Part shown: piece by piece, positions 1-64,000 of the stretch | Layout of the letters: the number at the start of each line of letters is the position of its first letter | Numbering within the stretch: the first letter of the stretch is position 1 | NCBI RefSeq assembly: GCF_011769525.1 | Contig: NZ_CP050440.1 | Span: forward strand, 7,550,001-7,614,000 | Origin: Tolypothrix sp. PCC 7910 | GTDB lineage: Bacteria > Cyanobacteriota > Cyanobacteriia > Cyanobacteriales > Nostocaceae | DNA length: 64,000 nucleotides | Direction: 5' to 3' | Made by a program: the position numbers and the translations under genes | Notes under the pieces: generated by a model | What the model was told of the DNA's origin: nothing | Database searches by the model: none | Seen by the model: the letters and a program-made list of their open reading frames with translations, nothing else

Positions 1-3000
1 AGAAAAATCAATTTCTGCAACTAATTCCCGATGTTCTAAATCATTAATTATTGGTTGCCATCCAGATGCTAATTTCTGCCAGTGTACACGCAAAATATCA
101 TGATGCTCCAGCAAAGATTGCACCACTTGTTGTAATAGTAAAGGATTGAGCGTTTCCTTAACTTCTAGCAATACAGATTGATTGTAATGATGGGGGTCAA
201 TAAAATTTTGCTCAAAGAACCAATGTTGAATTGGTATGAGGGGAAATGAGCCAGTGACTAAACCTTGTTCAGCTAATTTAGAAGTAGTGAAACTAACTAC
301 TGTAGCTAGTTCAGCAATGGTTTGATGTTGAAAAATTTGTTTAGGTGTTAAATGTAGTCCCATTTGAACCGCCTTGGAGATTACTTGCAAGCTCAAAATT
401 GAATCTCCACCCAATTCAAAAAAGTTCTCATTTACCCCAACTTCTTTTAATTCTAATACCTCAGCCCAAATTTGAGCTAATTGTTTTTCTACATTGTTAT
501 CAACTGGGATTATCTGCGCTGCTTGGCTAGGATTAAATTGAAATTTTGGTAATGCTTGACGGTTGACTTTACCATTAGTTGTAAGAGAAATAGATTCTAG
601 CAGCATGAAAGCTGCGGGTATCATATATGCTGGTAATTTATCTGTTAAAAATTGGCGTAATTCAGACAGTAATTCCGAGTTGGAAGCATTGGCTACTATA
701 TAAGCTACCAAACGTTTATAGCCATTTTCATTATCTATAGCTAAAACAACGGCTTCCTTAACGTTTGGATGTTGACTCAATACCGCCTCAATTTCTGCTA
801 ATTCGATTCGGAATCCTCGGATTTTTACTTGTTGATCAATCCGGTCTAAAAATTCAATTTTACCGTCATTCCGGTAGCGTACTAAATCGCCTGTTTTGTA
901 AAGCTGAGAATTTGCTTCTTGGCTGAATGGGTTAGGAATAAATTTCTCAGCCGTTAAGTCTGGTTGATGCAAATATCCCCGTGCTACCCCTGCACCACTA
1001 ATATATAATTCACCAGGAACACCAATAGGAACAGGTTGTAAAAATCGGTCTAAAATATAGGTTTGAATATTAAAAATTGGTTCACCAATGGGAAGTTCTT
1101 TGTTAAAAGATTGTCCAGATAAATCGCAGACTGTCGCTACTACTGTAGTTTCTGTAGGCCCATAACTGTTGACTAGTCGCACCGGGGTAGCTAAGTTTTG
1201 TTGCCAAGTAGATAGTCTATCTGGAAGTGCTTTTTCACCACCAATAATAACTAAGCGAAGAGAGGCTGGTAAGGATAATTCACTACTAGATAACTCAGCA
1301 GTTAATTGATGCCAAAAGGCTGTAGGTAAATCTAAAACTGTTAGTGATTGGTGAGAGCAATGTTCTAAGAAGATACGTATAGAACTTAACATTTCTTCAG
1401 GTCGCAGTACCAGAGTTGCACCCTGCACTAAACCAGGGAAAATTTCTTCAGCCGCAGTATCAAAACTGATAGAGGCAAATTGTAGAATGCGATCGCTAGC
1501 TGTAATTTCATATTCTGCAATTGCTGCTTGAGTGAAGTTGACTAAAGATCTATGTGCAATCATTACACCTTTAGGTTTACCAGTAGATCCAGATGTATAG
1601 ATGATATAGGCAAGATTTTCTGGTTTAGTCTGAATAGTTAAATTATCTTGCGGTTGTGCATCTCTCAACTTGGTATGGTCTATACATACAATTTCTGCTG
1701 CACAATTTGGCAGATTCGCTAATAGATGTTCCTGTGTCAACACTACAGAAACTTGAGCATCAGTTAACATGAAAGCGATACGCTCTTGGGGATAAGCGGG
1801 ATCAAGAGGTACATATGCACCACCAGCCTTGAGAACAGCCAACAATCCCACTACCATTTCTATAGAACGCTCTACATATAGCCCTACCAATACCTCTGGT
1901 TTAACTCCCAGCTTGTGCAAATGATTGGCTAATTGATTAGCTCGTTGGTTCAGTTCTCGATAGGTTAATTGTTGATTTGCAAATACTATCGCTACAGCAT
2001 CAGGTGTTTTTTCTACTTGCGTTTCAAACAACTGATGAATACATAAATTATGCTCTAAACTTTCTCCTAGTTTTCGCTTTGTTCCCCACTCTAGTAATTG
2101 TCTTTGTTCATCAGGTGTTAATAAAGGTAAATCACTCAAAGGTTGGGAGATATTTTCAACTATACCTGTAAGCAAAGTTTGAAAATATCCCACCAACCGA
2201 TTCATGCTTTCTCCATCAAATAAATCGGTATTGTATTCCAAATATCCCTTTAAAGCTTGCTCTGATTCCTCCATTGTTAGGCACAAATCAAAGTTGGCAG
2301 TTTCACTATCTAATCCCAAAACTTCTAAATGCAAATCTGGTAATTCTAGACTGGTTTTAGGAGCATTTTGGAATACAAACATTACCTGAAACAGAGGATT
2401 ATGACTCAAAGTCCGTTGTGGTTGTATTTCTTCTACGAGTTTTTCAAAAGGCAAATCTTGATGAGCATAAGCTCCCAATGCTACTTCTCTTACTTGTTTG
2501 AGTAAATCACGAAAACTAGGATTACCAGACAAATTACTCCGCAACACCAAAGTATTGACAAAAAAGCCAATTAAGTTTTCAACTTCAGCCCGCTTACGGT
2601 TAGCAATAGGTGAACCAACTAAAATATCTGTTTGACCTGTGTAGCGATACAGCAAAGTTTTAAACCCAGCCAACAGCGTCATAAATAAAGTGACACCCTC
2701 TCGCTTAGATAGAGATTTTAATTCCTTACTTAAGCTACTTGGTAAGACAAATGATAAGGTTTTTCCAGCAAAAGTTTGCACCGCAGGCCTAGGACGGTCT
2801 GCTGGTAATGATAATACTGGTAATTCTCCTTGAAGTTTCTGTTTCCAGTAATTCATCTGGGTTTGTAACTGTTCACCTTGCAACCATTCTCGCTGCCAAA
2901 TAGCGAAGTCAGCATATTGAATGGGTAATTCTGGTAAGGAAGCAGATTTATTTTCTACAAATTCAGTATAAATCGCCGCTAATTCACGAATTAAAATACC

Positions 3001-6000
3001 TTTAGACCAACCATCGCTGATGATGTGGTGCATTGTAAACAGTAATATATGTTCCTGTTCACTTAAGCTCAGAAGTTTAATACGTAAAAGCGGTTCTTGA
3101 GATAAGTTAAAGGGCTGCTGAGTTTCTGCAAAAATTAATTCTTGTATGGTATTTTCTTGCTCAATTTTTGACAAATGCTGCAAATTAATGATTGGCAGAT
3201 TTAAGCTTAATTCTGGTAATATTACTTGTGCTGCTCTGCCATTCTCAGCAATTAATTGTGTTCTTAAAACTTCATGGCGTTTGGTGATTTCATTAATACT
3301 CTGACGTAGAGCTTCTATATTAATTGCACCTTGAATTTTAACTGCTCCGTTAACATTATAAGCTGGGCTATCAGGCTCTAATTGAGAAAAGAACCACAGC
3401 CTTTGCTGAGCAAAAGATAAGGGAATTTCTTGATGACTTTCTCTTGGTAGTAGAGGCGGTACAAAGAGATTTTGCTTGTCTTGTAGTATAGATTCAATTT
3501 GTGCAGCTAGTCCAGCTACTGTTGGTGACTCAAACAGACTGCGTAACATTAATTCTACTTGTAAAGTTTCCCGAATCCGCGAAACTATTTGCGTTGCTAA
3601 AATAGAATGTCCACCTAATTCAAAGAAATTATCATGAATTCCTACTTGCTTAATTGCTAAAACTTCTGTCCAAATATTAGCAAGAATTTCTTCTACAGGG
3701 GTGCGAGGCGCAACAAAAGTTTCGCTACCATCGCTTTTAATTTCCTCTGGTGCAGGTAATGCTTTTCTATCTACCTTACCGTTAGGTGATAAAGGAAATT
3801 CTGCCAGTATTACAAAAGCTGACGGTATCATGTAATCAGGTAGTTTTGCTTGGAGTAATTGCCGTAAATCTTTATTAGTTAATGACGTAACTTTCGGCAC
3901 AATGTAAGCAACTAAATGTTGATTAGTTGGTTCATCTTCTCGCGCTATTACAATTGCCTCTTTAATTTTTGTATGCTGATTTAAAACAAATTCTATTTCA
4001 CCTAATTCAATGCGATAACCGCGAATTTTTACCTGCTGATCAATTCGTCCCAGAAACTCAATATTGCCGTCTGCTAGATATTGAGCTAAATCTCCAGTTT
4101 TGTATAGTCTTGCTGTTTGTTCTTGGCTAAATGGGTTACGAATAAACTTTTCTGCGGTTAGTTCTGGTTGATTCAGATAACCCACAGCTAAACCTTCACC
4201 ACCAATATAAATTTCGCCGGAAACACCAATAGGAACAGGATGTAGGTTTGAATCTAAAATATAAATTTGTGTATTGTGAATAGGACGACCAATAGGAATT
4301 TTTGTTAGTTCTTGAGGCTGACAATGGTAAACCGTACTCCAGACTGTTCCTTCTGTCGGCCCGTATTCGTTATATAGATGAGCTTGGGGAAGATATTCTT
4401 GGTGTCGCTTTACCAGTTCATTGCTGCAAGTTTCACCAGCAACAATAATTGTGTGTAATGAATTTAATTGTTCGCGTTTTGCTTGTTGCAAAATGAGCGA
4501 GTAGAGGGAAGGAAGGCTTAATAAATATGAGATTTGATATTGATGAATTAACTCAACTAGCTTTGTTACTTCTCTTTGCAAACCCTCTTGCGGTAAAACT
4601 AAAGTTCCTCCACAGCAAAGTGTCCAAAAAATACCTGCAACTGAACTATCAAAGGCGAAGGATGAAAGTAATAAGAAGCGGCTGATAGGTTCTTGATAAT
4701 AATTAATCCGCGCGCAGGTAGAGTGAACTAAATTGCGATGGGTAATTTGTACTCCTTTAGGTTTACCTGTAGAACCGGAAGTATAAATAATGTAAGCTAT
4801 ATCGTTGGGTGTGATTTGTAGAGTTGGATTGTCTTGATCTTGGTGTTTAATTAATTCCCATGCACTGTCTAAGCAGATGACACGCGCTTGGTGTTTGGGT
4901 AACTTTTCTACTAATAATTCTTGAGTTAATAAAACTGGTGTTTGGGTATTTTCTAAAATCCAAGCAACTCGCTCTTGAGGATAGCTAGGATCTATGGGTA
5001 CATAAGCACAGCCAGCTTTTAAAATACCCAGAATCCCAATAATCATATCGAGAGAGCGATTTACACATATCCCGACTATAGTTCCTGATTTTACACCAAT
5101 TTCTTGTAGGTAATGTGCTAATTGGTTAGCACGATTATTGAGTTGGCTGTAAGTTAATTCTTCATTCTCAAATTCAATAGCAATATGATTTGGGTATTGT
5201 TTTACTTGGTATTCAATTAACTGATGAATACATTTATCTTTGGGATACTCAGATTGGGTTTGGTTAAATTCTACTAGTAGTTGGTGCTTGGTGCGATCGC
5301 TTAAAATTTCCAACTCACTAATCGCTGTTGTTGGATTGTGAATTACGCTATTTACCAGTTGATGAAATTGTTCTAGCAATCGTTCAATATCTGCTCGATT
5401 GAATTGATAAAAATTATAATGTAACTCACTATTTATAGAATTATTTTGCAGACAGCAAGATAGTTTAACATCAAAGCATTCTAGGCAAGTATATTGCTGG
5501 TAAATAGAAAATAAAATATCACCTTCATTATATTTATCTGCTGCTTCTGCAAAATCAAACCCGATAGGACAGAAACTTAATTCATCTTGCTTGTTCGATG
5601 TACCTTTGATAGCTTCCCAACTAAAAGATTCTTGCCATGCAGATGATTGATGAATAATTGCATCCATCTGCTGCAAAACTTGCAAAAAGCTGAGATGCTC
5701 TGACAATTCGCCTTGAACTGGTAAATATTTGGTAAATAATCCTATGGCTTCTTTTAACTCTGCATATTTACGACCATCAAATGCAGTCCCAATAATAATG
5801 TTTGATTGTTGAGTCAAACGCCAAATTAAAACTATCCAACAAGATAGTAAAAATGTAGAAATAGAAATATTTTGCTGACGAGCAATTTTTTGAATCGCTA
5901 AGGTTAATTCATCAGAAAACTTAGAAGTAATAAATTTAGGATTAAATAATAATTGATCAGGCTGATGATTATCACCAGGTATCTTACAGCTAAAACCTGC

Positions 6001-6630
6001 AGAAAAGTCTTGTTTTTGCCAATATTCCCTACCAACTTCTGTATCTTCTGATTCTAATAGCTCATGTTGCCATTCTGCAAAATCCGCATACTGAACAGGT
6101 GGCGAGTCCTCTAAAGATAAATCTTGACCTTGTAAACAAGCTGAATAGGTGCGGCTAAGTTCGGCTATCAAATTTTTCAGACTCACCGCATCAGCCAGTA
6201 TCCCTGGCAGACTTAATATTAGTAACTGACGTTCAGAAGATAGGGTGATTAGAGATGTATGTAAAAGTTGACCTTGTGCAAAATCAAACGGAATTTGAGA
6301 TAATTCTTGAAATATTTCTGCAATTTTGATTTCTTGTTGCTCAGGACTACAACAAGTTAAATTATAACTTTTACCTAGTACAAACTCTTGGTTATCAATT
6401 ACCTGAACAGGAATAGACATTCCAGGTAGATAACGAAAATTAGTGCGAAGAATTTCATGGCGATTAACAATATGCTTTAACGCAGCTTCTAAAGCACTTA
6501 TTTTACAACAGCCATCAATAATAACAGCACATTGAGTGCGATAAATTGTATTATCGCTAGCCTTCTGCAATGTCCATAAATGTTCTTGTTGTGGCGATAG
6601 TCTAAACCCTTCAATCACTTCTGATAACAT
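1..6630 (-). CDS. NRPS, interface-like/A/T/C/A/T/E, C-terminus beyond left edge
   Basis: Reading leftward from the ATG at 6628-6630, the frame stays open for 2210 codons to the window edge, so the gene is partial. Seen domains: a condensation-like domain (about 1-440), A1-T1, a canonical C domain with HHIISDGW, A2-T2, then the start of an epimerisation domain. The N-terminal domain has PGILADA (142-148) where HHxxxDG should be, so both catalytic histidines are gone. By alignment with PheA, A1 reads D-S-A-L-I-A-E-V-W-K, sharing seven positions with the bacitracin histidine code. A2 reads D-T-E-D-I-G-S-V-V-K; its two acidic residues suggest a basic substrate such as Lys or Orn. T2 has GGDS rather than GGHS, as is usual before E domains. 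It lies 40 bp after a TauD hydroxylase gene in the same operon. The role in a siderophore assembly line is inferred; the NRPS call itself is certain. Confidence 0.95.
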   Translation of the reverse strand, partial: MLSEVIEGFRLSPQQEHLWTLQKASDNTIYRTQCAVIIDGCCKISALEAALKHIVNRHEILRTNFRYLPGMSIPVQVIDNQEFVLGKSYNLTCCSPEQQEIKIAEIFQELSQIPFDFAQGQLLHTSLITLSSERQLLILSLPGILADAVSLKNLIAELSRTYSACLQGQDLSLEDSPPVQYADFAEWQHELLESEDTEVGREYWQKQDFSAGFSCKIPGDNHQPDQLLFNPKFITSKFSDELTLAIQKIARQQNISISTFLLSCWIVLIWRLTQQSNIIIGTAFDGRKYAELKEAIGLFTKYLPVQGELSEHLSFLQVLQQMDAIIHQSSAWQESFSWEAIKGTSNKQDELSFCPIGFDFAEAADKYNEGDILFSIYQQYTCLECFDVKLSCCLQNNSINSELHYNFYQFNRADIERLLEQFHQLVNSVIHNPTTAISELEILSDRTKHQLLVEFNQTQSEYPKDKCIHQLIEYQVKQYPNHIAIEFENEELTYSQLNNRANQLAHYLQEIGVKSGTIVGICVNRSLDMIIGILGILKAGCAYVPIDPSYPQERVAWILENTQTPVLLTQELLVEKLPKHQARVICLDSAWELIKHQDQDNPTLQITPNDIAYIIYTSGSTGKPKGVQITHRNLVHSTCARINYYQEPISRFLLLSSFAFDSSVAGIFWTLCCGGTLVLPQEGLQREVTKLVELIHQYQISYLLSLPSLYSLILQQAKREQLNSLHTIIVAGETCSNELVKRHQEYLPQAHLYNEYGPTEGTVWSTVYHCQPQELTKIPIGRPIHNTQIYILDSNLHPVPIGVSGEIYIGGEGLAVGYLNQPELTAEKFIRNPFSQEQTARLYKTGDLAQYLADGNIEFLGRIDQQVKIRGYRIELGEIEFVLNQHTKIKEAIVIAREDEPTNQHLVAYIVPKVTSLTNKDLRQLLQAKLPDYMIPSAFVILAEFPLSPNGKVDRKALPAPEEIKSDGSETFVAPRTPVEEILANIWTEVLAIKQVGIHDNFFELGGHSILATQIVSRIRETLQVELMLRSLFESPTVAGLAAQIESILQDKQNLFVPPLLPRESHQEIPLSFAQQRLWFFSQLEPDSPAYNVNGAVKIQGAINIEALRQSINEITKRHEVLRTQLIAENGRAAQVILPELSLNLPIINLQHLSKIEQENTIQELIFAETQQPFNLSQEPLLRIKLLSLSEQEHILLFTMHHIISDGWSKGILIRELAAIYTEFVENKSASLPELPIQYADFAIWQREWLQGEQLQTQMNYWKQKLQGELPVLSLPADRPRPAVQTFAGKTLSFVLPSSLSKELKSLSKREGVTLFMTLLAGFKTLLYRYTGQTDILVGSPIANRKRAEVENLIGFFVNTLVLRSNLSGNPSFRDLLKQVREVALGAYAHQDLPFEKLVEEIQPQRTLSHNPLFQVMFVFQNAPKTSLELPDLHLEVLGLDSETANFDLCLTMEESEQALKGYLEYNTDLFDGESMNRLVGYFQTLLTGIVENISQPLSDLPLLTPDEQRQLLEWGTKRKLGESLEHNLCIHQLFETQVEKTPDAVAIVFANQQLTYRELNQRANQLANHLHKLGVKPEVLVGLYVERSIEMVVGLLAVLKAGGAYVPLDPAYPQERIAFMLTDAQVSVVLTQEHLLANLPNCAAEIVCIDHTKLRDAQPQDNLTIQTKPENLAYIIYTSGSTGKPKGVMIAHRSLVNFTQAAIAEYEITASDRILQFASISFDTAAEEIFPGLVQGATLVLRPEEMLSSIRIFLEHCSHQSLTVLDLPTAFWHQLTAELSSSELSLPASLRLVIIGGEKALPDRLSTWQQNLATPVRLVNSYGPTETTVVATVCDLSGQSFNKELPIGEPIFNIQTYILDRFLQPVPIGVPGELYISGAGVARGYLHQPDLTAEKFIPNPFSQEANSQLYKTGDLVRYRNDGKIEFLDRIDQQVKIRGFRIELAEIEAVLSQHPNVKEAVVLAIDNENGYKRLVAYIVANASNSELLSELRQFLTDKLPAYMIPAAFMLLESISLTTNGKVNRQALPKFQFNPSQAAQIIPVDNNVEKQLAQIWAEVLELKEVGVNENFFELGGDSILSLQVISKAVQMGLHLTPKQIFQHQTIAELATVVSFTTSKLAEQGLVTGSFPLIPIQHWFFEQNFIDPHHYNQSVLLEVKETLNPLLLQQVVQSLLEHHDILRVHWQKLASGWQPIINDLEHRELVAEIDFS

Positions 6631-6670
6631 CTCTTAACCCCTATATTTCTAATCAGTCAACAGTTAACAG

Positions 6671-7696
6671 TTAACATTCAACGTTTTTGATATTAATTGC
6701 CTTTGCCATTCCTACTAATACTTCTCGGTGTCCCACAAACGGATTCCGACCATGTACAGCTAGCATATTATCTAGTAATAAAACATCACCTTTTTCCCAA
6801 GGGAAGCTAATCATTTCTTGCTGATAAGCATCGCGCAGATGTTCTAAAACTGAAGGTTCAATAGGTGTGCCATCTCCATAATATGTATTGGTTGGCAAGT
6901 CTTCTTCTTGAAAACCTGATTCTAATGCTATGCGAATTTTTTCACTTAAAGTTGAAACATGAAAAAAAGTAGCGTGATTAAACCAGATTTTTTCACCAGT
7001 TTGAGGATGCTTAACCACCGCAGGGCCTACTTGTCTGGTTCTCAGTCTATCGCCTTTTTTCCATTCAAATTGCAGATTATTATTACGACAATATTCCTCT
7101 ACACCAGCTTTGTTATCAGTTTGAAATACTGTTTGCCAAGGTAAACCAAATCCATCCCCAAAGTTTCGCATATACATAACTTTCTTTTGGATGAAGCGGT
7201 CTAAAATTTCTGGTTGAATACGCTGCATAATATTGCGATTTCTACCAATCGGTGTTTCCCCTCCTTGTGCGGCTGGAGTTTGGCAAAAGAACAATATCTT
7301 CAACGGAAAAGTAGGTGAATAAGCGTGTTCGTTGTGAGGATAAATGCTTTGGTCGGCGGGATAATCTGTAGAAGTATAAATCCGTCCGCCAACCTGTGTA
7401 CGCGGTGAAGCTCGATAACGATATTCTAAAGCTTCATCACAAATAGCAACTATTACCTGTTCAAATTCTACCAGATTTTTAACATTAAAATCACGCAAAA
7501 GAATTGCCCCGTGCTTTAATAAAGCATCTTCTATATAACCCCTATTTTGGGATGCCCAATCAACCAAATTCACACCTTTAATAGCAGGTTTAATCACCAA
7601 AGGAAAATGCGTATCACCCTGTAAATACTCAGTCTTAACTAATTTTTCCGTAGAGACACTAACAGCTTTCCTTCTAATACTTCCTAAACTTTGCAT
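6671..7696 (-). CDS. TauD-family Fe(II)/2-oxoglutarate hydroxylase (NRPS beta-hydroxylase type)
   Basis: A 341-residue TauD/TfdA-family protein. The iron ligands are visible as H121-x-E123 (in PHNEHAY, the HxE variant seen in SyrP-like NRPS hydroxylases) and H315 in AVHGRNPF, with R317 and the following basic residues placed to bind 2-oxoglutarate. Family members beta-hydroxylate amino acids held on a carrier protein. It sits between two NRPS genes, 34 bp after one and 40 bp before the next, so it is co-transcribed. Its natural partner is probably the next NRPS (1-6630), whose A1 code looks like histidine, which would give beta-hydroxyhistidine. The N-terminus carries IRRKAVSVS, a motif resembling the C-terminal tails of the two proteins that end in condensation domains. 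Family is sure; the substrate is inference. Confidence 0.92.
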   Translation of the reverse strand: MQSLGSIRRKAVSVSTEKLVKTEYLQGDTHFPLVIKPAIKGVNLVDWASQNRGYIEDALLKHGAILLRDFNVKNLVEFEQVIVAICDEALEYRYRASPRTQVGGRIYTSTDYPADQSIYPHNEHAYSPTFPLKILFFCQTPAAQGGETPIGRNRNIMQRIQPEILDRFIQKKVMYMRNFGDGFGLPWQTVFQTDNKAGVEEYCRNNNLQFEWKKGDRLRTRQVGPAVVKHPQTGEKIWFNHATFFHVSTLSEKIRIALESGFQEEDLPTNTYYGDGTPIEPSVLEHLRDAYQQEMISFPWEKGDVLLLDNMLAVHGRNPFVGHREVLVGMAKAINIKNVEC

Positions 7697-7730
7697 ACCG
7701 ACTCCTATTCACAACTAAAAAATCACTCTC

Positions 7731-10700
7731 TCAATCTTCCTCTCCACGTGAATCCGCGCTTTTCCCCGCGTCCTTCTGCGTTGAAATCGACCTACGTTTC
7801 ACCTTCATAAACTTCTGCTCTAAAGTCTTGTGATATTCCTGTGCTTGAGCCTGACGCTGTTGCTGATTTGCCGCATCTAAAATCGTTTTAATATCAGTAA
7901 GTTGAATATTTGGCTGTTGCACAACCGTATTCAAGACAATTTCTAAATTCTTCAACAGTCGGGATACAGTCGTAGGTTTAAACAAATCTGTGCTGTATTT
8001 CAAATCAGCAATCAATCCTTGCTCTGTATCTGTCAGGATTAAAAGTAAGTCAAACTCTACAACCCCTTTATCAATATCTAACAAGCTGAGTTTTAACCCT
8101 GGCAATTCTAAAGCAGGCATGGGTGCATTTTGGAGAATACATTTCACTTGAAATAGCGGTGCGCGGCTTAAATCCCGTTCTGGATTAAGGACTTCTACTA
8201 ATTTGTCAAAAGGTAAATCTTGATGTGTGTAGGCTGATAAAGTGCGATCGCATACTCTCTCTAACAACTCCCGGAAACTGGGATTTCCTGCCATATCAGT
8301 GCGTAAGACCAATTGATTGACAAAAAATCCAATTAATGATTCTGTTTCCGCTTGATTACGATTAGCAACATCAGTACCCACCACAATATCATCTTGATTG
8401 GTGTACCAATGCAGTAAAGTCTGAAATCCAGCTAACAGAGTCATAAACAGCGTTACCCCGGTTTCGGCACTCAATTGTTTCAGAGCATGGGATAGGCTGC
8501 TGTTTAACACCAGAGTTTGTTTCGCTCCTCGGAAAGTTCGCTCTGGTGGTCTGGGAAAATCTGTAGGTAATTCTAGAATAGACAGATTCTTTAATTGCTG
8601 TTGCCAATAGTCGAGTTGAGTTTGTAAAACTTCACCCTGTAACCACTGTCTTTGCCACACAGCAAAGTCTGCATATTGAATCGGTAGTTCTGGTAATGGC
8701 GATGCTTTCCCCGCACAGAAGGCGGCGTAAAGAGCCGCCAACTCTTGGATAAACACACCCATTGACCAACCATCTGAAACAATATGGTGCATCGTTAGTA
8801 ATACAACATATTCCTGCTCGTCTAAGTGCAGAAGCGTGCATCGCAGTAACGGTAGTTGGTTCAAATCAAAAGTGCGGCGCGATTCGGCGATCGCTAATCT
8901 TTCCACTTCAGCTGCACGTTCTGCTGCTGGTAAGTTACACAAGTCAATAATCGGCAACTGCACAGTTAAACTAGGAGCAATGGTCTGATACGCTTGTCCA
9001 TTTACCAAGGAAAATAAAGTCCGCAATACCTCATGACGATTAATAATTTCATTCAGGCTTTGTTCTAAAGCTGTGATATTCAACTCACCGCACAATTGCA
9101 CCGCTGCCGAAATATTATATGCGTTACTCCCTGGATGTAACTGTTCCAACAACCATAATCTAGCTTGAGCAAAGGACAAGGGTATGTTTGCATCTCTCAC
9201 AACACCTTGGATAGAAGCAGTATGTAGTCCTAATTTTGGCGTTGCTTTCTCTTGGATAGTCTTGGCGAGTTCCGCTACCGTAGGCGATTCAAATAAATAG
9301 CGTAGTGGTAAATCTATCTCCAGGGTGTTCCGTAAACGAGAGATGACTTGGGTAGCTAATAAAGAATGTCCACCTAACTCAAAGAAATTATCGTTCACAC
9401 CTACTTGCTCAACACCCAGAATTTCCTGCCAAATTTGGGCGATCGCTTCTTCAATTGTATTGCGTGGTGCAACAAAAACCTCTTCTATATAAATTCTGGT
9501 TATCTCTGGTGTAGGTAAGGCGCGACGGTCTACTTTACCATTTGGTGTCAGGGGAAATTTCTCCAACGTGACAAAAGCAGCAGGCAGCATATAATTAGGT
9601 AGTTTCTCTGCTAAGAAGCGGCGCAGTTCAGCAATTACTAATGTTTGCTCTGGTTTGAGAACTACATAAGCCACCAATCGCTGAGCACCTGGTTCATCTT
9701 CTCGAACTACAACTACACTGGCTTGCACCAATGGGTGTTGATTGATTGCTGCTTCAATCTCTCCTATTTCAATCCGAAAGCCTCGAATTTTAACTTGATT
9801 GTCAATCCGTCCTAAAAATTCAATATCTCCATTAGGTAAATAACGCCCTAAATCACCAGACTTATACAACCGTGCATCTGGTTGTTCGCTCAAGGGATGG
9901 GGAATAAACCGCTCTTGTGTTAACTCCAGACGATTGAGATAGCCACGTGCTAACCCAGCACCACCAACATAGATTTCACCAGGAACTCCCATTGGTAATA
10001 GTTGCTGACGTTGATCCAAGATATAAATTTGTAAGTCGGGAATCGGTTTACCAATTACACTCACTGTTTGATCCAAATCAGCCATTGTTAGTGGGCGATA
10101 AGTGACGTGTACAGTCGTTTCCGTAATCCCATACATATTGACTAACTGCGGAAAGCGATCGCCATGACGCTCAAACCAAGGCTGCAAACTTTGGATTTCC
10201 AGAGCCTCGCCACCAAATATCACCAAACGCAGATTCAGTTCTTTGATTTGCTCTAACGATTCTTCCACCCTGATCAGTTGATGAAAAGCTGAAGGAGTTT
10301 GGTTAAGAACCGTTACTCGCTCTTGAGATAATAATTGATAAAATGCTTCTGGCGATCGCGCCATCCAATAAGAGACAACAACAAGCCGTCCACCATACAG
10401 CAGCGCACCCCACATTTCCCACACAGAGAAATCAAAGGCGTAGGAGTGGAAGAGAGTCCAAACATCCTGCTCATTAAAGTGATACCAAGGCTCTACAGCA
10501 GAAAAGAGACGCGCAACATTTGCATGAGTAACCAACACACCTTTTGGTTGACCTGTAGAGCCAGAAGTATAGATAACATAAGCTAAATTGTGAGCTTTTG
10601 CGCCACTATCTAGGTTGTCTGTGCTGTGTTGAGTCAAAGATTCCCTATATTGATCCAGACATACAACCTGAGCATTGTGTGAGGGCTGATTTTCTAACAA

Positions 10701-13700
10701 CCGTGCTTGAGTTAGCAGTACCGACACCTGTGAATCTGCCAACATATAGGCTAATCGTTCTTGGGGATATGCTGGGTCTAGTGGAACGTAAGCACCACCA
10801 GCTTTGAGTATAGCCAATAACCCAATCACCATTTCGAGCGATCGCTCTACACAAATCCCTACCAATACTTCTGGTTTTACTCCCAGCTTTTGTAAATAAT
10901 GGGCTAATTGATTGGCGCGTTGGTTTAGCTCCTGATAGGTTAATTGCTCATTCTCAAATACCACTGCTACAGCATCAGGTGTTTTTTCTACCTGTGCTTC
11001 AAATAGCTGATGAATGCAAGCACTAGGATAGTCAATTCCTGTATCATTCCAATTAAGCAACAGTTGTCTTTCTGTAGCAGTTAAGATGGGCAAATTTGAT
11101 AATTGCTGGTGAGGATTGGTGAGAATTCCCACTAGTAAAGTCTGAAAATGCCCTTGCATTCTGCTAATAGTATCAGCGTCAAATAAATCGCTGTTATACT
11201 CAAAAACTCCCATCAAACCTTGATTAGTTTCTGTTAGCAGCAAGGTAAGATCAAATCTAGATGTTTCCGTACCTATTTCTTCTAAATTGATAGTTAATCC
11301 CGATAACTTGAGTTCTTCTGGAGGAGTATTTTGCAAAGCAAACATCACCTGAAATAGTGGTGAGTAGCTCAAGTGACGCTCTGGTTGTACCTCTTCTACT
11401 AACTGCTCAAACGGCAAATCCTGGTGAGTATAAGCACCCAGTGTCACCTCCCTGACTCGTTTGAGTAATTCCGAGAAACTAGGATTACCAGACAAGTCAG
11501 TTCGCAACACTAAAGTATTGACAAAAAAGCCAATTAATCCTTCAATTTCGCTGCGATTGCGGTTAGCGATGGGTGAACCGACGAGGATATCTTCTTGCCC
11601 TGTGTAGCGATAAAGTAAAGTTTGAAACGCCGCTAAAAGAGTCATAAACAGCGTTACGCCTTCCTGCTGACTCAAGGTTTTGAGTGCTTGGGTGAGAGAT
11701 GCAGAGACTTGAAACGCCTGTCTTTTACCGCTAGAAGTTTGAATGGGTGGTCTTGGTCGGTCAGTTGGCAGTTCTAATACTGGTAAACTACCTCCTAGTT
11801 GCTGCTTCCAATAGTCCATCTGAGAGGCTAACACCTCTTTTTGTAAGCATTCTCTTTGCCACACCGCAAAGTCTGCATACTGAATTGGTAGTTCTACAAG
11901 TGGAGAAGATTTGCCACTACAGTAGGCTTCGTATAGCGCAGTTAATTCCCGCACAATTACGCCTGTTGACCAAGCATCAGAGATAATGTGATGAATAGTA
12001 AATAATAATACATAGTCATCATCCTCTTGTTGTATAAGGATGGTGTTTAATAAAGGGCCATTTGTTAAATCAAAAGCTTGTTGTGCCTCAAGTGTAGCCA
12101 AAAGTTGAGTTTCTACAATCCGCGCCTGTGATGGTAATTCCCTTAAATCTATAATTGGTAATTTGATACTCCACGCTGGAGTAATTTGCTGAACTGCTTG
12201 TTCATCTACAACAGTAAATGTAGTTCGTAAAGCTTCATGGCGACGAACAATTTCATTCAAGCTTTGCTGTAACGCTGCTATATCCAGTAGACCCTGTAAG
12301 CGCACAGCTATCGAGAAGTTGTAATAAGAACTACCTGGTTGCCATTGTTCGAGAAACCATAGCCTAGCTTGAGGGAAGGAAAGGGGTAATAATCTATCTC
12401 TTCCTACTGGCTGAATCGGTGGAAGTTCAACTGCTTGGCTGTCTTTAAGCAATTTTTCTATATGTTCTGCCAGTGCAGCCACCGTTGGCAACTCAAACAA
12501 ACTCCGCAGGGGTAAATCTACCTGCAAGGCTTCCCGAATTTTAGAAGCAACTTGTGTTGCTAATAGTGAATGTCCACCCAATTCAAAGAAGTTATCATCT
12601 ATACCAACTTGTTCTAGATTGAGGATTTGTGACCAAATTCCCGCTATTACCTCTTCTACCGGAGTCCGAGGAGTTTGTCTCACATCTAGATTTCGTTGTC
12701 CTTCTTCTGGTGCAGGTAAATCTTGACGGTTGACTTTCCCGTTAGATGTTAAAGGTAAGGCAGGTAAAATTACAAAACTGGCAGGTATCATGTAATCAGG
12801 CAACTTTTCACTTAAAAAGCTTCGCCAATCGGTTAATTGAGCCTTCTGCAACAAACTTTCATCTTGCGGCACTAAATAAGCAACTAACCGCTTTTCTCCC
12901 GATGCTTCTTCCCTAGCTACACCCACAGTTTCCCGTACTAGTGGATGTTGTGCCAGTGCGGCTTCAATTTCTGCCAATTCTATCCGGAAGCCACGAATTT
13001 TCACTTGGTAGTCGCTACGTCCGAGAAATTCAATTGTCCCATCTGGGAGATAGCATCCTAAATCACCAGTTTTGTATAGCCTTGTTCCCGGTTTTTCGCT
13101 AAATGGATTAGGAATAAATTTCACAGCCGTCAGTTCTGGCTGATCCTGGTAACATCTGGCTAACCCCGCACCACCAATGTAGACTTCACCCTTAACTCCA
13201 ATAGGTGCAAGTTGTAATTGTTCTTCCAACACATAAACCTGTGTGTTAGCCAGTGGTTTACCGAGAGGAACTGTTTGGCTAGAAAGTTCTCTAGAAATTT
13301 CTACTGGATGGGTAAGTACACCAACAGTAGCTTCTGTAGGGCCGTAGTGATTGAAGATTTGACAATCTGAAGTATACTGTTTAATTTGCTCAATTAGTTG
13401 CCAACTAACAGTCTCACCGCCTAATACCAAACGCTGACGCGGCACAATCGACTCTGGTGTAGAAGATAGCAACAGAGAATTGATATGAGCCGGAACTATC
13501 TTCAGACAATCTATAGGATATCTCCGGCAATATTCAGCGAATGCGGTGGGGTCAGTTGACCGCTCGTAGGATATGATATGCAGACATCCACCAATGCAAA
13601 GCGCAGGGAATAAAACCGTGTTGCCCAAGTCCGCCGCTAAGGTGGAAACCATTGCAAAATTCTGGCATTCTGACAGGTTTAACCTATCGATGATGGCATT

Positions 13701-15584
13701 GACGTAATTGAGTAGTTGCTGATGTTCAACCGCAACGCCTTTGGCTTTACCTGTAGAACCAGAGGTAAATAACACATAGGCTAAATTCTGACTTGTGACT
13801 TGGCTGGTAGGATTAGCCTCACTTTCCTCAGCAATAGTTTCCCAATCTTTGTCTAAAGAGATAGTTGTGATGTCTGCAAACTTATGGGCTAATGAGGAAT
13901 GACTGAGGAGTAATGAGACTTGGGAATCTTGGAAGCGGGAAACCAAAGCTGCTGTAGGTAATGCTGGATCTAAGGGTACATATGCTGCACCTGCTTTGAG
14001 AATACCCAAGAGTCCGACAATCATTTCTAATGATCTATCTACGCATAAGCCTACTAATGCTTCTGGTGTCATTCCCTGTCTTTGCAGATAGTGAGCTAGT
14101 TGATTCGCTCGTTGGTTTAATTCTCGATAGGTTAATTGTTGGTTTTCAAAGACAACAGCAATATTATTAGGTGTTTTTTGTACTTGTTCCTCAAATAGTT
14201 GGTGAATGCACTTGTTGAGCGGATATTCTTGCTTAGTTTGGTTTACTTGGTTGAGTAATTGTTTCTCATTTTGACTGAGAATCTCTAGCTGAATAATAGG
14301 TAAATGAGGATGAGCGATCGCACTCGCTAACAAAGTCTCAAATTGCCCCGCTAAACGTTGTATATCTGCTATCTCAAATAAGTTGGCATCATAGTGCAAT
14401 GCTGCGGTTACTGTCTGATTTTGACGCAGGCATTGCAGTTTAATTTTAAATCGCTCAATACAAGTATATTGCTGCTCAATTTTAAACGAAACATCAGCAT
14501 TTATATAAATATTTGCTTGTTCTAAAAACTCAAAATCTAGAGAAAGGAAGCGCGGAATATTTGGTAGCTTAACCGTAATTTCTTCCCAATTAAAGTATTC
14601 TTGAAATTTATAAATATTATTTTGATTGTTAAAATTCTGCTGCAATATATCTAGAATGTTATATTCAGGCTGGAATTGCACTTCTAGAGGTAAATATTTG
14701 GCAAATAATCCTAAAGCAGACTCTAAATCTTGATATTTACGACCTTCAACGCCTAGTCCAACAATCAGGCTTTTTTGTTTGGTTAGACGATGCAACAAGA
14801 CCTGCCAACAAGCAAGTAAAAAATCAGATATAGAAGTATTATATTGCTGAGTTATCTTTTCTAATTGTTGTAAAAATCCGCCAGATATAACAAAATTTTG
14901 TGTTTTTGGCACAAACTCTAACTGTTTAACTGTCTTTTGTTCCCACGGCAGCTTTAATTCTGTGATTGACGAAATATCTTGTTTTATCCAGTAATCTCTA
15001 CCTACTTCTGTATCTTCTCCCTCTAATAATTCGTTTTGCCATTCAGCTAAATCAGCGTATTGTAATGGTTCGTCTTCTAACTCCTTATTATCAATACAAG
15101 CTGCGTAAGACTGGCCGATTTCTTTGACTAATATTTTTAATGTTGTAGCATCCGCACAAAGGGCAGGTAAACTAATAAATAAAACATATTTATATGGAGA
15201 CAAAGTGATTAGAGATAAACGCAATAAAGAGTATTGCTCAAAATCAAATATTTTTTGTCCTAACTGTGCAAATAAAGTAGATAACAATTCTTGTTGCTCA
15301 ATTGGACTACAACTGCTTAAATCATAATTTTCACCCCAACTAATACCACTATTTCTAATCACTTGAAATGGGACTGTCATCCCTGGTAAGCAATGAAAAT
15401 TAGTACGGAGTATTTCATGCCGCTTGACAACTTTTTCTAAAGCTAGTTGCAATCTGCTAATATCTAAATTGCCCTCTATCATAACTGCACACTGCGAACG
15501 ATAAGGGAAGTTGTCGGTTTCTTGTAATTGCCACAGATGTTTTTGCTGGGGTGAGAGGCGAAAACCCTGCATTTCTTCAAGCAT
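7731..15584 (-). CDS. NRPS, interface-like/A(Asp)/T/C/A(Thr)/T/C
   Basis: A 2617-residue two-module NRPS. Order seen: condensation-like domain (1-440) with PALCADA at 140-146 instead of HHxxxDG; A1 (about 455-960); T; canonical C; A2; T; and a terminal C domain with HHIVSDGW. A1 specificity residues read by alignment with PheA are D652, L653, T656, K695, then V, G, H, V, G, K: the full aspartate code DLTKVGHVGK. A2 gives DFWNIGMVHK, the full threonine code. There is no thioesterase; the terminal C domain should pass the chain to the next NRPS. A TauD gene lies 21 bp upstream, so the aspartate is probably beta-hydroxylated. The last ~25 residues after KRRSIS look like translated interspersed repeat DNA. 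Domain calls and codes are solid; the product is inferred. Confidence 0.96.
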   Translation of the reverse strand: MLEEMQGFRLSPQQKHLWQLQETDNFPYRSQCAVMIEGNLDISRLQLALEKVVKRHEILRTNFHCLPGMTVPFQVIRNSGISWGENYDLSSCSPIEQQELLSTLFAQLGQKIFDFEQYSLLRLSLITLSPYKYVLFISLPALCADATTLKILVKEIGQSYAACIDNKELEDEPLQYADLAEWQNELLEGEDTEVGRDYWIKQDISSITELKLPWEQKTVKQLEFVPKTQNFVISGGFLQQLEKITQQYNTSISDFLLACWQVLLHRLTKQKSLIVGLGVEGRKYQDLESALGLFAKYLPLEVQFQPEYNILDILQQNFNNQNNIYKFQEYFNWEEITVKLPNIPRFLSLDFEFLEQANIYINADVSFKIEQQYTCIERFKIKLQCLRQNQTVTAALHYDANLFEIADIQRLAGQFETLLASAIAHPHLPIIQLEILSQNEKQLLNQVNQTKQEYPLNKCIHQLFEEQVQKTPNNIAVVFENQQLTYRELNQRANQLAHYLQRQGMTPEALVGLCVDRSLEMIVGLLGILKAGAAYVPLDPALPTAALVSRFQDSQVSLLLSHSSLAHKFADITTISLDKDWETIAEESEANPTSQVTSQNLAYVLFTSGSTGKAKGVAVEHQQLLNYVNAIIDRLNLSECQNFAMVSTLAADLGNTVLFPALCIGGCLHIISYERSTDPTAFAEYCRRYPIDCLKIVPAHINSLLLSSTPESIVPRQRLVLGGETVSWQLIEQIKQYTSDCQIFNHYGPTEATVGVLTHPVEISRELSSQTVPLGKPLANTQVYVLEEQLQLAPIGVKGEVYIGGAGLARCYQDQPELTAVKFIPNPFSEKPGTRLYKTGDLGCYLPDGTIEFLGRSDYQVKIRGFRIELAEIEAALAQHPLVRETVGVAREEASGEKRLVAYLVPQDESLLQKAQLTDWRSFLSEKLPDYMIPASFVILPALPLTSNGKVNRQDLPAPEEGQRNLDVRQTPRTPVEEVIAGIWSQILNLEQVGIDDNFFELGGHSLLATQVASKIREALQVDLPLRSLFELPTVAALAEHIEKLLKDSQAVELPPIQPVGRDRLLPLSFPQARLWFLEQWQPGSSYYNFSIAVRLQGLLDIAALQQSLNEIVRRHEALRTTFTVVDEQAVQQITPAWSIKLPIIDLRELPSQARIVETQLLATLEAQQAFDLTNGPLLNTILIQQEDDDYVLLFTIHHIISDAWSTGVIVRELTALYEAYCSGKSSPLVELPIQYADFAVWQRECLQKEVLASQMDYWKQQLGGSLPVLELPTDRPRPPIQTSSGKRQAFQVSASLTQALKTLSQQEGVTLFMTLLAAFQTLLYRYTGQEDILVGSPIANRNRSEIEGLIGFFVNTLVLRTDLSGNPSFSELLKRVREVTLGAYTHQDLPFEQLVEEVQPERHLSYSPLFQVMFALQNTPPEELKLSGLTINLEEIGTETSRFDLTLLLTETNQGLMGVFEYNSDLFDADTISRMQGHFQTLLVGILTNPHQQLSNLPILTATERQLLLNWNDTGIDYPSACIHQLFEAQVEKTPDAVAVVFENEQLTYQELNQRANQLAHYLQKLGVKPEVLVGICVERSLEMVIGLLAILKAGGAYVPLDPAYPQERLAYMLADSQVSVLLTQARLLENQPSHNAQVVCLDQYRESLTQHSTDNLDSGAKAHNLAYVIYTSGSTGQPKGVLVTHANVARLFSAVEPWYHFNEQDVWTLFHSYAFDFSVWEMWGALLYGGRLVVVSYWMARSPEAFYQLLSQERVTVLNQTPSAFHQLIRVEESLEQIKELNLRLVIFGGEALEIQSLQPWFERHGDRFPQLVNMYGITETTVHVTYRPLTMADLDQTVSVIGKPIPDLQIYILDQRQQLLPMGVPGEIYVGGAGLARGYLNRLELTQERFIPHPLSEQPDARLYKSGDLGRYLPNGDIEFLGRIDNQVKIRGFRIEIGEIEAAINQHPLVQASVVVVREDEPGAQRLVAYVVLKPEQTLVIAELRRFLAEKLPNYMLPAAFVTLEKFPLTPNGKVDRRALPTPEITRIYIEEVFVAPRNTIEEAIAQIWQEILGVEQVGVNDNFFELGGHSLLATQVISRLRNTLEIDLPLRYLFESPTVAELAKTIQEKATPKLGLHTASIQGVVRDANIPLSFAQARLWLLEQLHPGSNAYNISAAVQLCGELNITALEQSLNEIINRHEVLRTLFSLVNGQAYQTIAPSLTVQLPIIDLCNLPAAERAAEVERLAIAESRRTFDLNQLPLLRCTLLHLDEQEYVVLLTMHHIVSDGWSMGVFIQELAALYAAFCAGKASPLPELPIQYADFAVWQRQWLQGEVLQTQLDYWQQQLKNLSILELPTDFPRPPERTFRGAKQTLVLNSSLSHALKQLSAETGVTLFMTLLAGFQTLLHWYTNQDDIVVGTDVANRNQAETESLIGFFVNQLVLRTDMAGNPSFRELLERVCDRTLSAYTHQDLPFDKLVEVLNPERDLSRAPLFQVKCILQNAPMPALELPGLKLSLLDIDKGVVEFDLLLILTDTEQGLIADLKYSTDLFKPTTVSRLLKNLEIVLNTVVQQPNIQLTDIKTILDAANQQQRQAQAQEYHKTLEQKFMKVKRRSISTQKDAGKSADSRGEED

Positions 15585-15605
15585 GATGATTCTCCGTACT
15601 TGACA

Positions 15606-16640
15606 CTAAATATATTGATGACTAAATTGTTCTGACATTCCCACTACAACTTTTCGCTGTCCGCTAAATGGCTGTCTTCCGTGTGCTGTCAGCATATTGT
15701 CTAACATTAAAACGTCCCCAGCTTGCCAAGGAAAAATCACGGTTTCTTGTTGGTAAGCGGCGCGAATTTCTTCTAACACAGTCGCTTCAATTGGTGAACC
15801 ATCACCGTAGTAAGTATTATGTGGTAAATCTTCTTCTGAAAACTCTGCTAATAAGGCTTCGCGGATGTTTGGTTCTAAGGTTGAGACATGAAAGAAGGCG
15901 GCGTGATTAAACCAAACTAGTTCCCCAGTTTTGGGATGTATAGTAATAGCTTGTCTGACTTGACGAGTTCGCAAACGATTTCCCTCTTTCCACTCAAATT
16001 CAATCCCATGACTACGGCAAAATGTTTCCACTTCGCTGGGGTTGGTAGTTTGAAAGACTGTTTGCCAAGGTAAACCAAAACCATCGCCAAAGTTACGGAC
16101 GTACATCACTCCATTTTCGAGGAAGCGATCGCGGATTTTTGGGTTAATCTGTTTAAATAATTTACGGGTGTCTGCAATCGGTGTTTCTCCACCTTGTTTG
16201 GCTGGTGTGACACAGTGAAAGAAAATCTTTAAAGGCCAAACCGCAGCGTAGGAATTTTCACTATGGAGAAAGATACTTTGGTTAGCTGGATAATCTGTTG
16301 ATGTGTAGATTTTACCTTGAATTGCACTCCGAGGTGAAGAGCGATCGCGATATTCTAGCAACTCTCCAGAAACGGTCTGAATAAATTGCTCAAATTCCAG
16401 CATACTGCCAATTTCAAAATTACGAAACAGGATACCTCCATATTTCAGCAAATTTTTAGCAATCAATTCTTGATTACTAGCTGTCCATTTAATTAAATTA
16501 ATTCCTGCAATATTAGGTTGCACCAATAAAGGCAAAGAACTATCAGCAAACAAAGGCTTCGCTGTGATTAATTCGACTTGTGATAGATTCACACATTGCC
16601 GTCTTTTAGCTCTGATTGTAGATGATGTTGTAGATTGCAT
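15606..16640 (-). CDS. TauD-family hydroxylase, probable aspartyl beta-hydroxylase
   Basis: A 344-residue Fe(II)/2-oxoglutarate dioxygenase of the TauD family, clearly paralogous to the protein at 6671-7696. The ligands are H126-x-E128 (LHSENSY) and H320 (AHGRQPF). It lies 21 bp before the NRPS whose first module carries the aspartate code and an interface-like N-terminal domain, so hydroxylation of carrier-bound Asp to beta-hydroxyaspartate, an Fe(III) ligand of many acyl siderophores, is the best reading. The N-terminus has AKRRQCVNLS, matching the basic tail motif of the neighbouring condensation-domain proteins. The two hydroxylases differ enough across their sequence to have different substrates. 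Chosen start ATG at 16638-16640. Confidence 0.92.
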   Translation of the reverse strand: MQSTTSSTIRAKRRQCVNLSQVELITAKPLFADSSLPLLVQPNIAGINLIKWTASNQELIAKNLLKYGGILFRNFEIGSMLEFEQFIQTVSGELLEYRDRSSPRSAIQGKIYTSTDYPANQSIFLHSENSYAAVWPLKIFFHCVTPAKQGGETPIADTRKLFKQINPKIRDRFLENGVMYVRNFGDGFGLPWQTVFQTTNPSEVETFCRSHGIEFEWKEGNRLRTRQVRQAITIHPKTGELVWFNHAAFFHVSTLEPNIREALLAEFSEEDLPHNTYYGDGSPIEATVLEEIRAAYQQETVIFPWQAGDVLMLDNMLTAHGRQPFSGQRKVVVGMSEQFSHQYI

Positions 16641-16699
16641 AACTTAATAAATTAATTACTCATAAATATTGGTACTTCGCCAATAAACCTGGGCAAATA

Positions 16700-16797
16700 T
16701 CTGCGTAAATCTGCGCTTACCTCCCTTCGGGTTCACCAGTCGTCTACGGAGGGAAACCCTCCTACAACGCTGGTTCACCGCGCCTCCTCTGCGTTCT
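16700..16797. repeat. Interspersed repeat of Nostocales type
   Basis: The gap between the GNAT gene and the hydroxylase gene holds a mosaic of short dispersed sequence: GGAGGGAAACCCTCC (16748-16762) is a perfect arm pair, and CCTCCCTTCGGG is nearby. Such sequences are typical of intergenic DNA in Nostoc relatives. No gene is seen here. The hairpin may weaken read-through within the operon. Confidence 0.6.
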
Positions 16798-16843
16798 TAT
16801 TTAGAATAATATTTATGGCAACATCAAATTATTTATTTAATAA

Positions 16844-17425
16844 TTATGCAGTCAAATATTTTGCATAATCGAAATTCTCTTTATCAATAAAGTAGATAAC
16901 AACCTCTTGATTATTATATTCATAAATGAACTTTTGATAAAGCTTTAATCCGGCTTTTTCCATCACACGAATAGAAGCTAAATTAGCTGCTAAAGCAGCA
17001 CCTAAAACACGCTGTATTCCAAACTCAGAAAAACCTTTAGCAATCAGTGCTTTAGCACCCTCTGTTGCATAACCTCTGCCCCAAGCAGCTTTTCGCAATC
17101 GATATCCTAATTCAATATCATTGGGATTAGCTAATTGCGGATTGAAATAAGCAGCGTGGACTATAGGTCTAAATAAAAACCAACCAATAAAGGCTTGACT
17201 AGATTTTTCAATTGCTGCCCAGCACCCGTAATTATCATATTTTTCATAATAAGAAAAATATGATGGCAGAATTTGATTTTGAATCACTGTGTAACTAGTT
17301 GGCTGTCCTACATTGGTTGTAAACCGAACAACTTCAGGGTCACTATCTAGTTCAAATAAATTATCAGCATCTTTTGCGGTAAGCTGGCGCAAAATTAAGC
17401 GTTCTGTTTCTAACAATACCTTCAT
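16844..17425 (-). CDS. GNAT acetyltransferase, RimJ/RimL type
   Basis: A 193-residue GNAT-fold protein of the RimJ/RimL class. It opens with ETERLILRQLTAKDADNLFELDSD, typical of the family, and has the acetyl-CoA loop RKAAWGRGYATEGAKALI at about 130-147 followed by NLASIRVMEKAGL. It lies in the siderophore operon, 85 bp after the acyl-ligase gene and 203 bp before the first hydroxylase. It could acetylate a side-chain amine such as hydroxy-ornithine or act on an intermediate, but members of this family often modify proteins or antibiotics, so a hitchhiking gene is possible. No hydroxylase for ornithine is seen in the window. Confidence 0.85.
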   Translation of the reverse strand: MKVLLETERLILRQLTAKDADNLFELDSDPEVVRFTTNVGQPTSYTVIQNQILPSYFSYYEKYDNYGCWAAIEKSSQAFIGWFLFRPIVHAAYFNPQLANPNDIELGYRLRKAAWGRGYATEGAKALIAKGFSEFGIQRVLGAALAANLASIRVMEKAGLKLYQKFIYEYNNQEVVIYFIDKENFDYAKYLTA

Positions 17426-17510
17426 TTTATTTTCTCATGAATTATGAAATTTTCATTAGAAATTTTGTGTTCATACTTCGACTTATTTCAAAAATATGAA
17501 AGCTTATTTG

Positions 17511-20500
17511 TCACAGAGTAATTGCTTTACGTTTTGTCAATTTCAATTTCTGAATAGAAGTATATTCCAGTTCTTGTGCTTGAATTATTTGTTGTTCTCT
17601 GTCTGTTTCGGAAAGAATAGTTTCTAGTTCGTCTACTCTGATATCAGGATTTTCAATAACACGACTTATAAGCATTTCAAAATGATTAATCATTCTGGTA
17701 ATAGTTGTGCTATTAAACAACTCTATTTTGTACTCCAAGGAACCTTGAAAACCTGCTGCACTTTCCCAAATACTAAATTTCAAATCAAACTTAGATGTAC
17801 CGCTATCAACTTCTTGGGGTTGTAGAGTTAGTTCTGGAAGTTCTATAGCTGGAATTGGTGCATTTTGCAGAATAAACATTACCTGGAAGAGTGGGTTATA
17901 ACTTAAGTTTCGCTCTGGCTGCAATTCTTCCACTAACTTTTCAAAAGGTACATCTGGATGTGCAAAAGCGGCTAAAGCGACTTGGCGCACCCGTTGTAAG
18001 AATTCTCTAAAACTAGGATTACCACCAAAGTCAGTACGTAAAACGAGAGTATTGATAAAAAATCCAATTAGGTTTTGAGTTTCTGTTTTGGTACGACCGA
18101 CTATAGGTGAACCGGCTAAAATATCTAATTGTTTTGTATAGCAGTACAGCAATGTTTTGAATACCGCTATCAATGTCATAAATTGAGTAGCACCTTCTCG
18201 CTGATTAAATTCCTTGACAGCTGCACTCAGTTCTTTAGTAAAGGTAAAAAATTGCTTTTTCCCAGTGAAGGTTTGTATAGCTGGTCTGGGACGGTCAGTA
18301 GGAAGTTGCAGTACAGGAATATTACCACTTAATTGCTGCTGCCAGTAATGAAGTTGCTGACGAAAAACTTCGCCTTGTAGCCATTGTCTTTGCCAATAGG
18401 CAAAATCTGCATATTGAATAGTCAGTTCTGGAAGCGGTGAGGGTAAACCTTGAACAAAAGCCTTGTAAATCTCTGCAAGTTCTTGGATGAGAATACCAAT
18501 AGACCAACCATCAGAAATGATATGGTGCATACAGAGTATTAATATATGCTCTTTTTGTGTCAAACGCAAAAGTTGCGATCGCAATAATGGCGCGTTTGTC
18601 AAATCAAAAGGTTGCTGCGCTAAGTCAGTAGCCAAGCGCAAAGCTATATCTCGATTTGCTTCAGCCAATTCTACAACAGGCAGCGACAATTTTACATCCG
18701 GCACAATTACTTGCACAGGTCGCCCTTCCACAGATAAAAAACCTGTCCGTAAAGCTTCGTGACGCTTAATAACTTCGTTGAGGCTTTGCTCTAAGATACC
18801 TACATTCAAATTGCCAGTTAAATGTATGGCAATAGGCACATTGTAGAAGGGATTCCCTGGCTCTAATTGGTCGAGAAACCACAACCTTTCTTGAGCTAAA
18901 CACAATGGTAATTCTGTTTCACGAGAAATAGGCTTAATTTCCAGCTTTTTCAGCGTAATATCTGGCGTTTGTGCTGCAATTTGTTCTGCTAGGTACTTAA
19001 CACTAGCATCTTGTAAAAGGTCGTTGACAGATACACTCACCCCAAACTCTACTTCAATCGTATTTTTGATATCAAAAGCGATCAAGGAATCAATCCCCAA
19101 AGTTGTTAGAGATTGTTGAGGGTGTACTTTTGAAACTGAAATTTTTAAGGCTTGAGCAACCAAGTCTTGTAGGTATGAAATTAGAGAACTCTGCTCTTGC
19201 TTCAAGCTGATAGTTTCTAAATCTTCCCCAATATCTAGAATGCTTTGATTTACTACTTGCAAAGTACCTGCTAGAAACTCTGTCTTACAAGCGCGGCGTT
19301 GAATTTTACCACTAGAAGTTTTGGCAATAGTACCACCTTTAATTAAAACCACTGCATAAACTTGTACCTCATGTTCTTGCGCTACAGCCTGTCGAATTGC
19401 AGTAGTAACTTCTTCTAAATTAGGTTTGGCGCGAAACTCCAACTCTTGCACCACTACCAAGCGTTCTTCATTGTCTATGTCTACTGCAAAAGCAGCATTA
19501 CTACCCAGACGTAAGGAAGAATGACTGCGTTCTGCTGTCAGTTCTATATCTTGGGGGTAAAGGTTGCGTCCTCTGATGATAATTAAATCTTTAGCTCGTC
19601 CAGTAATGAAAAGTTCGCCATCATGGAGAAAGCCTAAGTCTCCTGTTCGTAAAAATGGCCCTTCTCCTGTATCTTGCAGGTAGGCGTGAAAGGTTTGCTC
19701 GGTTTCTTCTAGGCGCTTCCAGTAGCCATAACCAATACTAGGCCCAGATACCCAAATTTCTCCCACTTCATCGGGATCGCAACGTGTCAAGGTTTCTGGG
19801 TTCGCAATCACAATATTCTGTTGTGTTACAACTCGACCACAACTAACTAATGTAATTATGTTCTCTGTGTTTGCAACTAGATGAACAATTTTATTTCGTT
19901 CTAAAGCGTTACGTTGCAGAGATAAGCTATTTACTAACGCAGATTTGACGCTACCCGATACCATCAAAGTTGCCTCTGCCATACCATAACAAGGGTAAAA
20001 AGCTTCTGGACGGAACCCACATTCAGCGAAAGTTCCTGCAAACCTCTCTAATGTCTCGTGACGAATTGGTTCAGCACCGTTAAAAGCTACACTCCAGCTG
20101 CTTAAATCTAGGGTAGAGCGTTGTTCGGGGGTAATTTTTTCAATACAAAGTTCATAAGCGAAGTTGGGAGCGCCACTAGTCGTTCCTCGATAATGAGAAA
20201 TGACCTGTAACCAACGGTAGGGACGTTGGAGAAAAGCCGCTGGCGGCATCATAATACAAGGAAAACCACCATATAAAGGTTGCAGTACGCCGCCAATCAA
20301 CCCCATATCATGGTAGACAGGGAGCCAAGTCACAAATTTACTACTAGTAGTATGTTCCATATACTGGCGTGTTACCTCTGCATTGTGTAGCAGGTTGCCA
20401 TGAGTCAGCATGACACCTTTGGGTGTGCCTGTAGAACCGGAAGTATATTGTAAAAATGCCAGAGTATCTATATTAATAGACGGCTTTTGCCAAGTTGCTT

Positions 20501-20981
20501 CTAGACCTGGTGCGAGGTTGTCGGTAGTGAGCCAATGAATATTATCTATAGCAAATTTATCACCCAGCAAAGACTGCAACTGAGCCAGAATTGCTGTGGT
20601 TGTCAGGATGACTGCTGGTTGTGCATCTTTGATAATTGCCAAGATTCTGGGAGTGTTGCGCTGATTACGTGGCGGATAAGCTGGAACTGCTACCACTCCC
20701 CCATATAGACATCCAAAGAAAGCTGGTAAGTAATCGATTCCCGGTGGATAAAGCAATAAGGCACGCTCACCGCTTAAACTAAGGGTTTGTAGTTGAGATG
20801 CGATCGCTCGACTATGACAATCTAACTGTTGGTAAGTTAGACTAACTTCTTGTGCTTCTCCATCATGCAAAAAAGTAAATGCTGTCCTATCTGCTTGCTC
20901 TACAGACCGATAACGCAGCAGTTCTACTAACGTAGCAAAATTACAGACCATTGCTTCTAAATCTTGGACATATTCAGTCAT
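17511..20981 (-). CDS. Fatty acyl-AMP ligase / acyl carrier / condensation protein (lipo-initiation)
   Basis: A 1156-residue loading protein. Residues 1-580 are a fatty-acyl-AMP ligase (YTSGSTGTPKG at 179-189, YGMAEAT at 332, the FAAL-type C-terminal half with RTGDLG and GRAKDLIIIRG). A carrier domain follows, with the phosphopantetheine serine S632 in GIDSL. Residues 690-1130 are a condensation domain with an intact HHIISDG (819-825). The role is to activate a fatty acid, place it on its own carrier domain and condense it with the first amino acid, which sits on the next protein. That protein starts with an interface-like domain, so the functional C domain is supplied here. The C-terminal tail has KRKAIT, like KRRSIS at the end of the NRPS at 7731-15584. 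First gene of the leftward operon. Confidence 0.95.
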   Translation of the reverse strand: MTEYVQDLEAMVCNFATLVELLRYRSVEQADRTAFTFLHDGEAQEVSLTYQQLDCHSRAIASQLQTLSLSGERALLLYPPGIDYLPAFFGCLYGGVVAVPAYPPRNQRNTPRILAIIKDAQPAVILTTTAILAQLQSLLGDKFAIDNIHWLTTDNLAPGLEATWQKPSINIDTLAFLQYTSGSTGTPKGVMLTHGNLLHNAEVTRQYMEHTTSSKFVTWLPVYHDMGLIGGVLQPLYGGFPCIMMPPAAFLQRPYRWLQVISHYRGTTSGAPNFAYELCIEKITPEQRSTLDLSSWSVAFNGAEPIRHETLERFAGTFAECGFRPEAFYPCYGMAEATLMVSGSVKSALVNSLSLQRNALERNKIVHLVANTENIITLVSCGRVVTQQNIVIANPETLTRCDPDEVGEIWVSGPSIGYGYWKRLEETEQTFHAYLQDTGEGPFLRTGDLGFLHDGELFITGRAKDLIIIRGRNLYPQDIELTAERSHSSLRLGSNAAFAVDIDNEERLVVVQELEFRAKPNLEEVTTAIRQAVAQEHEVQVYAVVLIKGGTIAKTSSGKIQRRACKTEFLAGTLQVVNQSILDIGEDLETISLKQEQSSLISYLQDLVAQALKISVSKVHPQQSLTTLGIDSLIAFDIKNTIEVEFGVSVSVNDLLQDASVKYLAEQIAAQTPDITLKKLEIKPISRETELPLCLAQERLWFLDQLEPGNPFYNVPIAIHLTGNLNVGILEQSLNEVIKRHEALRTGFLSVEGRPVQVIVPDVKLSLPVVELAEANRDIALRLATDLAQQPFDLTNAPLLRSQLLRLTQKEHILILCMHHIISDGWSIGILIQELAEIYKAFVQGLPSPLPELTIQYADFAYWQRQWLQGEVFRQQLHYWQQQLSGNIPVLQLPTDRPRPAIQTFTGKKQFFTFTKELSAAVKEFNQREGATQFMTLIAVFKTLLYCYTKQLDILAGSPIVGRTKTETQNLIGFFINTLVLRTDFGGNPSFREFLQRVRQVALAAFAHPDVPFEKLVEELQPERNLSYNPLFQVMFILQNAPIPAIELPELTLQPQEVDSGTSKFDLKFSIWESAAGFQGSLEYKIELFNSTTITRMINHFEMLISRVIENPDIRVDELETILSETDREQQIIQAQELEYTSIQKLKLTKRKAITL

Positions 20982-21108
20982 TGCACTTTCACAGCTTTAA
21001 TGCACCAATAATTCGGAAATCTCCAGCCCTCACACCCTTTTACATCAGGATGAGAGCAGTTAATAGCTTTTTATTCGCCTCTAGCCTTGTTTTTGATTAA
21101 AGCATTAT

Positions 21109-21123
21109 TGAAAGTAATTATCA
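21109..21123 (-). promoter_or_regulatory. Candidate Fur box between the divergent siderophore arms
   Basis: On the minus strand TGATAATTACTTTCA matches the 7-1-7 Fur consensus TGATAATnATTATCA at 12 of 14 positions. It lies about 130 bp before the acyl-ligase start and about 490 bp before the receptor start, in the 629-bp gap 20982-21610 that must hold both promoters. FurA control of siderophore genes by iron is established in Anabaena. The rest of the gap is AT-rich; a second half-site TGATAAT occurs at 21386-21392 without a good partner. This is a visual match only. Confidence 0.5.
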
Positions 21124-21596
21124 ACTACTTTTAATAGACTAAAGCAACTTGTAGAACATAGCAAGCAAATATAATTAATAAGTCTTGTCAGTGGCAACTT
21201 GACCAAAAATCTCGCAAAACAATGTATCTGTAGATGGATGACTATATACGCGTTAAGCAATCATGACTTGTAAGCGATGGTAAAAGTAGCCTTAAATGAC
21301 GGAAAAATAAGGACTGCTCCCTACTCACTAGGAAAATTTCGCAAATCAGAAGTTTTGACAAATGCTTGCTCGCACAGAACCTTTATGATAATGTCTCCTA
21401 ATAGTACTGAAGCTAAATGCAAATTATTAGCAGATAGTTTTTAGGAATTTTTAGATATAGTGCTAAATCTTATTGAAAAAATATCGCGTCCCTTATCTAA
21501 TATCTAAGACGCGAAGTTTTGCATTGGGTCTGAGGATCGCTATCAAGATGCAATTAGAGCATTTACTTAAAAGGCTGTTAATTACAAGTTCAATCC

Positions 21597-21602
21597 AAGG
21601 AG
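21597..21602 (+). promoter_or_regulatory. Shine-Dalgarno deciding the receptor start
   Basis: AAGGAG ends 8 bases before the ATG at 21611. The longer frame would begin with TTG at 21473, adding 46 residues that do not look like a signal peptide. The SD and the clean signal sequence after 21611 make 21611 the likely start. Confidence 0.75.
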
Positions 21603-21610
21603 CAATAATA

Positions 21611-24562
21611 ATGAAGTCTGGGTTCATAAGTGAGATACATTCGGTTGGATTAGCATTAGCAGTAATTAGCAGCTTGGTACAACCAGTTCATGCAGGAACG
21701 CAGACAGCAAATTTATCTAATCTATCTACTATTGATAGCCAAAAATCTCACTCTACCAGTGCCGCGCAACTACTGGTGCAAGGCAACAATAATTTAGCTA
21801 CTAAAGTTACAGGGGTTAAAGTCACTTCTACAGATAAAGGTATCGAAGTAATTTTAGAAAGTGCCAATATAGAAGCACTCAAACCAGTTAGTAATAATCA
21901 GGGTAATAGCTTTATAGCAGATATCCCCAATGCAGTCCTAGCACTACTTACAGGTGGAAACTTTACTCAAAATAATCCAGCACCAGGGATTGTCTCTGTC
22001 AGCGTCACTCAAGCCGATAGCAATACTTTAAGAGTAACAGTGGTAGGTGAAGGGGGTTTACCTAACGCAGAATTATTTGATGGTGACGAGGGTTTGATTT
22101 TTGCCGTCACACCAGTTGCATCTGCTACCAAACCGCAACAACCAACATTTACGCCATCAATATCTCCGACTGTAGCAGAAGTCACAGGAGTCCAACTTAA
22201 TCCCACCAATAACGGTTTAGAAATCATCTTGGCGATATCAGATGGTGAAAAATTGCATGTATTACCTAAACCTGAAGGCAACACATATATTGCCGATATT
22301 ACCGCAGCCCAACTGCGCCTCTCTACTGACAACAGATTTCGCCAAGAAAAACCAATTGCGGGAGTGAGTGAAGTTACTGTAACTAATGTTGATAGCAACA
22401 CTATCAGAGTGGCTGTAGTGGGAGTAGATACAATCCCAAAAGTGGAATTATTTGATAGCAATAAAGGCTTGATTTTTGGGATAGCCCCAACTGCATCAGC
22501 TACACAATCGCCATCTCAACAACCATCAGAAGAACCGACAGCCCAGAGTGACGATCCCATTGAATTGGTGGTGACAGGAGAGCAAGATTCAGGATATAGA
22601 GTTCCAGATGCTAGCACTGCAACTAAAACCGATACACCCTTACTAGAGGTTCCCCAAGCAATCCAAGTAATTCCCCGACAAGTAATTGACGATCAAAGAG
22701 TCCAACGGGTTTCAGATGTTTTGCGTAACGTCAGTGGTGTCACCATAAAAACAGATTATGCTGGTAGCGCTGATGGTTATACCATTCGCGGATTTGATAC
22801 CAATGCCAACCTCCGCAATGGTTTTAGACATGATAGTTTCACCTCTTTTACAGACAGTTCTACTCTAGAAAGGATAGAAGTTCTCAAAGGCCCGGCTTCG
22901 GTACTGTATGGACAACTAGAGCCTGGAGGGATTGTTAATTACATTACTAAACAGCCACTAGAACAACCATATTACTCGGCAACATTTTCTGCGGGTAGCT
23001 ATAGTTACTATCGACCAGAAATAGATATTTCTGGGCCACTCACCCCAGATAACAATATTTTGTATCGCTTTGTAGCTGCTTACGAAAACTCTGGTGGCTT
23101 CCGAGATTTTGCTTTTAAAGAGCTTTATACCTTTGCTCCTAGTTTAAGGGTGAAATTAAGCGATCGCACAAACTTAGACTTGCAATATGAATACGTTAAT
23201 CTCAACCAATCCTATGATAGAGGCCTACCACCGATAAGCAGATCCTTTGATTTGCCAATTAGTTTTAACTTTGGCGAACCAACTGATAAGTATGAACTGT
23301 TTGCCAATAGAATAAACGTGACTTTAGATCATCGATTTACTGAAAATTGGCGATTCCGCAGTGCGGTTTCTGTACAAACCGTTGATACATCACGTTCCAA
23401 CTTTCAGCCAGTTGATTTTCAAAATCTCTTTGATGAAGATGGTCGGACTGTTGCTAGGAGATATAACAAAGTAGGTGATTACTCTAGAGATTATTCCTGG
23501 CAAAATGACTTAATCGGAAAATTTAACACTGGCTCAATTAAACATGAAGTGCTGTTGGGTTTTGAATTAGGTAGAAGTGAGTTTGGCTATCCATTTTTTA
23601 TTTCTTATGATGTCCCATCACTTGATATTTTAAATCCAGTATATGGTGCGGCAATTCCTACTACTTTTGAAGAAGGCTTTCAAGGAAGAACTAATACATA
23701 TAGAGTAGGTCTTTACTTCCAAGACCAAGTAGCCTTGCTACCCAATTTCAAAATACTACTTGGTGGAAGACTGGATTTTGTCAATTTCAAAGATGAGTAC
23801 AATCCCGATCTGATTAATGGTGCAGAAACGGAAATTACAGAGCGTTATTATGAGAAATTTTCTCCACGCATTGGTTTAGTGTATCAACCTACTGAAAATC
23901 TCTCTCTTTACGCTAGTTACAGTCGCGCTTTTAAACCAAATGAATATGCTATAGCCGTTGGTGGCCGACCATTAGAGCCGGAAACTGGTACACAATACGA
24001 AGTGGGAGTTAAAGGTGAGTTTTTAAATGGTAAGCTGACAGCAACGTTAGCAGCTTATGAGATTACAAAAAATAATGTCTCTACAACAGACTTAGACAAT
24101 CCAGACTTTACAATTGCAGCTGGAGAAGTCAAAAGCCGAGGTTTTGAAATCGATATAGCTGGAGAAATTTTACCTGGTTGGAATGTCATTGCTTCTTATT
24201 CTCATAACGATGCTTATGTAAGTGCAGATAATAGCTTACCAGTTGGTGACAGATTAGCAAATGCACCCAGGAATAGTGCTAGTTTGTGGACAACCTACCA
24301 AATTCAAAGCGGTAACTTGAAGGGGTTAGGTTTTGGTGGAGGAGTATTTTTCGTTGGCGATCGCGAAGCTACCTTACCAAATACAATTGCAATTCCTTCC
24401 TTTGTCCGAACTGATGCTGCTATTTTCTATCGGCGCGACAATTATCAAATAGGTCTTAACTTTAAAAACTTACTTGATACTCGTTACTATGATTCGTCTG
24501 GTTTTTTACTTTCTCCAGGCGCACCCTTTACAGTGGTGGGTACATTCTCTGTCAAGTTTTAA
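21611..24562 (+). CDS. TonB-dependent ferric-siderophore receptor with two AMIN domains
   Basis: From the ATG at 21611 this is a 983-residue outer-membrane receptor; the frame is open from a TTG at 21473. The signal peptide ends near PVHA. Two tandem AMIN-type repeats follow (VTGVKVTSTDKGIEVIL and VTGVQLNPTNNGLEIIL), then a TonB-box-like IELVVTG, the plug (EVPQAIQVIPRQVIDD, RGFDTNANLRNG, LKGPASVLYGQ) and the 22-strand barrel ending in VGTFSVKF with a terminal aromatic residue. AMIN domains are common in cyanobacterial TonB receptors and may hold the protein at the peptidoglycan. It is divergent from the biosynthesis operon and followed closely by PepSY and MFS genes, so it is probably the uptake receptor for the siderophore made here. 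Confidence 0.95.
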   Translation: MKSGFISEIHSVGLALAVISSLVQPVHAGTQTANLSNLSTIDSQKSHSTSAAQLLVQGNNNLATKVTGVKVTSTDKGIEVILESANIEALKPVSNNQGNSFIADIPNAVLALLTGGNFTQNNPAPGIVSVSVTQADSNTLRVTVVGEGGLPNAELFDGDEGLIFAVTPVASATKPQQPTFTPSISPTVAEVTGVQLNPTNNGLEIILAISDGEKLHVLPKPEGNTYIADITAAQLRLSTDNRFRQEKPIAGVSEVTVTNVDSNTIRVAVVGVDTIPKVELFDSNKGLIFGIAPTASATQSPSQQPSEEPTAQSDDPIELVVTGEQDSGYRVPDASTATKTDTPLLEVPQAIQVIPRQVIDDQRVQRVSDVLRNVSGVTIKTDYAGSADGYTIRGFDTNANLRNGFRHDSFTSFTDSSTLERIEVLKGPASVLYGQLEPGGIVNYITKQPLEQPYYSATFSAGSYSYYRPEIDISGPLTPDNNILYRFVAAYENSGGFRDFAFKELYTFAPSLRVKLSDRTNLDLQYEYVNLNQSYDRGLPPISRSFDLPISFNFGEPTDKYELFANRINVTLDHRFTENWRFRSAVSVQTVDTSRSNFQPVDFQNLFDEDGRTVARRYNKVGDYSRDYSWQNDLIGKFNTGSIKHEVLLGFELGRSEFGYPFFISYDVPSLDILNPVYGAAIPTTFEEGFQGRTNTYRVGLYFQDQVALLPNFKILLGGRLDFVNFKDEYNPDLINGAETEITERYYEKFSPRIGLVYQPTENLSLYASYSRAFKPNEYAIAVGGRPLEPETGTQYEVGVKGEFLNGKLTATLAAYEITKNNVSTTDLDNPDFTIAAGEVKSRGFEIDIAGEILPGWNVIASYSHNDAYVSADNSLPVGDRLANAPRNSASLWTTYQIQSGNLKGLGFGGGVFFVGDREATLPNTIAIPSFVRTDAAIFYRRDNYQIGLNFKNLLDTRYYDSSGFLLSPGAPFTVVGTFSVKF

Positions 24563-24590
24563 ATTTTCAATTAACTAAGAGCCGCCTAGA

Positions 24591-25703
24591 ATGAAATCGT
24601 TTAATTTACGTAATCTAGCCTTCACTCTACATCGTTATATTGGTTTAACATTAGGACTATTAATAGCTTTTGTCGGTTTGACAGGTAGCTTCTTAGTCTT
24701 TAAGCCAGAAATTGCAAAGTTTCTAGTTACCCAGCAAGTTGGCACGATAGTACCTCAAGAACAAATGGTGTCCATTGATGCTGTTTTAGAAACAGCAAAG
24801 GCTGTAAGTAACAATCGTTCCGATCTCAAATTAGACACAATCAGATTGCCTGCTACGCCTGATTTACCTTACGAAGTAGCTTTTTTTGATGCGACCGATC
24901 AATTAACTCGCATATTTATTCATCCCTATACTGGTGCCGTCATCGGTAGAAATGAAAGTGATTCTAGTTTTGAAAGGATTGTTCTGAAGCTTCACTATGG
25001 TCTTTTACTAGGGAGAAATGGCGAAATTATCATTGGAATTGCTGGGTTATTGTTGTTTATTCTTTGTGTTACAGGATTAATATTATGGTCTGGTTGGCGT
25101 AAGTTAATTACTGGATTCAAAATTAAGTGGAATGGACATCCCAAACGAGTTAACTTTGATATTCACAAAGTAGCCGGAATTGTGACCGCAATATTTCTTG
25201 CGTTTACTGCATTTACAGGCTTCTGCTGGAATTTTTCTGATTGGTCATATCCTATAATTTATGCAGCTACTTTTACTGCACAGCCATCAAAAGTTATTTC
25301 TAAACCTATTCCTAATCAAGCCCCTTTAAAACTATCTCAACTACTGCAAATTTCCCAGACTATTTTTCCTGAGGCAGAGACATTTTCAGTCGGCATTCCT
25401 AGCACAGAGGAAGCAGCAGTTTATATCAGCAAGCGTCAAAACCCTAAACTTATGTTTTATGGTGATAGTGGAGTTTATTTAGATCAGTATAATGGAGAGA
25501 TATTGCGCGTAGTTGATAGCCGGAAATTACCCCTGGCAGATGCTTTACTCTCTGCCTTTGAGTATTTACATTATGGTACATTTTGGGGTTTAAGCAGCCG
25601 CGTATTTTACGTTTTTGTTGGTCTTAGCCCAACAATTCTTTTAATTACTGGCTTTTTTATGTATCAATATCGTTACAAAAAAATAAAAAATTATATTCAG
25701 TAA
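24591..25703 (+). CDS. PepSY-associated membrane protein, probable siderophore iron reductase
   Basis: A 370-residue inner-membrane protein of the PepSY_TM family (PiuB-like). Four or more membrane segments are visible: TLGLLIAFVGLTGSFLVF near the start, IIIGIAGLLLFILCVTGLIL, IVTAIFLAFTAFTGF, and a last one near the C-terminus. Conserved histidines (LHRYIG, LHYGLLLG, IHKVAG, LHYGTFWG) are placed to bind haem or metal. Family members next to TonB receptors are thought to reduce ferric siderophores in the periplasm. It begins 28 bp after the receptor gene, so it is co-transcribed. The reductase role is known for some relatives and inferred here. Confidence 0.88.
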   Translation: MKSFNLRNLAFTLHRYIGLTLGLLIAFVGLTGSFLVFKPEIAKFLVTQQVGTIVPQEQMVSIDAVLETAKAVSNNRSDLKLDTIRLPATPDLPYEVAFFDATDQLTRIFIHPYTGAVIGRNESDSSFERIVLKLHYGLLLGRNGEIIIGIAGLLLFILCVTGLILWSGWRKLITGFKIKWNGHPKRVNFDIHKVAGIVTAIFLAFTAFTGFCWNFSDWSYPIIYAATFTAQPSKVISKPIPNQAPLKLSQLLQISQTIFPEAETFSVGIPSTEEAAVYISKRQNPKLMFYGDSGVYLDQYNGEILRVVDSRKLPLADALLSAFEYLHYGTFWGLSSRVFYVFVGLSPTILLITGFFMYQYRYKKIKNYIQ

Positions 25704-25836
25704 CATTGAATCTAGAGAAGGGAAACAAGTATTAGAGTCTTATTAAAAGCAATAAAAATTCCTGGTTGATAATTTTTTGCCTTTAAATATCATTTACATT
25801 GAAATAAATTAGGCAATATAAAATCGCTATAATGCT

Positions 25837-27132
25837 ATGCAAAATTATATTTTCATCTGGCTTGGCCAGATGGTTTCTCTAATTGGCAGTAGTATGACTG
25901 CCTTTGCTTTTGCTATATGGGTTTGGGAACTAAAACATCAAGCAACAGCATTAGCTTTATTTCACGTTTTTGCACAAATACCACAAATTTTAATTACCCC
26001 TATCGCAGGTGTACTTGTCGATAGAATTAACCGCAAGTTGCTGATGATAGTGGGGGATACAGTAGGTGGTATAGTGACAATTACTGTTTTATTACTGTAT
26101 TTAACTAATAACCTGCAATTATGGCATTTGTATATAGCTTTTGCTGTTAAAGGCACTTTTGAACAATTTCAAGAACTTGCCTACTCAGCATCAATATCTA
26201 CAATGGTACCCAAACAGCAATACAGCAGGGTTAGTAGTTTAAGTTTTTTGGCAGGTAATGGTGCGATAATAATTGCTCCGGCTCTAGCTGGTGTTCTTTA
26301 TAGAGTCATTGGACTTGTTGGGATTTTAAGTATAGATATCATATCTTTCTTATTTGCGATCGCTACAGTCCTAAGAGTACATATTCCACAACCTGCGATC
26401 GCACAATTACATCAAAAAAAATCTGCACATATTCTTGAGGATATTAGTTTTGGTTTTAAATATATAATCTCGCGTCCTAGTTTGCTGAGTTTATTAGTAT
26501 TGACAGCAATATTTTGGTTTATTCATGATCTTGGTGATTCTGTTTACAAACCTATGATTCTAGAACGTTCTGGTAATGACGCTAGTATTTTAGGTGGCTT
26601 ATTTGCTGCCGTTGGAGTTGGAGGTGTCTTGAGCGTTTTGGTAATTAATATCTGGGGTGGCGGGAAAAGTCGAATTAAAGGGATAATATTCGGTATGATA
26701 GGTACTGCGTTAGGCAGAATCATACTTGGCCTGGGTCGTACACCTGTAATTTGGATTCCTGCTCAGTTATGTTCATCCTTTAATTATCCATTGCTTGGTA
26801 GCCACAGTGATGCTATTTGGCTAGCTAAAGTACAACCGCAATTGCAAGGACGCGTTTTTGCTACTCAGTCAATGATACTTTTGCTCACTTCAGCAATTGC
26901 TAACCTAATTGGAGGAACATTTGCAGATCAAGTTTTTGAGCCTGCTATGAGGCTGGGAGGTAATTTTGCACCCTTGTTTGGCAGTATATTTGGTACTGAA
27001 AAGGGTGCAGGTATGGCACTTATGTATGTAATATCTTCACTAAGCTTATTGATAGTAGGTATAAGCGGCTATGCAATTCCTGGGCTACGTGAAATAGAAA
27101 CCGTCTTACCTGATTATGATAATGTCACTTAA
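25837..27132 (+). CDS. MFS transporter, probable siderophore exporter (EntS-like)
   Basis: A 431-residue major facilitator protein with about 12 membrane segments. The start FIWLGQMVSLIGSSMTAFAFAIWVWE and the loop GVLVDRINRKLLMIVGD match the MFS_3/EntS-type group that exports siderophores such as enterobactin. It is the third gene of the receptor operon, 133 bp after the PepSY gene. ATG at 25837 gives an N-terminus that begins right at the first helix, as usual for this group. It most likely exports the finished lipopeptide across the inner membrane; the substrate is inferred from context. Confidence 0.88.
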   Translation: MQNYIFIWLGQMVSLIGSSMTAFAFAIWVWELKHQATALALFHVFAQIPQILITPIAGVLVDRINRKLLMIVGDTVGGIVTITVLLLYLTNNLQLWHLYIAFAVKGTFEQFQELAYSASISTMVPKQQYSRVSSLSFLAGNGAIIIAPALAGVLYRVIGLVGILSIDIISFLFAIATVLRVHIPQPAIAQLHQKKSAHILEDISFGFKYIISRPSLLSLLVLTAIFWFIHDLGDSVYKPMILERSGNDASILGGLFAAVGVGGVLSVLVINIWGGGKSRIKGIIFGMIGTALGRIILGLGRTPVIWIPAQLCSSFNYPLLGSHSDAIWLAKVQPQLQGRVFATQSMILLLTSAIANLIGGTFADQVFEPAMRLGGNFAPLFGSIFGTEKGAGMALMYVISSLSLLIVGISGYAIPGLREIETVLPDYDNVT

Positions 27133-27317
27133 TGGTTGATTCGTTCTGAATTAGGCGTTGTTGCATGAATAGGCAAAATGGTAAATTTTACTTATCGCTA
27201 ATGTTCTCTTGCCGCCCAGCCCAATAATGAATACGAAAGCCCAGTCAAAGTTCGGAATTGGAATGCATATGATGCTTCCCTAAAGCAGCGAGGAAGCATC
27301 TCAGTTTTTGAAGTGCC

Positions 27318-27743
27318 TCAAACCGACAATAATCCATTAAGGTATGCACAGCGATGGGCAAGAACTTGAGGGACATTTTCTCGTTTCCATTGTGCTCCGG
27401 AAATCTTTGTTCGACGGTCAACCTATTTAACGGCAGATTCAACCGAACTAGAACCAATTGAACAAATTTATTCAGCTTGATGATATTCGTAGTTGATAAT
27501 GCGTAGGCGTAGCCCGCCGAAGGCATCGCGATGCTTATCAAGATAACGGCAAAAGTTTTGTGCTTGTTTACCCTGACAATCAGTGAATAGGGCTTTGGTT
27601 GCGTCAACTTGCCCTATCAAATAGGTTCTCAAAAATTGGTCGTTACAAAAGAATTTCGTAACATTACACTTCAAGTAACTGATATATCTGGTAATCAACC
27701 AAGCCAGGAAAAAGGATTTGTGATTACCATTAATGAGAAACAA
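27318..27743 (-). pseudogene. ISKra4-family transposase remnant
   Basis: Reading leftward, one frame gives LIGQVDATKALFTDCQGKQ, then INYEYHQAE, a TAA stop (27468), ICSIGSSSVESAVK, a TAG stop, and VDRRTKISGAQWKRENVPQ followed by LAHRCAYLNGLLSV and a final stop at 27318. The CSIG-S-ESAVK...DRR-KISGAQW pattern is the C-terminal catalytic region of ISKra4-family transposases. Two in-frame stops and a repeat inserted at 27501-27529 show it is dead. No ends of an insertion sequence could be matched. It lies just left of the serine recombinase region. Confidence 0.75.
27501..27529. repeat. Dispersed GC-rich repeat inserted in the dead transposase
   Basis: The stretch beginning GCGTAGGCGTAGCCCGCC and ending GAAGGCATCGC is a well-known dispersed repeat of Nostoc-type genomes (it translates as GDAFGGLRLR in one frame). 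Here it interrupts the transposase between KHRDA and INYEYHQ without breaking the frame. The stretch 27744-28073 to its right holds no recognisable gene. Confidence 0.7.
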
Positions 27744-28073
27744 ATAGCTCCTAATCCATTTATTTTTCCTTTGAATCGTATCTCCCCTATTCCATTATTA
27801 AAAGAGAAGCCATTTTAACCCTCTCCTAAGAAACAGAAATGTTTCTTTACATCCATTAAAAATGCGATCGCATTCCTCAGACGCTTTTGTCACTCTGGAA
27901 AAATAAAAATCAAAGCCAAATTTTGAACTGTAGATAGAACAGGCATTTTAGCGTTTATTTTCTAACACAATGGCTGAAACACGGTTTTTGGTAAAAGTCT
28001 TATGACAAATAGATTTTGGGTTAATTGAGTATTAGCCTGGTGCATCAGTGCAAGCATTTTTGTAGTGATATTT

Positions 28074-28235
28074 CTATTGCCATTGCCGAGAAGAAATCCG
28101 CTCAATACAAGCACCCGCAGAGTCATCAACATAAATCACTTCCGATTCCAACCAACCTGTAGTTTCTGGGAGAGGATCTCGTTTTGGGTTGTCAATGTAC
28201 TGCCGGATTTTCAGGCAAAATCTAAAAAGCTTCAT
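28074..28235 (-). CDS. Small unknown ORF (53 residues)
   Basis: A short open frame, ATG at 28233-28235, giving MKLFRFCLKIRQYIDNPKR and later ETTGWLESEVIYVDDSAG with IERISSRQWQ at the end. Composition looks protein-like (charged residues, one W-rich patch) but I do not recognise the family. It lies between the transposase remnant and the serine recombinase, so it could be a relic of the same element. The frame is open upstream without an ATG, so it may be the tail of a broken gene. Confidence 0.3.
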   Translation of the reverse strand: MKLFRFCLKIRQYIDNPKRDPLPETTGWLESEVIYVDDSAGACIERISSRQWQ

Positions 28236-28341
28236 CCAAAAAACAGATGCAAAGCTTGTGCTCTCAATGAACGTTGTTCATCGAGAACAGAAATTTTGTG
28301 GCTCAAAGCTAATCTAAACTTATTGATAGATAACGCTACAA

Positions 28342-28482
28342 ATGAGAATAGAATCGGATAAGGAATTTTGGTTGCGTCAATTAGAAGAATACCGAGAACT
28401 TGTTCGTCAAAGAAAACTAAAGAAACTCAATACCCAAAACAACCCTCCCATCAATAACAATACGACGGACAAGTTTGTTTAG
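28342..28482 (+). CDS. Small unknown ORF (46 residues), overlaps recombinase 3' end
   Basis: ATG at 28342 opens a frame reading MRIESDKEFWLRQLEEYREL then VRQRKLKKLNTQNN. The first half looks like an amphipathic or coiled-coil helix. It ends at 28482 inside the convergent recombinase gene (66-base antisense overlap). No family recognised. The excision of the Anabaena fdxN element needs small accessory proteins (XisH, XisI), but this does not resemble them; real-gene status is uncertain. Confidence 0.25.
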   Translation: MRIESDKEFWLRQLEEYRELVRQRKLKKLNTQNNPPINNNTTDKFV

Positions 28483-29955
28483 GATGCGTTTTTTATCCTC
28501 TGATGTGCGGCTTTCCCAGTATTCGCGATCGCGGAACATTTGCACTAACTCTTCTCCCACTATCAGGCTACGTTTTGTGATGTTTTCGTGGAGACTTAAG
28601 ATACTAGCAATTTGGTCACGGATACCATCTTTGGCTTTCTCTACAAAAGGATTACTAGGTATCTTCTCCAAGGCTGCTAAACTTTCGCGCAGTTCTCGCA
28701 CTTCTATTGGTTCAGGATTTTTATCTTCTTCAAAATCTACCATTCCCGCTAGTCTAGTAGCTTCATTGACTAACAAATCAGCTACCTGAGAATCTAAACT
28801 TTGACTATTCAGCATCTCTTTGGCATCGCAACGTCTCAGAGCATAGTAAGTACATTGATAGTAAGCTGTATATTGTCCATTGCGATCGTGCCGGGATGAC
28901 ATCCGAGTTAATGCACCGCCACATCTACCACACTTCAATAAATTAGCAAATGGGTTGATATCTTCTTGACGTGCAGCCCATTTATTATGGCGATTTTGAC
29001 GAATCTGGCGTTTGATTTGTTCGTGTTGTTCGCGGCTAATTATCCCCTCATGGGTGTCCCAATTACAATCCCATTGATCGAAATGGTTGATTTGTTTACC
29101 TGATGGACTGGATGTGGTGACATTAAATGGTGTTCCACCTGCGTGTACGGGATTAACTAAGAAGTTTTTTAACCCAGCAGGCGACCATTGTAAGCCAGTC
29201 CAAGGGTATCTTTGATAAGTTTTTCTTTGATTTTGCAATAAATCAAATTGCTCGATATCATTGGGCATAATCCGATGATTATCTTTTAATTTTTTACTCT
29301 TTGCGTCTACTTTCCCACTTACGCCAAACATCTCATTTAAGAGATTGCAGGTTTTTCTGACGCTACCGCAACTATCAAATATTTCAAATATAAATAAAGC
29401 TAATTCCCAAACTTTAAAACTTCTTTTCCCCTCTATCAGGGAAACACACCAACTTTCATCTTTGACATAAAAATCATTCATCACCTTCCAACCAAAAGGC
29501 GCAAACCGATGACTTTTTCGCTGCACCATACGATGCTTACGTTCAGCAGATACACGGCTGGATAACATTTTGATTTCAAATTTACTTGCAGCTAGCAAAA
29601 TATCTATTGTCAACTCGCCACCCAGACTTTCTGTATCTATGGTTTGGTCGAGTGCTACTAGCTTGATACTTCTACTGCGTAATACTTCCAGCAACGAGTA
29701 AAACAGTTTTGATGATGACCCAATGCGGTCAATTCTGGTAACTACTAAATCGCTGACAATACCCTTGGGCGATGTTTTTAAATCATCAATTAATTGCTGT
29801 AACCCAGTCCGCACTTCCGTGGTGCGACTTTGAATATCCCAATAAAAGCGATCGCATCCGACATTCTTACCTCTTTCTAGCTGTTTCTTGAGTGCGTTGC
29901 GATCCTCTTGTTGTTCAATCGTCGAAACCCGACCATAAAACCATTTCTCGCCCAT
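28417..29955 (-). CDS. Large serine recombinase, XisF-like
   Basis: A 512-residue large serine recombinase. The resolvase domain starts FYGRVSTIEQQEDRNALKKQ with the nucleophile serine in GRVS, and has LVVTRIDRIGSSSKLFYSLL; a recombinase domain and a zinc ribbon (CGRCGGAL ... YQCTYYALRRC) follow, then a coiled-coil region. Length and layout match XisF of the Anabaena fdxN element (about 514 residues), which excises that element during heterocyst formation. Its start lies only 31 bp from the 5'-truncated hupS, and a 13-bp palindrome lies between them. This is where an excisase gene of a hupS interruption element would be. Function in excision is inferred. Confidence 0.9.
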   Translation of the reverse strand: MGEKWFYGRVSTIEQQEDRNALKKQLERGKNVGCDRFYWDIQSRTTEVRTGLQQLIDDLKTSPKGIVSDLVVTRIDRIGSSSKLFYSLLEVLRSRSIKLVALDQTIDTESLGGELTIDILLAASKFEIKMLSSRVSAERKHRMVQRKSHRFAPFGWKVMNDFYVKDESWCVSLIEGKRSFKVWELALFIFEIFDSCGSVRKTCNLLNEMFGVSGKVDAKSKKLKDNHRIMPNDIEQFDLLQNQRKTYQRYPWTGLQWSPAGLKNFLVNPVHAGGTPFNVTTSSPSGKQINHFDQWDCNWDTHEGIISREQHEQIKRQIRQNRHNKWAARQEDINPFANLLKCGRCGGALTRMSSRHDRNGQYTAYYQCTYYALRRCDAKEMLNSQSLDSQVADLLVNEATRLAGMVDFEEDKNPEPIEVRELRESLAALEKIPSNPFVEKAKDGIRDQIASILSLHENITKRSLIVGEELVQMFRDREYWESRTSEDKKRILNKLVRRIVIDGRVVLGIEFL

Positions 29956-29971
29956 AAGGAAAAATTTATTC

Positions 29972-29984
29972 TATAGTGACTATA
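29972..29984. other. Candidate recombination site at the element/hupS border
   Basis: TATAGTGACTATA is a 13-bp palindrome with a central G, lying between the recombinase start (29955) and the first remaining hupS codon (29987). The residues encoded just upstream in the hupS frame (D-Y-N) do not match the conserved G-N-T that precedes MSFLNA in cyanobacterial HupS, so the junction must lie at or next to the ATG. A serine-recombinase crossover site here is inferred. Confidence 0.5.
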
Positions 29985-29986
29985 AT

Positions 29987-30901
29987 ATGTCTTTTCTCAA
30001 CGCTGAAGAACCGACAGTATGCGATTTAATTGCGGACTTTGGCATTAAAGTACTTTGGCATCCCTCCTTGGGTTTGGAACTGGGCGATAATTTACAACAA
30101 CTACTCCAAGATTGCATTTCCGGGACAATTCCCCTAGATATCTTGGTTTTTGAGGGTAGTGTTGTGAATGCCCCCAACGGCACAGGTGAATGGAACCGCT
30201 TTGCCGATCGCCCCATGAAAGATTGGTTAACAGACCTCGCCCAAGCTGCTAGTTTCATTGTGGCTGTAGGAGACTGTGCTACCTGGGGAGGCATACCTGC
30301 CATGTCACCCAATCCTAGCGAATCCCAAGGGTTGCAATTCCTCAAGCGTGAACCAGGTGGTTTTTTCGGTCAAGACTTCCGCACCAAATCCGGCTTACCC
30401 GTAATTAACATTCCCGGATGTCCCGCCCATCCTGATTGGATTAGTCAAATTTTAGTGGCGATCGCCACCGGACGCTTAGGCGACATTACCTTAGACGAAC
30501 TCAACCGTCCTCAAACCTTCTTCAAAAGCTACACCCAAATTGGTTGTACGCGTAACGTCCACTTTGCCTACAAAGCATCTACTGTGGAATTTGGTCAACG
30601 CAAAGGGTGCCTATTCTACGATTTAGGTTGTCGTGGCCCCATGACCCACTCTTCCTGCAACCGTATTTTGTGGAATCGGGTTTCCTCTAAAACTCGTGCC
30701 GGTATGCCTTGTTTAGGATGTACCGAACCAGAATTTCCCTTCTACGACCTCAAACCAGGAACCGTATTTAAAACCCAAACTGTCATGGGAGTTCCCAAAG
30801 AACTACCACCAGGAGTCAAAGCAAAAGACTATGCTTTACTGACGATGGTAGCTAAAGACATAGCACCACCTTGGGCAGAAGAAGACATTTTCACAATTTA
30901 G
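29987..30901 (+). CDS. hupS: Uptake [NiFe] hydrogenase small subunit, 5' end missing (interrupted)
   Basis: A 304-residue frame that matches HupS from MSFLNAEEPTVCDLIADFG to WAEEDIFTI. Cyanobacterial HupS is about 320 residues and begins with roughly 16 more, including the ACSG motif that holds the first cysteine of the proximal iron-sulfur cluster. Those are absent, and no ribosome-binding site precedes the ATG. The later cluster cysteines are present (GDCATWGG, GCPAHPDW, GCTRNVHF, CLFYDLGCRG, CLGCTEP). An XisF-like recombinase abuts the break, so I read this as the 3' part of a gene interrupted by an excisable element, with the first codons beyond the window. In heterocysts excision would restore it. 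A simple dead gene is the alternative, but hupL and the rest of hupS are well kept. Confidence 0.92.
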   Translation: MSFLNAEEPTVCDLIADFGIKVLWHPSLGLELGDNLQQLLQDCISGTIPLDILVFEGSVVNAPNGTGEWNRFADRPMKDWLTDLAQAASFIVAVGDCATWGGIPAMSPNPSESQGLQFLKREPGGFFGQDFRTKSGLPVINIPGCPAHPDWISQILVAIATGRLGDITLDELNRPQTFFKSYTQIGCTRNVHFAYKASTVEFGQRKGCLFYDLGCRGPMTHSSCNRILWNRVSSKTRAGMPCLGCTEPEFPFYDLKPGTVFKTQTVMGVPKELPPGVKAKDYALLTMVAKDIAPPWAEEDIFTI

Positions 30902-31024
30902 GGAATGGGGCATTGGGCATAGGGCATTGGGCACGGGGCATTGGGTATTGGGTGAATAACCAATATGTTTGACCCTGGACTCTTGACCCTGGACTCTTGA
31001 CTAATGACAAAGGACTAAGGACAA
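30902..31024 (+). repeat. Short tandem repeats in the hupS-hupL spacer
   Basis: The spacer holds repeated GGGCATTGGGCA-type units (30903-30953) and two copies of CCCTGGACTCTTGA (30974-31001), followed by GACAAAGGACTAAGGACAAATG leading into hupL. Repeats between hupS and hupL are known in Nostoc and have been proposed to form a hairpin that sets relative expression. Confidence 0.75.
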
Positions 31025-32620
31025 ATGACAATTCAAACATTAGACATCTCGCCAGTCGGTAGAGTAGAAGGTGATTTAGATGTCCGGGTGGAAATTGAAG
31101 ACGGATATGTAGTCAACGCCTGGACTCATGCAGAACTCTTCCGGGGATTTGAAATTATCCTTCGTGGTAAAGACCCCCAAGCCGGATTAATCGTTACGCC
31201 TCGCATTTGTGGTATCTGCGGTGGTTCTCACCTAACTTCTGCATCTTGGGCACTCGATACACTCTGGGGTACAGAAGTTCCACGCAATGCGATTTTAGCG
31301 AGAAATTTAGGTCAAATTGTCGAAACCATCCAAAGTATACCCCGCTATTTTTATGGTCTTTTTGCAATTGACCTGACTAATAAAAAGTACCGCAGTAGTC
31401 GGTTTTATGAAGAAGCCACCAAGCGCTTTGCAGCTTTCACAGGCACTTCCTACGAATTAGGTGTGACCATTTCTGCCAAACCTGTAGAAATTTACGCTTT
31501 ATTAGGTGGTCAATGGCCCCATTCTAGTTACATGGTTCCTGGCGGTGTGATGTGCGCCCCCACACTCACAGACATTACCCGCGCTTGGTCACTATTAGAA
31601 TATTTCCGTACTAACTGGTTAGAACCAGTATGGTTGGGTTGTTCCCTAGAACGCTATGAAGAAATTCAAACCTATGATGACTTCATGGATTGGTTAGATG
31701 AAGACCGCAAGCATCGGGAATCCGACTTGGGTTTATATTGGCGCATGGGTTTAGATATTGGTCTAGATAGATTTGGTGCTGGTGTTGGTAAATATGTGAC
31801 TTGGGGATATTTACCCCATGAGGACAAATATCAACAGCCCACAATTGATGGGCGAAATGCGGCGATGATCATGAAGAGTGGAGTGTATGACAGTTTCAGC
31901 GACACCCATACTTTAATGCACCCATCTTTTGCCCGTGAGAATACTACTCACTCTTGGTACGATGAGGGTACAGCCGATGTTTACCCAGGCGATCGCACAA
32001 CTAATCCCATCCAAAAAAATACAAAAGACTTCGATAATGCCTATTCTTGGGCCAGTGCAGTCCTACACAAAGATTTCGGACGTTTAGAAGCAGGCCCCTT
32101 AGCACGTCAGTTAGTTGCAGGTGGTAAGCATGGCGAATCTTGGCAACACCAAGACGGGTTTATTTTAGACGTGTTCAAGCAAATGGGTGGCCCTAGCATT
32201 CACGTGCGTCAACTAGCACGAGTTCACGAAATTGTCAAGCTTTACCGCCAAGCTGAACACTGCTTGCGCGAATTTAAGTTAAATGACCCCTGGTATATCA
32301 AACCCCAAGAAAAAGATGGTAAAGGATGGGGTGGAACCGAAGCCGCACGGGGTTCCCTGTGTCACTGGGTAGAAGTAGAGGGCGGTAAGATTAAGAACTA
32401 CCAAGTTATTGCCCCCGGTACTTGGAATATAGGCCCTCGCGATGGTAATGGCGCACGCGGCCCGATTGAGGAAGCTTTAATCGGCACACCTATCTATGAT
32501 TCTAAAGATCCAGTAGAAGTAGGTCACGTTGCGCGATCATTCGACTCTTGTTTAGTATGTACAGTTCACGCCCACGATGCCAAGACTGGTGAAGAATTGG
32601 CGCGGTTTAGAACTGCTTAA
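31025..32620 (+). CDS. hupL: Uptake [NiFe] hydrogenase large subunit
   Basis: A 531-residue complete HupL. The active-site ligands are visible as RICGICGGSH near residue 60 and DSCLVCTVH near the C-terminus; the short tail after that histidine is the usual target of the maturation protease. With HupS it re-oxidises hydrogen released by nitrogenase in heterocysts. In Anabaena PCC 7120 hupL is interrupted by an excisable element with xisC; here hupL is continuous and hupS carries the break instead. Follows hupS after a repeat-rich 123-bp spacer, same operon. Confidence 0.97.
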   Translation: MTIQTLDISPVGRVEGDLDVRVEIEDGYVVNAWTHAELFRGFEIILRGKDPQAGLIVTPRICGICGGSHLTSASWALDTLWGTEVPRNAILARNLGQIVETIQSIPRYFYGLFAIDLTNKKYRSSRFYEEATKRFAAFTGTSYELGVTISAKPVEIYALLGGQWPHSSYMVPGGVMCAPTLTDITRAWSLLEYFRTNWLEPVWLGCSLERYEEIQTYDDFMDWLDEDRKHRESDLGLYWRMGLDIGLDRFGAGVGKYVTWGYLPHEDKYQQPTIDGRNAAMIMKSGVYDSFSDTHTLMHPSFARENTTHSWYDEGTADVYPGDRTTNPIQKNTKDFDNAYSWASAVLHKDFGRLEAGPLARQLVAGGKHGESWQHQDGFILDVFKQMGGPSIHVRQLARVHEIVKLYRQAEHCLREFKLNDPWYIKPQEKDGKGWGGTEAARGSLCHWVEVEGGKIKNYQVIAPGTWNIGPRDGNGARGPIEEALIGTPIYDSKDPVEVGHVARSFDSCLVCTVHAHDAKTGEELARFRTA

Positions 32621-32632
32621 ATTTAGTGTTTT

Positions 32633-32659
32633 GGTGCGTTATCCTACGATGAACGCACC
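32633..32659 (+). terminator. Hairpin after hupL
   Basis: GGTGCGTT and AACGCACC form a perfect 8-bp stem around an 11-base loop, 12 bp after the hupL stop. There is no long T run, so it may be a dispersed repeat that also protects or ends the transcript. The rest of 32660-32857 holds a dispersed CGCGCCTTTGCGCC-type repeat and no gene. Confidence 0.5.
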
Positions 32660-32857
32660 TAATTTGCATCTCAACTTTTCCAAATGCGATCGCCTAATTC
32701 ATATTTAGTAGATTACAGCAGTTTTCATGTATTTAGACCACACGCTAATATCTGTATTTCTTTGTTCCTTCGCGCCTTTGCGCCTTTGCGTGAGATATAA
32801 ACATGTGGTTCATTTACCTGAAAATCGCTGTAAGATCTGCTTCAATTCGGTTTACTA

Positions 32858-33067
32858 CTATTCCGATTGTCCTTCGATTGATATACCTTGAATTTTTTCA
32901 GTAAGATTCTCTTCCCATTGAGAATCTCTCGTATCTATACTAATCATTCGTCCAGCCGCTTGGGAACGATCAACATACACTTGAAATGCGACGATATCTT
33001 CTCGATGAGTTAGTATATAACGTCGTAATTCATCAAGGCTCATCGCTTCATAATTAACTGTTGTCAT
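32858..33067 (-). CDS. Small DUF6887-type protein
   Basis: A 69-residue protein with MSLDELRRYILTHREDIVAF, the signature I associate with the cyanobacterial DUF6887 family; function unknown. Its ATG overlaps the stop of the upstream gene by four bases (ATGA), which implies translational coupling. That upstream gene is a DUF6888-type reading frame now split by an insertion sequence, so this gene has probably lost its promoter. The pair is common in cyanobacteria; a toxin-antitoxin role is only a guess from size and layout. Confidence 0.7.
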   Translation of the reverse strand: MTTVNYEAMSLDELRRYILTHREDIVAFQVYVDRSQAAGRMISIDTRDSQWEENLTEKIQGISIEGQSE

Positions 33068-33226
33068 GGCTCGTATCCTCGAGTAGGCTTAATCTCAAAA
33101 TCTAAATTTTCTCCAGCCAGTACGTATAATCTGCCAGTTCTTTCATCTATCCGAACAAGTTCAATACTTCTATACTGCCATCCAGGGTAAATAATATTAG
33201 TCAGTCGATAACAAAGTCTGTAAAGT

Positions 33227-34943
33227 CGAATGGCACTAAGAAAAGCTATAAGCTATGTAGAATAAGCAGCACAGCTTTTAACGCTCTTAAACATGGAAGG
33301 ATAGCTCAGGAGATTGTGCTTGATGCAGAGTGCAAGAGTTGCGTTCACGAAGTGTGCCGCAGGTATCGATTTGTTGAGAGAGCTTTTTGGGATATTGTAC
33401 CGACCCATAGTGCGATCGCCCCGTGGTCGATTACGAAACAAGTATGTAGGGGTGGGCAAAAATTTTTGTAGGTAGAAAAAGCTTACTCGTTCATGAAATA
33501 CTTTCTTTGATACAAGTAAGCCAATAGCATAACTACTACTGTGACACTAAGAGTACAAATTCTCAAGGATAAATTGAGTCAAAGTTTAGGACTGCCTTTT
33601 CAAGAATTATTGCCAGAATCTGCAATTAAACAAGCAATTTCGGAGTTGAAAATTAAATATAAAAAGCGATTATTTGACCCAATAATAACGTTGTGGGCAT
33701 TTTTATCGCAAGTACTGGACACTGACAAAAGTTGCCACAATGCTGTGAGTAAAATAATTGCACATCTAGCAGAAGAAGAGGTAGAGATTCCTTCAAGTGA
33801 TACAAGTGGATACTGCCAAGCCAGAGCAAGGCTTCCAGAGAAATTATTAGAAAAACTGTTCAACTCCTCAGCAAAAAATCTAGAAGAGCAAATGACAGAA
33901 GACCATTTATGGTATGGCCGCAACATCAAAGTAATAGATGGGTCAACAGTGTCTATGCCGGACACAGTAGAAAACCAAAAAGAATATCCTCAACCAAGTA
34001 GTCAAAAGCCCGGATGTGGGTTTCCAATTGCCAAAATCGGTGTGATATTCAGTTTAGTGACGGGAGCCGCCGTTGCTTTGTGCATAGATGTTCTGAACAC
34101 TCATGATATTAAATTAGCAAGAAAACTGTACAGTTTTCTTAAACCCAATGATGTCCTGTTAGGTGATAGAGCTTTTTGCGCTTATGCTGATATAGTTACT
34201 ATTACAAAACTTGGTTGTGACGCTGTATTCCGTAAGCATCAATCTCGCACAACCACTATGCGAAAAGGTAAAATTGTTGGTGATTGTGACAAGCTTGTTA
34301 CTTGGCATAAACCTAAAAGATGCCCCAAGGGATTAAGTAAAGATGAATTTGATGCTTTACCTCAAAGTATAACTGTGCGAGAGATTTACTATTACATTGT
34401 TATTCCTGGTTTTCGCACAGCACGGGTTAGCTTAATTACTACTCTTTTAGATAAATCAACTTATTCTACTTTAGAAGTTATTGGACTTTACGGCAAACGC
34501 TGGGATGTTGAACTTGATTTAAGACATTTAAAAACTACTTTGGGTATGGATATTCTCCGATGTAAAACACCCTCAATGGTACGTAAAGAAATTCATGTTT
34601 ATTTACTCGCTTACAATCTACTTCGTAGTTTAATGTGGCAGGCTGGGACTACTTACAATACTCCTCCCTTACGTTTATCATTGCAGGGTACTCGTCATCA
34701 TTTAATTAATTTTATTGATAAATTAGAGGCGGTTACTCTTCAAAAACGTCGGCGAATTTACCGCACTTTGCTAAAAGTTATTGTTCACAAACCAGTTCCT
34801 GACCGCCCCGCCAGAACTGAGCCACGCGCCAGAAAACGTCGTCCGAAAGCTTACCCTTCAATGACCAAGCCCCGGCATGAATTACGTAAACAATTACAAA
34901 CTGCTTAATTGGTAAGCTTTACAGCTTTTCTTAGTGCCATTCG
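33227..34943 (+). mobile_element. Intact IS4-family insertion sequence
   Basis: The element is 1717 bp, bounded by 21-bp perfect inverted repeats (33227-33247, beginning CGAATGGCACTAAG, and 34923-34943) and flanked by the 10-bp direct repeat TCTGTAAAGT (33217-33226 and 34944-34953). A target duplication of this size fits the IS4 family. It encodes one full-length transposase and splits a DUF6888-type gene. Intact ends, perfect duplication and an intact gene suggest a recent and possibly still active copy. Confidence 0.92.
33541..34908 (+). CDS. IS4-family DDE transposase
   Basis: A 455-residue transposase starting at GTG 33541. The catalytic triad can be placed: D in VIDGST (about 137), D in LLGDRAF (about 221), and E in the Y-x2-R-x3-E-x6-K signature (YGKRWDVELDLRHLK). 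The protein is full length with a basic C-terminal tail (RARKRRPKAYPS). It is the only gene of the element at 33227-34943. Confidence 0.95.
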   Translation: MTLRVQILKDKLSQSLGLPFQELLPESAIKQAISELKIKYKKRLFDPIITLWAFLSQVLDTDKSCHNAVSKIIAHLAEEEVEIPSSDTSGYCQARARLPEKLLEKLFNSSAKNLEEQMTEDHLWYGRNIKVIDGSTVSMPDTVENQKEYPQPSSQKPGCGFPIAKIGVIFSLVTGAAVALCIDVLNTHDIKLARKLYSFLKPNDVLLGDRAFCAYADIVTITKLGCDAVFRKHQSRTTTMRKGKIVGDCDKLVTWHKPKRCPKGLSKDEFDALPQSITVREIYYYIVIPGFRTARVSLITTLLDKSTYSTLEVIGLYGKRWDVELDLRHLKTTLGMDILRCKTPSMVRKEIHVYLLAYNLLRSLMWQAGTTYNTPPLRLSLQGTRHHLINFIDKLEAVTLQKRRRIYRTLLKVIVHKPVPDRPARTEPRARKRRPKAYPSMTKPRHELRKQLQTA

Positions 34944-35101
34944 TCTGTAAAGTCCTTGAGTTTGATCATTTGTGGGATTCATATATGAGGTATAGCTTAA
35001 CTTGCTAACTCATAATACGGCTCAATTACCACTATTACTACGTGGGTTTACTTGTTACGGCTTTAAAGGAGTCTCAAAAATGGAAATGCGATCGCTAAAA
35101 A

Positions 35102-35236
35102 ATGACAGCACCTCATGCTTTACGTGCGGCTGCATTGCCTTTACATCATCGCCCTCCTGCTGGCAAAATTTTAATTGCCCAAGTTCAGATAGAAAATAGC
35201 ACACTTATCAGTACAGATTCCATGTTAAACCAATAG
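35102..35236 (+). pseudogene. Remnant of a PIN-domain (VapC-type) toxin
   Basis: A 44-residue frame reads MTAPHALRAAALPLHHRPPA and GKILIAQVQIENSTLISTDS, ending MLNQ. This matches the C-terminal part of VapC-type PIN toxins (HAL-A-LP-HH-DPFDR-LIAQA--E-L-L-S-D). The N-terminal acidic residues of the nuclease are missing, and DPFDR is changed to PPAGK, so it is dead. No antitoxin gene was found next to it. The stretch 34983-35101 before it shows nothing else. Confidence 0.6.
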
Positions 35237-35271
35237 GAAATTTCGCTATTTTAGCCAGCCATTTCGTCATA

Positions 35272-36888
35272 CTATACTTGATTTCCTTTCTTCAAAAATC
35301 GTTGACGCATCCGCACCACAAAAGTATTTACCTCTGGTATCTTCATCCATGAGGCAAAGATTGCAAACACACCAAGACCTACTAAGCCAGCAATAGATAA
35401 CTCTATTAGTAGAATTACTAAACCTGATTTACCTAAAACCTGCTGACAACCAACTAAAGTTGCATAGCTAGCTATTCCAGAAACTAAGCTAGCAGCAGTT
35501 AAACTAATAATCGGTACACTCCACTCTCGCCAAGGTAAACCATTGAGTTTGCGATCGAGCAGCCATAATAGCATTAACATAGAGCTACAATTTACGCCTA
35601 CGGTTGCTAACACCAAACCAGGCGCGCCAAATGGTTTAACAAAAAACCAATCCAGTACAATATTCAGAAAGATATTCAAAATACTAATGCGAAATGGTGT
35701 TTGACCATCACCCAAAGCATAAAATACCCGGACTAAAACATCACGCCCTAAATAGGCAAACATTCCAATTCCGTAAGCAATTAGTAATGAAGAAACTAGC
35801 TGGGTAGCCTCTTGCTTGAAAGCGCCGCGCTCATATACTACCTGCACAATGGGGACAGATAAAGCCACCATTAACGCGCCCAGAGGTAGCATAGTTACAG
35901 CGGTCAGCAACAACCCTTGACGAATACGTATTTTGAGATCTGGCCAATTGTCTGGCTCCGCCAATTTCGCAAATATTGGTAATAAGGGCAACAAAATAAT
36001 ATTAGAAATAATCCCTAAAGGAGTTTGTACTAGAAGATTGGCATAGTTAAAACCAGCCGCAGCACCAGGGATAGGACTAGCAAAATAAAGGTCTGTAGCC
36101 ACATTAATCGGCATCATCCCAGAAGAGATGGTTGCCGGAGTCATAATTTTAATTACTTGTTGAACCCCAGGGGATTTGAAATCAAACCGTAGCCGTAATG
36201 TGCCTAATCCTAAGCGCCATTGCACAATTAACTGCACCAACCATTGCAAAATGGCTCCGGCTAAGGTTCCCCAAGCTAACATCATGCCACCGATGTAAGC
36301 GTATTCTGGGAGGATAATATCTTTGCCATATTGCAAAGCTAAAATCCCAATACCTGCAACAACAGTAATACTAGATAATAAAGGACTAATAGAAAGTAAC
36401 CAATATTGATTGGCAGCGTTGAGAGTGCCAAACCCAATGCCAATTAATCCAGAAAATAGAGCCATTGGGGCCATGATGCGGATTTGTTGGATGGCGATCG
36501 CTCTGGTAGTCTCTTTTAAACCATGACCAACAAAATCCACTACTACATCGGCAAACACAATTTGCGCCAATGTCACCAGCAACAGCAATCCACCGACTAA
36601 GGTTGTGACTGTTTCTACTAAAGGAGCCGCTTCTTCTTGCTTACGCTTAGCTAAAACACTCACAACGGCACTGTGTAAAGGCCCGTTCACGCCACCGAGT
36701 AATATTAATAAAAAGCCAGGAATAATGTAGGCATAACTATAAGCAGTAGCAGCAGCACCCACACCAAAAGCAGCTGCGATCGCTTGCTGCCTTACTAAAC
36801 CAAATACTTTACTAATTAAGGTAGCGATGGCAACAATGCCAGCAATTCCTGCAAATGAACGAGAGGGCTTTTGGTCTTGTTTAGTCAC
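35272..36888 (-). CDS. murJ: Lipid II flippase MurJ
   Basis: A 538-residue MurJ/MviN protein with about 14 membrane segments. It starts RSFAGIAGIVAIATLISKVFGLVRQQAIAAAFG, the family signature, and has NVATDLYFAS and GPLHSAVVSVLAKRK in the expected places. It moves lipid-linked peptidoglycan precursor across the inner membrane. Starts with GTG at 36888. A lone leftward gene; the 279-bp gap to the next gene holds its promoter. Confidence 0.95.
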   Translation of the reverse strand: MTKQDQKPSRSFAGIAGIVAIATLISKVFGLVRQQAIAAAFGVGAAATAYSYAYIIPGFLLILLGGVNGPLHSAVVSVLAKRKQEEAAPLVETVTTLVGGLLLLVTLAQIVFADVVVDFVGHGLKETTRAIAIQQIRIMAPMALFSGLIGIGFGTLNAANQYWLLSISPLLSSITVVAGIGILALQYGKDIILPEYAYIGGMMLAWGTLAGAILQWLVQLIVQWRLGLGTLRLRFDFKSPGVQQVIKIMTPATISSGMMPINVATDLYFASPIPGAAAGFNYANLLVQTPLGIISNIILLPLLPIFAKLAEPDNWPDLKIRIRQGLLLTAVTMLPLGALMVALSVPIVQVVYERGAFKQEATQLVSSLLIAYGIGMFAYLGRDVLVRVFYALGDGQTPFRISILNIFLNIVLDWFFVKPFGAPGLVLATVGVNCSSMLMLLWLLDRKLNGLPWREWSVPIISLTAASLVSGIASYATLVGCQQVLGKSGLVILLIELSIAGLVGLGVFAIFASWMKIPEVNTFVVRMRQRFLKKGNQV

Positions 36889-37167
36889 GAATAATACCTG
36901 ACAACTCTAACTGAGTGCATATCTCAACACATTTAACCTGCAATTGTAGAGTCTATCAGGCAAATTATCAAAAATTAGTTATTTGGCGTTTGTCAAAGGG
37001 AACAGGTATGATGCGTGAATTTTAAATTGTTTGTCCCTCTTGTCTCTGTTATTCCCATTCCCAAACTTAGACTTGCTTTTTAGCAAGTAATTATGAGATA
37101 TTCTGTTTGTAGACAAAGTACTATAAATCTATCAATATAGTGGTGTATTTGCCAAGCGAGACAACTT

Positions 37168-37851
37168 TTGGGAATAAATTTACATTCTTTTAAAAAGCGG
37201 CAGCTACTTTATATAACTATCATTGGTTTTGGAATTTTATTAGCAGGTGGACTAATTACAGGCAAGTTAAGGCTATTTTCCTCGTCAGCAATAACTGATG
37301 AAATCAGATTAGCTTCTAATTCAGATGTAGCTACAGCTGATCAACGAATAAAAATCGAGAGATTACTAAAATTAATTCAGCAGCGATTACTTATTGCTCA
37401 TGATGTTGCTCGTTGGAAATGGAATCACAAACGCCCTATTGAGGATCGCAAAAGAGAACAAGATTTACTCGCTAAAGTTCGCCAGCAAGCAACAACCTAT
37501 AATTTGGAACCAGATGTAGTTGTAGCCTTTTTTCAAGCGCAAATAGAAGCTGGTAAGCTGATTCAAAAAGCTGATTTCCAAAACTGGCATCAGCAAGGCG
37601 CTAAATCTTTTGCTAATGTGCCAGACTTAAACAAGGCTATACGTCCATCATTGGATAAGTTAAATACAGAATTTTTCTCAGCTTTAGTAGATATAAATCC
37701 TATCCTTGGTTGTTCGACAATCCAAAAATCAATTGAGTCAAGAACTCAGATTCTTCTGCAGGGAGATGGTATTGATCGGCAAGTTCAAAGTCTAGCTATT
37801 AAGCCCTTGTTGGGGCGCAAATCTACTTCATGTCCCAACAATTCTATTTAG
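37168..37851 (+). CDS. Secreted chorismate mutase, AroQ-gamma type
   Basis: A 227-residue protein. After a basic start and a membrane segment (LLYITIIGFGILLAGGLITG) comes a helical chorismate mutase domain: RLLKLIQQRLLIAHDVARWK, then KRPIEDRKREQDLLAKVRQQ and VAFFQAQIEAGKLIQ, with the arginine, lysine and glutamine residues expected of the AroQ-gamma group. It converts chorismate to prephenate, here outside the cytoplasm (periplasm). The start is a TTG at 37168; no ATG fits. Why bacteria secrete this enzyme is unknown. Nine bp separate its stop from the convergent pentapeptide gene. Confidence 0.85.
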   Translation: MGINLHSFKKRQLLYITIIGFGILLAGGLITGKLRLFSSSAITDEIRLASNSDVATADQRIKIERLLKLIQQRLLIAHDVARWKWNHKRPIEDRKREQDLLAKVRQQATTYNLEPDVVVAFFQAQIEAGKLIQKADFQNWHQQGAKSFANVPDLNKAIRPSLDKLNTEFFSALVDINPILGCSTIQKSIESRTQILLQGDGIDRQVQSLAIKPLLGRKSTSCPNNSI

Positions 37852-37859
37852 GCTACAAA

Positions 37860-38366
37860 TTAGCGACAACCCAAACTATCGCGTGTGGAAACTCCGGTAA
37901 CTGGATTAACCCCATCGGCGCGATCGCATAATAGTGATACTTGATAGCGGTCTATTAAAGCATCTGTAAAATCGGCACCAGTGATTACGGCATCATAAAA
38001 GCGGCTGCGGGTTAAAGTTGCTTCTGTAAAAATGGCATTTTTGAGGTTGGCATTATCTAAAGTTACGCGATCCACTAAAGCGCCTGTAAGGTTTGCACCT
38101 TCTAAATTGGCTTTGAGTAACACACCTTTAGTTAAAATTGCGTTTGTTAAATTGGCTCCTGCAAAATTTGTGCCTCGCATTTCTGCAGCCACAAAAGTCA
38201 CCCCAGCTAAATTGTTATGTGAAAAGTCACGATTCTCTAAATTAGTGTTGTTGTAATTGATTGTATTTGTTTGAGCAAAGGCTGGTCTAGGAGTAAGAAT
38301 CACCCATAAACCAGCCAATATCAAAATCAATATTAAGCTAAAAAAGCGTAACCAAAACTTTTTCAT
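37860..38366 (-). CDS. Exported pentapeptide-repeat protein
   Basis: A 168-residue protein with a signal peptide ([21 protein letters not shown]) and about 90 residues of pentapeptide repeats of the A(N/D)LxN/X type ([36 protein letters not shown]), which fold as a right-handed beta helix. The end has two cysteines (SLLCDRADG ... DSLGCR), probably disulfide-bonded, as in thylakoid-lumen pentapeptide proteins. Function unknown. Convergent with the chorismate mutase gene. Confidence 0.9.
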
Positions 38367-38432
38367 AACTTTTTTGTAGAGTCAAAAGTCAAAAATTCAT
38401 CATAAATTAATTCTAACTCTTGACTTTTGTAC

Positions 38433-38452
38433 AGACGCGATTAATCGCGTCT
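38433..38452. repeat. 20-bp perfect palindrome, copy 1
   Basis: AGACGCGATTAATCGCGTCT is a perfect palindrome, found again at 62609-62628 and in a close form at 44064-44095. Each copy sits just after a gene end. A bidirectional terminator or dispersed repeat role is possible. Confidence 0.7.
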
Positions 38453-38465
38453 CTCCACCTCTTAA

Positions 38466-39992
38466 CTATTTCCAATCTTTACCAATTTGGATTGTCAGGT
38501 CAGATTCCAAATCACCAGTCGCAGTCACTTCAATTTGACCTAAACCAATAATTTTTTGGAGATCAATTCCTAATTCTCGCTTACCTCCTTGCACAATAAT
38601 TTGAGTTTGGCGTTGGGTATCAGGCCAATCTGGTACCGGATAAACGTTGGTGAAGCCTTTTTGTTTGAGAGAATTGATAACTTTTTGAGTTAGCTGTGGT
38701 TGATTGGAAGCATTTTGAATAGCAATTTTGAGTTTAGTAACTGGACGCACATCCGGCTTGAGACCAGGTACATTCACCCCAACATAATCATTCAATAGGC
38801 TTTGTTGCCCAGTCATATTCAACCAATAACTATTGGGGTCTTGGCTGAAGCGGCTGAAGCCACCAGGTAAGACGGTCATTTGGAAATTATCCCGTTCTAG
38901 GTTCACGGAAAAATTCACCAATGCCATCATTTCTTCTATTTTCAGGTTGGTGTCAAAGTACTTCCGCATAATGCGGGTTAATTGCGGCAACCTGGGTAAA
39001 ACAGTCGGACTATTTAAGCGTTCTACTAACGCTTTCATCAGCGCTTGCTGTCTTTGGACTCGTGATAAATCTCCCAAACCAGGTTCGCGGTAACGAATAA
39101 ATAGTTCTGCTTGTTCGCCGTTGAGAGTTTGCCAGCCACTTACTAAGCTAACTGACTGACCAGAGGCGTTTTGATAAGCCATTGATTTAGGCACAAATAC
39201 CTCTACTCCACCCAACTGATCTACCATTTGGCGTAAGCCATTGGTAGAGATCCGCATATAGCGATCAATGGGTGCGTTATTTAAAGTCCGGCTAATTACT
39301 CGTGCTGCCAATACTGGCCCACCTTGAGCGTTAGCATCGGATACTTTGGTTAATCCCTTTTCTGGGATAGCAATCATCGTATCCCGAGGAATTGAAAGCA
39401 CCTTCATGGATTTATCGCCAGGGTTGAGCCTCACCATCAGCATAGTGTCGCTTTTGCCAGCAAAACTTTCTGGTGAGCCGTCAACAGTACCTTTGACTGG
39501 TTCAATCCCCATGATCAAAATATTCATGGGTTTTGAAAGCTGATACTCAGAGATTTTGCCCCATAATTCCCCAGGAAGTGGAACTTTTGCCTGTTCCTTC
39601 CCAGATACTCCAGCGTCTTCTTCAGTTTGGTCGAGATTACTCCATAAAGGAGTCCACAACGCCAAGGTAGAAACTAGCAGCCCAGATAAAACGATACCTA
39701 AGACAACCGTTAACACCCACAATAGCCAGCGTGGCATGGTTAAGCCTAACCGCTCATAAAGCTGGTTAGGAATTTCACCTACAGACTCCACAACACCACG
39801 GGAAACATTAGTAGGTTGTTTCGGTCTATCTTCTTGCTCTGGTGCTACTGCTGGTTGAGGCGTAACTTGAGTATCTGACTTTGGTAATTGTTGAGGCTTA
39901 ACCTCATCTAAATCTAAAGCTGGTACTTGTTGAGGCGTGACTTGATTTTCCGTCCATTGCATTTGTTTAATCACAATTATCTCCCCACTCAA
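38466..39992 (-). CDS. LytR-CpsA-Psr family glycopolymer ligase
   Basis: A 508-residue LCP protein. A proline/glutamine-rich cytoplasmic region (1-80) is followed by one membrane segment (LLWVLTVVLGIVLSGLLVSTLAL), the LCP domain (MNILIMGIEPVKG, MLMVRLNPGDKSMKVLSIPR, RYREPGLGDLSRVQRQQ) and a C-terminal LytR_C domain (KIAIQNASNQPQLTQKVINS). LCP proteins transfer glycopolymers from lipid carriers to the cell wall. It lies close to a divergent mannose-1-phosphate guanylyltransferase, which fits an envelope polysaccharide role. Confidence 0.93.
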   Translation of the reverse strand: MSGEIIVIKQMQWTENQVTPQQVPALDLDEVKPQQLPKSDTQVTPQPAVAPEQEDRPKQPTNVSRGVVESVGEIPNQLYERLGLTMPRWLLWVLTVVLGIVLSGLLVSTLALWTPLWSNLDQTEEDAGVSGKEQAKVPLPGELWGKISEYQLSKPMNILIMGIEPVKGTVDGSPESFAGKSDTMLMVRLNPGDKSMKVLSIPRDTMIAIPEKGLTKVSDANAQGGPVLAARVISRTLNNAPIDRYMRISTNGLRQMVDQLGGVEVFVPKSMAYQNASGQSVSLVSGWQTLNGEQAELFIRYREPGLGDLSRVQRQQALMKALVERLNSPTVLPRLPQLTRIMRKYFDTNLKIEEMMALVNFSVNLERDNFQMTVLPGGFSRFSQDPNSYWLNMTGQQSLLNDYVGVNVPGLKPDVRPVTKLKIAIQNASNQPQLTQKVINSLKQKGFTNVYPVPDWPDTQRQTQIIVQGGKRELGIDLQKIIGLGQIEVTATGDLESDLTIQIGKDWK

Positions 39993-40089
39993 CCACTCCT
40001 TAAAAGTATGTTAGTCCAAGCTACAAATCTTGCCAGTAGAAAAGCCCACTGTAAACTTGTAATGTTCTTTAGTAAAGTTGTATGACATA

Positions 40090-41154
40090 ATGCCTAATTC
40101 ATTGTTCCCCGTAATTCTTGCTGGTGGTAAAGGTGAGCGTTTTTGGCCTTTGAGTCGTTCGGGACGACCCAAGCAATTTTTAAGTCTTGATGGTAGCTCT
40201 AGGAGCTTATTACAAGCAACCGCCGATCGGTTGATAAAACTCGTTGGCGGGTGGGATTCTGTGTTTGTCATCACTTCTAATCAGATAGCTGAAGGAGTGC
40301 GACAACAGCTGCCAGAACTGCCTTCACAAAATTTATTGATCGAGTCAGAGGGAAGAGACACTGCCGCAGCTGTTGCTTGGACAAGTTTAGTCATTAAACA
40401 GCGTTATGGCGAGGATGCGATCGTCGGATTTTTTCCAGCAGATCACTGGATTGCCGATCAAGAGGCATTTGCGAACACTTTAAATGCTGCTAGCTCTTTA
40501 GCGGCAAGTACAGAAGCGATTGTCACACTGGGGATCAAGCCTACTTTCCCATCCACTGGTTACGGCTATATCGAACAAGGCGAGAAAATTGGTACCTTTG
40601 ATGAGTTGCCAGCTTATCACGTCAACCGCTTTACTGAAAAGCCCAACCGTGAAACGGCAGAAACTTTTTTATCAACGGGGCGTTTTAGCTGGAATAGTGG
40701 AATGTTCGTGTTTCGGGCTGGTGTTGTTCTTAAGGAACTTTATACCCACGCGCCTGAAATTATCGAACCTCTAGCACAAAATGGCCCTGGTATCTACCCG
40801 CAGTTGCCTAAGAAAAGTATAGACTATGCACTTATGGAAAAGACCACTTTAGCATATGTCTTACCAGTGGCATTTGGTTGGGATGATTTAGGCGATTGGA
40901 ATGCGATCGAGCGTTTACTAAAAACAGAAGATACTCCTAACGTGGAACTTGCTACCCATGTGGGGCTTGATACCCAAGGAGCACTACTTTACGCCACCGA
41001 TCCAGAAGATGTCATTGTTACCATAGGCTTAGAGGATGTAGTGATCGTGCGCGATCGCAAAGTTACCCTCATAGTCAAAAAAGACCGTACCCAGGAAATT
41101 AAACAAATTCTCAAAACACTCCAAAGCGATCCCCGATTTACCGACTTGCTATAG
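40090..41154 (+). CDS. manC: Mannose-1-phosphate guanylyltransferase
   Basis: From ATG 40090 the protein has 354 residues (the frame is open from a TTG at 40078). The nucleotide-binding signature is PVILAGGKGERFWPLSRSGR with PKQFL; VGFFPADHWI, GYGYIEQG, FTEKPN and FAWDDLGDW-type blocks (here FGWDDLGDWNAIER) follow. It makes GDP-mannose from mannose-1-phosphate and GTP. It has no C-terminal isomerase domain, so it is the single-function type. The ATG start places the signature right at the N-terminus, as usual for the family. Confidence 0.92.
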   Translation: MPNSLFPVILAGGKGERFWPLSRSGRPKQFLSLDGSSRSLLQATADRLIKLVGGWDSVFVITSNQIAEGVRQQLPELPSQNLLIESEGRDTAAAVAWTSLVIKQRYGEDAIVGFFPADHWIADQEAFANTLNAASSLAASTEAIVTLGIKPTFPSTGYGYIEQGEKIGTFDELPAYHVNRFTEKPNRETAETFLSTGRFSWNSGMFVFRAGVVLKELYTHAPEIIEPLAQNGPGIYPQLPKKSIDYALMEKTTLAYVLPVAFGWDDLGDWNAIERLLKTEDTPNVELATHVGLDTQGALLYATDPEDVIVTIGLEDVVIVRDRKVTLIVKKDRTQEIKQILKTLQSDPRFTDLL

Positions 41155-41207
41155 CTGTAAAAGTTAAAACCCTTGGCAGAGGCTAAGGTTCTGCTATTTT
41201 CATTATA

Positions 41208-41416
41208 ACTAGGGATTAGGGACTGGGTAGGTACTGGGGGCTAGGTACTGGGGACTAGGGACTAGGAAGACAACGAAGATCAAGAGAAGTGGTGACACAA
41301 AGAAAATTTATCATCCCCAATCCCCAGTACCCAATCCCCAGTACCCAATCCCCAATCCCCAATCCCCAGTACCCAATCCCCAGTCCCCAGTCCCTAATCC
41401 CCAATCTCCTGTCCCC
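41208..41416. repeat. Short tandem repeats forming a long inverted pair
   Basis: A G-rich arm (41208-41266, units such as GGGACTAGG and GTACTGGGG) and a C-rich arm (41313-41416, units CCCAATC and CCCAGTA) are reverse complements in pattern and could fold into a long imperfect hairpin. It fills the gap between manC and the UbiB kinase gene; the G-rich and C-rich reading frames here are not genes. Confidence 0.8.
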
Positions 41417-41422
41417 AAAAAA

Positions 41423-43066
41423 ATGTTCCTTACCCAAACAGTTCCTCGTCAACGAGAAATTATTGAAGTAGTCCTGCGTAACGGCTGGGACTATATGCGT
41501 AGGTTACTTACTGGTGGTAAAGCTGATGAACCACAACTACCAACACCTGCCGTCTTAAAAAATATTTTGGTGGATTTGGGGCCTGTCTATGTCAAACTAG
41601 GGCAGTTACTTTCTACCCGTCCCGACTTACTTAGCGCTGGCTATATTGATGAACTTTCAACTCTTCAAGATGAAGTTCCGCCAGTTCCCTGGTCAGAAAT
41701 TGAAGTGCTACTGCGCCAACAGCTAAAAACTCCCTTAGAAGAAACTTTTAAGATCATTAATCCTGTAGCAGTAGCTGCGGGATCAATTGCTCAAACCCAT
41801 CGCGCTACATTAGTAGACGGTCGAGAAGTTGCTTTGAAGGTGCAACGTCCGGGGATCGATGTTACAGTCGCTCAAGATATAGCCTTAATTCAAGGGATTG
41901 CTGATTTAGTAGCAAGAACCGATTTTGGGCGAAACAACGAAATCAAATCTATCGCTGAAGAATTTACCAAAGCCCTAGAAGCAGAGTTAGATTTCACTAG
42001 AGAAGCAGAATATACAGACCAACTGCGCCGCAATTTATCTCATGGTAAATGGTTTGATCCCCAACAAATAGTAGTTGCCGAAATTTATTGGGAGCTGACT
42101 ACAGAAAAGTTGATGGTGATGGAGTGGTTAGAAGGAGTACCTCTGCTCACCGCAAATTTAAGTAGTAACGATGGTAAAGATCCGATCGCAGAACGAAAAG
42201 CGCTCACGAGTTTATTATTTAGAGCTTTTTTTCAACAACTATATATAGATGGATTTTTTCATGCTGATCCCCATCCGGGGAATGTATTTTATCTGCAAGA
42301 TGGCCGGGTAGCTTTGTTAGATTGTGGCATGGTAGGCAGACTCGATCCCCGTACCCAGCAGATTTTAACAGAAATGCTGTTAGCGATCGTCGATTTGGAT
42401 GCTCAACGCTGTGCCCAGTTAACTTTACAGCTAGCAGATTCTAGCCAGCCAGTGATTTTAGCGCGACTGGAAAATGATTATGACCGGATGCTGCGAAAGT
42501 ACCTCAACGTCAATCTATCGGCAATTAATTTTAGTCATGTCATTTATGAAATTCTGCAAGTCGCCCGCAATAATAAAATTCGCTTGCCCAGTAACATGGG
42601 GTTATATGCCAAAACCTTGGCTAACTTAGAAGGGTTAGCTCGTGGCTTTAATCCAGAATTAAATTTTGTCGATGAGATTCAGCCATTACTCACAGACTTG
42701 TTCCGTCGTCAGTTAGTCGGCGAAAATCCATTGCGATCGCTCCTTAGAACAGCATTGGATCTTAAAAGCCTGTCTTTACAATCTCCCCGTCAGATTGAAC
42801 TACTATTAGACCGGGTAACATCAGAAACATTGCAGTGGAATTTATCGCTGCGGGGTTTAGATGGTGTCCGCCGGACTATGGATGATGCTGCCAATCGTCT
42901 CTCATTTAGCATCCTAGTAGGTTCACTGATTATGGGAGCAGCAATTATTTCTAACCACGCCCAAACAACTCAACTATCTTTGTTAAGTAATATCTTGTTT
43001 GCTACTGCAAGTCTATTGGGATTGTGGCTAATTTTTAGTATTTTGCGATCGGGTCGTTTAAAATGA
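41423..43066 (+). CDS. UbiB/ABC1-family atypical kinase
   Basis: A 547-residue UbiB-family protein. Signature blocks are [15 protein letters not shown] (KxGQ motif), [11 protein letters not shown] (alanine-rich loop replacing the P-loop), VALKVQRPG (lysine), and FHADPHPGN plus [10 protein letters not shown] for the catalytic Asp and metal site. Two C-terminal membrane helices end it. Family members support quinone synthesis or lipid handling; cyanobacteria have several ABC1K paralogues with stress and plastoquinone roles. Its stop overlaps the next gene's ATG by four bases, so the two are translationally coupled. Confidence 0.92.
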
Positions 43067-44055
43067 GGTCTATGCCGATAATTGTGGCTGAAGACTTAAA
43101 TAAATTTTATCCGGTGGCGGTAAAGGAACCTGGTATTAAAGGTACAATTGCTCACTTTTTCCGCCGCACCTACCGTTCTATCAAAGCAGTTCAGAATGTT
43201 TCCTTTGAAATCGCTACTGGGGAAGTAGTAGGTTTTTTAGGGCCAAATGGTGCTGGTAAAACTACCACCCTAAAGATGCTCACAGGCTTAATTCATCCTA
43301 CTAGCGGTCGAGTGAGAGTTGCAGGACAAATTCCCTTTCAGCGCCAAGAAGAATTTTTGCAAAAAATTACTTTGGTGATGGGACAAAAGCAGCAATTAAT
43401 TTGGGATTTACCAGCTTTAGATTCTTTAAAAATTAACGCGGCTGTTTATAATATCCCCGATAAAGAATTTCAGCGACGAGTCGGTGAATTAACAGAGATG
43501 CTTTCCCTAGAAGGAAAGCTTACCCAACCAGTAAGAAAACTGTCACTGGGTGAAAGAATGAAAGCCGAACTGTTAGCTGCACTCTTACATCGTCCCCAGG
43601 TGTTGTTTTTGGATGAACCCACCTTGGGATTAGATGTAAATGCTCAAGCTGGAGTACGTGATTTTTTACGCGAGTACAATCAGCGTTATCAAGCGACTGT
43701 ATTATTAACAAGCCATTATATGGCTGACATCACAGCTTTGTGTCAACGAGTATTGTTGATTCATCAGGGAAGGTTGATGTACGATGGCAGTTTGGATGAA
43801 CTTTTAGAACGCTTCGCTCCTTATCGAGAAATTCATTTAGAGTTAGCCCAATGTTTGCCTAAAGAAAAACTTCTGTCGTATGGAGATTTACAACTATTAG
43901 AAGGGCGAACTGTACGTTTTTTAGTACCGCAAGATAACCTAACGCAAACAGTATCTCAAATTTTAGCTGAGTTAGAGGTAGTCGATTTACAAGTAACTGA
44001 ACCACGAGTAGAAGAAGTGATTGGCAAAGTATTTCAGTCTGGAGTTGTGGAGTAA
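43063..44055 (+). CDS. ABC transporter ATP-binding protein (ABC-2 exporter type)
   Basis: A 330-residue ATPase with Walker A GPNGAGKTT, a signature LSLGERMKAEL (in place of LSGGQ), Walker B LFLDEPTLGLD and the H-loop SHYMAD. The N-terminal extension with FFRRTYRSIKAVQNVSFEI is typical of the ATPases paired with DUF990-type permeases. Overlaps the UbiB gene by four bases. One permease follows at 44224. Substrate unknown. Confidence 0.92.
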   Translation: MRSMPIIVAEDLNKFYPVAVKEPGIKGTIAHFFRRTYRSIKAVQNVSFEIATGEVVGFLGPNGAGKTTTLKMLTGLIHPTSGRVRVAGQIPFQRQEEFLQKITLVMGQKQQLIWDLPALDSLKINAAVYNIPDKEFQRRVGELTEMLSLEGKLTQPVRKLSLGERMKAELLAALLHRPQVLFLDEPTLGLDVNAQAGVRDFLREYNQRYQATVLLTSHYMADITALCQRVLLIHQGRLMYDGSLDELLERFAPYREIHLELAQCLPKEKLLSYGDLQLLEGRTVRFLVPQDNLTQTVSQILAELEVVDLQVTEPRVEEVIGKVFQSGVVE

Positions 44056-44063
44056 GTGCTGAG

Positions 44064-44095
44064 TTGTACAGACGCAATTAATCGCGTCTGTACAA
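44064..44095. terminator. Palindromic hairpin, copy 2 of the GACGC-ATTAAT-GCGTC family
   Basis: TTGTACAGACGC and GCGTCTGTACAA form a perfect 12-bp stem around AATTAATC, 9 bp after the ATPase stop. It belongs with the palindromes at 38433 and 62609. It may end or attenuate transcription between the ATPase and permease genes, or be a mobile dispersed repeat. Confidence 0.6.
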
Positions 44096-44223
44096 GAGTG
44101 GTGATTGTGTGTATTTGAAGGTATAAGAAGAATTATCTTTAATTAACTAGTTATGTACTTATTTGATTGCAAACTGCTGTAAATAATCTGCCAATACTTA
44201 CCAAAAACCAACACCAAACAGCA

Positions 44224-45012
44224 ATGAAGCGAATTATTAGGAAAGCTCTAACTTTACTTGCAGTTTACTATGCTTACATTCTTGAATACCGAGCAGAAAT
44301 GATTTTATGGGTGTTGTCTGGTTCGTTACCTATTATTTTTATGGGTATCTGGATACAAGCAGCCCAAGGTGGACGCTTTAATTTGACACCTGTAGATTTT
44401 GCTCGTTATTTTTTAGTAGTTTTTATTATTAGGCAATTTACTGCGGTTTGGGTAATTTGGGATTTTGAAAAAGAAGTAGTTGAAGGAAAACTTTCTCCTA
44501 GGTTATTACAACCTATTGACCCTGTATGGCATCATGTTGCCATTCATGTTTCTGATAGATTTGCACGCTTACAGTTTACATTTATTTTAATAGCTTTATT
44601 TTTTATTCTTTATCCCCAAGCTTTTTGGGTGCCAAGATTTGGTAGTATATTATTGTTTGTTCTATCATTATTAATAGCTTTTATATTGAGATTTACAATT
44701 CAATATACATTTGCAATGTTCGCTTTTTGGACAGAAAGAGCGACTGCATTAGAAAATCTTTGGATGTTATTTTATCTATTTTTATCAGGCATGATTGCAC
44801 CTTTAGAAGTATTTCCTGACTCTGTAAGAGCAATCGTGATGTTAACACCATTTCCCTATTTAATTGATTTTCCTGCTAGTATTTTGATTGGGCTACCTGT
44901 TGACTTTGGGCGTGGTTTTCTAGCACTGGTAGGTTGGACATTAATATTTTTAGTTTTAAATCGCTGGCTGTGGCGTATGGGTTTAAAACGCTATTCTGGT
45001 ATGGGAGCTTAA
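44224..45012 (+). CDS. ABC-2 family transporter permease
   Basis: From ATG 44224 the protein is 262 residues (the frame is open from a TTG at 44167, which adds 19 polar residues). Six membrane segments are visible, for example MILWVLSGSLPIIFMGIW and ILLFVLSLLIAFILRF. The short motif FWTERATALENLWMLFYLFL followed by SGMIAPLEVFP is typical of DUF990-type exporters. Such systems usually have two different permeases next to the ATPase; only one is here. Export substrate unknown. Confidence 0.85.
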   Translation: MKRIIRKALTLLAVYYAYILEYRAEMILWVLSGSLPIIFMGIWIQAAQGGRFNLTPVDFARYFLVVFIIRQFTAVWVIWDFEKEVVEGKLSPRLLQPIDPVWHHVAIHVSDRFARLQFTFILIALFFILYPQAFWVPRFGSILLFVLSLLIAFILRFTIQYTFAMFAFWTERATALENLWMLFYLFLSGMIAPLEVFPDSVRAIVMLTPFPYLIDFPASILIGLPVDFGRGFLALVGWTLIFLVLNRWLWRMGLKRYSGMGA

Positions 45013-45668
45013 CTCGAATTTATCCATTCAGAGTTCCAATATAATTTGTCAGGAAATGACTATCTTAGCGTCTAACACACCATCCACGCGGCTATGCGTT
45101 ACGGCTAAATTTTATTGTCTCTGTATTTCAAATCCTTTCATAGCCGTAACACACCCGACTTATAACTTTTGACTTTGGATAAACCTAACGAAAAATATTT
45201 GATTAGGTATGTATCAGCTTCGTCTTTAGGTAGAGATAACTGTTAATTTTTTGTGTGATATTAAATAAATCATTTGCATTATCTAAGTTTTGTACTGGAG
45301 CGATTTAGCGGTAGTAAAAACTTAAATAAGCCCCTACAACCACTAAAGGTTGCAGGGGGACAGCAAGATTCGATATTGATTGACTTTTCAATATCACTGA
45401 GTACTATTAGATATTCTATGGTCTTTCAGTAGATACAATTATTAATATTTACTGTGATTATTGCTACATTTATTGCTTACCTCAGTGTTGTGCGAAAGTT
45501 AGGTTTTAAGTTGACTTATTGCTTGGAGAATACTGCGATCGCAGTATTGCCCACCCTATGATTTAAAATTAACTGTATCTATTGGTGTTGTGTCGTTGCA
45601 TATATGTTACTGCTGAAATTCATTCAGGCTAAAACCTCAACCATCAACATCACAGTGAGGCATTTTAT
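45013..45668. other. 656-bp gene-free stretch with hairpins
   Basis: No gene was seen. It holds a terminator-like hairpin at 45331-45358 (CCCCTACAACC pairing with GGTTGCAGGGG, one mismatch) and a perfect 20-bp palindrome at 45529-45548 (AATACTGCGATCGCAGTATT) centred on a HIP1 site, plus a GCCGTAAC-type dispersed repeat near 45100-45145. The promoter of the PPK2 gene should lie in its last part; GTGAGG at 45654-45659 is a weak ribosome-binding site. Confidence 0.6.
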
Positions 45669-46535
45669 ATGAATCATGATGCTTTTATTGTTAAACCAGG
45701 CTCAAAAGTTTCCTTAAATAAGCACTATGACTCAGGCTTTAAAGGAAATTACCAGCAAAAAGCTGATGCTGAAGGTAAATTAGAGGCAGATATTCAACGA
45801 TTGGCTTATTACCAAGATGTTCTCTACGCTCAAAACACTTATGCATTGCTAATTATTTTTCAAGCAATGGATGCTGCTGGTAAAGACAGCACAATTAAAC
45901 ACGTTATGTCGGGAGTTAATCCTCAAGGTTGTCAAGTTTTTAGTTTTAAGTCGCCAAGTTCTGAAGAATTAGACCATGACTACCTTTGGCGGTCAATGAA
46001 GGCTTTACCTGAACGGGGTAGGATTGGCATATTTAACCGTTCATACTATGAAGAAGTATTAGTAGTACGTGTTCATCCGGAAATTCTCAAAAAACAGCAA
46101 CTTCCACAGTTTCCTGAAGGAAATAATATATGGAAGCAGCGTTTTGAAGAAATTAATAATTTGGAAAAGTATTTAGTAAATAATGGCATTATTATTCTCA
46201 AATTCTTTTTGAATGTTTCTAAATCAGAACAGAAAAAAAGATTTTTAGCACGAATTGAATCGCCAGAAAAAAATTGGAAGTTTTCTGCTAATGATGTGAG
46301 AGAAAGAGCTTTTTGGGATGATTATATGAGTGCTTATGAAAATGTTTTCCAAAATACTAGCACTGAATGGGCACCTTGGTATATTATTCCTGCCGATCAC
46401 AAATGGTTCACACGTCTGACGGTTGCTGATATTATCTGCACCAAATTAAAAGAACTCAATCTTAACTATCCTACTTTGAGTGAAGAATATCAGCAGCAGC
46501 TTTTGCAAGCAAAGCAAATTTTAGAAAGTGAATGA
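45669..46535 (+). CDS. Polyphosphate kinase 2 family protein
   Basis: A 288-residue PPK2 protein. Walker A is DAAGKDSTIKHVMSGVNPQG; the lid and Walker B blocks are NRSYYEEVLVVRVHPE and LKFFLNVSKSEQKKRF. It moves phosphate between polyphosphate and nucleotides, usually making ATP or GTP from the diphosphate, or ADP from AMP; which one cannot be told by eye. It is the first of a run of energy-related genes (PEP synthase, stress protein, pyruvate-kinase-like) on the same strand, though long gaps suggest separate transcription. Confidence 0.93.
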   Translation: MNHDAFIVKPGSKVSLNKHYDSGFKGNYQQKADAEGKLEADIQRLAYYQDVLYAQNTYALLIIFQAMDAAGKDSTIKHVMSGVNPQGCQVFSFKSPSSEELDHDYLWRSMKALPERGRIGIFNRSYYEEVLVVRVHPEILKKQQLPQFPEGNNIWKQRFEEINNLEKYLVNNGIIILKFFLNVSKSEQKKRFLARIESPEKNWKFSANDVRERAFWDDYMSAYENVFQNTSTEWAPWYIIPADHKWFTRLTVADIICTKLKELNLNYPTLSEEYQQQLLQAKQILESE

Positions 46536-46746
46536 AGATTAATTTATATTCTGAAGGTAGTGGTGCTTTATCTTCAGCGTAACCTATCCTACACGTAAGC
46601 TTTTATTAAGAAGATATATTTGGCAAGGCAATCTAAATAAAAAAGAATGCAATAAACGAAGAAGGGAACAATATAAACTGTACCCTTCTGAATAATTTAT
46701 TTTGTTGCAAACAATATTTAACTTTGTATTAATTAATTTGTTGGAT

Positions 46747-46774
46747 GGTGCATTAGGTAATGTGCCTAACGCAC
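46747..46774. repeat. Dispersed hairpin repeat
   Basis: GGTGCATTAGG pairs with CCTAACGCACC (one mismatch) around a short loop, a sequence type like the hairpin after hupL (32633-32659). The surrounding gap 46536-46869 contains no gene. Confidence 0.5.
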
Positions 46775-46869
46775 CTTACTAATACAAGCGCTGAATGCAG
46801 ACATTTTTTATTTCCTATTTATCAGTCAGCAATTCCTAAACCCAATTATTAATCAGTAATATCTATCTT

Positions 46870-47121
46870 TCAAATTGATATTCTGTCTAAGCCTATCCAT
46901 CCGTTGATGGTTTCACGTTTGTTTGAACAAACAAGGCCTTCAGATTCATGATGACAATCCACAATGGTCGGTAACTCTTCTACAACATGTTCTGATAATA
47001 AGCAGGATTGATGTCCTAGAAATACTGGCATTTTTTGCCAACAATGTCGGCAGAACCAGTACATATCAGAACCATTGATATGTAGCAGTAGCAAGTTAGA
47101 GCAGCAAGGACAGTAATTCAT
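46870..47121 (-). CDS. Small zinc-ribbon protein
   Basis: An 83-residue protein starting MNYCPCCSNLLLLHINGSDM, with CPCC and CRHC motifs about 25 residues apart that should bind one zinc, and YWFCRHCWQKMP. Small proteins of this layout are widespread in cyanobacteria and unnamed. Two further cysteines and a histidine pair lie in the C-terminal half (VDCHHESEGLVCS). Function unknown; nucleic-acid or protein binding is possible. Confidence 0.65.
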   Translation of the reverse strand: MNYCPCCSNLLLLHINGSDMYWFCRHCWQKMPVFLGHQSCLLSEHVVEELPTIVDCHHESEGLVCSNKRETINGWIGLDRISI

Positions 47122-47473
47122 ATTTGCAAGTCCTGCAATAAGCCGAGCTAGAAAAATTCACTATCTATGCTTTTAGGATAATTATGAAATGTGAGGAACT
47201 TGTGAAGAAAGTTAAGTTATTCCTGCTTTTGTAATTTTTGTATACATTTCGCAATATATGAGTTGAATTGTTAATAATTGCTTCTCCAAACTAAAAAATG
47301 AGAACACATTTTTGAATTGCAGTTTTTGGGTTTATGTAAAAACAAATTACTAATAAATGATCTTCACAAGATCCTCAAATTATCCTCGTATATAAATTAA
47401 GTGTAGGGCTTGGGATCAAAATAAATAATACATTGCTCTTCAGTATCTCTATTTCTTTAAGGAACTTAAAATT
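47122..47473. other. Divergent promoter region of the zinc-ribbon and PEP synthase genes
   Basis: This 352-bp AT-rich gap has no gene. GATCTTCACAAGATC (47359-47373) is an inverted repeat with a 3-base centre about 100 bp before the PEP synthase start and could be an operator. AAGGAA at 47459-47464 is a plausible ribosome-binding site. Confidence 0.45.
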
Positions 47474-49984
47474 ATGCTAGAAATCTTGGATAATCAAGAA
47501 ATATCTCGCTCAGTTTCCAAAGAACAAGCATTTGTATTGCCCTTGGGTGAAGTAGGTATTGCAGATATTCCTTTAGTAGGTGGCAAAAACGCTTCTTTAG
47601 GGGAAATGATTCAGCAACTCCGGCGCAAAGGTGTAAAAGTTCCTACAGGCTTTGCTACCACTGCTTACGCATATAAATACTTTATTTCTGCGGCAGGTTT
47701 GGAAACAAAACTTAGAGAAATTTTTGCTGATTTAAATGTAGAGGATGTGCAAAATCTGCGGCAATGTGGGAAGAAAGCAAGGTTATTAATGCTGCAAACT
47801 CCGTTTCCTGTAGAATTGCAAGAAGCGATCGCCCAAGCTTATCGCAGTCTTTGTCAGCAATATGATGCTGAGATGGATACTGATGTAGCTGTTCGCTCCA
47901 GTGCGACTGCGGAAGATTTACCAGATGCTAGCTTTGCTGGACAGCAAGAAACCTATTTAAATGTTCATGGCTTAGAAGCTGTATTAGAAGCTTGTCACAA
48001 ATGCTTTGCTTCTATTTTTACCGATCGCGCCATTTCCTATCGCCAAATTAAGGGTTTTGACCACTTCAATGTTGCCCTTTCGGTAGGCGTGCAAAAAATG
48101 GTACGTTCTGACTTGGCTAGTTCTGGTGTCATGTTCTCTATTGATACCGAAACCGGCTTTAAAGACGCAGCCTTAATTACTGCTGCTTACGGTTTAGGCG
48201 AAAACGTTGTTCAAGGCGCAGTTAACCCTGACGAATATTTAGTATTTAAGCCCACATTAAAACAAGGATACCGCCCAATTATCAGGAAAAGCCTTGGCAG
48301 TAAAGAAATTAAGATGGTTTATGACTTGGGCGGCTCAAAATTAACTAAAAATATCTCCGTCGCCGCATCGGAACGGAATATATTTGCTCTCAATGATGAG
48401 GAGATTTTACAACTTGCTAATTGGGCTTGCATCATTGAAGAACATTACTCCCAAGTCCGTGGTACATATACGCCAATGGATATTGAGTGGGCAAAAGATG
48501 GGATTAGCAATGAACTCTTTATTGTCCAAGCGCGTCCAGAAACAGTGCAGTCCCAAAAGACGGGAAATATACTGCGGACTTATCGGTTATTAGGGACTGG
48601 GGATAGGGGACTGGGGACTGGGAAAGACAGTATTCAATCCCCAATCCCTGATACCCAATCCCTAATCCCTCTAGTTACAGGTCGTAGTGTCGGTGAGATG
48701 ATTGGGCAAGGTAAAGCCAGAGTAATTTTAGATGTGCATCAAATTAATCAGTTCCAAGCTGGGGAAATACTCGTAACTAACCGCACCGATCCAGACTGGG
48801 AACCGATTATGAAACGGGCTAGTGCGATTGTAACTAACGCTGGCGGACGTACTTGTCATGCAGCAATTATTGCCAGAGAGTTAGGAATTCCGGCGATAGT
48901 TGGTTGCGGTAATGCGACTACTATCTTGAAAACTGGGCAAGAAATTACTGTTAGTTGTGCAGAAGGTGAAACCGGAAAAGTTTACCCAGGTTTATTACCT
49001 TTTGAAATTCAAGAATTACCACTAGAAAAACTACCCCACACCCACACTCAAATTATGATGAATGTGGGCAATCCAGAAGAAGCATTTGGTTTTGCAGCTA
49101 TTCCTAATGATGGTGTGGGATTAGCGCGGATGGAATTTATTATTGCTAACCATATCAAAGCCCATCCTTTAGCCTTGATTCATTTTGATGAATTAGAAGA
49201 CGAATTAGCTAAATACAAAATTGCGGAGTTAACTACTCAATATGAAAATAAAGCGCAATTCTTTGTAGATAAAATAGCTGAAGGAATTGGCACGATCGCA
49301 TCTGCTTTTTATCCCAAACCTGTAATTGTGCGTCTGTCTGACTTCAAGAGTAACGAATACGCCAATCTTTTAGGTGGTAAACAATTTGAACCGAAAGAAG
49401 AAAACCCGATGATTGGCTGGCGTGGTGCTTCGCGCTACTACGATCAACGCTATCGTGAAGGCTTTGCTTTGGAATGTCAGGCGATGAAGCAAGTGCGCGA
49501 TCGCATGGGCTTAACCAACATCATTTTAATGATACCGTTCTGCCGGACACCTGAAGAAGGACGGCGAGTATTAGCTGAGATGGCAAACAATGGTTTAGTC
49601 AGAGGCGAAAACGGCTTACAAGTTTATGTGATGTGCGAATTGCCAAGTAACGTGATTCTCGCTGATGAGTTTGCTCAAGTATTTGATGGCTTCTCCATCG
49701 GTTCCAATGACTTGACGCAATTAACCCTCGGATTGGATCGAGATTCAGAATTAGTCGCCCATTTATTTGATGAACGCAATCAAGCTGTGAAGCGAACAAT
49801 CGCCAAAGCTATCCAAACAGTTAAACAGCACGGACGCAAAATTGGTATTTGCGGCCAAGCACCGAGTGATTACCCAGAATTCGCCCGCTTCCTTGTTGAA
49901 CAAGGAATTGATTCCATCAGCCTCAATCCAGATTCAGTACTGAAAACACTCCTAGAAATTGCTAATGCAGAAGCTAGGGGATGA
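47474..49984 (+). CDS. ppsA: Phosphoenolpyruvate synthase, with repeat insert in the linker
   Basis: An 836-residue PEP synthase (pyruvate, water dikinase). The ATP-binding domain has GGKNASLGEMI and DVAVRSSATAEDLPDASFAG; the phospho-histidine domain has GGRTCHAAIIARELGIPAIVG; the C-terminal PEP/pyruvate domain has NVGNPEEAFG, the MCELPSNV block and SIGSNDLTQL. It turns pyruvate plus ATP into PEP, AMP and phosphate. Residues near 375-398 (LLGTGDRGLGTGKDSIQ and SPIPDTQSLIP) are translated short tandem repeat DNA sitting in the linker between the ATP and histidine domains. The frame is kept, so the enzyme is probably active. Confidence 0.95.
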   Translation: MLEILDNQEISRSVSKEQAFVLPLGEVGIADIPLVGGKNASLGEMIQQLRRKGVKVPTGFATTAYAYKYFISAAGLETKLREIFADLNVEDVQNLRQCGKKARLLMLQTPFPVELQEAIAQAYRSLCQQYDAEMDTDVAVRSSATAEDLPDASFAGQQETYLNVHGLEAVLEACHKCFASIFTDRAISYRQIKGFDHFNVALSVGVQKMVRSDLASSGVMFSIDTETGFKDAALITAAYGLGENVVQGAVNPDEYLVFKPTLKQGYRPIIRKSLGSKEIKMVYDLGGSKLTKNISVAASERNIFALNDEEILQLANWACIIEEHYSQVRGTYTPMDIEWAKDGISNELFIVQARPETVQSQKTGNILRTYRLLGTGDRGLGTGKDSIQSPIPDTQSLIPLVTGRSVGEMIGQGKARVILDVHQINQFQAGEILVTNRTDPDWEPIMKRASAIVTNAGGRTCHAAIIARELGIPAIVGCGNATTILKTGQEITVSCAEGETGKVYPGLLPFEIQELPLEKLPHTHTQIMMNVGNPEEAFGFAAIPNDGVGLARMEFIIANHIKAHPLALIHFDELEDELAKYKIAELTTQYENKAQFFVDKIAEGIGTIASAFYPKPVIVRLSDFKSNEYANLLGGKQFEPKEENPMIGWRGASRYYDQRYREGFALECQAMKQVRDRMGLTNIILMIPFCRTPEEGRRVLAEMANNGLVRGENGLQVYVMCELPSNVILADEFAQVFDGFSIGSNDLTQLTLGLDRDSELVAHLFDERNQAVKRTIAKAIQTVKQHGRKIGICGQAPSDYPEFARFLVEQGIDSISLNPDSVLKTLLEIANAEARG
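48590..48670 (+). repeat. Short tandem repeats inside the ppsA coding frame
   Basis: Units such as GGGGACTGGGGACTGGG and CCCCAATCCCTGATACCC, of the kind found between genes elsewhere in the window, lie in frame in ppsA. The length keeps the reading frame and adds a low-complexity linker. The G-rich and C-rich halves could pair in the mRNA. Confidence 0.85.
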
Positions 49985-50117
49985 GGTAAGGGGGCAGATA
50001 AGGGGGATGAGGGGGATGAGGGAGATAAGGAGAAATAACTATTACCCATTACTCATTACTCATTACTCATTACCCATGCCCAATGCCCAATGCCCAATGC
50101 CCAATACCAAATAACTA
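49985..50117. repeat. Tandem short repeats after ppsA
   Basis: Runs of GGGGGATGA units (49990-50022), then ATTACTC units (50044-50075) and CCCAATG units (50080-50103) fill the gap before the stress-protein gene. AAGGAG at 50118-50123 is the ribosome-binding site of that gene. Confidence 0.8.
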
Positions 50118-50130
50118 AGGAGTAATCATT

Positions 50131-50658
50131 ATGTTTAATAAACTGTTGGTTGCGGTTAACAATTCAGAAATTGGTCAGCAAGTTTTTGATCAGGCTTTAG
50201 CTTTAGCGAAAGCAACTAATGCGGAATTAATGTTGCTCTATGTGCTTTCACCTTTTGATGAACGCTATCCCAATCCTCCTGGTATAGCTACAGATGGAAT
50301 TTACGCTCCTTTTACTCCTGATGATGTCAACTATTATCTGGGACAGTGGGAATCTTTAAAGCGTGAAGGAGCAGAATTTTTGACGTTGTTAAACAATAAA
50401 GCGATCGCTCAAGGTGTCAATGCCCAGTACACTCAGGAATTTGGCGATCCGAGTCGAATTATTTGCGATTTAGCCCGTAGTTGGCAAGCTGATTTAATTA
50501 TTCTCGGTCGGCGTGGGCTGACGGGAATTAGCGAGTTTTTCTTAGGTAGCGTTAGCAATTACGTGCTGCATCATGCTCCTTGTTCAGTTTTAGCAGTACA
50601 AGGGGTAGTTGATGCTGTTAAAGAAAATTCCCCAGCCACGTTAGCAGGTTCAGCTTGA
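50131..50658 (+). CDS. Universal stress protein
   Basis: A 175-residue UspA-fold protein. It opens MFNKLLVAVNNSEIGQQVFD and ends with the ATP-binding signature LIILGRRGLTGISEFFLGSV followed by SNYVLHHAPCSVLAVQ, so it belongs to the ATP-binding class. It lies between PEP synthase and a pyruvate-kinase-like gene on the same strand and has a good ribosome-binding site. Stress-linked control of PEP/pyruvate metabolism is a guess from context. Confidence 0.93.
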   Translation: MFNKLLVAVNNSEIGQQVFDQALALAKATNAELMLLYVLSPFDERYPNPPGIATDGIYAPFTPDDVNYYLGQWESLKREGAEFLTLLNNKAIAQGVNAQYTQEFGDPSRIICDLARSWQADLIILGRRGLTGISEFFLGSVSNYVLHHAPCSVLAVQGVVDAVKENSPATLAGSA

Positions 50659-50730
50659 TTTTTACAAGCAGTTTCATCCATGAGTATCATCTTTATTCCC
50701 TAACAATCGGACTTCCAACTTTTAACCTAT

Positions 50731-52254
50731 ATGCTGTCTTCAAGCTTAAAAACGCCCGATTTTGGTGTGGATCTATCCAATCCCCAAGCCTTACTTACCG
50801 CCTTACAACAGCTTCGTAGATGTGTTTATCAAGAAGGACAGGAGATTTTTCACGAATGGCGATCGCGCATTCATCGGCCAGCATTTATTAATAGTAGTCT
50901 CAACTTAGCTTATTATTTAGCACTGCGGCGTTATGACTTGCGGGAATTGCAAATGGCTTTGTTACCTTGGGGTTTATGTTCATTAGGACATATTGAAACC
51001 AAGGTTTTAGCACATTTAGATGCGGTAATTGCCACGTTAGCAGCTGCTTGTGATGTTAAGTTAAATTCTCCCATTAGTCACCCACCATTAGAGGAATTTT
51101 TTGAAGGCGATCGCTTGCTGCAAGAACAAACTGAGGCGCTGTTTGGCCAGACAATGCGTCAGCGTCGAGTCAGAATTATGGTGACATTGCCGACAGAAGC
51201 AGCTAGCAATTATGAGTTAGTCCGGAATCTCATTCACCAGGGAACCGATTGTGTACGGATTAACTGCTCTCATGATACTCCGGCTGAATGGTCTGCCATG
51301 ATTGCGAATGTGCGGTTGGCAGAAGCAGAGATGAAACATCCCTGTAAAATTTTAATGGATTTAGGCGGGCCGAAACCGCGAATTGAATTTACTCTCGCTC
51401 CTAATGGTAAACGTCACATCTGTCGTGGAGATTTGCTGCTGCTGACTCGTGATGTATCCACCACCGTTGGATCTAGTTGTTTCCAAGCCAGTTGTACTTT
51501 GCCGGAAGTACTAGATCAAATACAGCTAGGCGCGAGAGTATGGATTGATGATGGTCATATAGGTGGACTTGTGGAAGCCATCACAGATGAAGGTATCTGG
51601 ATACGCATTACTCAAACCCGCCTCAAAGGTAATAAACTTCAGCTGGATAAGGGTTTGAACTTTCCCGATACAGATTTGCACTTAAGTCCACTCACCAATC
51701 AAGACAAACAAGATCTCGACTTTATCGCTAGCCACGCCGAACTGGTGGATATTATTGGCTATTCCTTTGTGCAAAAAGCTGAGGATATTGCGCTTTTACA
51801 ACAGGAATTACAAGCCAGGTTACCAGCAGGTTCTCCCATCCCCGCGATCGTCGCTAAAATTGAAACCCCATTGGCTGTTAGCAACCTGCCAGAATTAATT
51901 GTGCAAGCAGCAGGTCAACAACCCTTTGGCATTATGATTGCTAGAGGCGATTTAGCTGTGGAAATTGGTTACCAGCGTTTAGCAGAAATTCAAGAAGAAA
52001 TTCTGTGGTTATGTGAAGCTGCCCATGTGCCTGTAATTTGGGCTACTCAAGTTTTAGAAAATCTCGTGAAACACGGAATGCCTTCACGGGCAGAAATGAC
52101 TGATGCAGCAATGGCAGAAAGGGCTGAGTGTGTCATGTTAAACAAAGGGGCTTATATTGTCCAGGCTGTAACAATTTTAGATGATGTACTCACCAGAATG
52201 CAGGCACATCAAATGAAGAAAACACACCAATTGCGCGCTTTACGTTCCTGGTAA
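50731..52254 (+). CDS. Atypical pyruvate-kinase-like protein
   Basis: A 507-residue protein with pyruvate kinase motifs from about residue 145 on: RRVRIMVTLP, RINCSHD (for RxNFSH), ILMDLGGPKPRIE (for DLxGPKIR), AIVAKIETPLAV (catalytic Lys and metal Glu), IMIARGDLAVEIG, WATQVLENLVKHGMPSRAEMTDA. The first ~140 residues are a helical extension not found in standard enzymes, and the C-terminal regulatory domain is missing. The substrate and metal residues appear present, but several motif changes leave activity open. It could work against the nearby PEP synthase (PEP to pyruvate with ATP formation). I am sure of the family, not of the reaction. Confidence 0.85.
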   Translation: MLSSSLKTPDFGVDLSNPQALLTALQQLRRCVYQEGQEIFHEWRSRIHRPAFINSSLNLAYYLALRRYDLRELQMALLPWGLCSLGHIETKVLAHLDAVIATLAAACDVKLNSPISHPPLEEFFEGDRLLQEQTEALFGQTMRQRRVRIMVTLPTEAASNYELVRNLIHQGTDCVRINCSHDTPAEWSAMIANVRLAEAEMKHPCKILMDLGGPKPRIEFTLAPNGKRHICRGDLLLLTRDVSTTVGSSCFQASCTLPEVLDQIQLGARVWIDDGHIGGLVEAITDEGIWIRITQTRLKGNKLQLDKGLNFPDTDLHLSPLTNQDKQDLDFIASHAELVDIIGYSFVQKAEDIALLQQELQARLPAGSPIPAIVAKIETPLAVSNLPELIVQAAGQQPFGIMIARGDLAVEIGYQRLAEIQEEILWLCEAAHVPVIWATQVLENLVKHGMPSRAEMTDAAMAERAECVMLNKGAYIVQAVTILDDVLTRMQAHQMKKTHQLRALRSW

Positions 52255-52858
52255 AAGTAGCGCTTTCTTTTCTGCAATTTTTGCAGCCAGCATCTGCTAA
52301 TTTGCATATCTCAGTTTAATTAAATATTTGTGTCTTTTGCCTGAAATAACACCTGAGTTATGTAAGTTAAATGTGAAAAAAAACTAATTAAATCAGGACT
52401 GACGCAACTGGTACATTCATCTTCTGTTTTAAGAGTCAAGAGTCAAAAATTGAGCTTTTTTGGACTTTTGACTCTTGACATTGGACAGCCTCAACGGAAA
52501 AAAGGTGACACTTGCGTAATCCTATAAATATTTAAGTCTGCTTTCTCTAACCAAATTATCCTCATTTAGGAGAAGCAGACTTTCCGCATATCACATAAAT
52601 TCTAGTAACTGCTGTACTTAATATTAATTTAAATAATATGACGCTCAGTTAAAATTATGTATATCAGGTTTTCTTAAGCTTAGATTAAAAATTATAAATT
52701 TGTAGTTTGTATCACAACTAACCTACGGAAATTGCAGAAAAATTGTATACTAATAGCTAAAAATATATGAAAATATTTTTAAATTATCAGCGATTTCATA
52801 GAGAATATATTAAACAGTAATTGCAGAATGTAATTATAAATTTTGGGAGTCTCTAGCC
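52255..52858. other. 604-bp gene-free stretch with an inverted repeat
   Basis: No gene seen. GTCAAGAGTCAAAA (52435-52448) and TTTTGACTCTTGAC (52466-52479) form a perfect 14-bp stem with a 17-base loop, a dispersed repeat type also present near 38380-38430 and 62640. The remainder is AT-rich. The missing 5' half of the STAND-type gene that follows is not visible here. Confidence 0.6.
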
Positions 52859-54835
52859 GTGTCAGTCAGTAGGATTCGTCAAAACCCAGCTATTAACAGA
52901 GTTGATGCGATTCGCAAAGATGCAGATGTTCAGCGGTTGATGAATTTGTTGGCGGCCTATCCTTTGGCAAAGCAAATAGTGCTAGCGAATTTGCACAAGC
53001 AATCGCCACAGCAGATTTGGCTAGATTGGCAGGATGTTAATATAAATTTAAATAAATTTAGTGATTATAAAAATAAAACAATCTTTAAATGTGTAGAATA
53101 TCCTCTCAAGGATTTATCTGCTGATACACAGAGCTTACTATTGTGCTTAGCACCCTTGAAGGGTTTGATTGACCGGAATGAACTGGTCAATTACATTAGA
53201 GAATTACAAAATTTAGAATTCCTTAAGAAATTTTCTTTAAAAAAAATTGACGCGGCTATTCAAGAAGCTATTGACTGGGGATTGTTAAAATCTCATAATA
53301 TTTTCGCCAATTTGCTGATTATCCAACCAGTATTTCCTTACTTCTTGAAACATAAGTTAGAAAGCCTCAACGAGCAAATGCATAAAGCGTTAGATGAGGC
53401 ATTTAAAAATCACTATTTAAAGTATGCAGAAAAATATTACCAGTTGTTAAATTCCCATAATTACCAAGAGCGGGAAAAGGGCAGATTATTTTGCCAATGG
53501 CAATATGATAACCTTTATCAAGCCTTGCAATTATGCTTGCAAAATCAAGAAAGTATTAGTATATATTTTTGTTTGGATAGATACTTAGATTTGATTAACG
53601 ATAATCAAGCCAACCAGAAGTTAGCAGAAACAGTCTGTCAACATCTAGAGACATATCCATCTGCGTTTATTCAAAGTGAATTAGGCTATCAAATACCCTT
53701 AGCAATTCAAAAACTAGGTCGCTGGCAACTGTTAAAAAAACAATATTCACAAGCCAGACAATCTTACACAAAAGCATTACAAATATACAGTGCTTTAGAT
53801 AGCCAAAAGCAAATACAGAAACAAATTTGGCAAGCTAGCACTTACTATAATTTAGGAATAATCGCCCAGCAAATGCAAGAATTTGCACAGGCAGAGAGCT
53901 ATTATCAACAGGCTTTGCATATTTACATCAAAAATAGCGATCGCTATCATCAAGCCCGTACCTATTACCAATTAGGTAATATTGCTCAACAAATATGGGA
54001 ATTGTCACAGGCGCAAAATTATTATCAACAAGCGTTAAAAATCTATATTGAACATGGCGATCGCTATTCTTGTGCCCGCACCCACTACAATTTAGGTGTA
54101 ATTGCCCAAGAATTGCGGGAATTTGCCGAAGCTCAGCGCAATTATCAACAAGCGTTAAAAATCTATGTTGAACATAGCGATCGCTATTCTTGCGCCAGCA
54201 CCTATTACAATTTGGGTGTAGTTGCCGAAGCCTTACAAGAACTATCACAGGCCCAGCGTAATTATCAACAGGCTTTGGATATTTATATTGAACATGGCGA
54301 TCGTTATCACCAAGCACTGACATATCAAAATTTGGCAAGTATAGCCGAACAAACGCAGGAATTTGCAGCAGCGCAACACCATTATCAACAAGCTTTGATC
54401 ATCTACATTGCCCAAGGCGATCGCTATGAGCAAGCTAAGATATATCAAGATTTGGCAAGTTTAGCCCAAAAAACACAGGAATTTGGAGAAGCGCAGCGCT
54501 ATTATCAACAAGCTTTGGATATCTATATCGAACAAAGCGATCGCTATGAGCAAGCTAATATTTACCAGCATTTAGGGCTAGTTGCTCAACAAATGCAAAA
54601 TTTACCACAGGCCCAGAGTTACTATCAACAAGCTTTGGATATTTATATCGAATATGGCGATCGCTATAAACAAGCGCGTACTTATCAAAACCTAGGATTT
54701 ATTTCCCAAACTATCCAGGATTCAGCACAGGCGCGACACAATTATCAAAAAGCTTTAGATATTTTTGTGGAATATGGCGATCGCTATTCTCAAGCACATA
54801 TTGAGTGCCAATTAGAACTTTTAGCACCAGTCTAG
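52859..54835 (+). CDS. TPR protein, apparently the C-terminal half of a STAND ATPase
   Basis: A 658-residue protein from GTG 52859. Residues 1-290 match the winged-helix and helical part that follows the NTPase in bacterial STAND/NB-ARC proteins (LMNLLAAYPLAKQIVLANLH, LLLCLAPLKGLIDRNELVNY), but there is no P-loop and no effector domain before it. Residues 290-650 are eight or nine 40-residue TPR units with the core YYQQALxIYIExGDRY. TPRs bind proteins. The GDRY codons contain a HIP1 site in nearly every unit. STAND proteins sense signals in immunity or development; here the switch domain is missing, so it may be a scaffold or a leftover. Confidence 0.85.
   Translation: MSVSRIRQNPAINRVDAIRKDADVQRLMNLLAAYPLAKQIVLANLHKQSPQQIWLDWQDVNINLNKFSDYKNKTIFKCVEYPLKDLSADTQSLLLCLAPLKGLIDRNELVNYIRELQNLEFLKKFSLKKIDAAIQEAIDWGLLKSHNIFANLLIIQPVFPYFLKHKLESLNEQMHKALDEAFKNHYLKYAEKYYQLLNSHNYQEREKGRLFCQWQYDNLYQALQLCLQNQESISIYFCLDRYLDLINDNQANQKLAETVCQHLETYPSAFIQSELGYQIPLAIQKLGRWQLLKKQYSQARQSYTKALQIYSALDSQKQIQKQIWQASTYYNLGIIAQQMQEFAQAESYYQQALHIYIKNSDRYHQARTYYQLGNIAQQIWELSQAQNYYQQALKIYIEHGDRYSCARTHYNLGVIAQELREFAEAQRNYQQALKIYVEHSDRYSCASTYYNLGVVAEALQELSQAQRNYQQALDIYIEHGDRYHQALTYQNLASIAEQTQEFAAAQHHYQQALIIYIAQGDRYEQAKIYQDLASLAQKTQEFGEAQRYYQQALDIYIEQSDRYEQANIYQHLGLVAQQMQNLPQAQSYYQQALDIYIEYGDRYKQARTYQNLGFISQTIQDSAQARHNYQKALDIFVEYGDRYSQAHIECQLELLAPV
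53937..54784 (+). repeat. Eight 120-bp coding repeats each carrying a HIP1 site
   Basis: GCGATCGC occurs at 53937, 54057, 54177, 54417, 54537, 54657 and 54777, and as GCGATCGT at 54297: exactly 120 bp apart each time. Each site encodes the D-R of GDRY or SDRY in one 40-residue TPR unit. The array arose by tandem duplication. Confidence 0.9.
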
Positions 54836-54848
54836 CTAGCCTTCGCTA

Positions 54849-55349
54849 TCAACGAGCCATCAAAGACTGGCTTAACCAATATGCAACCGTAGCAAATATC
54901 AATATTACAGACACAGGGCCAAACCAAATTCCTAAAGTAGGATTTTCGGTAGTGGCGAGATTGTACATTTGCCATTCAATGTAAGCAAAGAGCCAAACTA
55001 ATTCAAACTTTAACCAAACGATCATTGAGCAAGCAATTTGATATTGTCTCAATGCATTTTCTTCCGTAATTCTCACCACATAATTAAAAGTATGAGGATA
55101 CCGGTTGATCAACGTCAGCAGTCCATACATAAATAAACCCACAATTGGTAGCAACCAGATAACTTTTTTGCTACCCCAACCGTTAGCGCGACCATCAATG
55201 CCAAAATGGACTGGTATCGTATCGGGCAATGTTAACCAACCGTGAAGTGCGATGCCAAATAACGCCACTATTCCTGCTAACGCACCCCAATTTATTATTT
55301 GCAATAGCTGCGATTGAGGAATTACAAGAACAGGCCTTTGATTACTCAT
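54849..55349 (-). CDS. DUF1648 membrane protein
   Basis: A 166-residue membrane protein with four predicted helices. The DUF1648 signature is LPDTIPVHFGIDGRANGWGSKKVIW with the next helix LLPIVGLFMYGLLTLI. DUF1648 is found in SdpI-type immunity proteins and in many uncharacterised membrane proteins; there is no SdpC-like toxin gene here. Function unknown. Convergent with the TPR gene, 13 bp apart. Confidence 0.85.
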   Translation of the reverse strand: MSNQRPVLVIPQSQLLQIINWGALAGIVALFGIALHGWLTLPDTIPVHFGIDGRANGWGSKKVIWLLPIVGLFMYGLLTLINRYPHTFNYVVRITEENALRQYQIACSMIVWLKFELVWLFAYIEWQMYNLATTENPTLGIWFGPVSVILIFATVAYWLSQSLMAR

Positions 55350-55713
55350 GATATTTACCTTAATCTGCTGATTTTGGTCTTAATCTAGCCTGATTTTTGA
55401 AATATGAAACTAGTCCAAATGTCAAAAAAAATGGTTCTTCAGTATCTGTTATGCTAAAAATGTCTGCAAATAAGCCTGAAACCCTTATTGGGGAATAATA
55501 ACAGGCATTATAATTATCGTTTGAGCCTTGGCATTGAAATTGAATCTATAATCGCCTGTAAGCCTTGATTTTCAAGGAAAATTTTGAGGTTTAATTAAAA
55601 TTTCAGCATAACACCTACCGAAGAACCATAGTTTCTGCTAATGAAGTTGTTCAGAGGCAAAAGTATAAATTTCTGGAATTTTTAACTCTTGACCTTTGCC
55701 CCTAGACTCTTTC
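55350..55713. other. 364-bp gene-free stretch
   Basis: AT-rich, with no gene. TTAACTCTTGACC near 55681 is part of the dispersed repeat type. The gap holds the 3' end of the TpsB gene's transcript and the promoter of the DUF1648 gene. Confidence 0.4.
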
Positions 55714-57501
55714 TCAAAAAGGATTGTAAATCAAGGAAAAGTATAACCCATTCTCTTGCCATGTGTTCTCTCTAGATTCTACAGATACTAAAGGAATACC
55801 CCAATCAAGACGCGCACTGAAGCGATCGCCTTGTGTCCATCTTAAGCCTAAACCAACAGAGGCTAGGGTGTTGGGATCTGGGTTTTCTCGATTAGAACTA
55901 TTCCAAGCCACACCAAAGTCAACAAATGGTGTGAGATGCAGAGTACTACCTATTTGCGGTAAGCGGAGAATTGGTACTTGAACTTCTGCTGAAGCAAAAG
56001 CCCCATTATCCGTTAACAGATAATCTTGACGATAGCCTCGAACAGTATCAATACCGCCTAAACCTAATTGTTCTAAGGGTAGCAAGTTTCTTGAGGCTAA
56101 CTGTGTATTTAAACGTAGTAGCAGTAATGTTTCTGGAGCTAACAGCCTTGCCCACTGTGCTTGTCCCTGCCAAGCAAAAAAGCGGCTATCAGGCCCCTCT
56201 TGATTGATAGTCGAATCAAATGCACCTATACCCAAATTAAATTGCGATCGCAAAGCAATCACTTCTCGGCTGTTACGGGTTGTCCATTCTTGGAAAAATC
56301 TGATTGCAGATATGCGTGTACTTCCTTGTTCGTCAGCGCCTAATGAGGGAAAAGGTAAACGTTCACCTTCAATATAAGTAGCTTCACTCTCGCGGCGTGA
56401 AGCTGTCAAACCCAAAGCTAATTCTTGTGTAGGAGTTTGAATGATGGGCTGGCGGAAGGTAATTTCATAGTAGCGGGAAGATGATTCAATATCGAGGATA
56501 TTAAAAGGTTCTTCAATAACATTGCTGGATGTAGTGCCAAAGTTAAAGGAAAGTGTACCATTACGGGCGTTGAGCGGTATTGTATAACCAACGTCAAAGG
56601 CATTACTACCATCAGTATTAGTGTAAGCAAAATTCAAGCCATCTCCAAATCCCAGGAGGTTGGCTTGATTAATTTGTAAGCGACGGCGAAAACTACCAAC
56701 GCTAGGCGATCGCCCATTATCTAGAACTACTTGAGCGCTGAAGGATTGTGCTTCCCTCACCTCAACTTGTAATACACTCACCCCAGGGCGAGATCCAGCG
56801 GAGAGTTCAGCAGATAAATTTTGAATCAAAGGATTCAACTGTAATAGTTGCAATGCTTCTAGTAACTGCTCCCGATTTAGAGGCGCTTTAGTCGCGATCG
56901 CTAGACGGCTACGTACATAATTAGGATTTAGTCTACGAGTACCAGTTACCTGAATTTCTTCTAATTTACCTTCAACAACCTGAATTTTAATTACGCCAGA
57001 CTTGATAGTTTGTGGGGGAATATAAGCACCAGAGGTAATATAGCCATTTCTGACATATAAATCGGTAATCTTAGAACGAGCTTGAAATACCTCAGCTAAG
57101 GATATAGGCTTGTTGAGAAATTCCTTAGTTTCTGCTGCTAATTGTTGGGGAGTAAATACAGTGCTACCAACAACCTCAAATCTTTCTACAACAATATTTT
57201 CTGGAAGATTTTCAGGTAGGGTTTGTTCAGGTGCAGGAGATGGGCTAGGTACGGGAAGTAGCTGTTCTGGTGGTGGTAGTGGTTGTGGTGGTTTAGGTAA
57301 GGGAGTTGGAGAAGTTACAGGCGGTTGTACATCTTGTGGCGGCGGTAGTTGTTGCGCCTGAATAGAATTGAGATTTGGGATCTGTGCAGTATTAATAGTT
57401 TGGGCTTTTGCTGCTTTAGCATTGATGTTGCCCAGAAACACAAATATACTCAGTTGTAATAACAAAACTCCATACTTATGAAGTGATTTATCGCTCATCA
57501 T
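55714..57501 (-). CDS. TpsB/ShlB-family outer-membrane secretion protein
   Basis: A 595-residue two-partner secretion pore. A signal peptide is followed by a proline-rich stretch (residues 50-95), two POTRA domains (VERFEVVGSTVFTPQQL, IQVTGTRRLNPNYVRSRL) and a 16-strand barrel with the loop-6 motif TVRGYRQD. It ends LYFSLIYNPF with the terminal Phe of outer-membrane barrels. Such pores export one large TpsA filament, usually encoded next door; no TpsA-like gene (TPS domain) is in this window on either side. The partner may be elsewhere, or the pore may serve several substrates. Confidence 0.93.
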   Translation of the reverse strand: MMSDKSLHKYGVLLLQLSIFVFLGNINAKAAKAQTINTAQIPNLNSIQAQQLPPPQDVQPPVTSPTPLPKPPQPLPPPEQLLPVPSPSPAPEQTLPENLPENIVVERFEVVGSTVFTPQQLAAETKEFLNKPISLAEVFQARSKITDLYVRNGYITSGAYIPPQTIKSGVIKIQVVEGKLEEIQVTGTRRLNPNYVRSRLAIATKAPLNREQLLEALQLLQLNPLIQNLSAELSAGSRPGVSVLQVEVREAQSFSAQVVLDNGRSPSVGSFRRRLQINQANLLGFGDGLNFAYTNTDGSNAFDVGYTIPLNARNGTLSFNFGTTSSNVIEEPFNILDIESSSRYYEITFRQPIIQTPTQELALGLTASRRESEATYIEGERLPFPSLGADEQGSTRISAIRFFQEWTTRNSREVIALRSQFNLGIGAFDSTINQEGPDSRFFAWQGQAQWARLLAPETLLLLRLNTQLASRNLLPLEQLGLGGIDTVRGYRQDYLLTDNGAFASAEVQVPILRLPQIGSTLHLTPFVDFGVAWNSSNRENPDPNTLASVGLGLRWTQGDRFSARLDWGIPLVSVESRENTWQENGLYFSLIYNPF

Positions 57502-58170
57502 GATTTAGGGCTATTTCAAATTAGATTAAGATTTAGTAGAAAGAAGCTGACATTATAAGATAGCAGCTAACTGTATATTTACTGACCGTAAATTCATCTA
57601 AGTTCAAAAACTAAAGCTTAGACTATATTTACAATTGAATTTACACCATTATCTGCTATAATTACAAATTAGGAAAGAAAATTATATACAGTCTTTAAAA
57701 TATACAGTACGTTTTATTAAGATAACTATCTAACTTAATTCAGAAAGTTATATTTTCATTACTAAAAGCGCTTAAGTTTAAAATCTGATATGTTTAATAA
57801 ACAAAAAAACACGATTAATTATTATATTTTGTTATCGTTTTATCATAAAAAATCTTACAAAAGTTCGCGCATTGGTGATGTACAGTCATGAAAAATTAAC
57901 CGCTAATGACAGAGGATATAAACGCATAAGCGGCTACTCTTCTCCATCTCTGCGGGACGCTAACGCGAACGAGTTCTCTAAAGGAGACCTACCGGGTACG
58001 CAGAGAAACGCCGATAAATTTGTAATTCAGCAGATTAGGTAAGCTGAGAAAAACTTAGAATGGCAGCTTTAAATTTTAACTTAAAGCCTGATTATAACTA
58101 ATACCTACGCTAAAAAATCTTTCATTTTTATTAATAAATTGCTGTTCTAGATTGTATAAGGTTGAAATCT
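57502..58170. other. 669-bp gene-free stretch with a dispersed repeat
   Basis: Mostly AT-rich, no gene. Positions 57949-58013 hold a GC-rich dispersed repeat (GCGGGACGCTAACGCGAACG and, further on, GTACGCAGAGAAACG) of Nostocales type. The promoter of the TpsB gene should lie in 57502-57700. Confidence 0.5.
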
Positions 58171-58821
58171 TTATAAATAACCCTCGCTTTCTGCAAATTT
58201 TCGTAAGCGTGGTAAACATTGACGTTGATAAAAACTGCTTAAAGTGGGAATCGATAAACCGAATTCTTCAGACAACTCTTTCCAGCTAGCTTCTGGGGGT
58301 AAGCGTTTTAAAATTAATACCTGACAATTTACATCAGAACGCCCTTTAATATAAGTACTGCGTAGTTCTCCTTGAAAGTCTGCTTCCGCCCATATTTTTA
58401 CATTATCCAATATTGGGGGAGCTTCAGGGCTAGCAGCTAGGTTATCTACAGGATCAAGAGTATCGCTATTGTCACCCGAACCAGACTGACGAATCTTCAA
58501 AGGTACTTTGATAGCTTGTTCTCGTTGCTGGTTGAGGTAAAAGTCTTGAAGCCTGCGTTTTAGGTAAGCATTTAGCCAAGTCACAACACTCCCATAATTA
58601 GGATCATAGGCTTGGCCTGTCCTAGCTTCACAAATATTGCGACAGAAATATAACCAAGTTTGTTGAAGTGCGTCTTGATAATAAGGGCTACTTTCCCGCC
58701 AGAGTCTACTTGTAGTCAAACGAATAATTTGCGTGAGCAGCTTCTGACGCTCTTTACTTCCGGGTGGGTTTTCACAAGCTTGGGTAACTAAGTAGCGTAG
58801 CTGTTCATCCAATTCAACCAT
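58171..58821 (-). CDS. Sigma-70 family RNA polymerase sigma factor (short type)
   Basis: A 216-residue sigma factor-like protein. The region-2-like part is YYQDALQQTWLYFCRNICEA with GSVVTWLNAYLKRRLQDFYL; region 4 at the C-terminus is LPPEASWKELSEEFGLSIPTLSSFYQRQCLPRLRKF, a helix-turn-helix. It resembles the small alternative or ECF-like sigma factors of cyanobacteria that have no anti-sigma gene beside them. Targets unknown. A divergent small gene starts 446 bp away. Confidence 0.82.
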   Translation of the reverse strand: MVELDEQLRYLVTQACENPPGSKERQKLLTQIIRLTTSRLWRESSPYYQDALQQTWLYFCRNICEARTGQAYDPNYGSVVTWLNAYLKRRLQDFYLNQQREQAIKVPLKIRQSGSGDNSDTLDPVDNLAASPEAPPILDNVKIWAEADFQGELRSTYIKGRSDVNCQVLILKRLPPEASWKELSEEFGLSIPTLSSFYQRQCLPRLRKFAESEGYL

Positions 58822-59267
58822 AGCAATCTGGGTAAAGAAAGCAAGAATATTTTAATGCAATTATTTCCCAAAAAACCTATTATTTTCAAGTTGAGTAAAA
58901 TTTTCTCTTTTACGCGCTTAAATGAATAAAAAATTGTCATCTCTACTATTAGATACGCATCAATTTTTTTTAAAAATAACATAATACTATAATTTTCTCC
59001 TTCTACAGTCTATTATCTAATTTAAAATTTTCAAAATAGACAAATACAATCAATATATTCTTAGGATAGATATTTTATATTTTAAGTTCCAGAAATAACT
59101 AGATTTTTGATTACAAACTTAGCAATGTATAAAACATAAAATATAAAACAAAGGCTATTGATTAACCCTATAGATTTTTTGATTGTTATCCATAGAGCCA
59201 TAGCTATTAATTAATCAAAATATAGAGTTATCTTAACTATTTGTCTTGATTTTTATTAACAATAATC
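58822..59267. other. 446-bp AT-rich divergent promoter region
   Basis: Very AT-rich, no gene. It separates the sigma factor gene (leftward) from a small ORF (rightward) and should hold both promoters; no clear operator was seen. Confidence 0.4.
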
Positions 59268-59504
59268 ATGTGTATTGAAAAAGCTTGTGCAAACCTAACT
59301 GGATTTAGAGGTTTTATGGCTAACGGGAATCATATTATTTTTATTCATCCAGATGGAACTAGCCTATCTCATGATGCGATCGCAAGGTTTTTGGCATTGA
59401 ACACAATCAACAGTAATACTGAGATTGGCTTTGGCGGTCAAACTTTGGCGATCGTTAGGAGTGTGACTAATTTAGATGTTAACATCAGCTTTATTTTCAC
59501 CTAA
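59268..59504 (+). CDS. Small hypothetical protein (78 residues)
   Basis: ATG at 59268 opens a 78-residue frame: two cysteines near the start (CIEKACANL), then MANGNHIIFIHPDGTSLSHD, IARFLALNTINSNTEIGFGG and a hydrophobic end (NISFIFT). I do not recognise it. It has no signal peptide. A strong hairpin follows at 59577-59619, as expected after a real gene, and the divergent neighbour is a sigma factor. An internal ATG (residue 17) is an alternative start. Confidence 0.45.
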   Translation: MCIEKACANLTGFRGFMANGNHIIFIHPDGTSLSHDAIARFLALNTINSNTEIGFGGQTLAIVRSVTNLDVNISFIFT

Positions 59505-59576
59505 TTTAAATTACCTAAATGGTTGGTAAGACTGTCAAAAATAGAATTTGAACTGGAATTTTGTTTGAGAAAAAGT

Positions 59577-59619
59577 AAAAGTGAAAGGGGAAATCTTAAC
59601 TCTTTCCCCTTTCACTTTT
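59577..59619. terminator. Bidirectional terminator hairpin
   Basis: AAAAGTGAAAGGGGAAA and its exact reverse complement form a 17-bp perfect stem around a 9-base loop, with A-rich and T-rich outer parts. It sits between the rightward small gene (ends 59504) and the leftward DUF2330 gene (ends 59641), so it can end both transcripts. Confidence 0.85.
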
Positions 59620-59640
59620 ATGCTAAATCAACAAGTTGAA

Positions 59641-61029
59641 CTATAACCCTAACCAGGAAAAGAAACTCTCCCACCAAGAAGGGGTTAAATCGCTAACATT
59701 GAAGTTCATTTTGCGGCGGATATCTTGAATATTCCAGTTAGTTAGCTTGGCTAAAGTTTGTGCTTCTTGTTCAAAACGCTTAGGTAATGACTGCTTGTAT
59801 TCTCGCCCAGCTGGACAATTTAAGTCGCCTGTAAACGGATGTTGTAAGATGTAACGCCCTTGAAAAGATTCCCGGTTATAAGTTTCTTGGAACATTGGAT
59901 CTTCGGGGAATTTGTTGCGAGTGTAGCGGATATGCAATCGGCTGATGAACACATTACTAGTAGGAACAGGTGGACGAAAACCACGAGGTAATGTCCGATT
60001 ATTGCGAGAATCATCATCCAGCCAAAATACACCTGCTTGCTTAAGTTCTTCTAAAGATAAGGGTTCGGCAGAACAAGGATCGCAACTACTCATATCCCAA
60101 GCATACTCTAAGAAAGCTACTTTCCGGTCTTCTTTAGTATAAGAAGTTTGAAACATGGACTTATAAAAATCGCCAAATTCATTTTTGACAAACAAGGGAA
60201 TATTAGCGTCAGAGGGAATTTTTACCGTGCGATAGTTAGTAGTTTCTGCTTGCCCTTTGGGAGATAAGATATAAACAATCACATCCTGTTCAGATGCAGC
60301 ATTAATCATACCTAAACGAATCGGCAGCATGAACTTAGGTGATTTGTAAAATATTTGCAGGGGACGGAGTAACTGATAGCCAGATTGCTCAAATTTATCT
60401 AGGTTGACTTTCGCTACAAAGAATTTCATTGAAGAGCGAATGTATGGCTGAAGTAAGTCTTTAGCTCCTTTAGGGATTTTGTAGCCATTTTGATTGAGCC
60501 AAGTTTCCAAACCTCCAGATTCTTTAGCGCTTAAAATCACAATATCGTATTCGCCAACATTAAACCGCGCCTCAACAGTAACACCTAAATTACTACCGCC
60601 CCTTTTACCCGAAATCTCATCTCTGGCTGCGGCTCGAGGTGCTGCTTGTGGCATATTTTCACCTTCGTAAACCCGAGCGCAGGGATCTGAATCAAAATAC
60701 TCTACTAATCGTGGCGCGCTAAAAGCATCAAGCCGTTCAATAATTTTGGGTTCAGCAATACGAACTTGGTCTTTTTGCAACACAGTTGGTACAGGTACAA
60801 CGATCGCAAAATCTTTGACTGCACCCTGAAAATCATTAGCCATTGTCAAGACAGTGCGATCGCCATCTCGCGCAATTACTACTTGAGAAGCTTGGTTATA
60901 AAGTTTGCTATCAGCTTTAGAAACATAAAATCCGCAAAATGCCCATGCTGTAGGCGTAAAAGATAGAACAGTTATCAATGCTATGACTATTGAAATTAAA
61001 AATCTTAAGGGTTTCATGTTATTTCTCAA
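59641..61029 (-). CDS. DUF2330 exported protein
   Basis: A 462-residue protein with a signal peptide (LISIVIALITVLSFTPTAWAFCGF) and the DUF2330 region (FCGFYVSKADSKLYNQASQV, MANDFQGAVKDFAIVVPVPT, ILSAKESGGLETWLNQNGYK, IRYTRNKFPEDPMFQET). Cysteines occur as pairs (DPC, CDPCSAEP). Function unknown; periplasmic or membrane-attached. It is 21 bp downstream of the RnfD-like gene on the same strand, so the two are one operon, a pairing I recall from other cyanobacteria. Confidence 0.88.
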   Translation of the reverse strand: MRNNMKPLRFLISIVIALITVLSFTPTAWAFCGFYVSKADSKLYNQASQVVIARDGDRTVLTMANDFQGAVKDFAIVVPVPTVLQKDQVRIAEPKIIERLDAFSAPRLVEYFDSDPCARVYEGENMPQAAPRAAARDEISGKRGGSNLGVTVEARFNVGEYDIVILSAKESGGLETWLNQNGYKIPKGAKDLLQPYIRSSMKFFVAKVNLDKFEQSGYQLLRPLQIFYKSPKFMLPIRLGMINAASEQDVIVYILSPKGQAETTNYRTVKIPSDANIPLFVKNEFGDFYKSMFQTSYTKEDRKVAFLEYAWDMSSCDPCSAEPLSLEELKQAGVFWLDDDSRNNRTLPRGFRPPVPTSNVFISRLHIRYTRNKFPEDPMFQETYNRESFQGRYILQHPFTGDLNCPAGREYKQSLPKRFEQEAQTLAKLTNWNIQDIRRKMNFNVSDLTPSWWESFFSWLGL

Positions 61030-61050
61030 TTGTGTTCAAGGGGCTAGGAA

Positions 61051-61905
61051 TTAGGAGCTAGAGGTTAGGGAATCTTGATTGCTAATTGTTGAAATAGATG
61101 TAATATGACTGTTCTCGTCTTTTTTAAACCAGGAATATTCTGCTTCTGACCAGAGGGCATCGAACAAAATGGTCAATGGAGCTAGAATAAACAGGGCCCA
61201 GAAAACTGCACTGGAAATAAAGAAATAATTCCGCAGGATAAAAGTGAATATGGCGATGCAAACTGCCCAAACTAAGCGACCAATTCGGGCATTGGGAATT
61301 GAGCGCGGATCTGTGACCATAAACAGGGCGAATAATAATAAAGACCCACTCATTAAACGATGCCAATAAACATCCCAAGTCCAACCTAGCCAGAGATTAC
61401 GAATTGCTTCTAGCAGTGAGTAGGAACCTAGAAAAGCAGCTGTCGTATCCCAGCGACCAACTCGCTGCAAAATCATGCCACCTGTACCGACAAATAACAG
61501 CCCATACCACCAGTCTTCTCCCCACTGTCCTGGCGAAACCCAAGCATCAGAGGTGAGCAGCAAGGCAGTAATAATACCAAAGTTGGCAGGATTGAAGAAA
61601 TGTTTATTACCAACTTGGAAAAAAAATTTACTAGCGATCGCACTTGCTGCGGCTAAAGCCATGGTCGTCCAATGATCGGCCCGCAACAATAAGCTGAGTC
61701 CCAATGATGTAATTAAAGCACTGCGAATGTTGATGTTTTGTTCTTTACTCAAAACTAATGACAAAATCCATTGGGTTAATAGACAAGTAGCGATCGCCAC
61801 TCCGATTAACTCCGGCTGCAATGTCCAGTCCCTTGTGCCAATACCTAAAAAAAGAAACAAGGACAGAAATATAATTTGATAATCTCGGATATCATTAAGC
61901 AACAT
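61051..61905 (-). CDS. RnfD/NqrB-family membrane protein
   Basis: A 284-residue membrane protein with eight to ten helices of the NQR2/RnfD/RnfE family (LITSLGLSLLLRADHWTTMA, GNKHFFNPANFGIITALLL, LMSGSLLLFALFMVTDPRS). In full Rnf or Nqr complexes this subunit carries a covalently bound flavin on a Ser/Thr in an S(T/G)AT-like motif; I do not see a clear copy of that motif, and none of the other Rnf subunits is nearby. It precedes the DUF2330 gene in one operon. A separate electron-transfer role with DUF2330 is possible but not shown. Confidence 0.82.
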   Translation of the reverse strand: MLLNDIRDYQIIFLSLFLFLGIGTRDWTLQPELIGVAIATCLLTQWILSLVLSKEQNINIRSALITSLGLSLLLRADHWTTMALAAASAIASKFFFQVGNKHFFNPANFGIITALLLTSDAWVSPGQWGEDWWYGLLFVGTGGMILQRVGRWDTTAAFLGSYSLLEAIRNLWLGWTWDVYWHRLMSGSLLLFALFMVTDPRSIPNARIGRLVWAVCIAIFTFILRNYFFISSAVFWALFILAPLTILFDALWSEAEYSWFKKDENSHITSISTISNQDSLTSSS

Positions 61906-62128
61906 TACACGCCTATTCAGGGATTACGCGCAGATTTTTCCCCAATCTAGACGGATCAATGCTCAAATAATACTGTTGTTACAGTTTTTGTTACAAACTG
62001 AATCCTTAAAAGCAGAAATTTCCCTATTATTTACCAGTAGTAAAATTGCGATCGCTCTAAATATTAATTATTGTTGCGGATCAATTCGCTACAATGCAAA
62101 AACAGATTGCTTCTCAAGCCTTTAGCTT

Positions 62129-62602
62129 ATGTTGATCCGTCCTGCTACGCCAGCTGACGTACCCAAAGTTTTACCAATGGTTGCAAAGATATGTGCTTTG
62201 CATGAAGCCTGGGACTCTGCCAAATATGGGTTTCTACCTCATCCAGAACAGCGTTATCAAAACTGGTTGGGAAGATTGGCAAATAGCAATAGCAGCGTAT
62301 TTCTCGTAGCTGAAGATGAAGAGAATTTAGTGGCGTTTCTAGTAGCGACAGTTGAGCGCGAAATTCCTATTTATCGGTTAAAGGAATTTGCTTTTATTCA
62401 CGATATTTGGGTTGAGCCAGAATATCGCCAACAAGGGTTAGCACGGCAGATGGTAATAGTGGCTGTTGAAAGCTTTGAGAAAGCGGGGATTAAACAAATC
62501 AGGCTAGATACCGCAGCAATTAACGAAGCGGCGCGGCGGTTATTTGCATCTTGTGGTTTTCGCATCAGCACTATAGAAATGCTGATGGAATTAAACCAAT
62601 AG
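62129..62602 (+). CDS. GNAT acetyltransferase
   Basis: A 157-residue single GNAT domain. The acetyl-CoA loop is IHDIWVEPEYRQQGLARQMVI (Q/R-x2-G-x-A form), and the end has LDTAAINEAARRLFASCGFR, the usual last helix. Substrate unknown; it might be a protein N-terminus or a small amine. Monocistronic, followed by the third copy of the 20-bp palindrome. Confidence 0.9.
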   Translation: MLIRPATPADVPKVLPMVAKICALHEAWDSAKYGFLPHPEQRYQNWLGRLANSNSSVFLVAEDEENLVAFLVATVEREIPIYRLKEFAFIHDIWVEPEYRQQGLARQMVIVAVESFEKAGIKQIRLDTAAINEAARRLFASCGFRISTIEMLMELNQ

Positions 62603-62608
62603 CTGTAG

Positions 62609-62628
62609 AGACGCGATTAATCGCGTCT
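62609..62628. terminator. 20-bp perfect palindrome, copy 3
   Basis: AGACGCGATTAATCGCGTCT lies 7 bp after the GNAT stop and is followed by TTTATT, so it can act as a simple terminator. Same sequence as 38433-38452. Confidence 0.65.
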
Positions 62629-62639
62629 TTATTCAAAAG

Positions 62640-62696
62640 TCCAAAGTCAAAAGTTAAGAGTCAAAGGACAAATGACCAATGACCAATGACCAATGA
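62640..62696. repeat. Tandem short repeats before the ndhN end
   Basis: AAAGTCAAAAGTTAAGAGTC is followed by four ATGACCA-type units (62669-62697) running up to the ndhN stop codon. No coding content. Confidence 0.75.
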
Positions 62697-63173
62697 CTAA
62701 CTCGCTAAAAGCGTTTTTTCTAGAGGAGTCCAACGGAAAGCGCGATCGCCACCTCTTTCAATCACTACTTTGACTTTTGGTTCCAAGCGTGGTAAAGCTG
62801 TCAAAAAGTCAAGTTCTTGATTGGAAAGAATATGTCCCTCAATGATCCACAAAACCAGTCCTTTAGACTTGGGCGGTAACTGTTCTAGATGAGAACTGAT
62901 AATAGGTGGCAAATAGTATACATAACCTACTGCTGCACCAGTACCAGTACTTTTTTTACCCAGATGGGGTGGTCTGACTCCATGAACTCCTGTGAGATAG
63001 GCCGCCAAATCTCCTAGTCCCTTAGCAGTAATGTGGAGGGTTTCATACCCAGTTGCGCGCAGTCGGCGACGGTACCGACCTTCATAACCCCCTTCTGGAG
63101 GAACATAAACACCAAGAGATCCAACTTTTTCTAGTTCGCGAATAAAAGCGTTGCCAGTGGTAAGTAGTGCCAT
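62697..63173 (-). CDS. ndhN: NDH-1 complex subunit N
   Basis: A 158-residue NdhN, full length, recognised from MALLTTGNAFIRELEKVGSL, the GYEGRYRRRLRATGY block and LPRLEPKVKVVIERGGDRAF. NdhN is a peripheral subunit of the cyanobacterial and plastid NDH-1 complex, at the stromal/cytoplasmic arm, used in respiration, cyclic electron flow and CO2 uptake. It stands alone here. Confidence 0.95.
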   Translation of the reverse strand: MALLTTGNAFIRELEKVGSLGVYVPPEGGYEGRYRRRLRATGYETLHITAKGLGDLAAYLTGVHGVRPPHLGKKSTGTGAAVGYVYYLPPIISSHLEQLPPKSKGLVLWIIEGHILSNQELDFLTALPRLEPKVKVVIERGGDRAFRWTPLEKTLLAS

Positions 63174-63530
63174 AGATATTCGTTCTATCTCACTTAGATA
63201 TCTCTATTATTTACCGCGAACCGCTAAATTCAGTTCAATAATAAACTTATGATCTGGATTAGCTTTACTTGGTAGCAATCCATTGATATCGCTTCAACGT
63301 AATTTTAAGACCTCTGGGCAGGGGAGACATAGAGCATGAAGGCGCATGGTAGTTAGTAATAACAATTTCCTATTAGGAATTACCAATTACCGATTACCCA
63401 ATGCTCAATGCAAAAAAATTTATAGACAAATCTAAATAAATCATTTATATTGTTAGATTGTGACCAAATACGCAAATTAGGTTGCCATCTTATTGGCATT
63501 CTAAGCTAGTGTGAGCATCAAGGTCTGATG
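63174..63530. other. Intergenic region upstream of ndhN
   Basis: About 350 bp without a gene. It holds the ndhN promoter and a short repeat stretch (ATTACCAATTACCGATTACC at 63382-63401 and CAATGCTCAATGC after it). A CATCAAGGTCTGATGACTTG block at 63509-63528 leads into the structured RNA candidate. Confidence 0.5.
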
Positions 63531-63539
63531 ACTTGACTC

Positions 63540-64000
63540 CAACAAGGATGAATCTAGCTGAGATTGGCCGAAGACTGGTAAACTAAAAAAGCTTTCGGGT
63601 CAAATACAGAACTTACGGCTGGGTAATTAAAACCAACCCTAAGTTCCAGACTACATTCACTCCTGTAGTCCTGAAAAAGTGGGCAAAACCTTGAACAATA
63701 GTTTAAGGTATTTTAGTCGGAGTAGAAACTGAGCAGTAATGTTGGTTTGATCGCATTACATCAGTCTTAGTTAAAGGATACTGGGTGGCAAAAGCTGCTT
63801 AAGTCCCACTACAACACGGCTGTCGTCTAAAGTGGAAAATCCACACAAGACGCTGCCTCCAGAAAGTGCCTAAGCAATTGCCCGGATGAAAGCATTGCTG
63901 CACAAAGCGCAAAGCTCTAAAGCCTTGCCTTGATTCCAAAAGTTGCCCTTCCCATGAGGAAGGTGCTTATGGTTGTTCTGGTGAACTAGTGAGTGAAAGT
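63540..64000 (+). ncRNA. Large structured RNA candidate (HEARO/omega RNA-like), cut by the right edge
   Basis: No open frame of note, but dense hairpins: GAACTTA/TAAGTTC (63609-63615 with 63640-63646), GACTACA/TGTAGTC (63649-63655 with 63664-63670), ACCTTGAAC/GTTTAAGGT (63688-63696 with 63701-63709, one G-U), GTGGA/TCCAC near 63830, and CCTTCC/GGAAGG (63947-63952 with 63958-63963). The start has GCTGAGA (63557) and GGCCGAAGACTGG (63566-63578), which resemble the GCTGAGA...GGCCGAAAGACCGG core of IscB omega RNA. HEARO RNAs lie directly upstream of IsrB-type HNH genes and occur in cyanobacteria; such a gene would start just beyond 64000. Structure is seen; family assignment is inference. Confidence 0.45.

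Follow-up and report, generated by a model that had tools for sequence, protein, structure and literature searches.

A 77,362-bp segment with an XisF-type recombinase gene between the two pieces of hupS in Tolypothrix sp. PCC 7910: a likely developmental interruption element

Main finding

The hupS gene in the window (the whole 64,000-nucleotide stretch analysed here, C1:7550001-7614000 of an 8.76-Mb genome in 7 contigs) is present in two pieces, and a developmental interruption element is very likely the best explanation of the arrangement as a whole. This reading draws, by sequence, on the recovery of both halves, on their order and strand, on the border between them, on their in-frame joining, on the dyad at the rebuilt junction, on the association with a recombinase and on selection. 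A segment of 77,362 bp separates codon 17 (ATG) of hupS from codon 18. According to the mechanism that we propose, the recombinase encoded beside its right end would recombine both ends across a TC dinucleotide. The segment would be released as a circle, leaving a hupS of the full 320 codons ahead of hupL. Differentiating heterocysts are the most likely place for this, the host being probably a heterocyst-forming cyanobacterium. We infer that the recombination does occur, that its timing is that of heterocysts and that the rejoined gene makes a working HupS. The features of the right end are as follows.

1 to 29989, no strand: right-hand part of the 77,362-bp element (left end outside the window, at C1:7502628-7502629)
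28417 to 29955, minus strand: large serine recombinase (XisF-type), 512 aa (ORF list, Pfam, NCBIfam)
29968 to 29980, plus strand: inner arm at the right end (ATTCTATAGTGAC), complementary to the left-end arm (dyad analysis)
29987 to 30901, plus strand: hupS 3' piece, codons 17 to 320 and stop (ORF list, Pfam)
29990 to 29991, plus strand: TC dinucleotide at which crossover is predicted, bases 1 and 2 of hupS codon 18 (dyad analysis)
31025 to 32620, plus strand: hupL, uninterrupted, 531 aa (ORF list, Pfam NiFeSe_Hases)

The two pieces of hupS and the recombinase

The hupS frame of the window opens with MSFLNAEEP and encodes 304 aa with the Pfam domains Oxidored_q6 and NiFe_hyd_SSU_C. An earlier note on this DNA had taken it to be truncated by about 16 codons, and comparison with an intact hupS (320 aa) of the same genome gives exactly 16 absent codons. 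The note had also pointed to the rest of the genome as the place to look for the missing front piece, which was indeed found there. A 25-residue N-terminal HupS query searched against the whole genome matched two sites. One is the intact hupS (C1:5794739), the other a stub (C1:7502577) that precedes the window and shares contig and strand with the 3' piece. In the stub 19 residues match, after which the sequence reaches a stop. Joined to the 3' piece it reads MTNVLWLQGGACSGNT-MSFLNAEEP, in frame and with the full N-terminus back. The two borders match in the direct repeat TTTCT, which is exact, and in ATGTCYTTTCT with one mismatch (window genome). A gene in two parts with a direct-repeat overlap at the borders is the arrangement that defines heterocyst interruption elements, the distance from TC to TC giving the length of the one described here.

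The recombinase ORF is separated from the hupS frame by 31 bp and the two diverge, just as the earlier note had described for a 512-residue recombinase facing away from hupS. It lies inside the element near the end, in opposite orientation to hupS at its 3' end, as is usual for elements of this kind. Its Pfam domains (Resolvase, Recombinase and Zn_ribbon_recom) are the set of the large serine integrases, and with 534.1 bits it passes the cut-off of 375 of the NCBIfam XisF equivalog, which bears out its earlier designation as XisF-type; identity to the annotated XisF of Trichormus variabilis is only 24.5%. XisH and XisI gave 8 and 13 matches genome-wide and none between 7502628 and 7579991, that is, in the element. 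The absence of these genes from the element, while they are present elsewhere in the genome, counts against a developmental element, and it led us to reject an fdxN-type element by gene content. An element of the hupL/XisC type was also rejected, since the recombinase is of the serine type and hupL is full-length.

Distribution of the split among family genomes

Among 217 genomes of the family, recombinase matches at E up to 1e-150 were obtained in 38, of which 20 (window genome included) showed 63-100% identity and 18 had as their best match a relative at only 49-51%. In all 20 genomes with a recombinase ortholog (at least 63% identity) hupS is split at the same place: the N-terminal match stops at residue 19-22, the 3' piece starts at residue 13-17 and the two rejoin in frame. 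The presence of the stub in 20/20 genomes led to the rejection of a chance match of the 5' piece. Five of the eight genomes of the window's genus are carriers. The carriers identified by name are Nostoc carneum NIES-2107 (G013), N. linckia FACHB-104 (G015), Calothrix membranacea FACHB-236 (G016), Goleter apudmare HA4340-LM2 (G073), Plectonema radiosum NIES-515 (G078), Spirirestis rafaelensis (G079), N. desertorum CM1-VF14 (G106), N. indistinguendum CM1-VF10 (G113), Nostoc sp. FACHB-892 (G131), Calothrix PCC 6303 (G169), Rhizonema sp. PD37 (G178) and Rivularia PCC 7116 (G186).

The two pieces are on one contig and strand in 11 of the 20 genomes, on separate contigs in eight and on opposite strands in Calothrix PCC 6303, which is also the one exception to the rule that the recombinase adjoins the 3' piece (19/20). 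Both peculiarities of this genome are points against a developmental element. The halves lie about 104 kb apart there (C3:485038-589995), and recombining the two ends would restore hupS by inversion, unless the arrangement is a misassembly.

In the other 197 genomes the N-terminal hupS query had a match in 194 and none in three (G035, G108 and G191). No split at codon 17/18 was seen in these 197, as judged by the best E-value per genome among the matches listed, a measure by which a stub may be missed. When 14 genomes were listed again, including all 11 of the 197 with two matches, 25/25 matches spanned the full 25 residues. An intact hupS accompanies the split one in four of the 20 carriers (window genome, N. 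carneum, N. linckia and C. membranacea), and the remaining 16 have no intact hupS N-terminus. The occurrence of intact hupS among split ones in the hupS tree implies that gains or losses have occurred.

The predicted crossover site

Serine integrases swap strands at a central two-base crossover. Circle junctions were rebuilt from both ends of 20 elements and 25-base arms were scored over 25 possible centres. Mean arm complementarity was 17.55/25 when centred on TC and at most 9.95 at the 24 other centres. The dyad score was 18/25 for the window genome and 22/25 for G194, values that none of 5000 base shuffles reached. Arms paired across genomes scored 16.7 vs 17.55 within one genome, an almost equal fit from which it follows that the elements have one site type in common.

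At the right ends the three bases ahead of TC are ATG in 16 genomes and ACG, ACT, ACA and AGC in one each, and at the left ends the bases after TC are variable, TC itself being constant. This constancy is partly forced, because TC starts a serine codon of hupS, and the position of the dyad is a stronger argument for the place of crossover than the constancy of TC. The junction is roughly symmetric and attP-like with TC at the centre of the dyad, as in the sites of large serine integrases, and the crossover is predicted on these grounds. The TC-centred dyad at the rebuilt circle junction is as expected for a large serine recombinase. From the 20 natural junction pairs the crossover of a developmental serine-recombinase site can be predicted exactly.

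A contig fork in Nostoc indistinguendum

Contig ends were inspected in one genome, that of N. indistinguendum (a MAG), in which the 5' hupS piece is found twice, at the start of contig C77, which runs into the element, and at the end of contig C118. This last contig (218,814 bases) finishes with ATGTCATTTCT and overlaps C77 by exactly 127 bases; the base that follows is G on the element side vs C in the rejoined gene, so that C118 stops exactly where the element and the rejoined sequences part. Such a break is the mark of an assembly fork with two continuations and a hint of excision, the second continuation being perhaps rejoined hupS or a strain without the element. The assembly of this genome contains no rejoined contig, and its 3' piece is without a matching break.

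Cargo of the element

The element holds 46 ORFs of at least 80 aa, of which 20 were scanned with Pfam. The families found were an NRPS, a fatty acyl-AMP ligase with a condensation domain, two TauD dioxygenases, a GNAT protein, a TonB receptor, PepSY_TM, MFS, ExbB, ExbD and TonB_C, and also a penicillin amidase, an aminotransferase, a methyltransferase and proteins with CHAT, CHASE2 and AAA_35. Those of the cluster in the window are the following.

6671 to 7696, minus strand: TauD-family dioxygenase (Pfam)
7731 to 15584, minus strand: NRPS, 2617 aa, with 3 condensation and 2 adenylation stretches (Pfam)
15606 to 16640, minus strand: TauD-family dioxygenase (Pfam)
16844 to 17425, minus strand: GNAT acetyltransferase (Pfam)
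17511 to 20981, minus strand: fatty acyl-AMP ligase with carrier and condensation domains (Pfam, NCBIfam)
21473 to 24562, plus strand: TonB-dependent receptor with AMIN domains (ORF list, Pfam)
24591 to 25703, plus strand: PepSY_TM protein (ORF list, Pfam)
25837 to 27132, plus strand: MFS transporter (ORF list, Pfam)

We consider the cargo to be an NRPS cluster with a siderophore-type product as candidate class. A fatty acyl-AMP ligase together with an NRPS and an aspartate beta-hydroxylase is reminiscent of cyanochelin clusters (PMC12628792). As these NRPS genes are in DNA thought to be lost from heterocysts, one may ask in which cells their product is made.

The cargo is not the same in all carriers. 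One of the TauD proteins was compared with 23 genomes, of which 19 gave a match (E up to 1e-60); for the 11 elements contained in one contig, the match was inside the element in three (window genome, N. linckia and Rivularia PCC 7116), outside it in seven and absent in G184. In N. linckia and Rivularia PCC 7116 long frames with NRPS motifs, as judged by motif counts, surround the TauD gene of the element. The elements of N. carneum (about 19 kb) and G014 (about 17 kb) are without an NRPS cluster; a thioesterase gene adjoins xis in the former (Pfam) and a similar ORF is found in the latter. The smallest element, of about 7.5 kb, is that of G194. When the ORFs of at least 80 aa of the window's element were compared with four other elements, only xis was common to all.

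These variable contents and sizes, the symmetric attP-like junction and the patchy occurrence in the genus (5/8 genomes) would also suit an integrative element that is mobile, or a relative of phages, for which hupS is no more than an attachment site and whose excision is tied to transfer or stress and not to development. We regard this as improbable. Recombinase and hupS distances over the 20 genomes are correlated (Mantel r 0.648, with 0/9999 permutations as high), which fits largely shared descent. Moreover, no phage structural or conjugation family was found among the 20 of 46 ORFs scanned, and the element interrupts a heterocyst gene, like the majority of those known (PMC4874684).

Selection on the split gene and the second hupSL

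The dN/dS ratios were calculated by NG86 from codon 18 on, for pairs with dS 0.1-1.5, and G184, Rivularia PCC 7116 and G190, in which hupS is interrupted twice, were excluded from these and from the hupS tree. The median was 0.074 over 96 split pairs vs 0.064 over 361 intact pairs, and ten cysteine columns were invariant in 17/17 split and 32/32 intact rows. These values indicate that purifying selection acts on split hupS as it does on the intact gene.

The earlier note has to be amended here, as the genome also carries an intact second hupSL, with hupS (320 aa) and an uninterrupted hupL together near C1:5.79 Mb. The second HupL is 84% identical to that of the window. Both hupS copies of the window's genus form one group in the hupS tree (97/81), with long branches, and a duplication in the lineage is therefore likely. 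Pairs within each copy gave dN/dS of 0.019-0.065. The 800 bp ahead of each hupS copy contain no GTAN8TAC site, and that scan thus gives no hint of differing regulation. The split hupS of Tolypothrix sp. FACHB-123 has a further break behind residue 89 (around 5749), beyond which stops occur.

Since the window genome and three relatives also have an intact hupS, the element could be a dead remnant that is no more excised, the split hupS being a pseudogene and the intact second hupSL doing the work. This seems to us still less probable than a mobile element. The split copies of the window's genus have dN/dS of 0.038-0.065 (three pairs), the ten cysteine columns are kept in all 17 split rows, an intact hupS is missing from 16 of the 20 genomes and the short 5' stub is kept in every one of the 20. 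The pseudogene reading of split hupS was rejected on selection and on the absence of intact hupS in those 16 genomes.

Cys12 of the ACSG motif of HupS is an iron-sulphur ligand. An internal start at MSFLN, by which the frame of the window would be used as it is for a short HupS, has in its favour the ATG that opens the frame at 29987, but it is hardly credible and was rejected, as that ATG is replaced by ACG, ACT, ACA or AGC in 4/20 genomes and the short form would be without Cys12.

With a developmental interruption element as the preferred reading, the two hupSL copies may serve different cells. More speculatively, and with considerable doubt on our part, the element could be, in the window's genus, a DNA-level switch between uptake hydrogenase paralogs, by which split hupSL would be read only after excision in heterocysts, while cells of other types would read the intact hupSL; by that excision the siderophore-type NRPS cluster would also be dropped from the terminal cells, leaving it to the vegetative ones, and the hupS element would be an exchange site for such clusters. 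If so, this cargo site would be in use in the window genome, in N. linckia and in Rivularia PCC 7116. The coexistence of an intact and a split copy in one strain makes the cell-type partitioning of uptake hydrogenase testable.

Other interruptions

Some further interruptions were noticed. In the window genome two serine recombinases (C1:1415329-1416861 and C1:1418416-1419753) adjoin, by eye, likely pieces of nifK (3') and nifE (5'), and these two genes may be interrupted too. Another recombinase (C1:2228655-2230205), 38% identical to that of the window, adjoins by eye a broken flavodiiron-like frame, and a further one (C1:1466029-1467561) is 51% identical to it, with no interrupted gene recognised beside it. 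The recombinase meant in both comparisons is that of the window. The hupS gene is cut at about residue 282 in G012 (C1:7697830-7752455) and in G184 (C1:6990453-7100365), in this last genome on top of the codon-17/18 split. Rivularia PCC 7116 combines the serine-type cut at codon 17/18 with another one near residue 209, where about 2 kb are inserted (C1:7847000-7852000) and a 463-aa ORF is tyrosine recombinase-like by eye, and hupS of G190 is cut at that same residue.

Comparison with known systems

The fdxN element of Nostoc PCC 7120 (XisF, XisH and XisI) has TATTC as its core. The hupS element resembles it in its large serine recombinase of the XisF equivalog, and differs from it in the gene interrupted, in the 24.5% identity to annotated XisF and in being without XisH and XisI, both of which are required for the fdxN element (PMC4874684). 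The hupL element has the operon and the logic in common with the hupS element, but its recombinase, XisC, is of the tyrosine type, and here hupL is uninterrupted.

In 28 genomes Hilton, Meeks and Zehr (2016; PMC4874684) described 101 elements, each of 22 gene groups being represented by one serine-recombinase element or more. They listed four hupS elements in two variants, and described a tyrosine-type hupS element in Rivularia PCC 7116. The earlier note had presented hupS as the target of the element; hupS is interrupted here, but as a target it is not new in view of that work, with which the present element has in common the gene and a recombinase inside the element near its end, facing away. 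Two of the strains that the paper names, Rivularia PCC 7116 and Calothrix PCC 6303, have hupS split at codon 17/18, and the codon-17/18 variant is very probably one of the two variants already listed. Other reports of hupS elements were not found in the open-licence literature. In that same literature, as seen from titles and the start of abstracts, there was no report of two hupSL copies nor, among the matches listed, of NRPS cargo in such elements.

Of the four excision elements of Anabaena sp. 90, one measures 80 kb and contains a prophage remnant (PMC3542288). The SPbeta element in spsM of Bacillus subtilis (PMC4191935) is likewise a large element that is removed developmentally with rebuilding of the gene, in another lineage and cell type. 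Compared with the accessible part of PMC4874684, what is new here is the strain, the TC-centred dyad, the intact second hupSL and the NRPS cargo.
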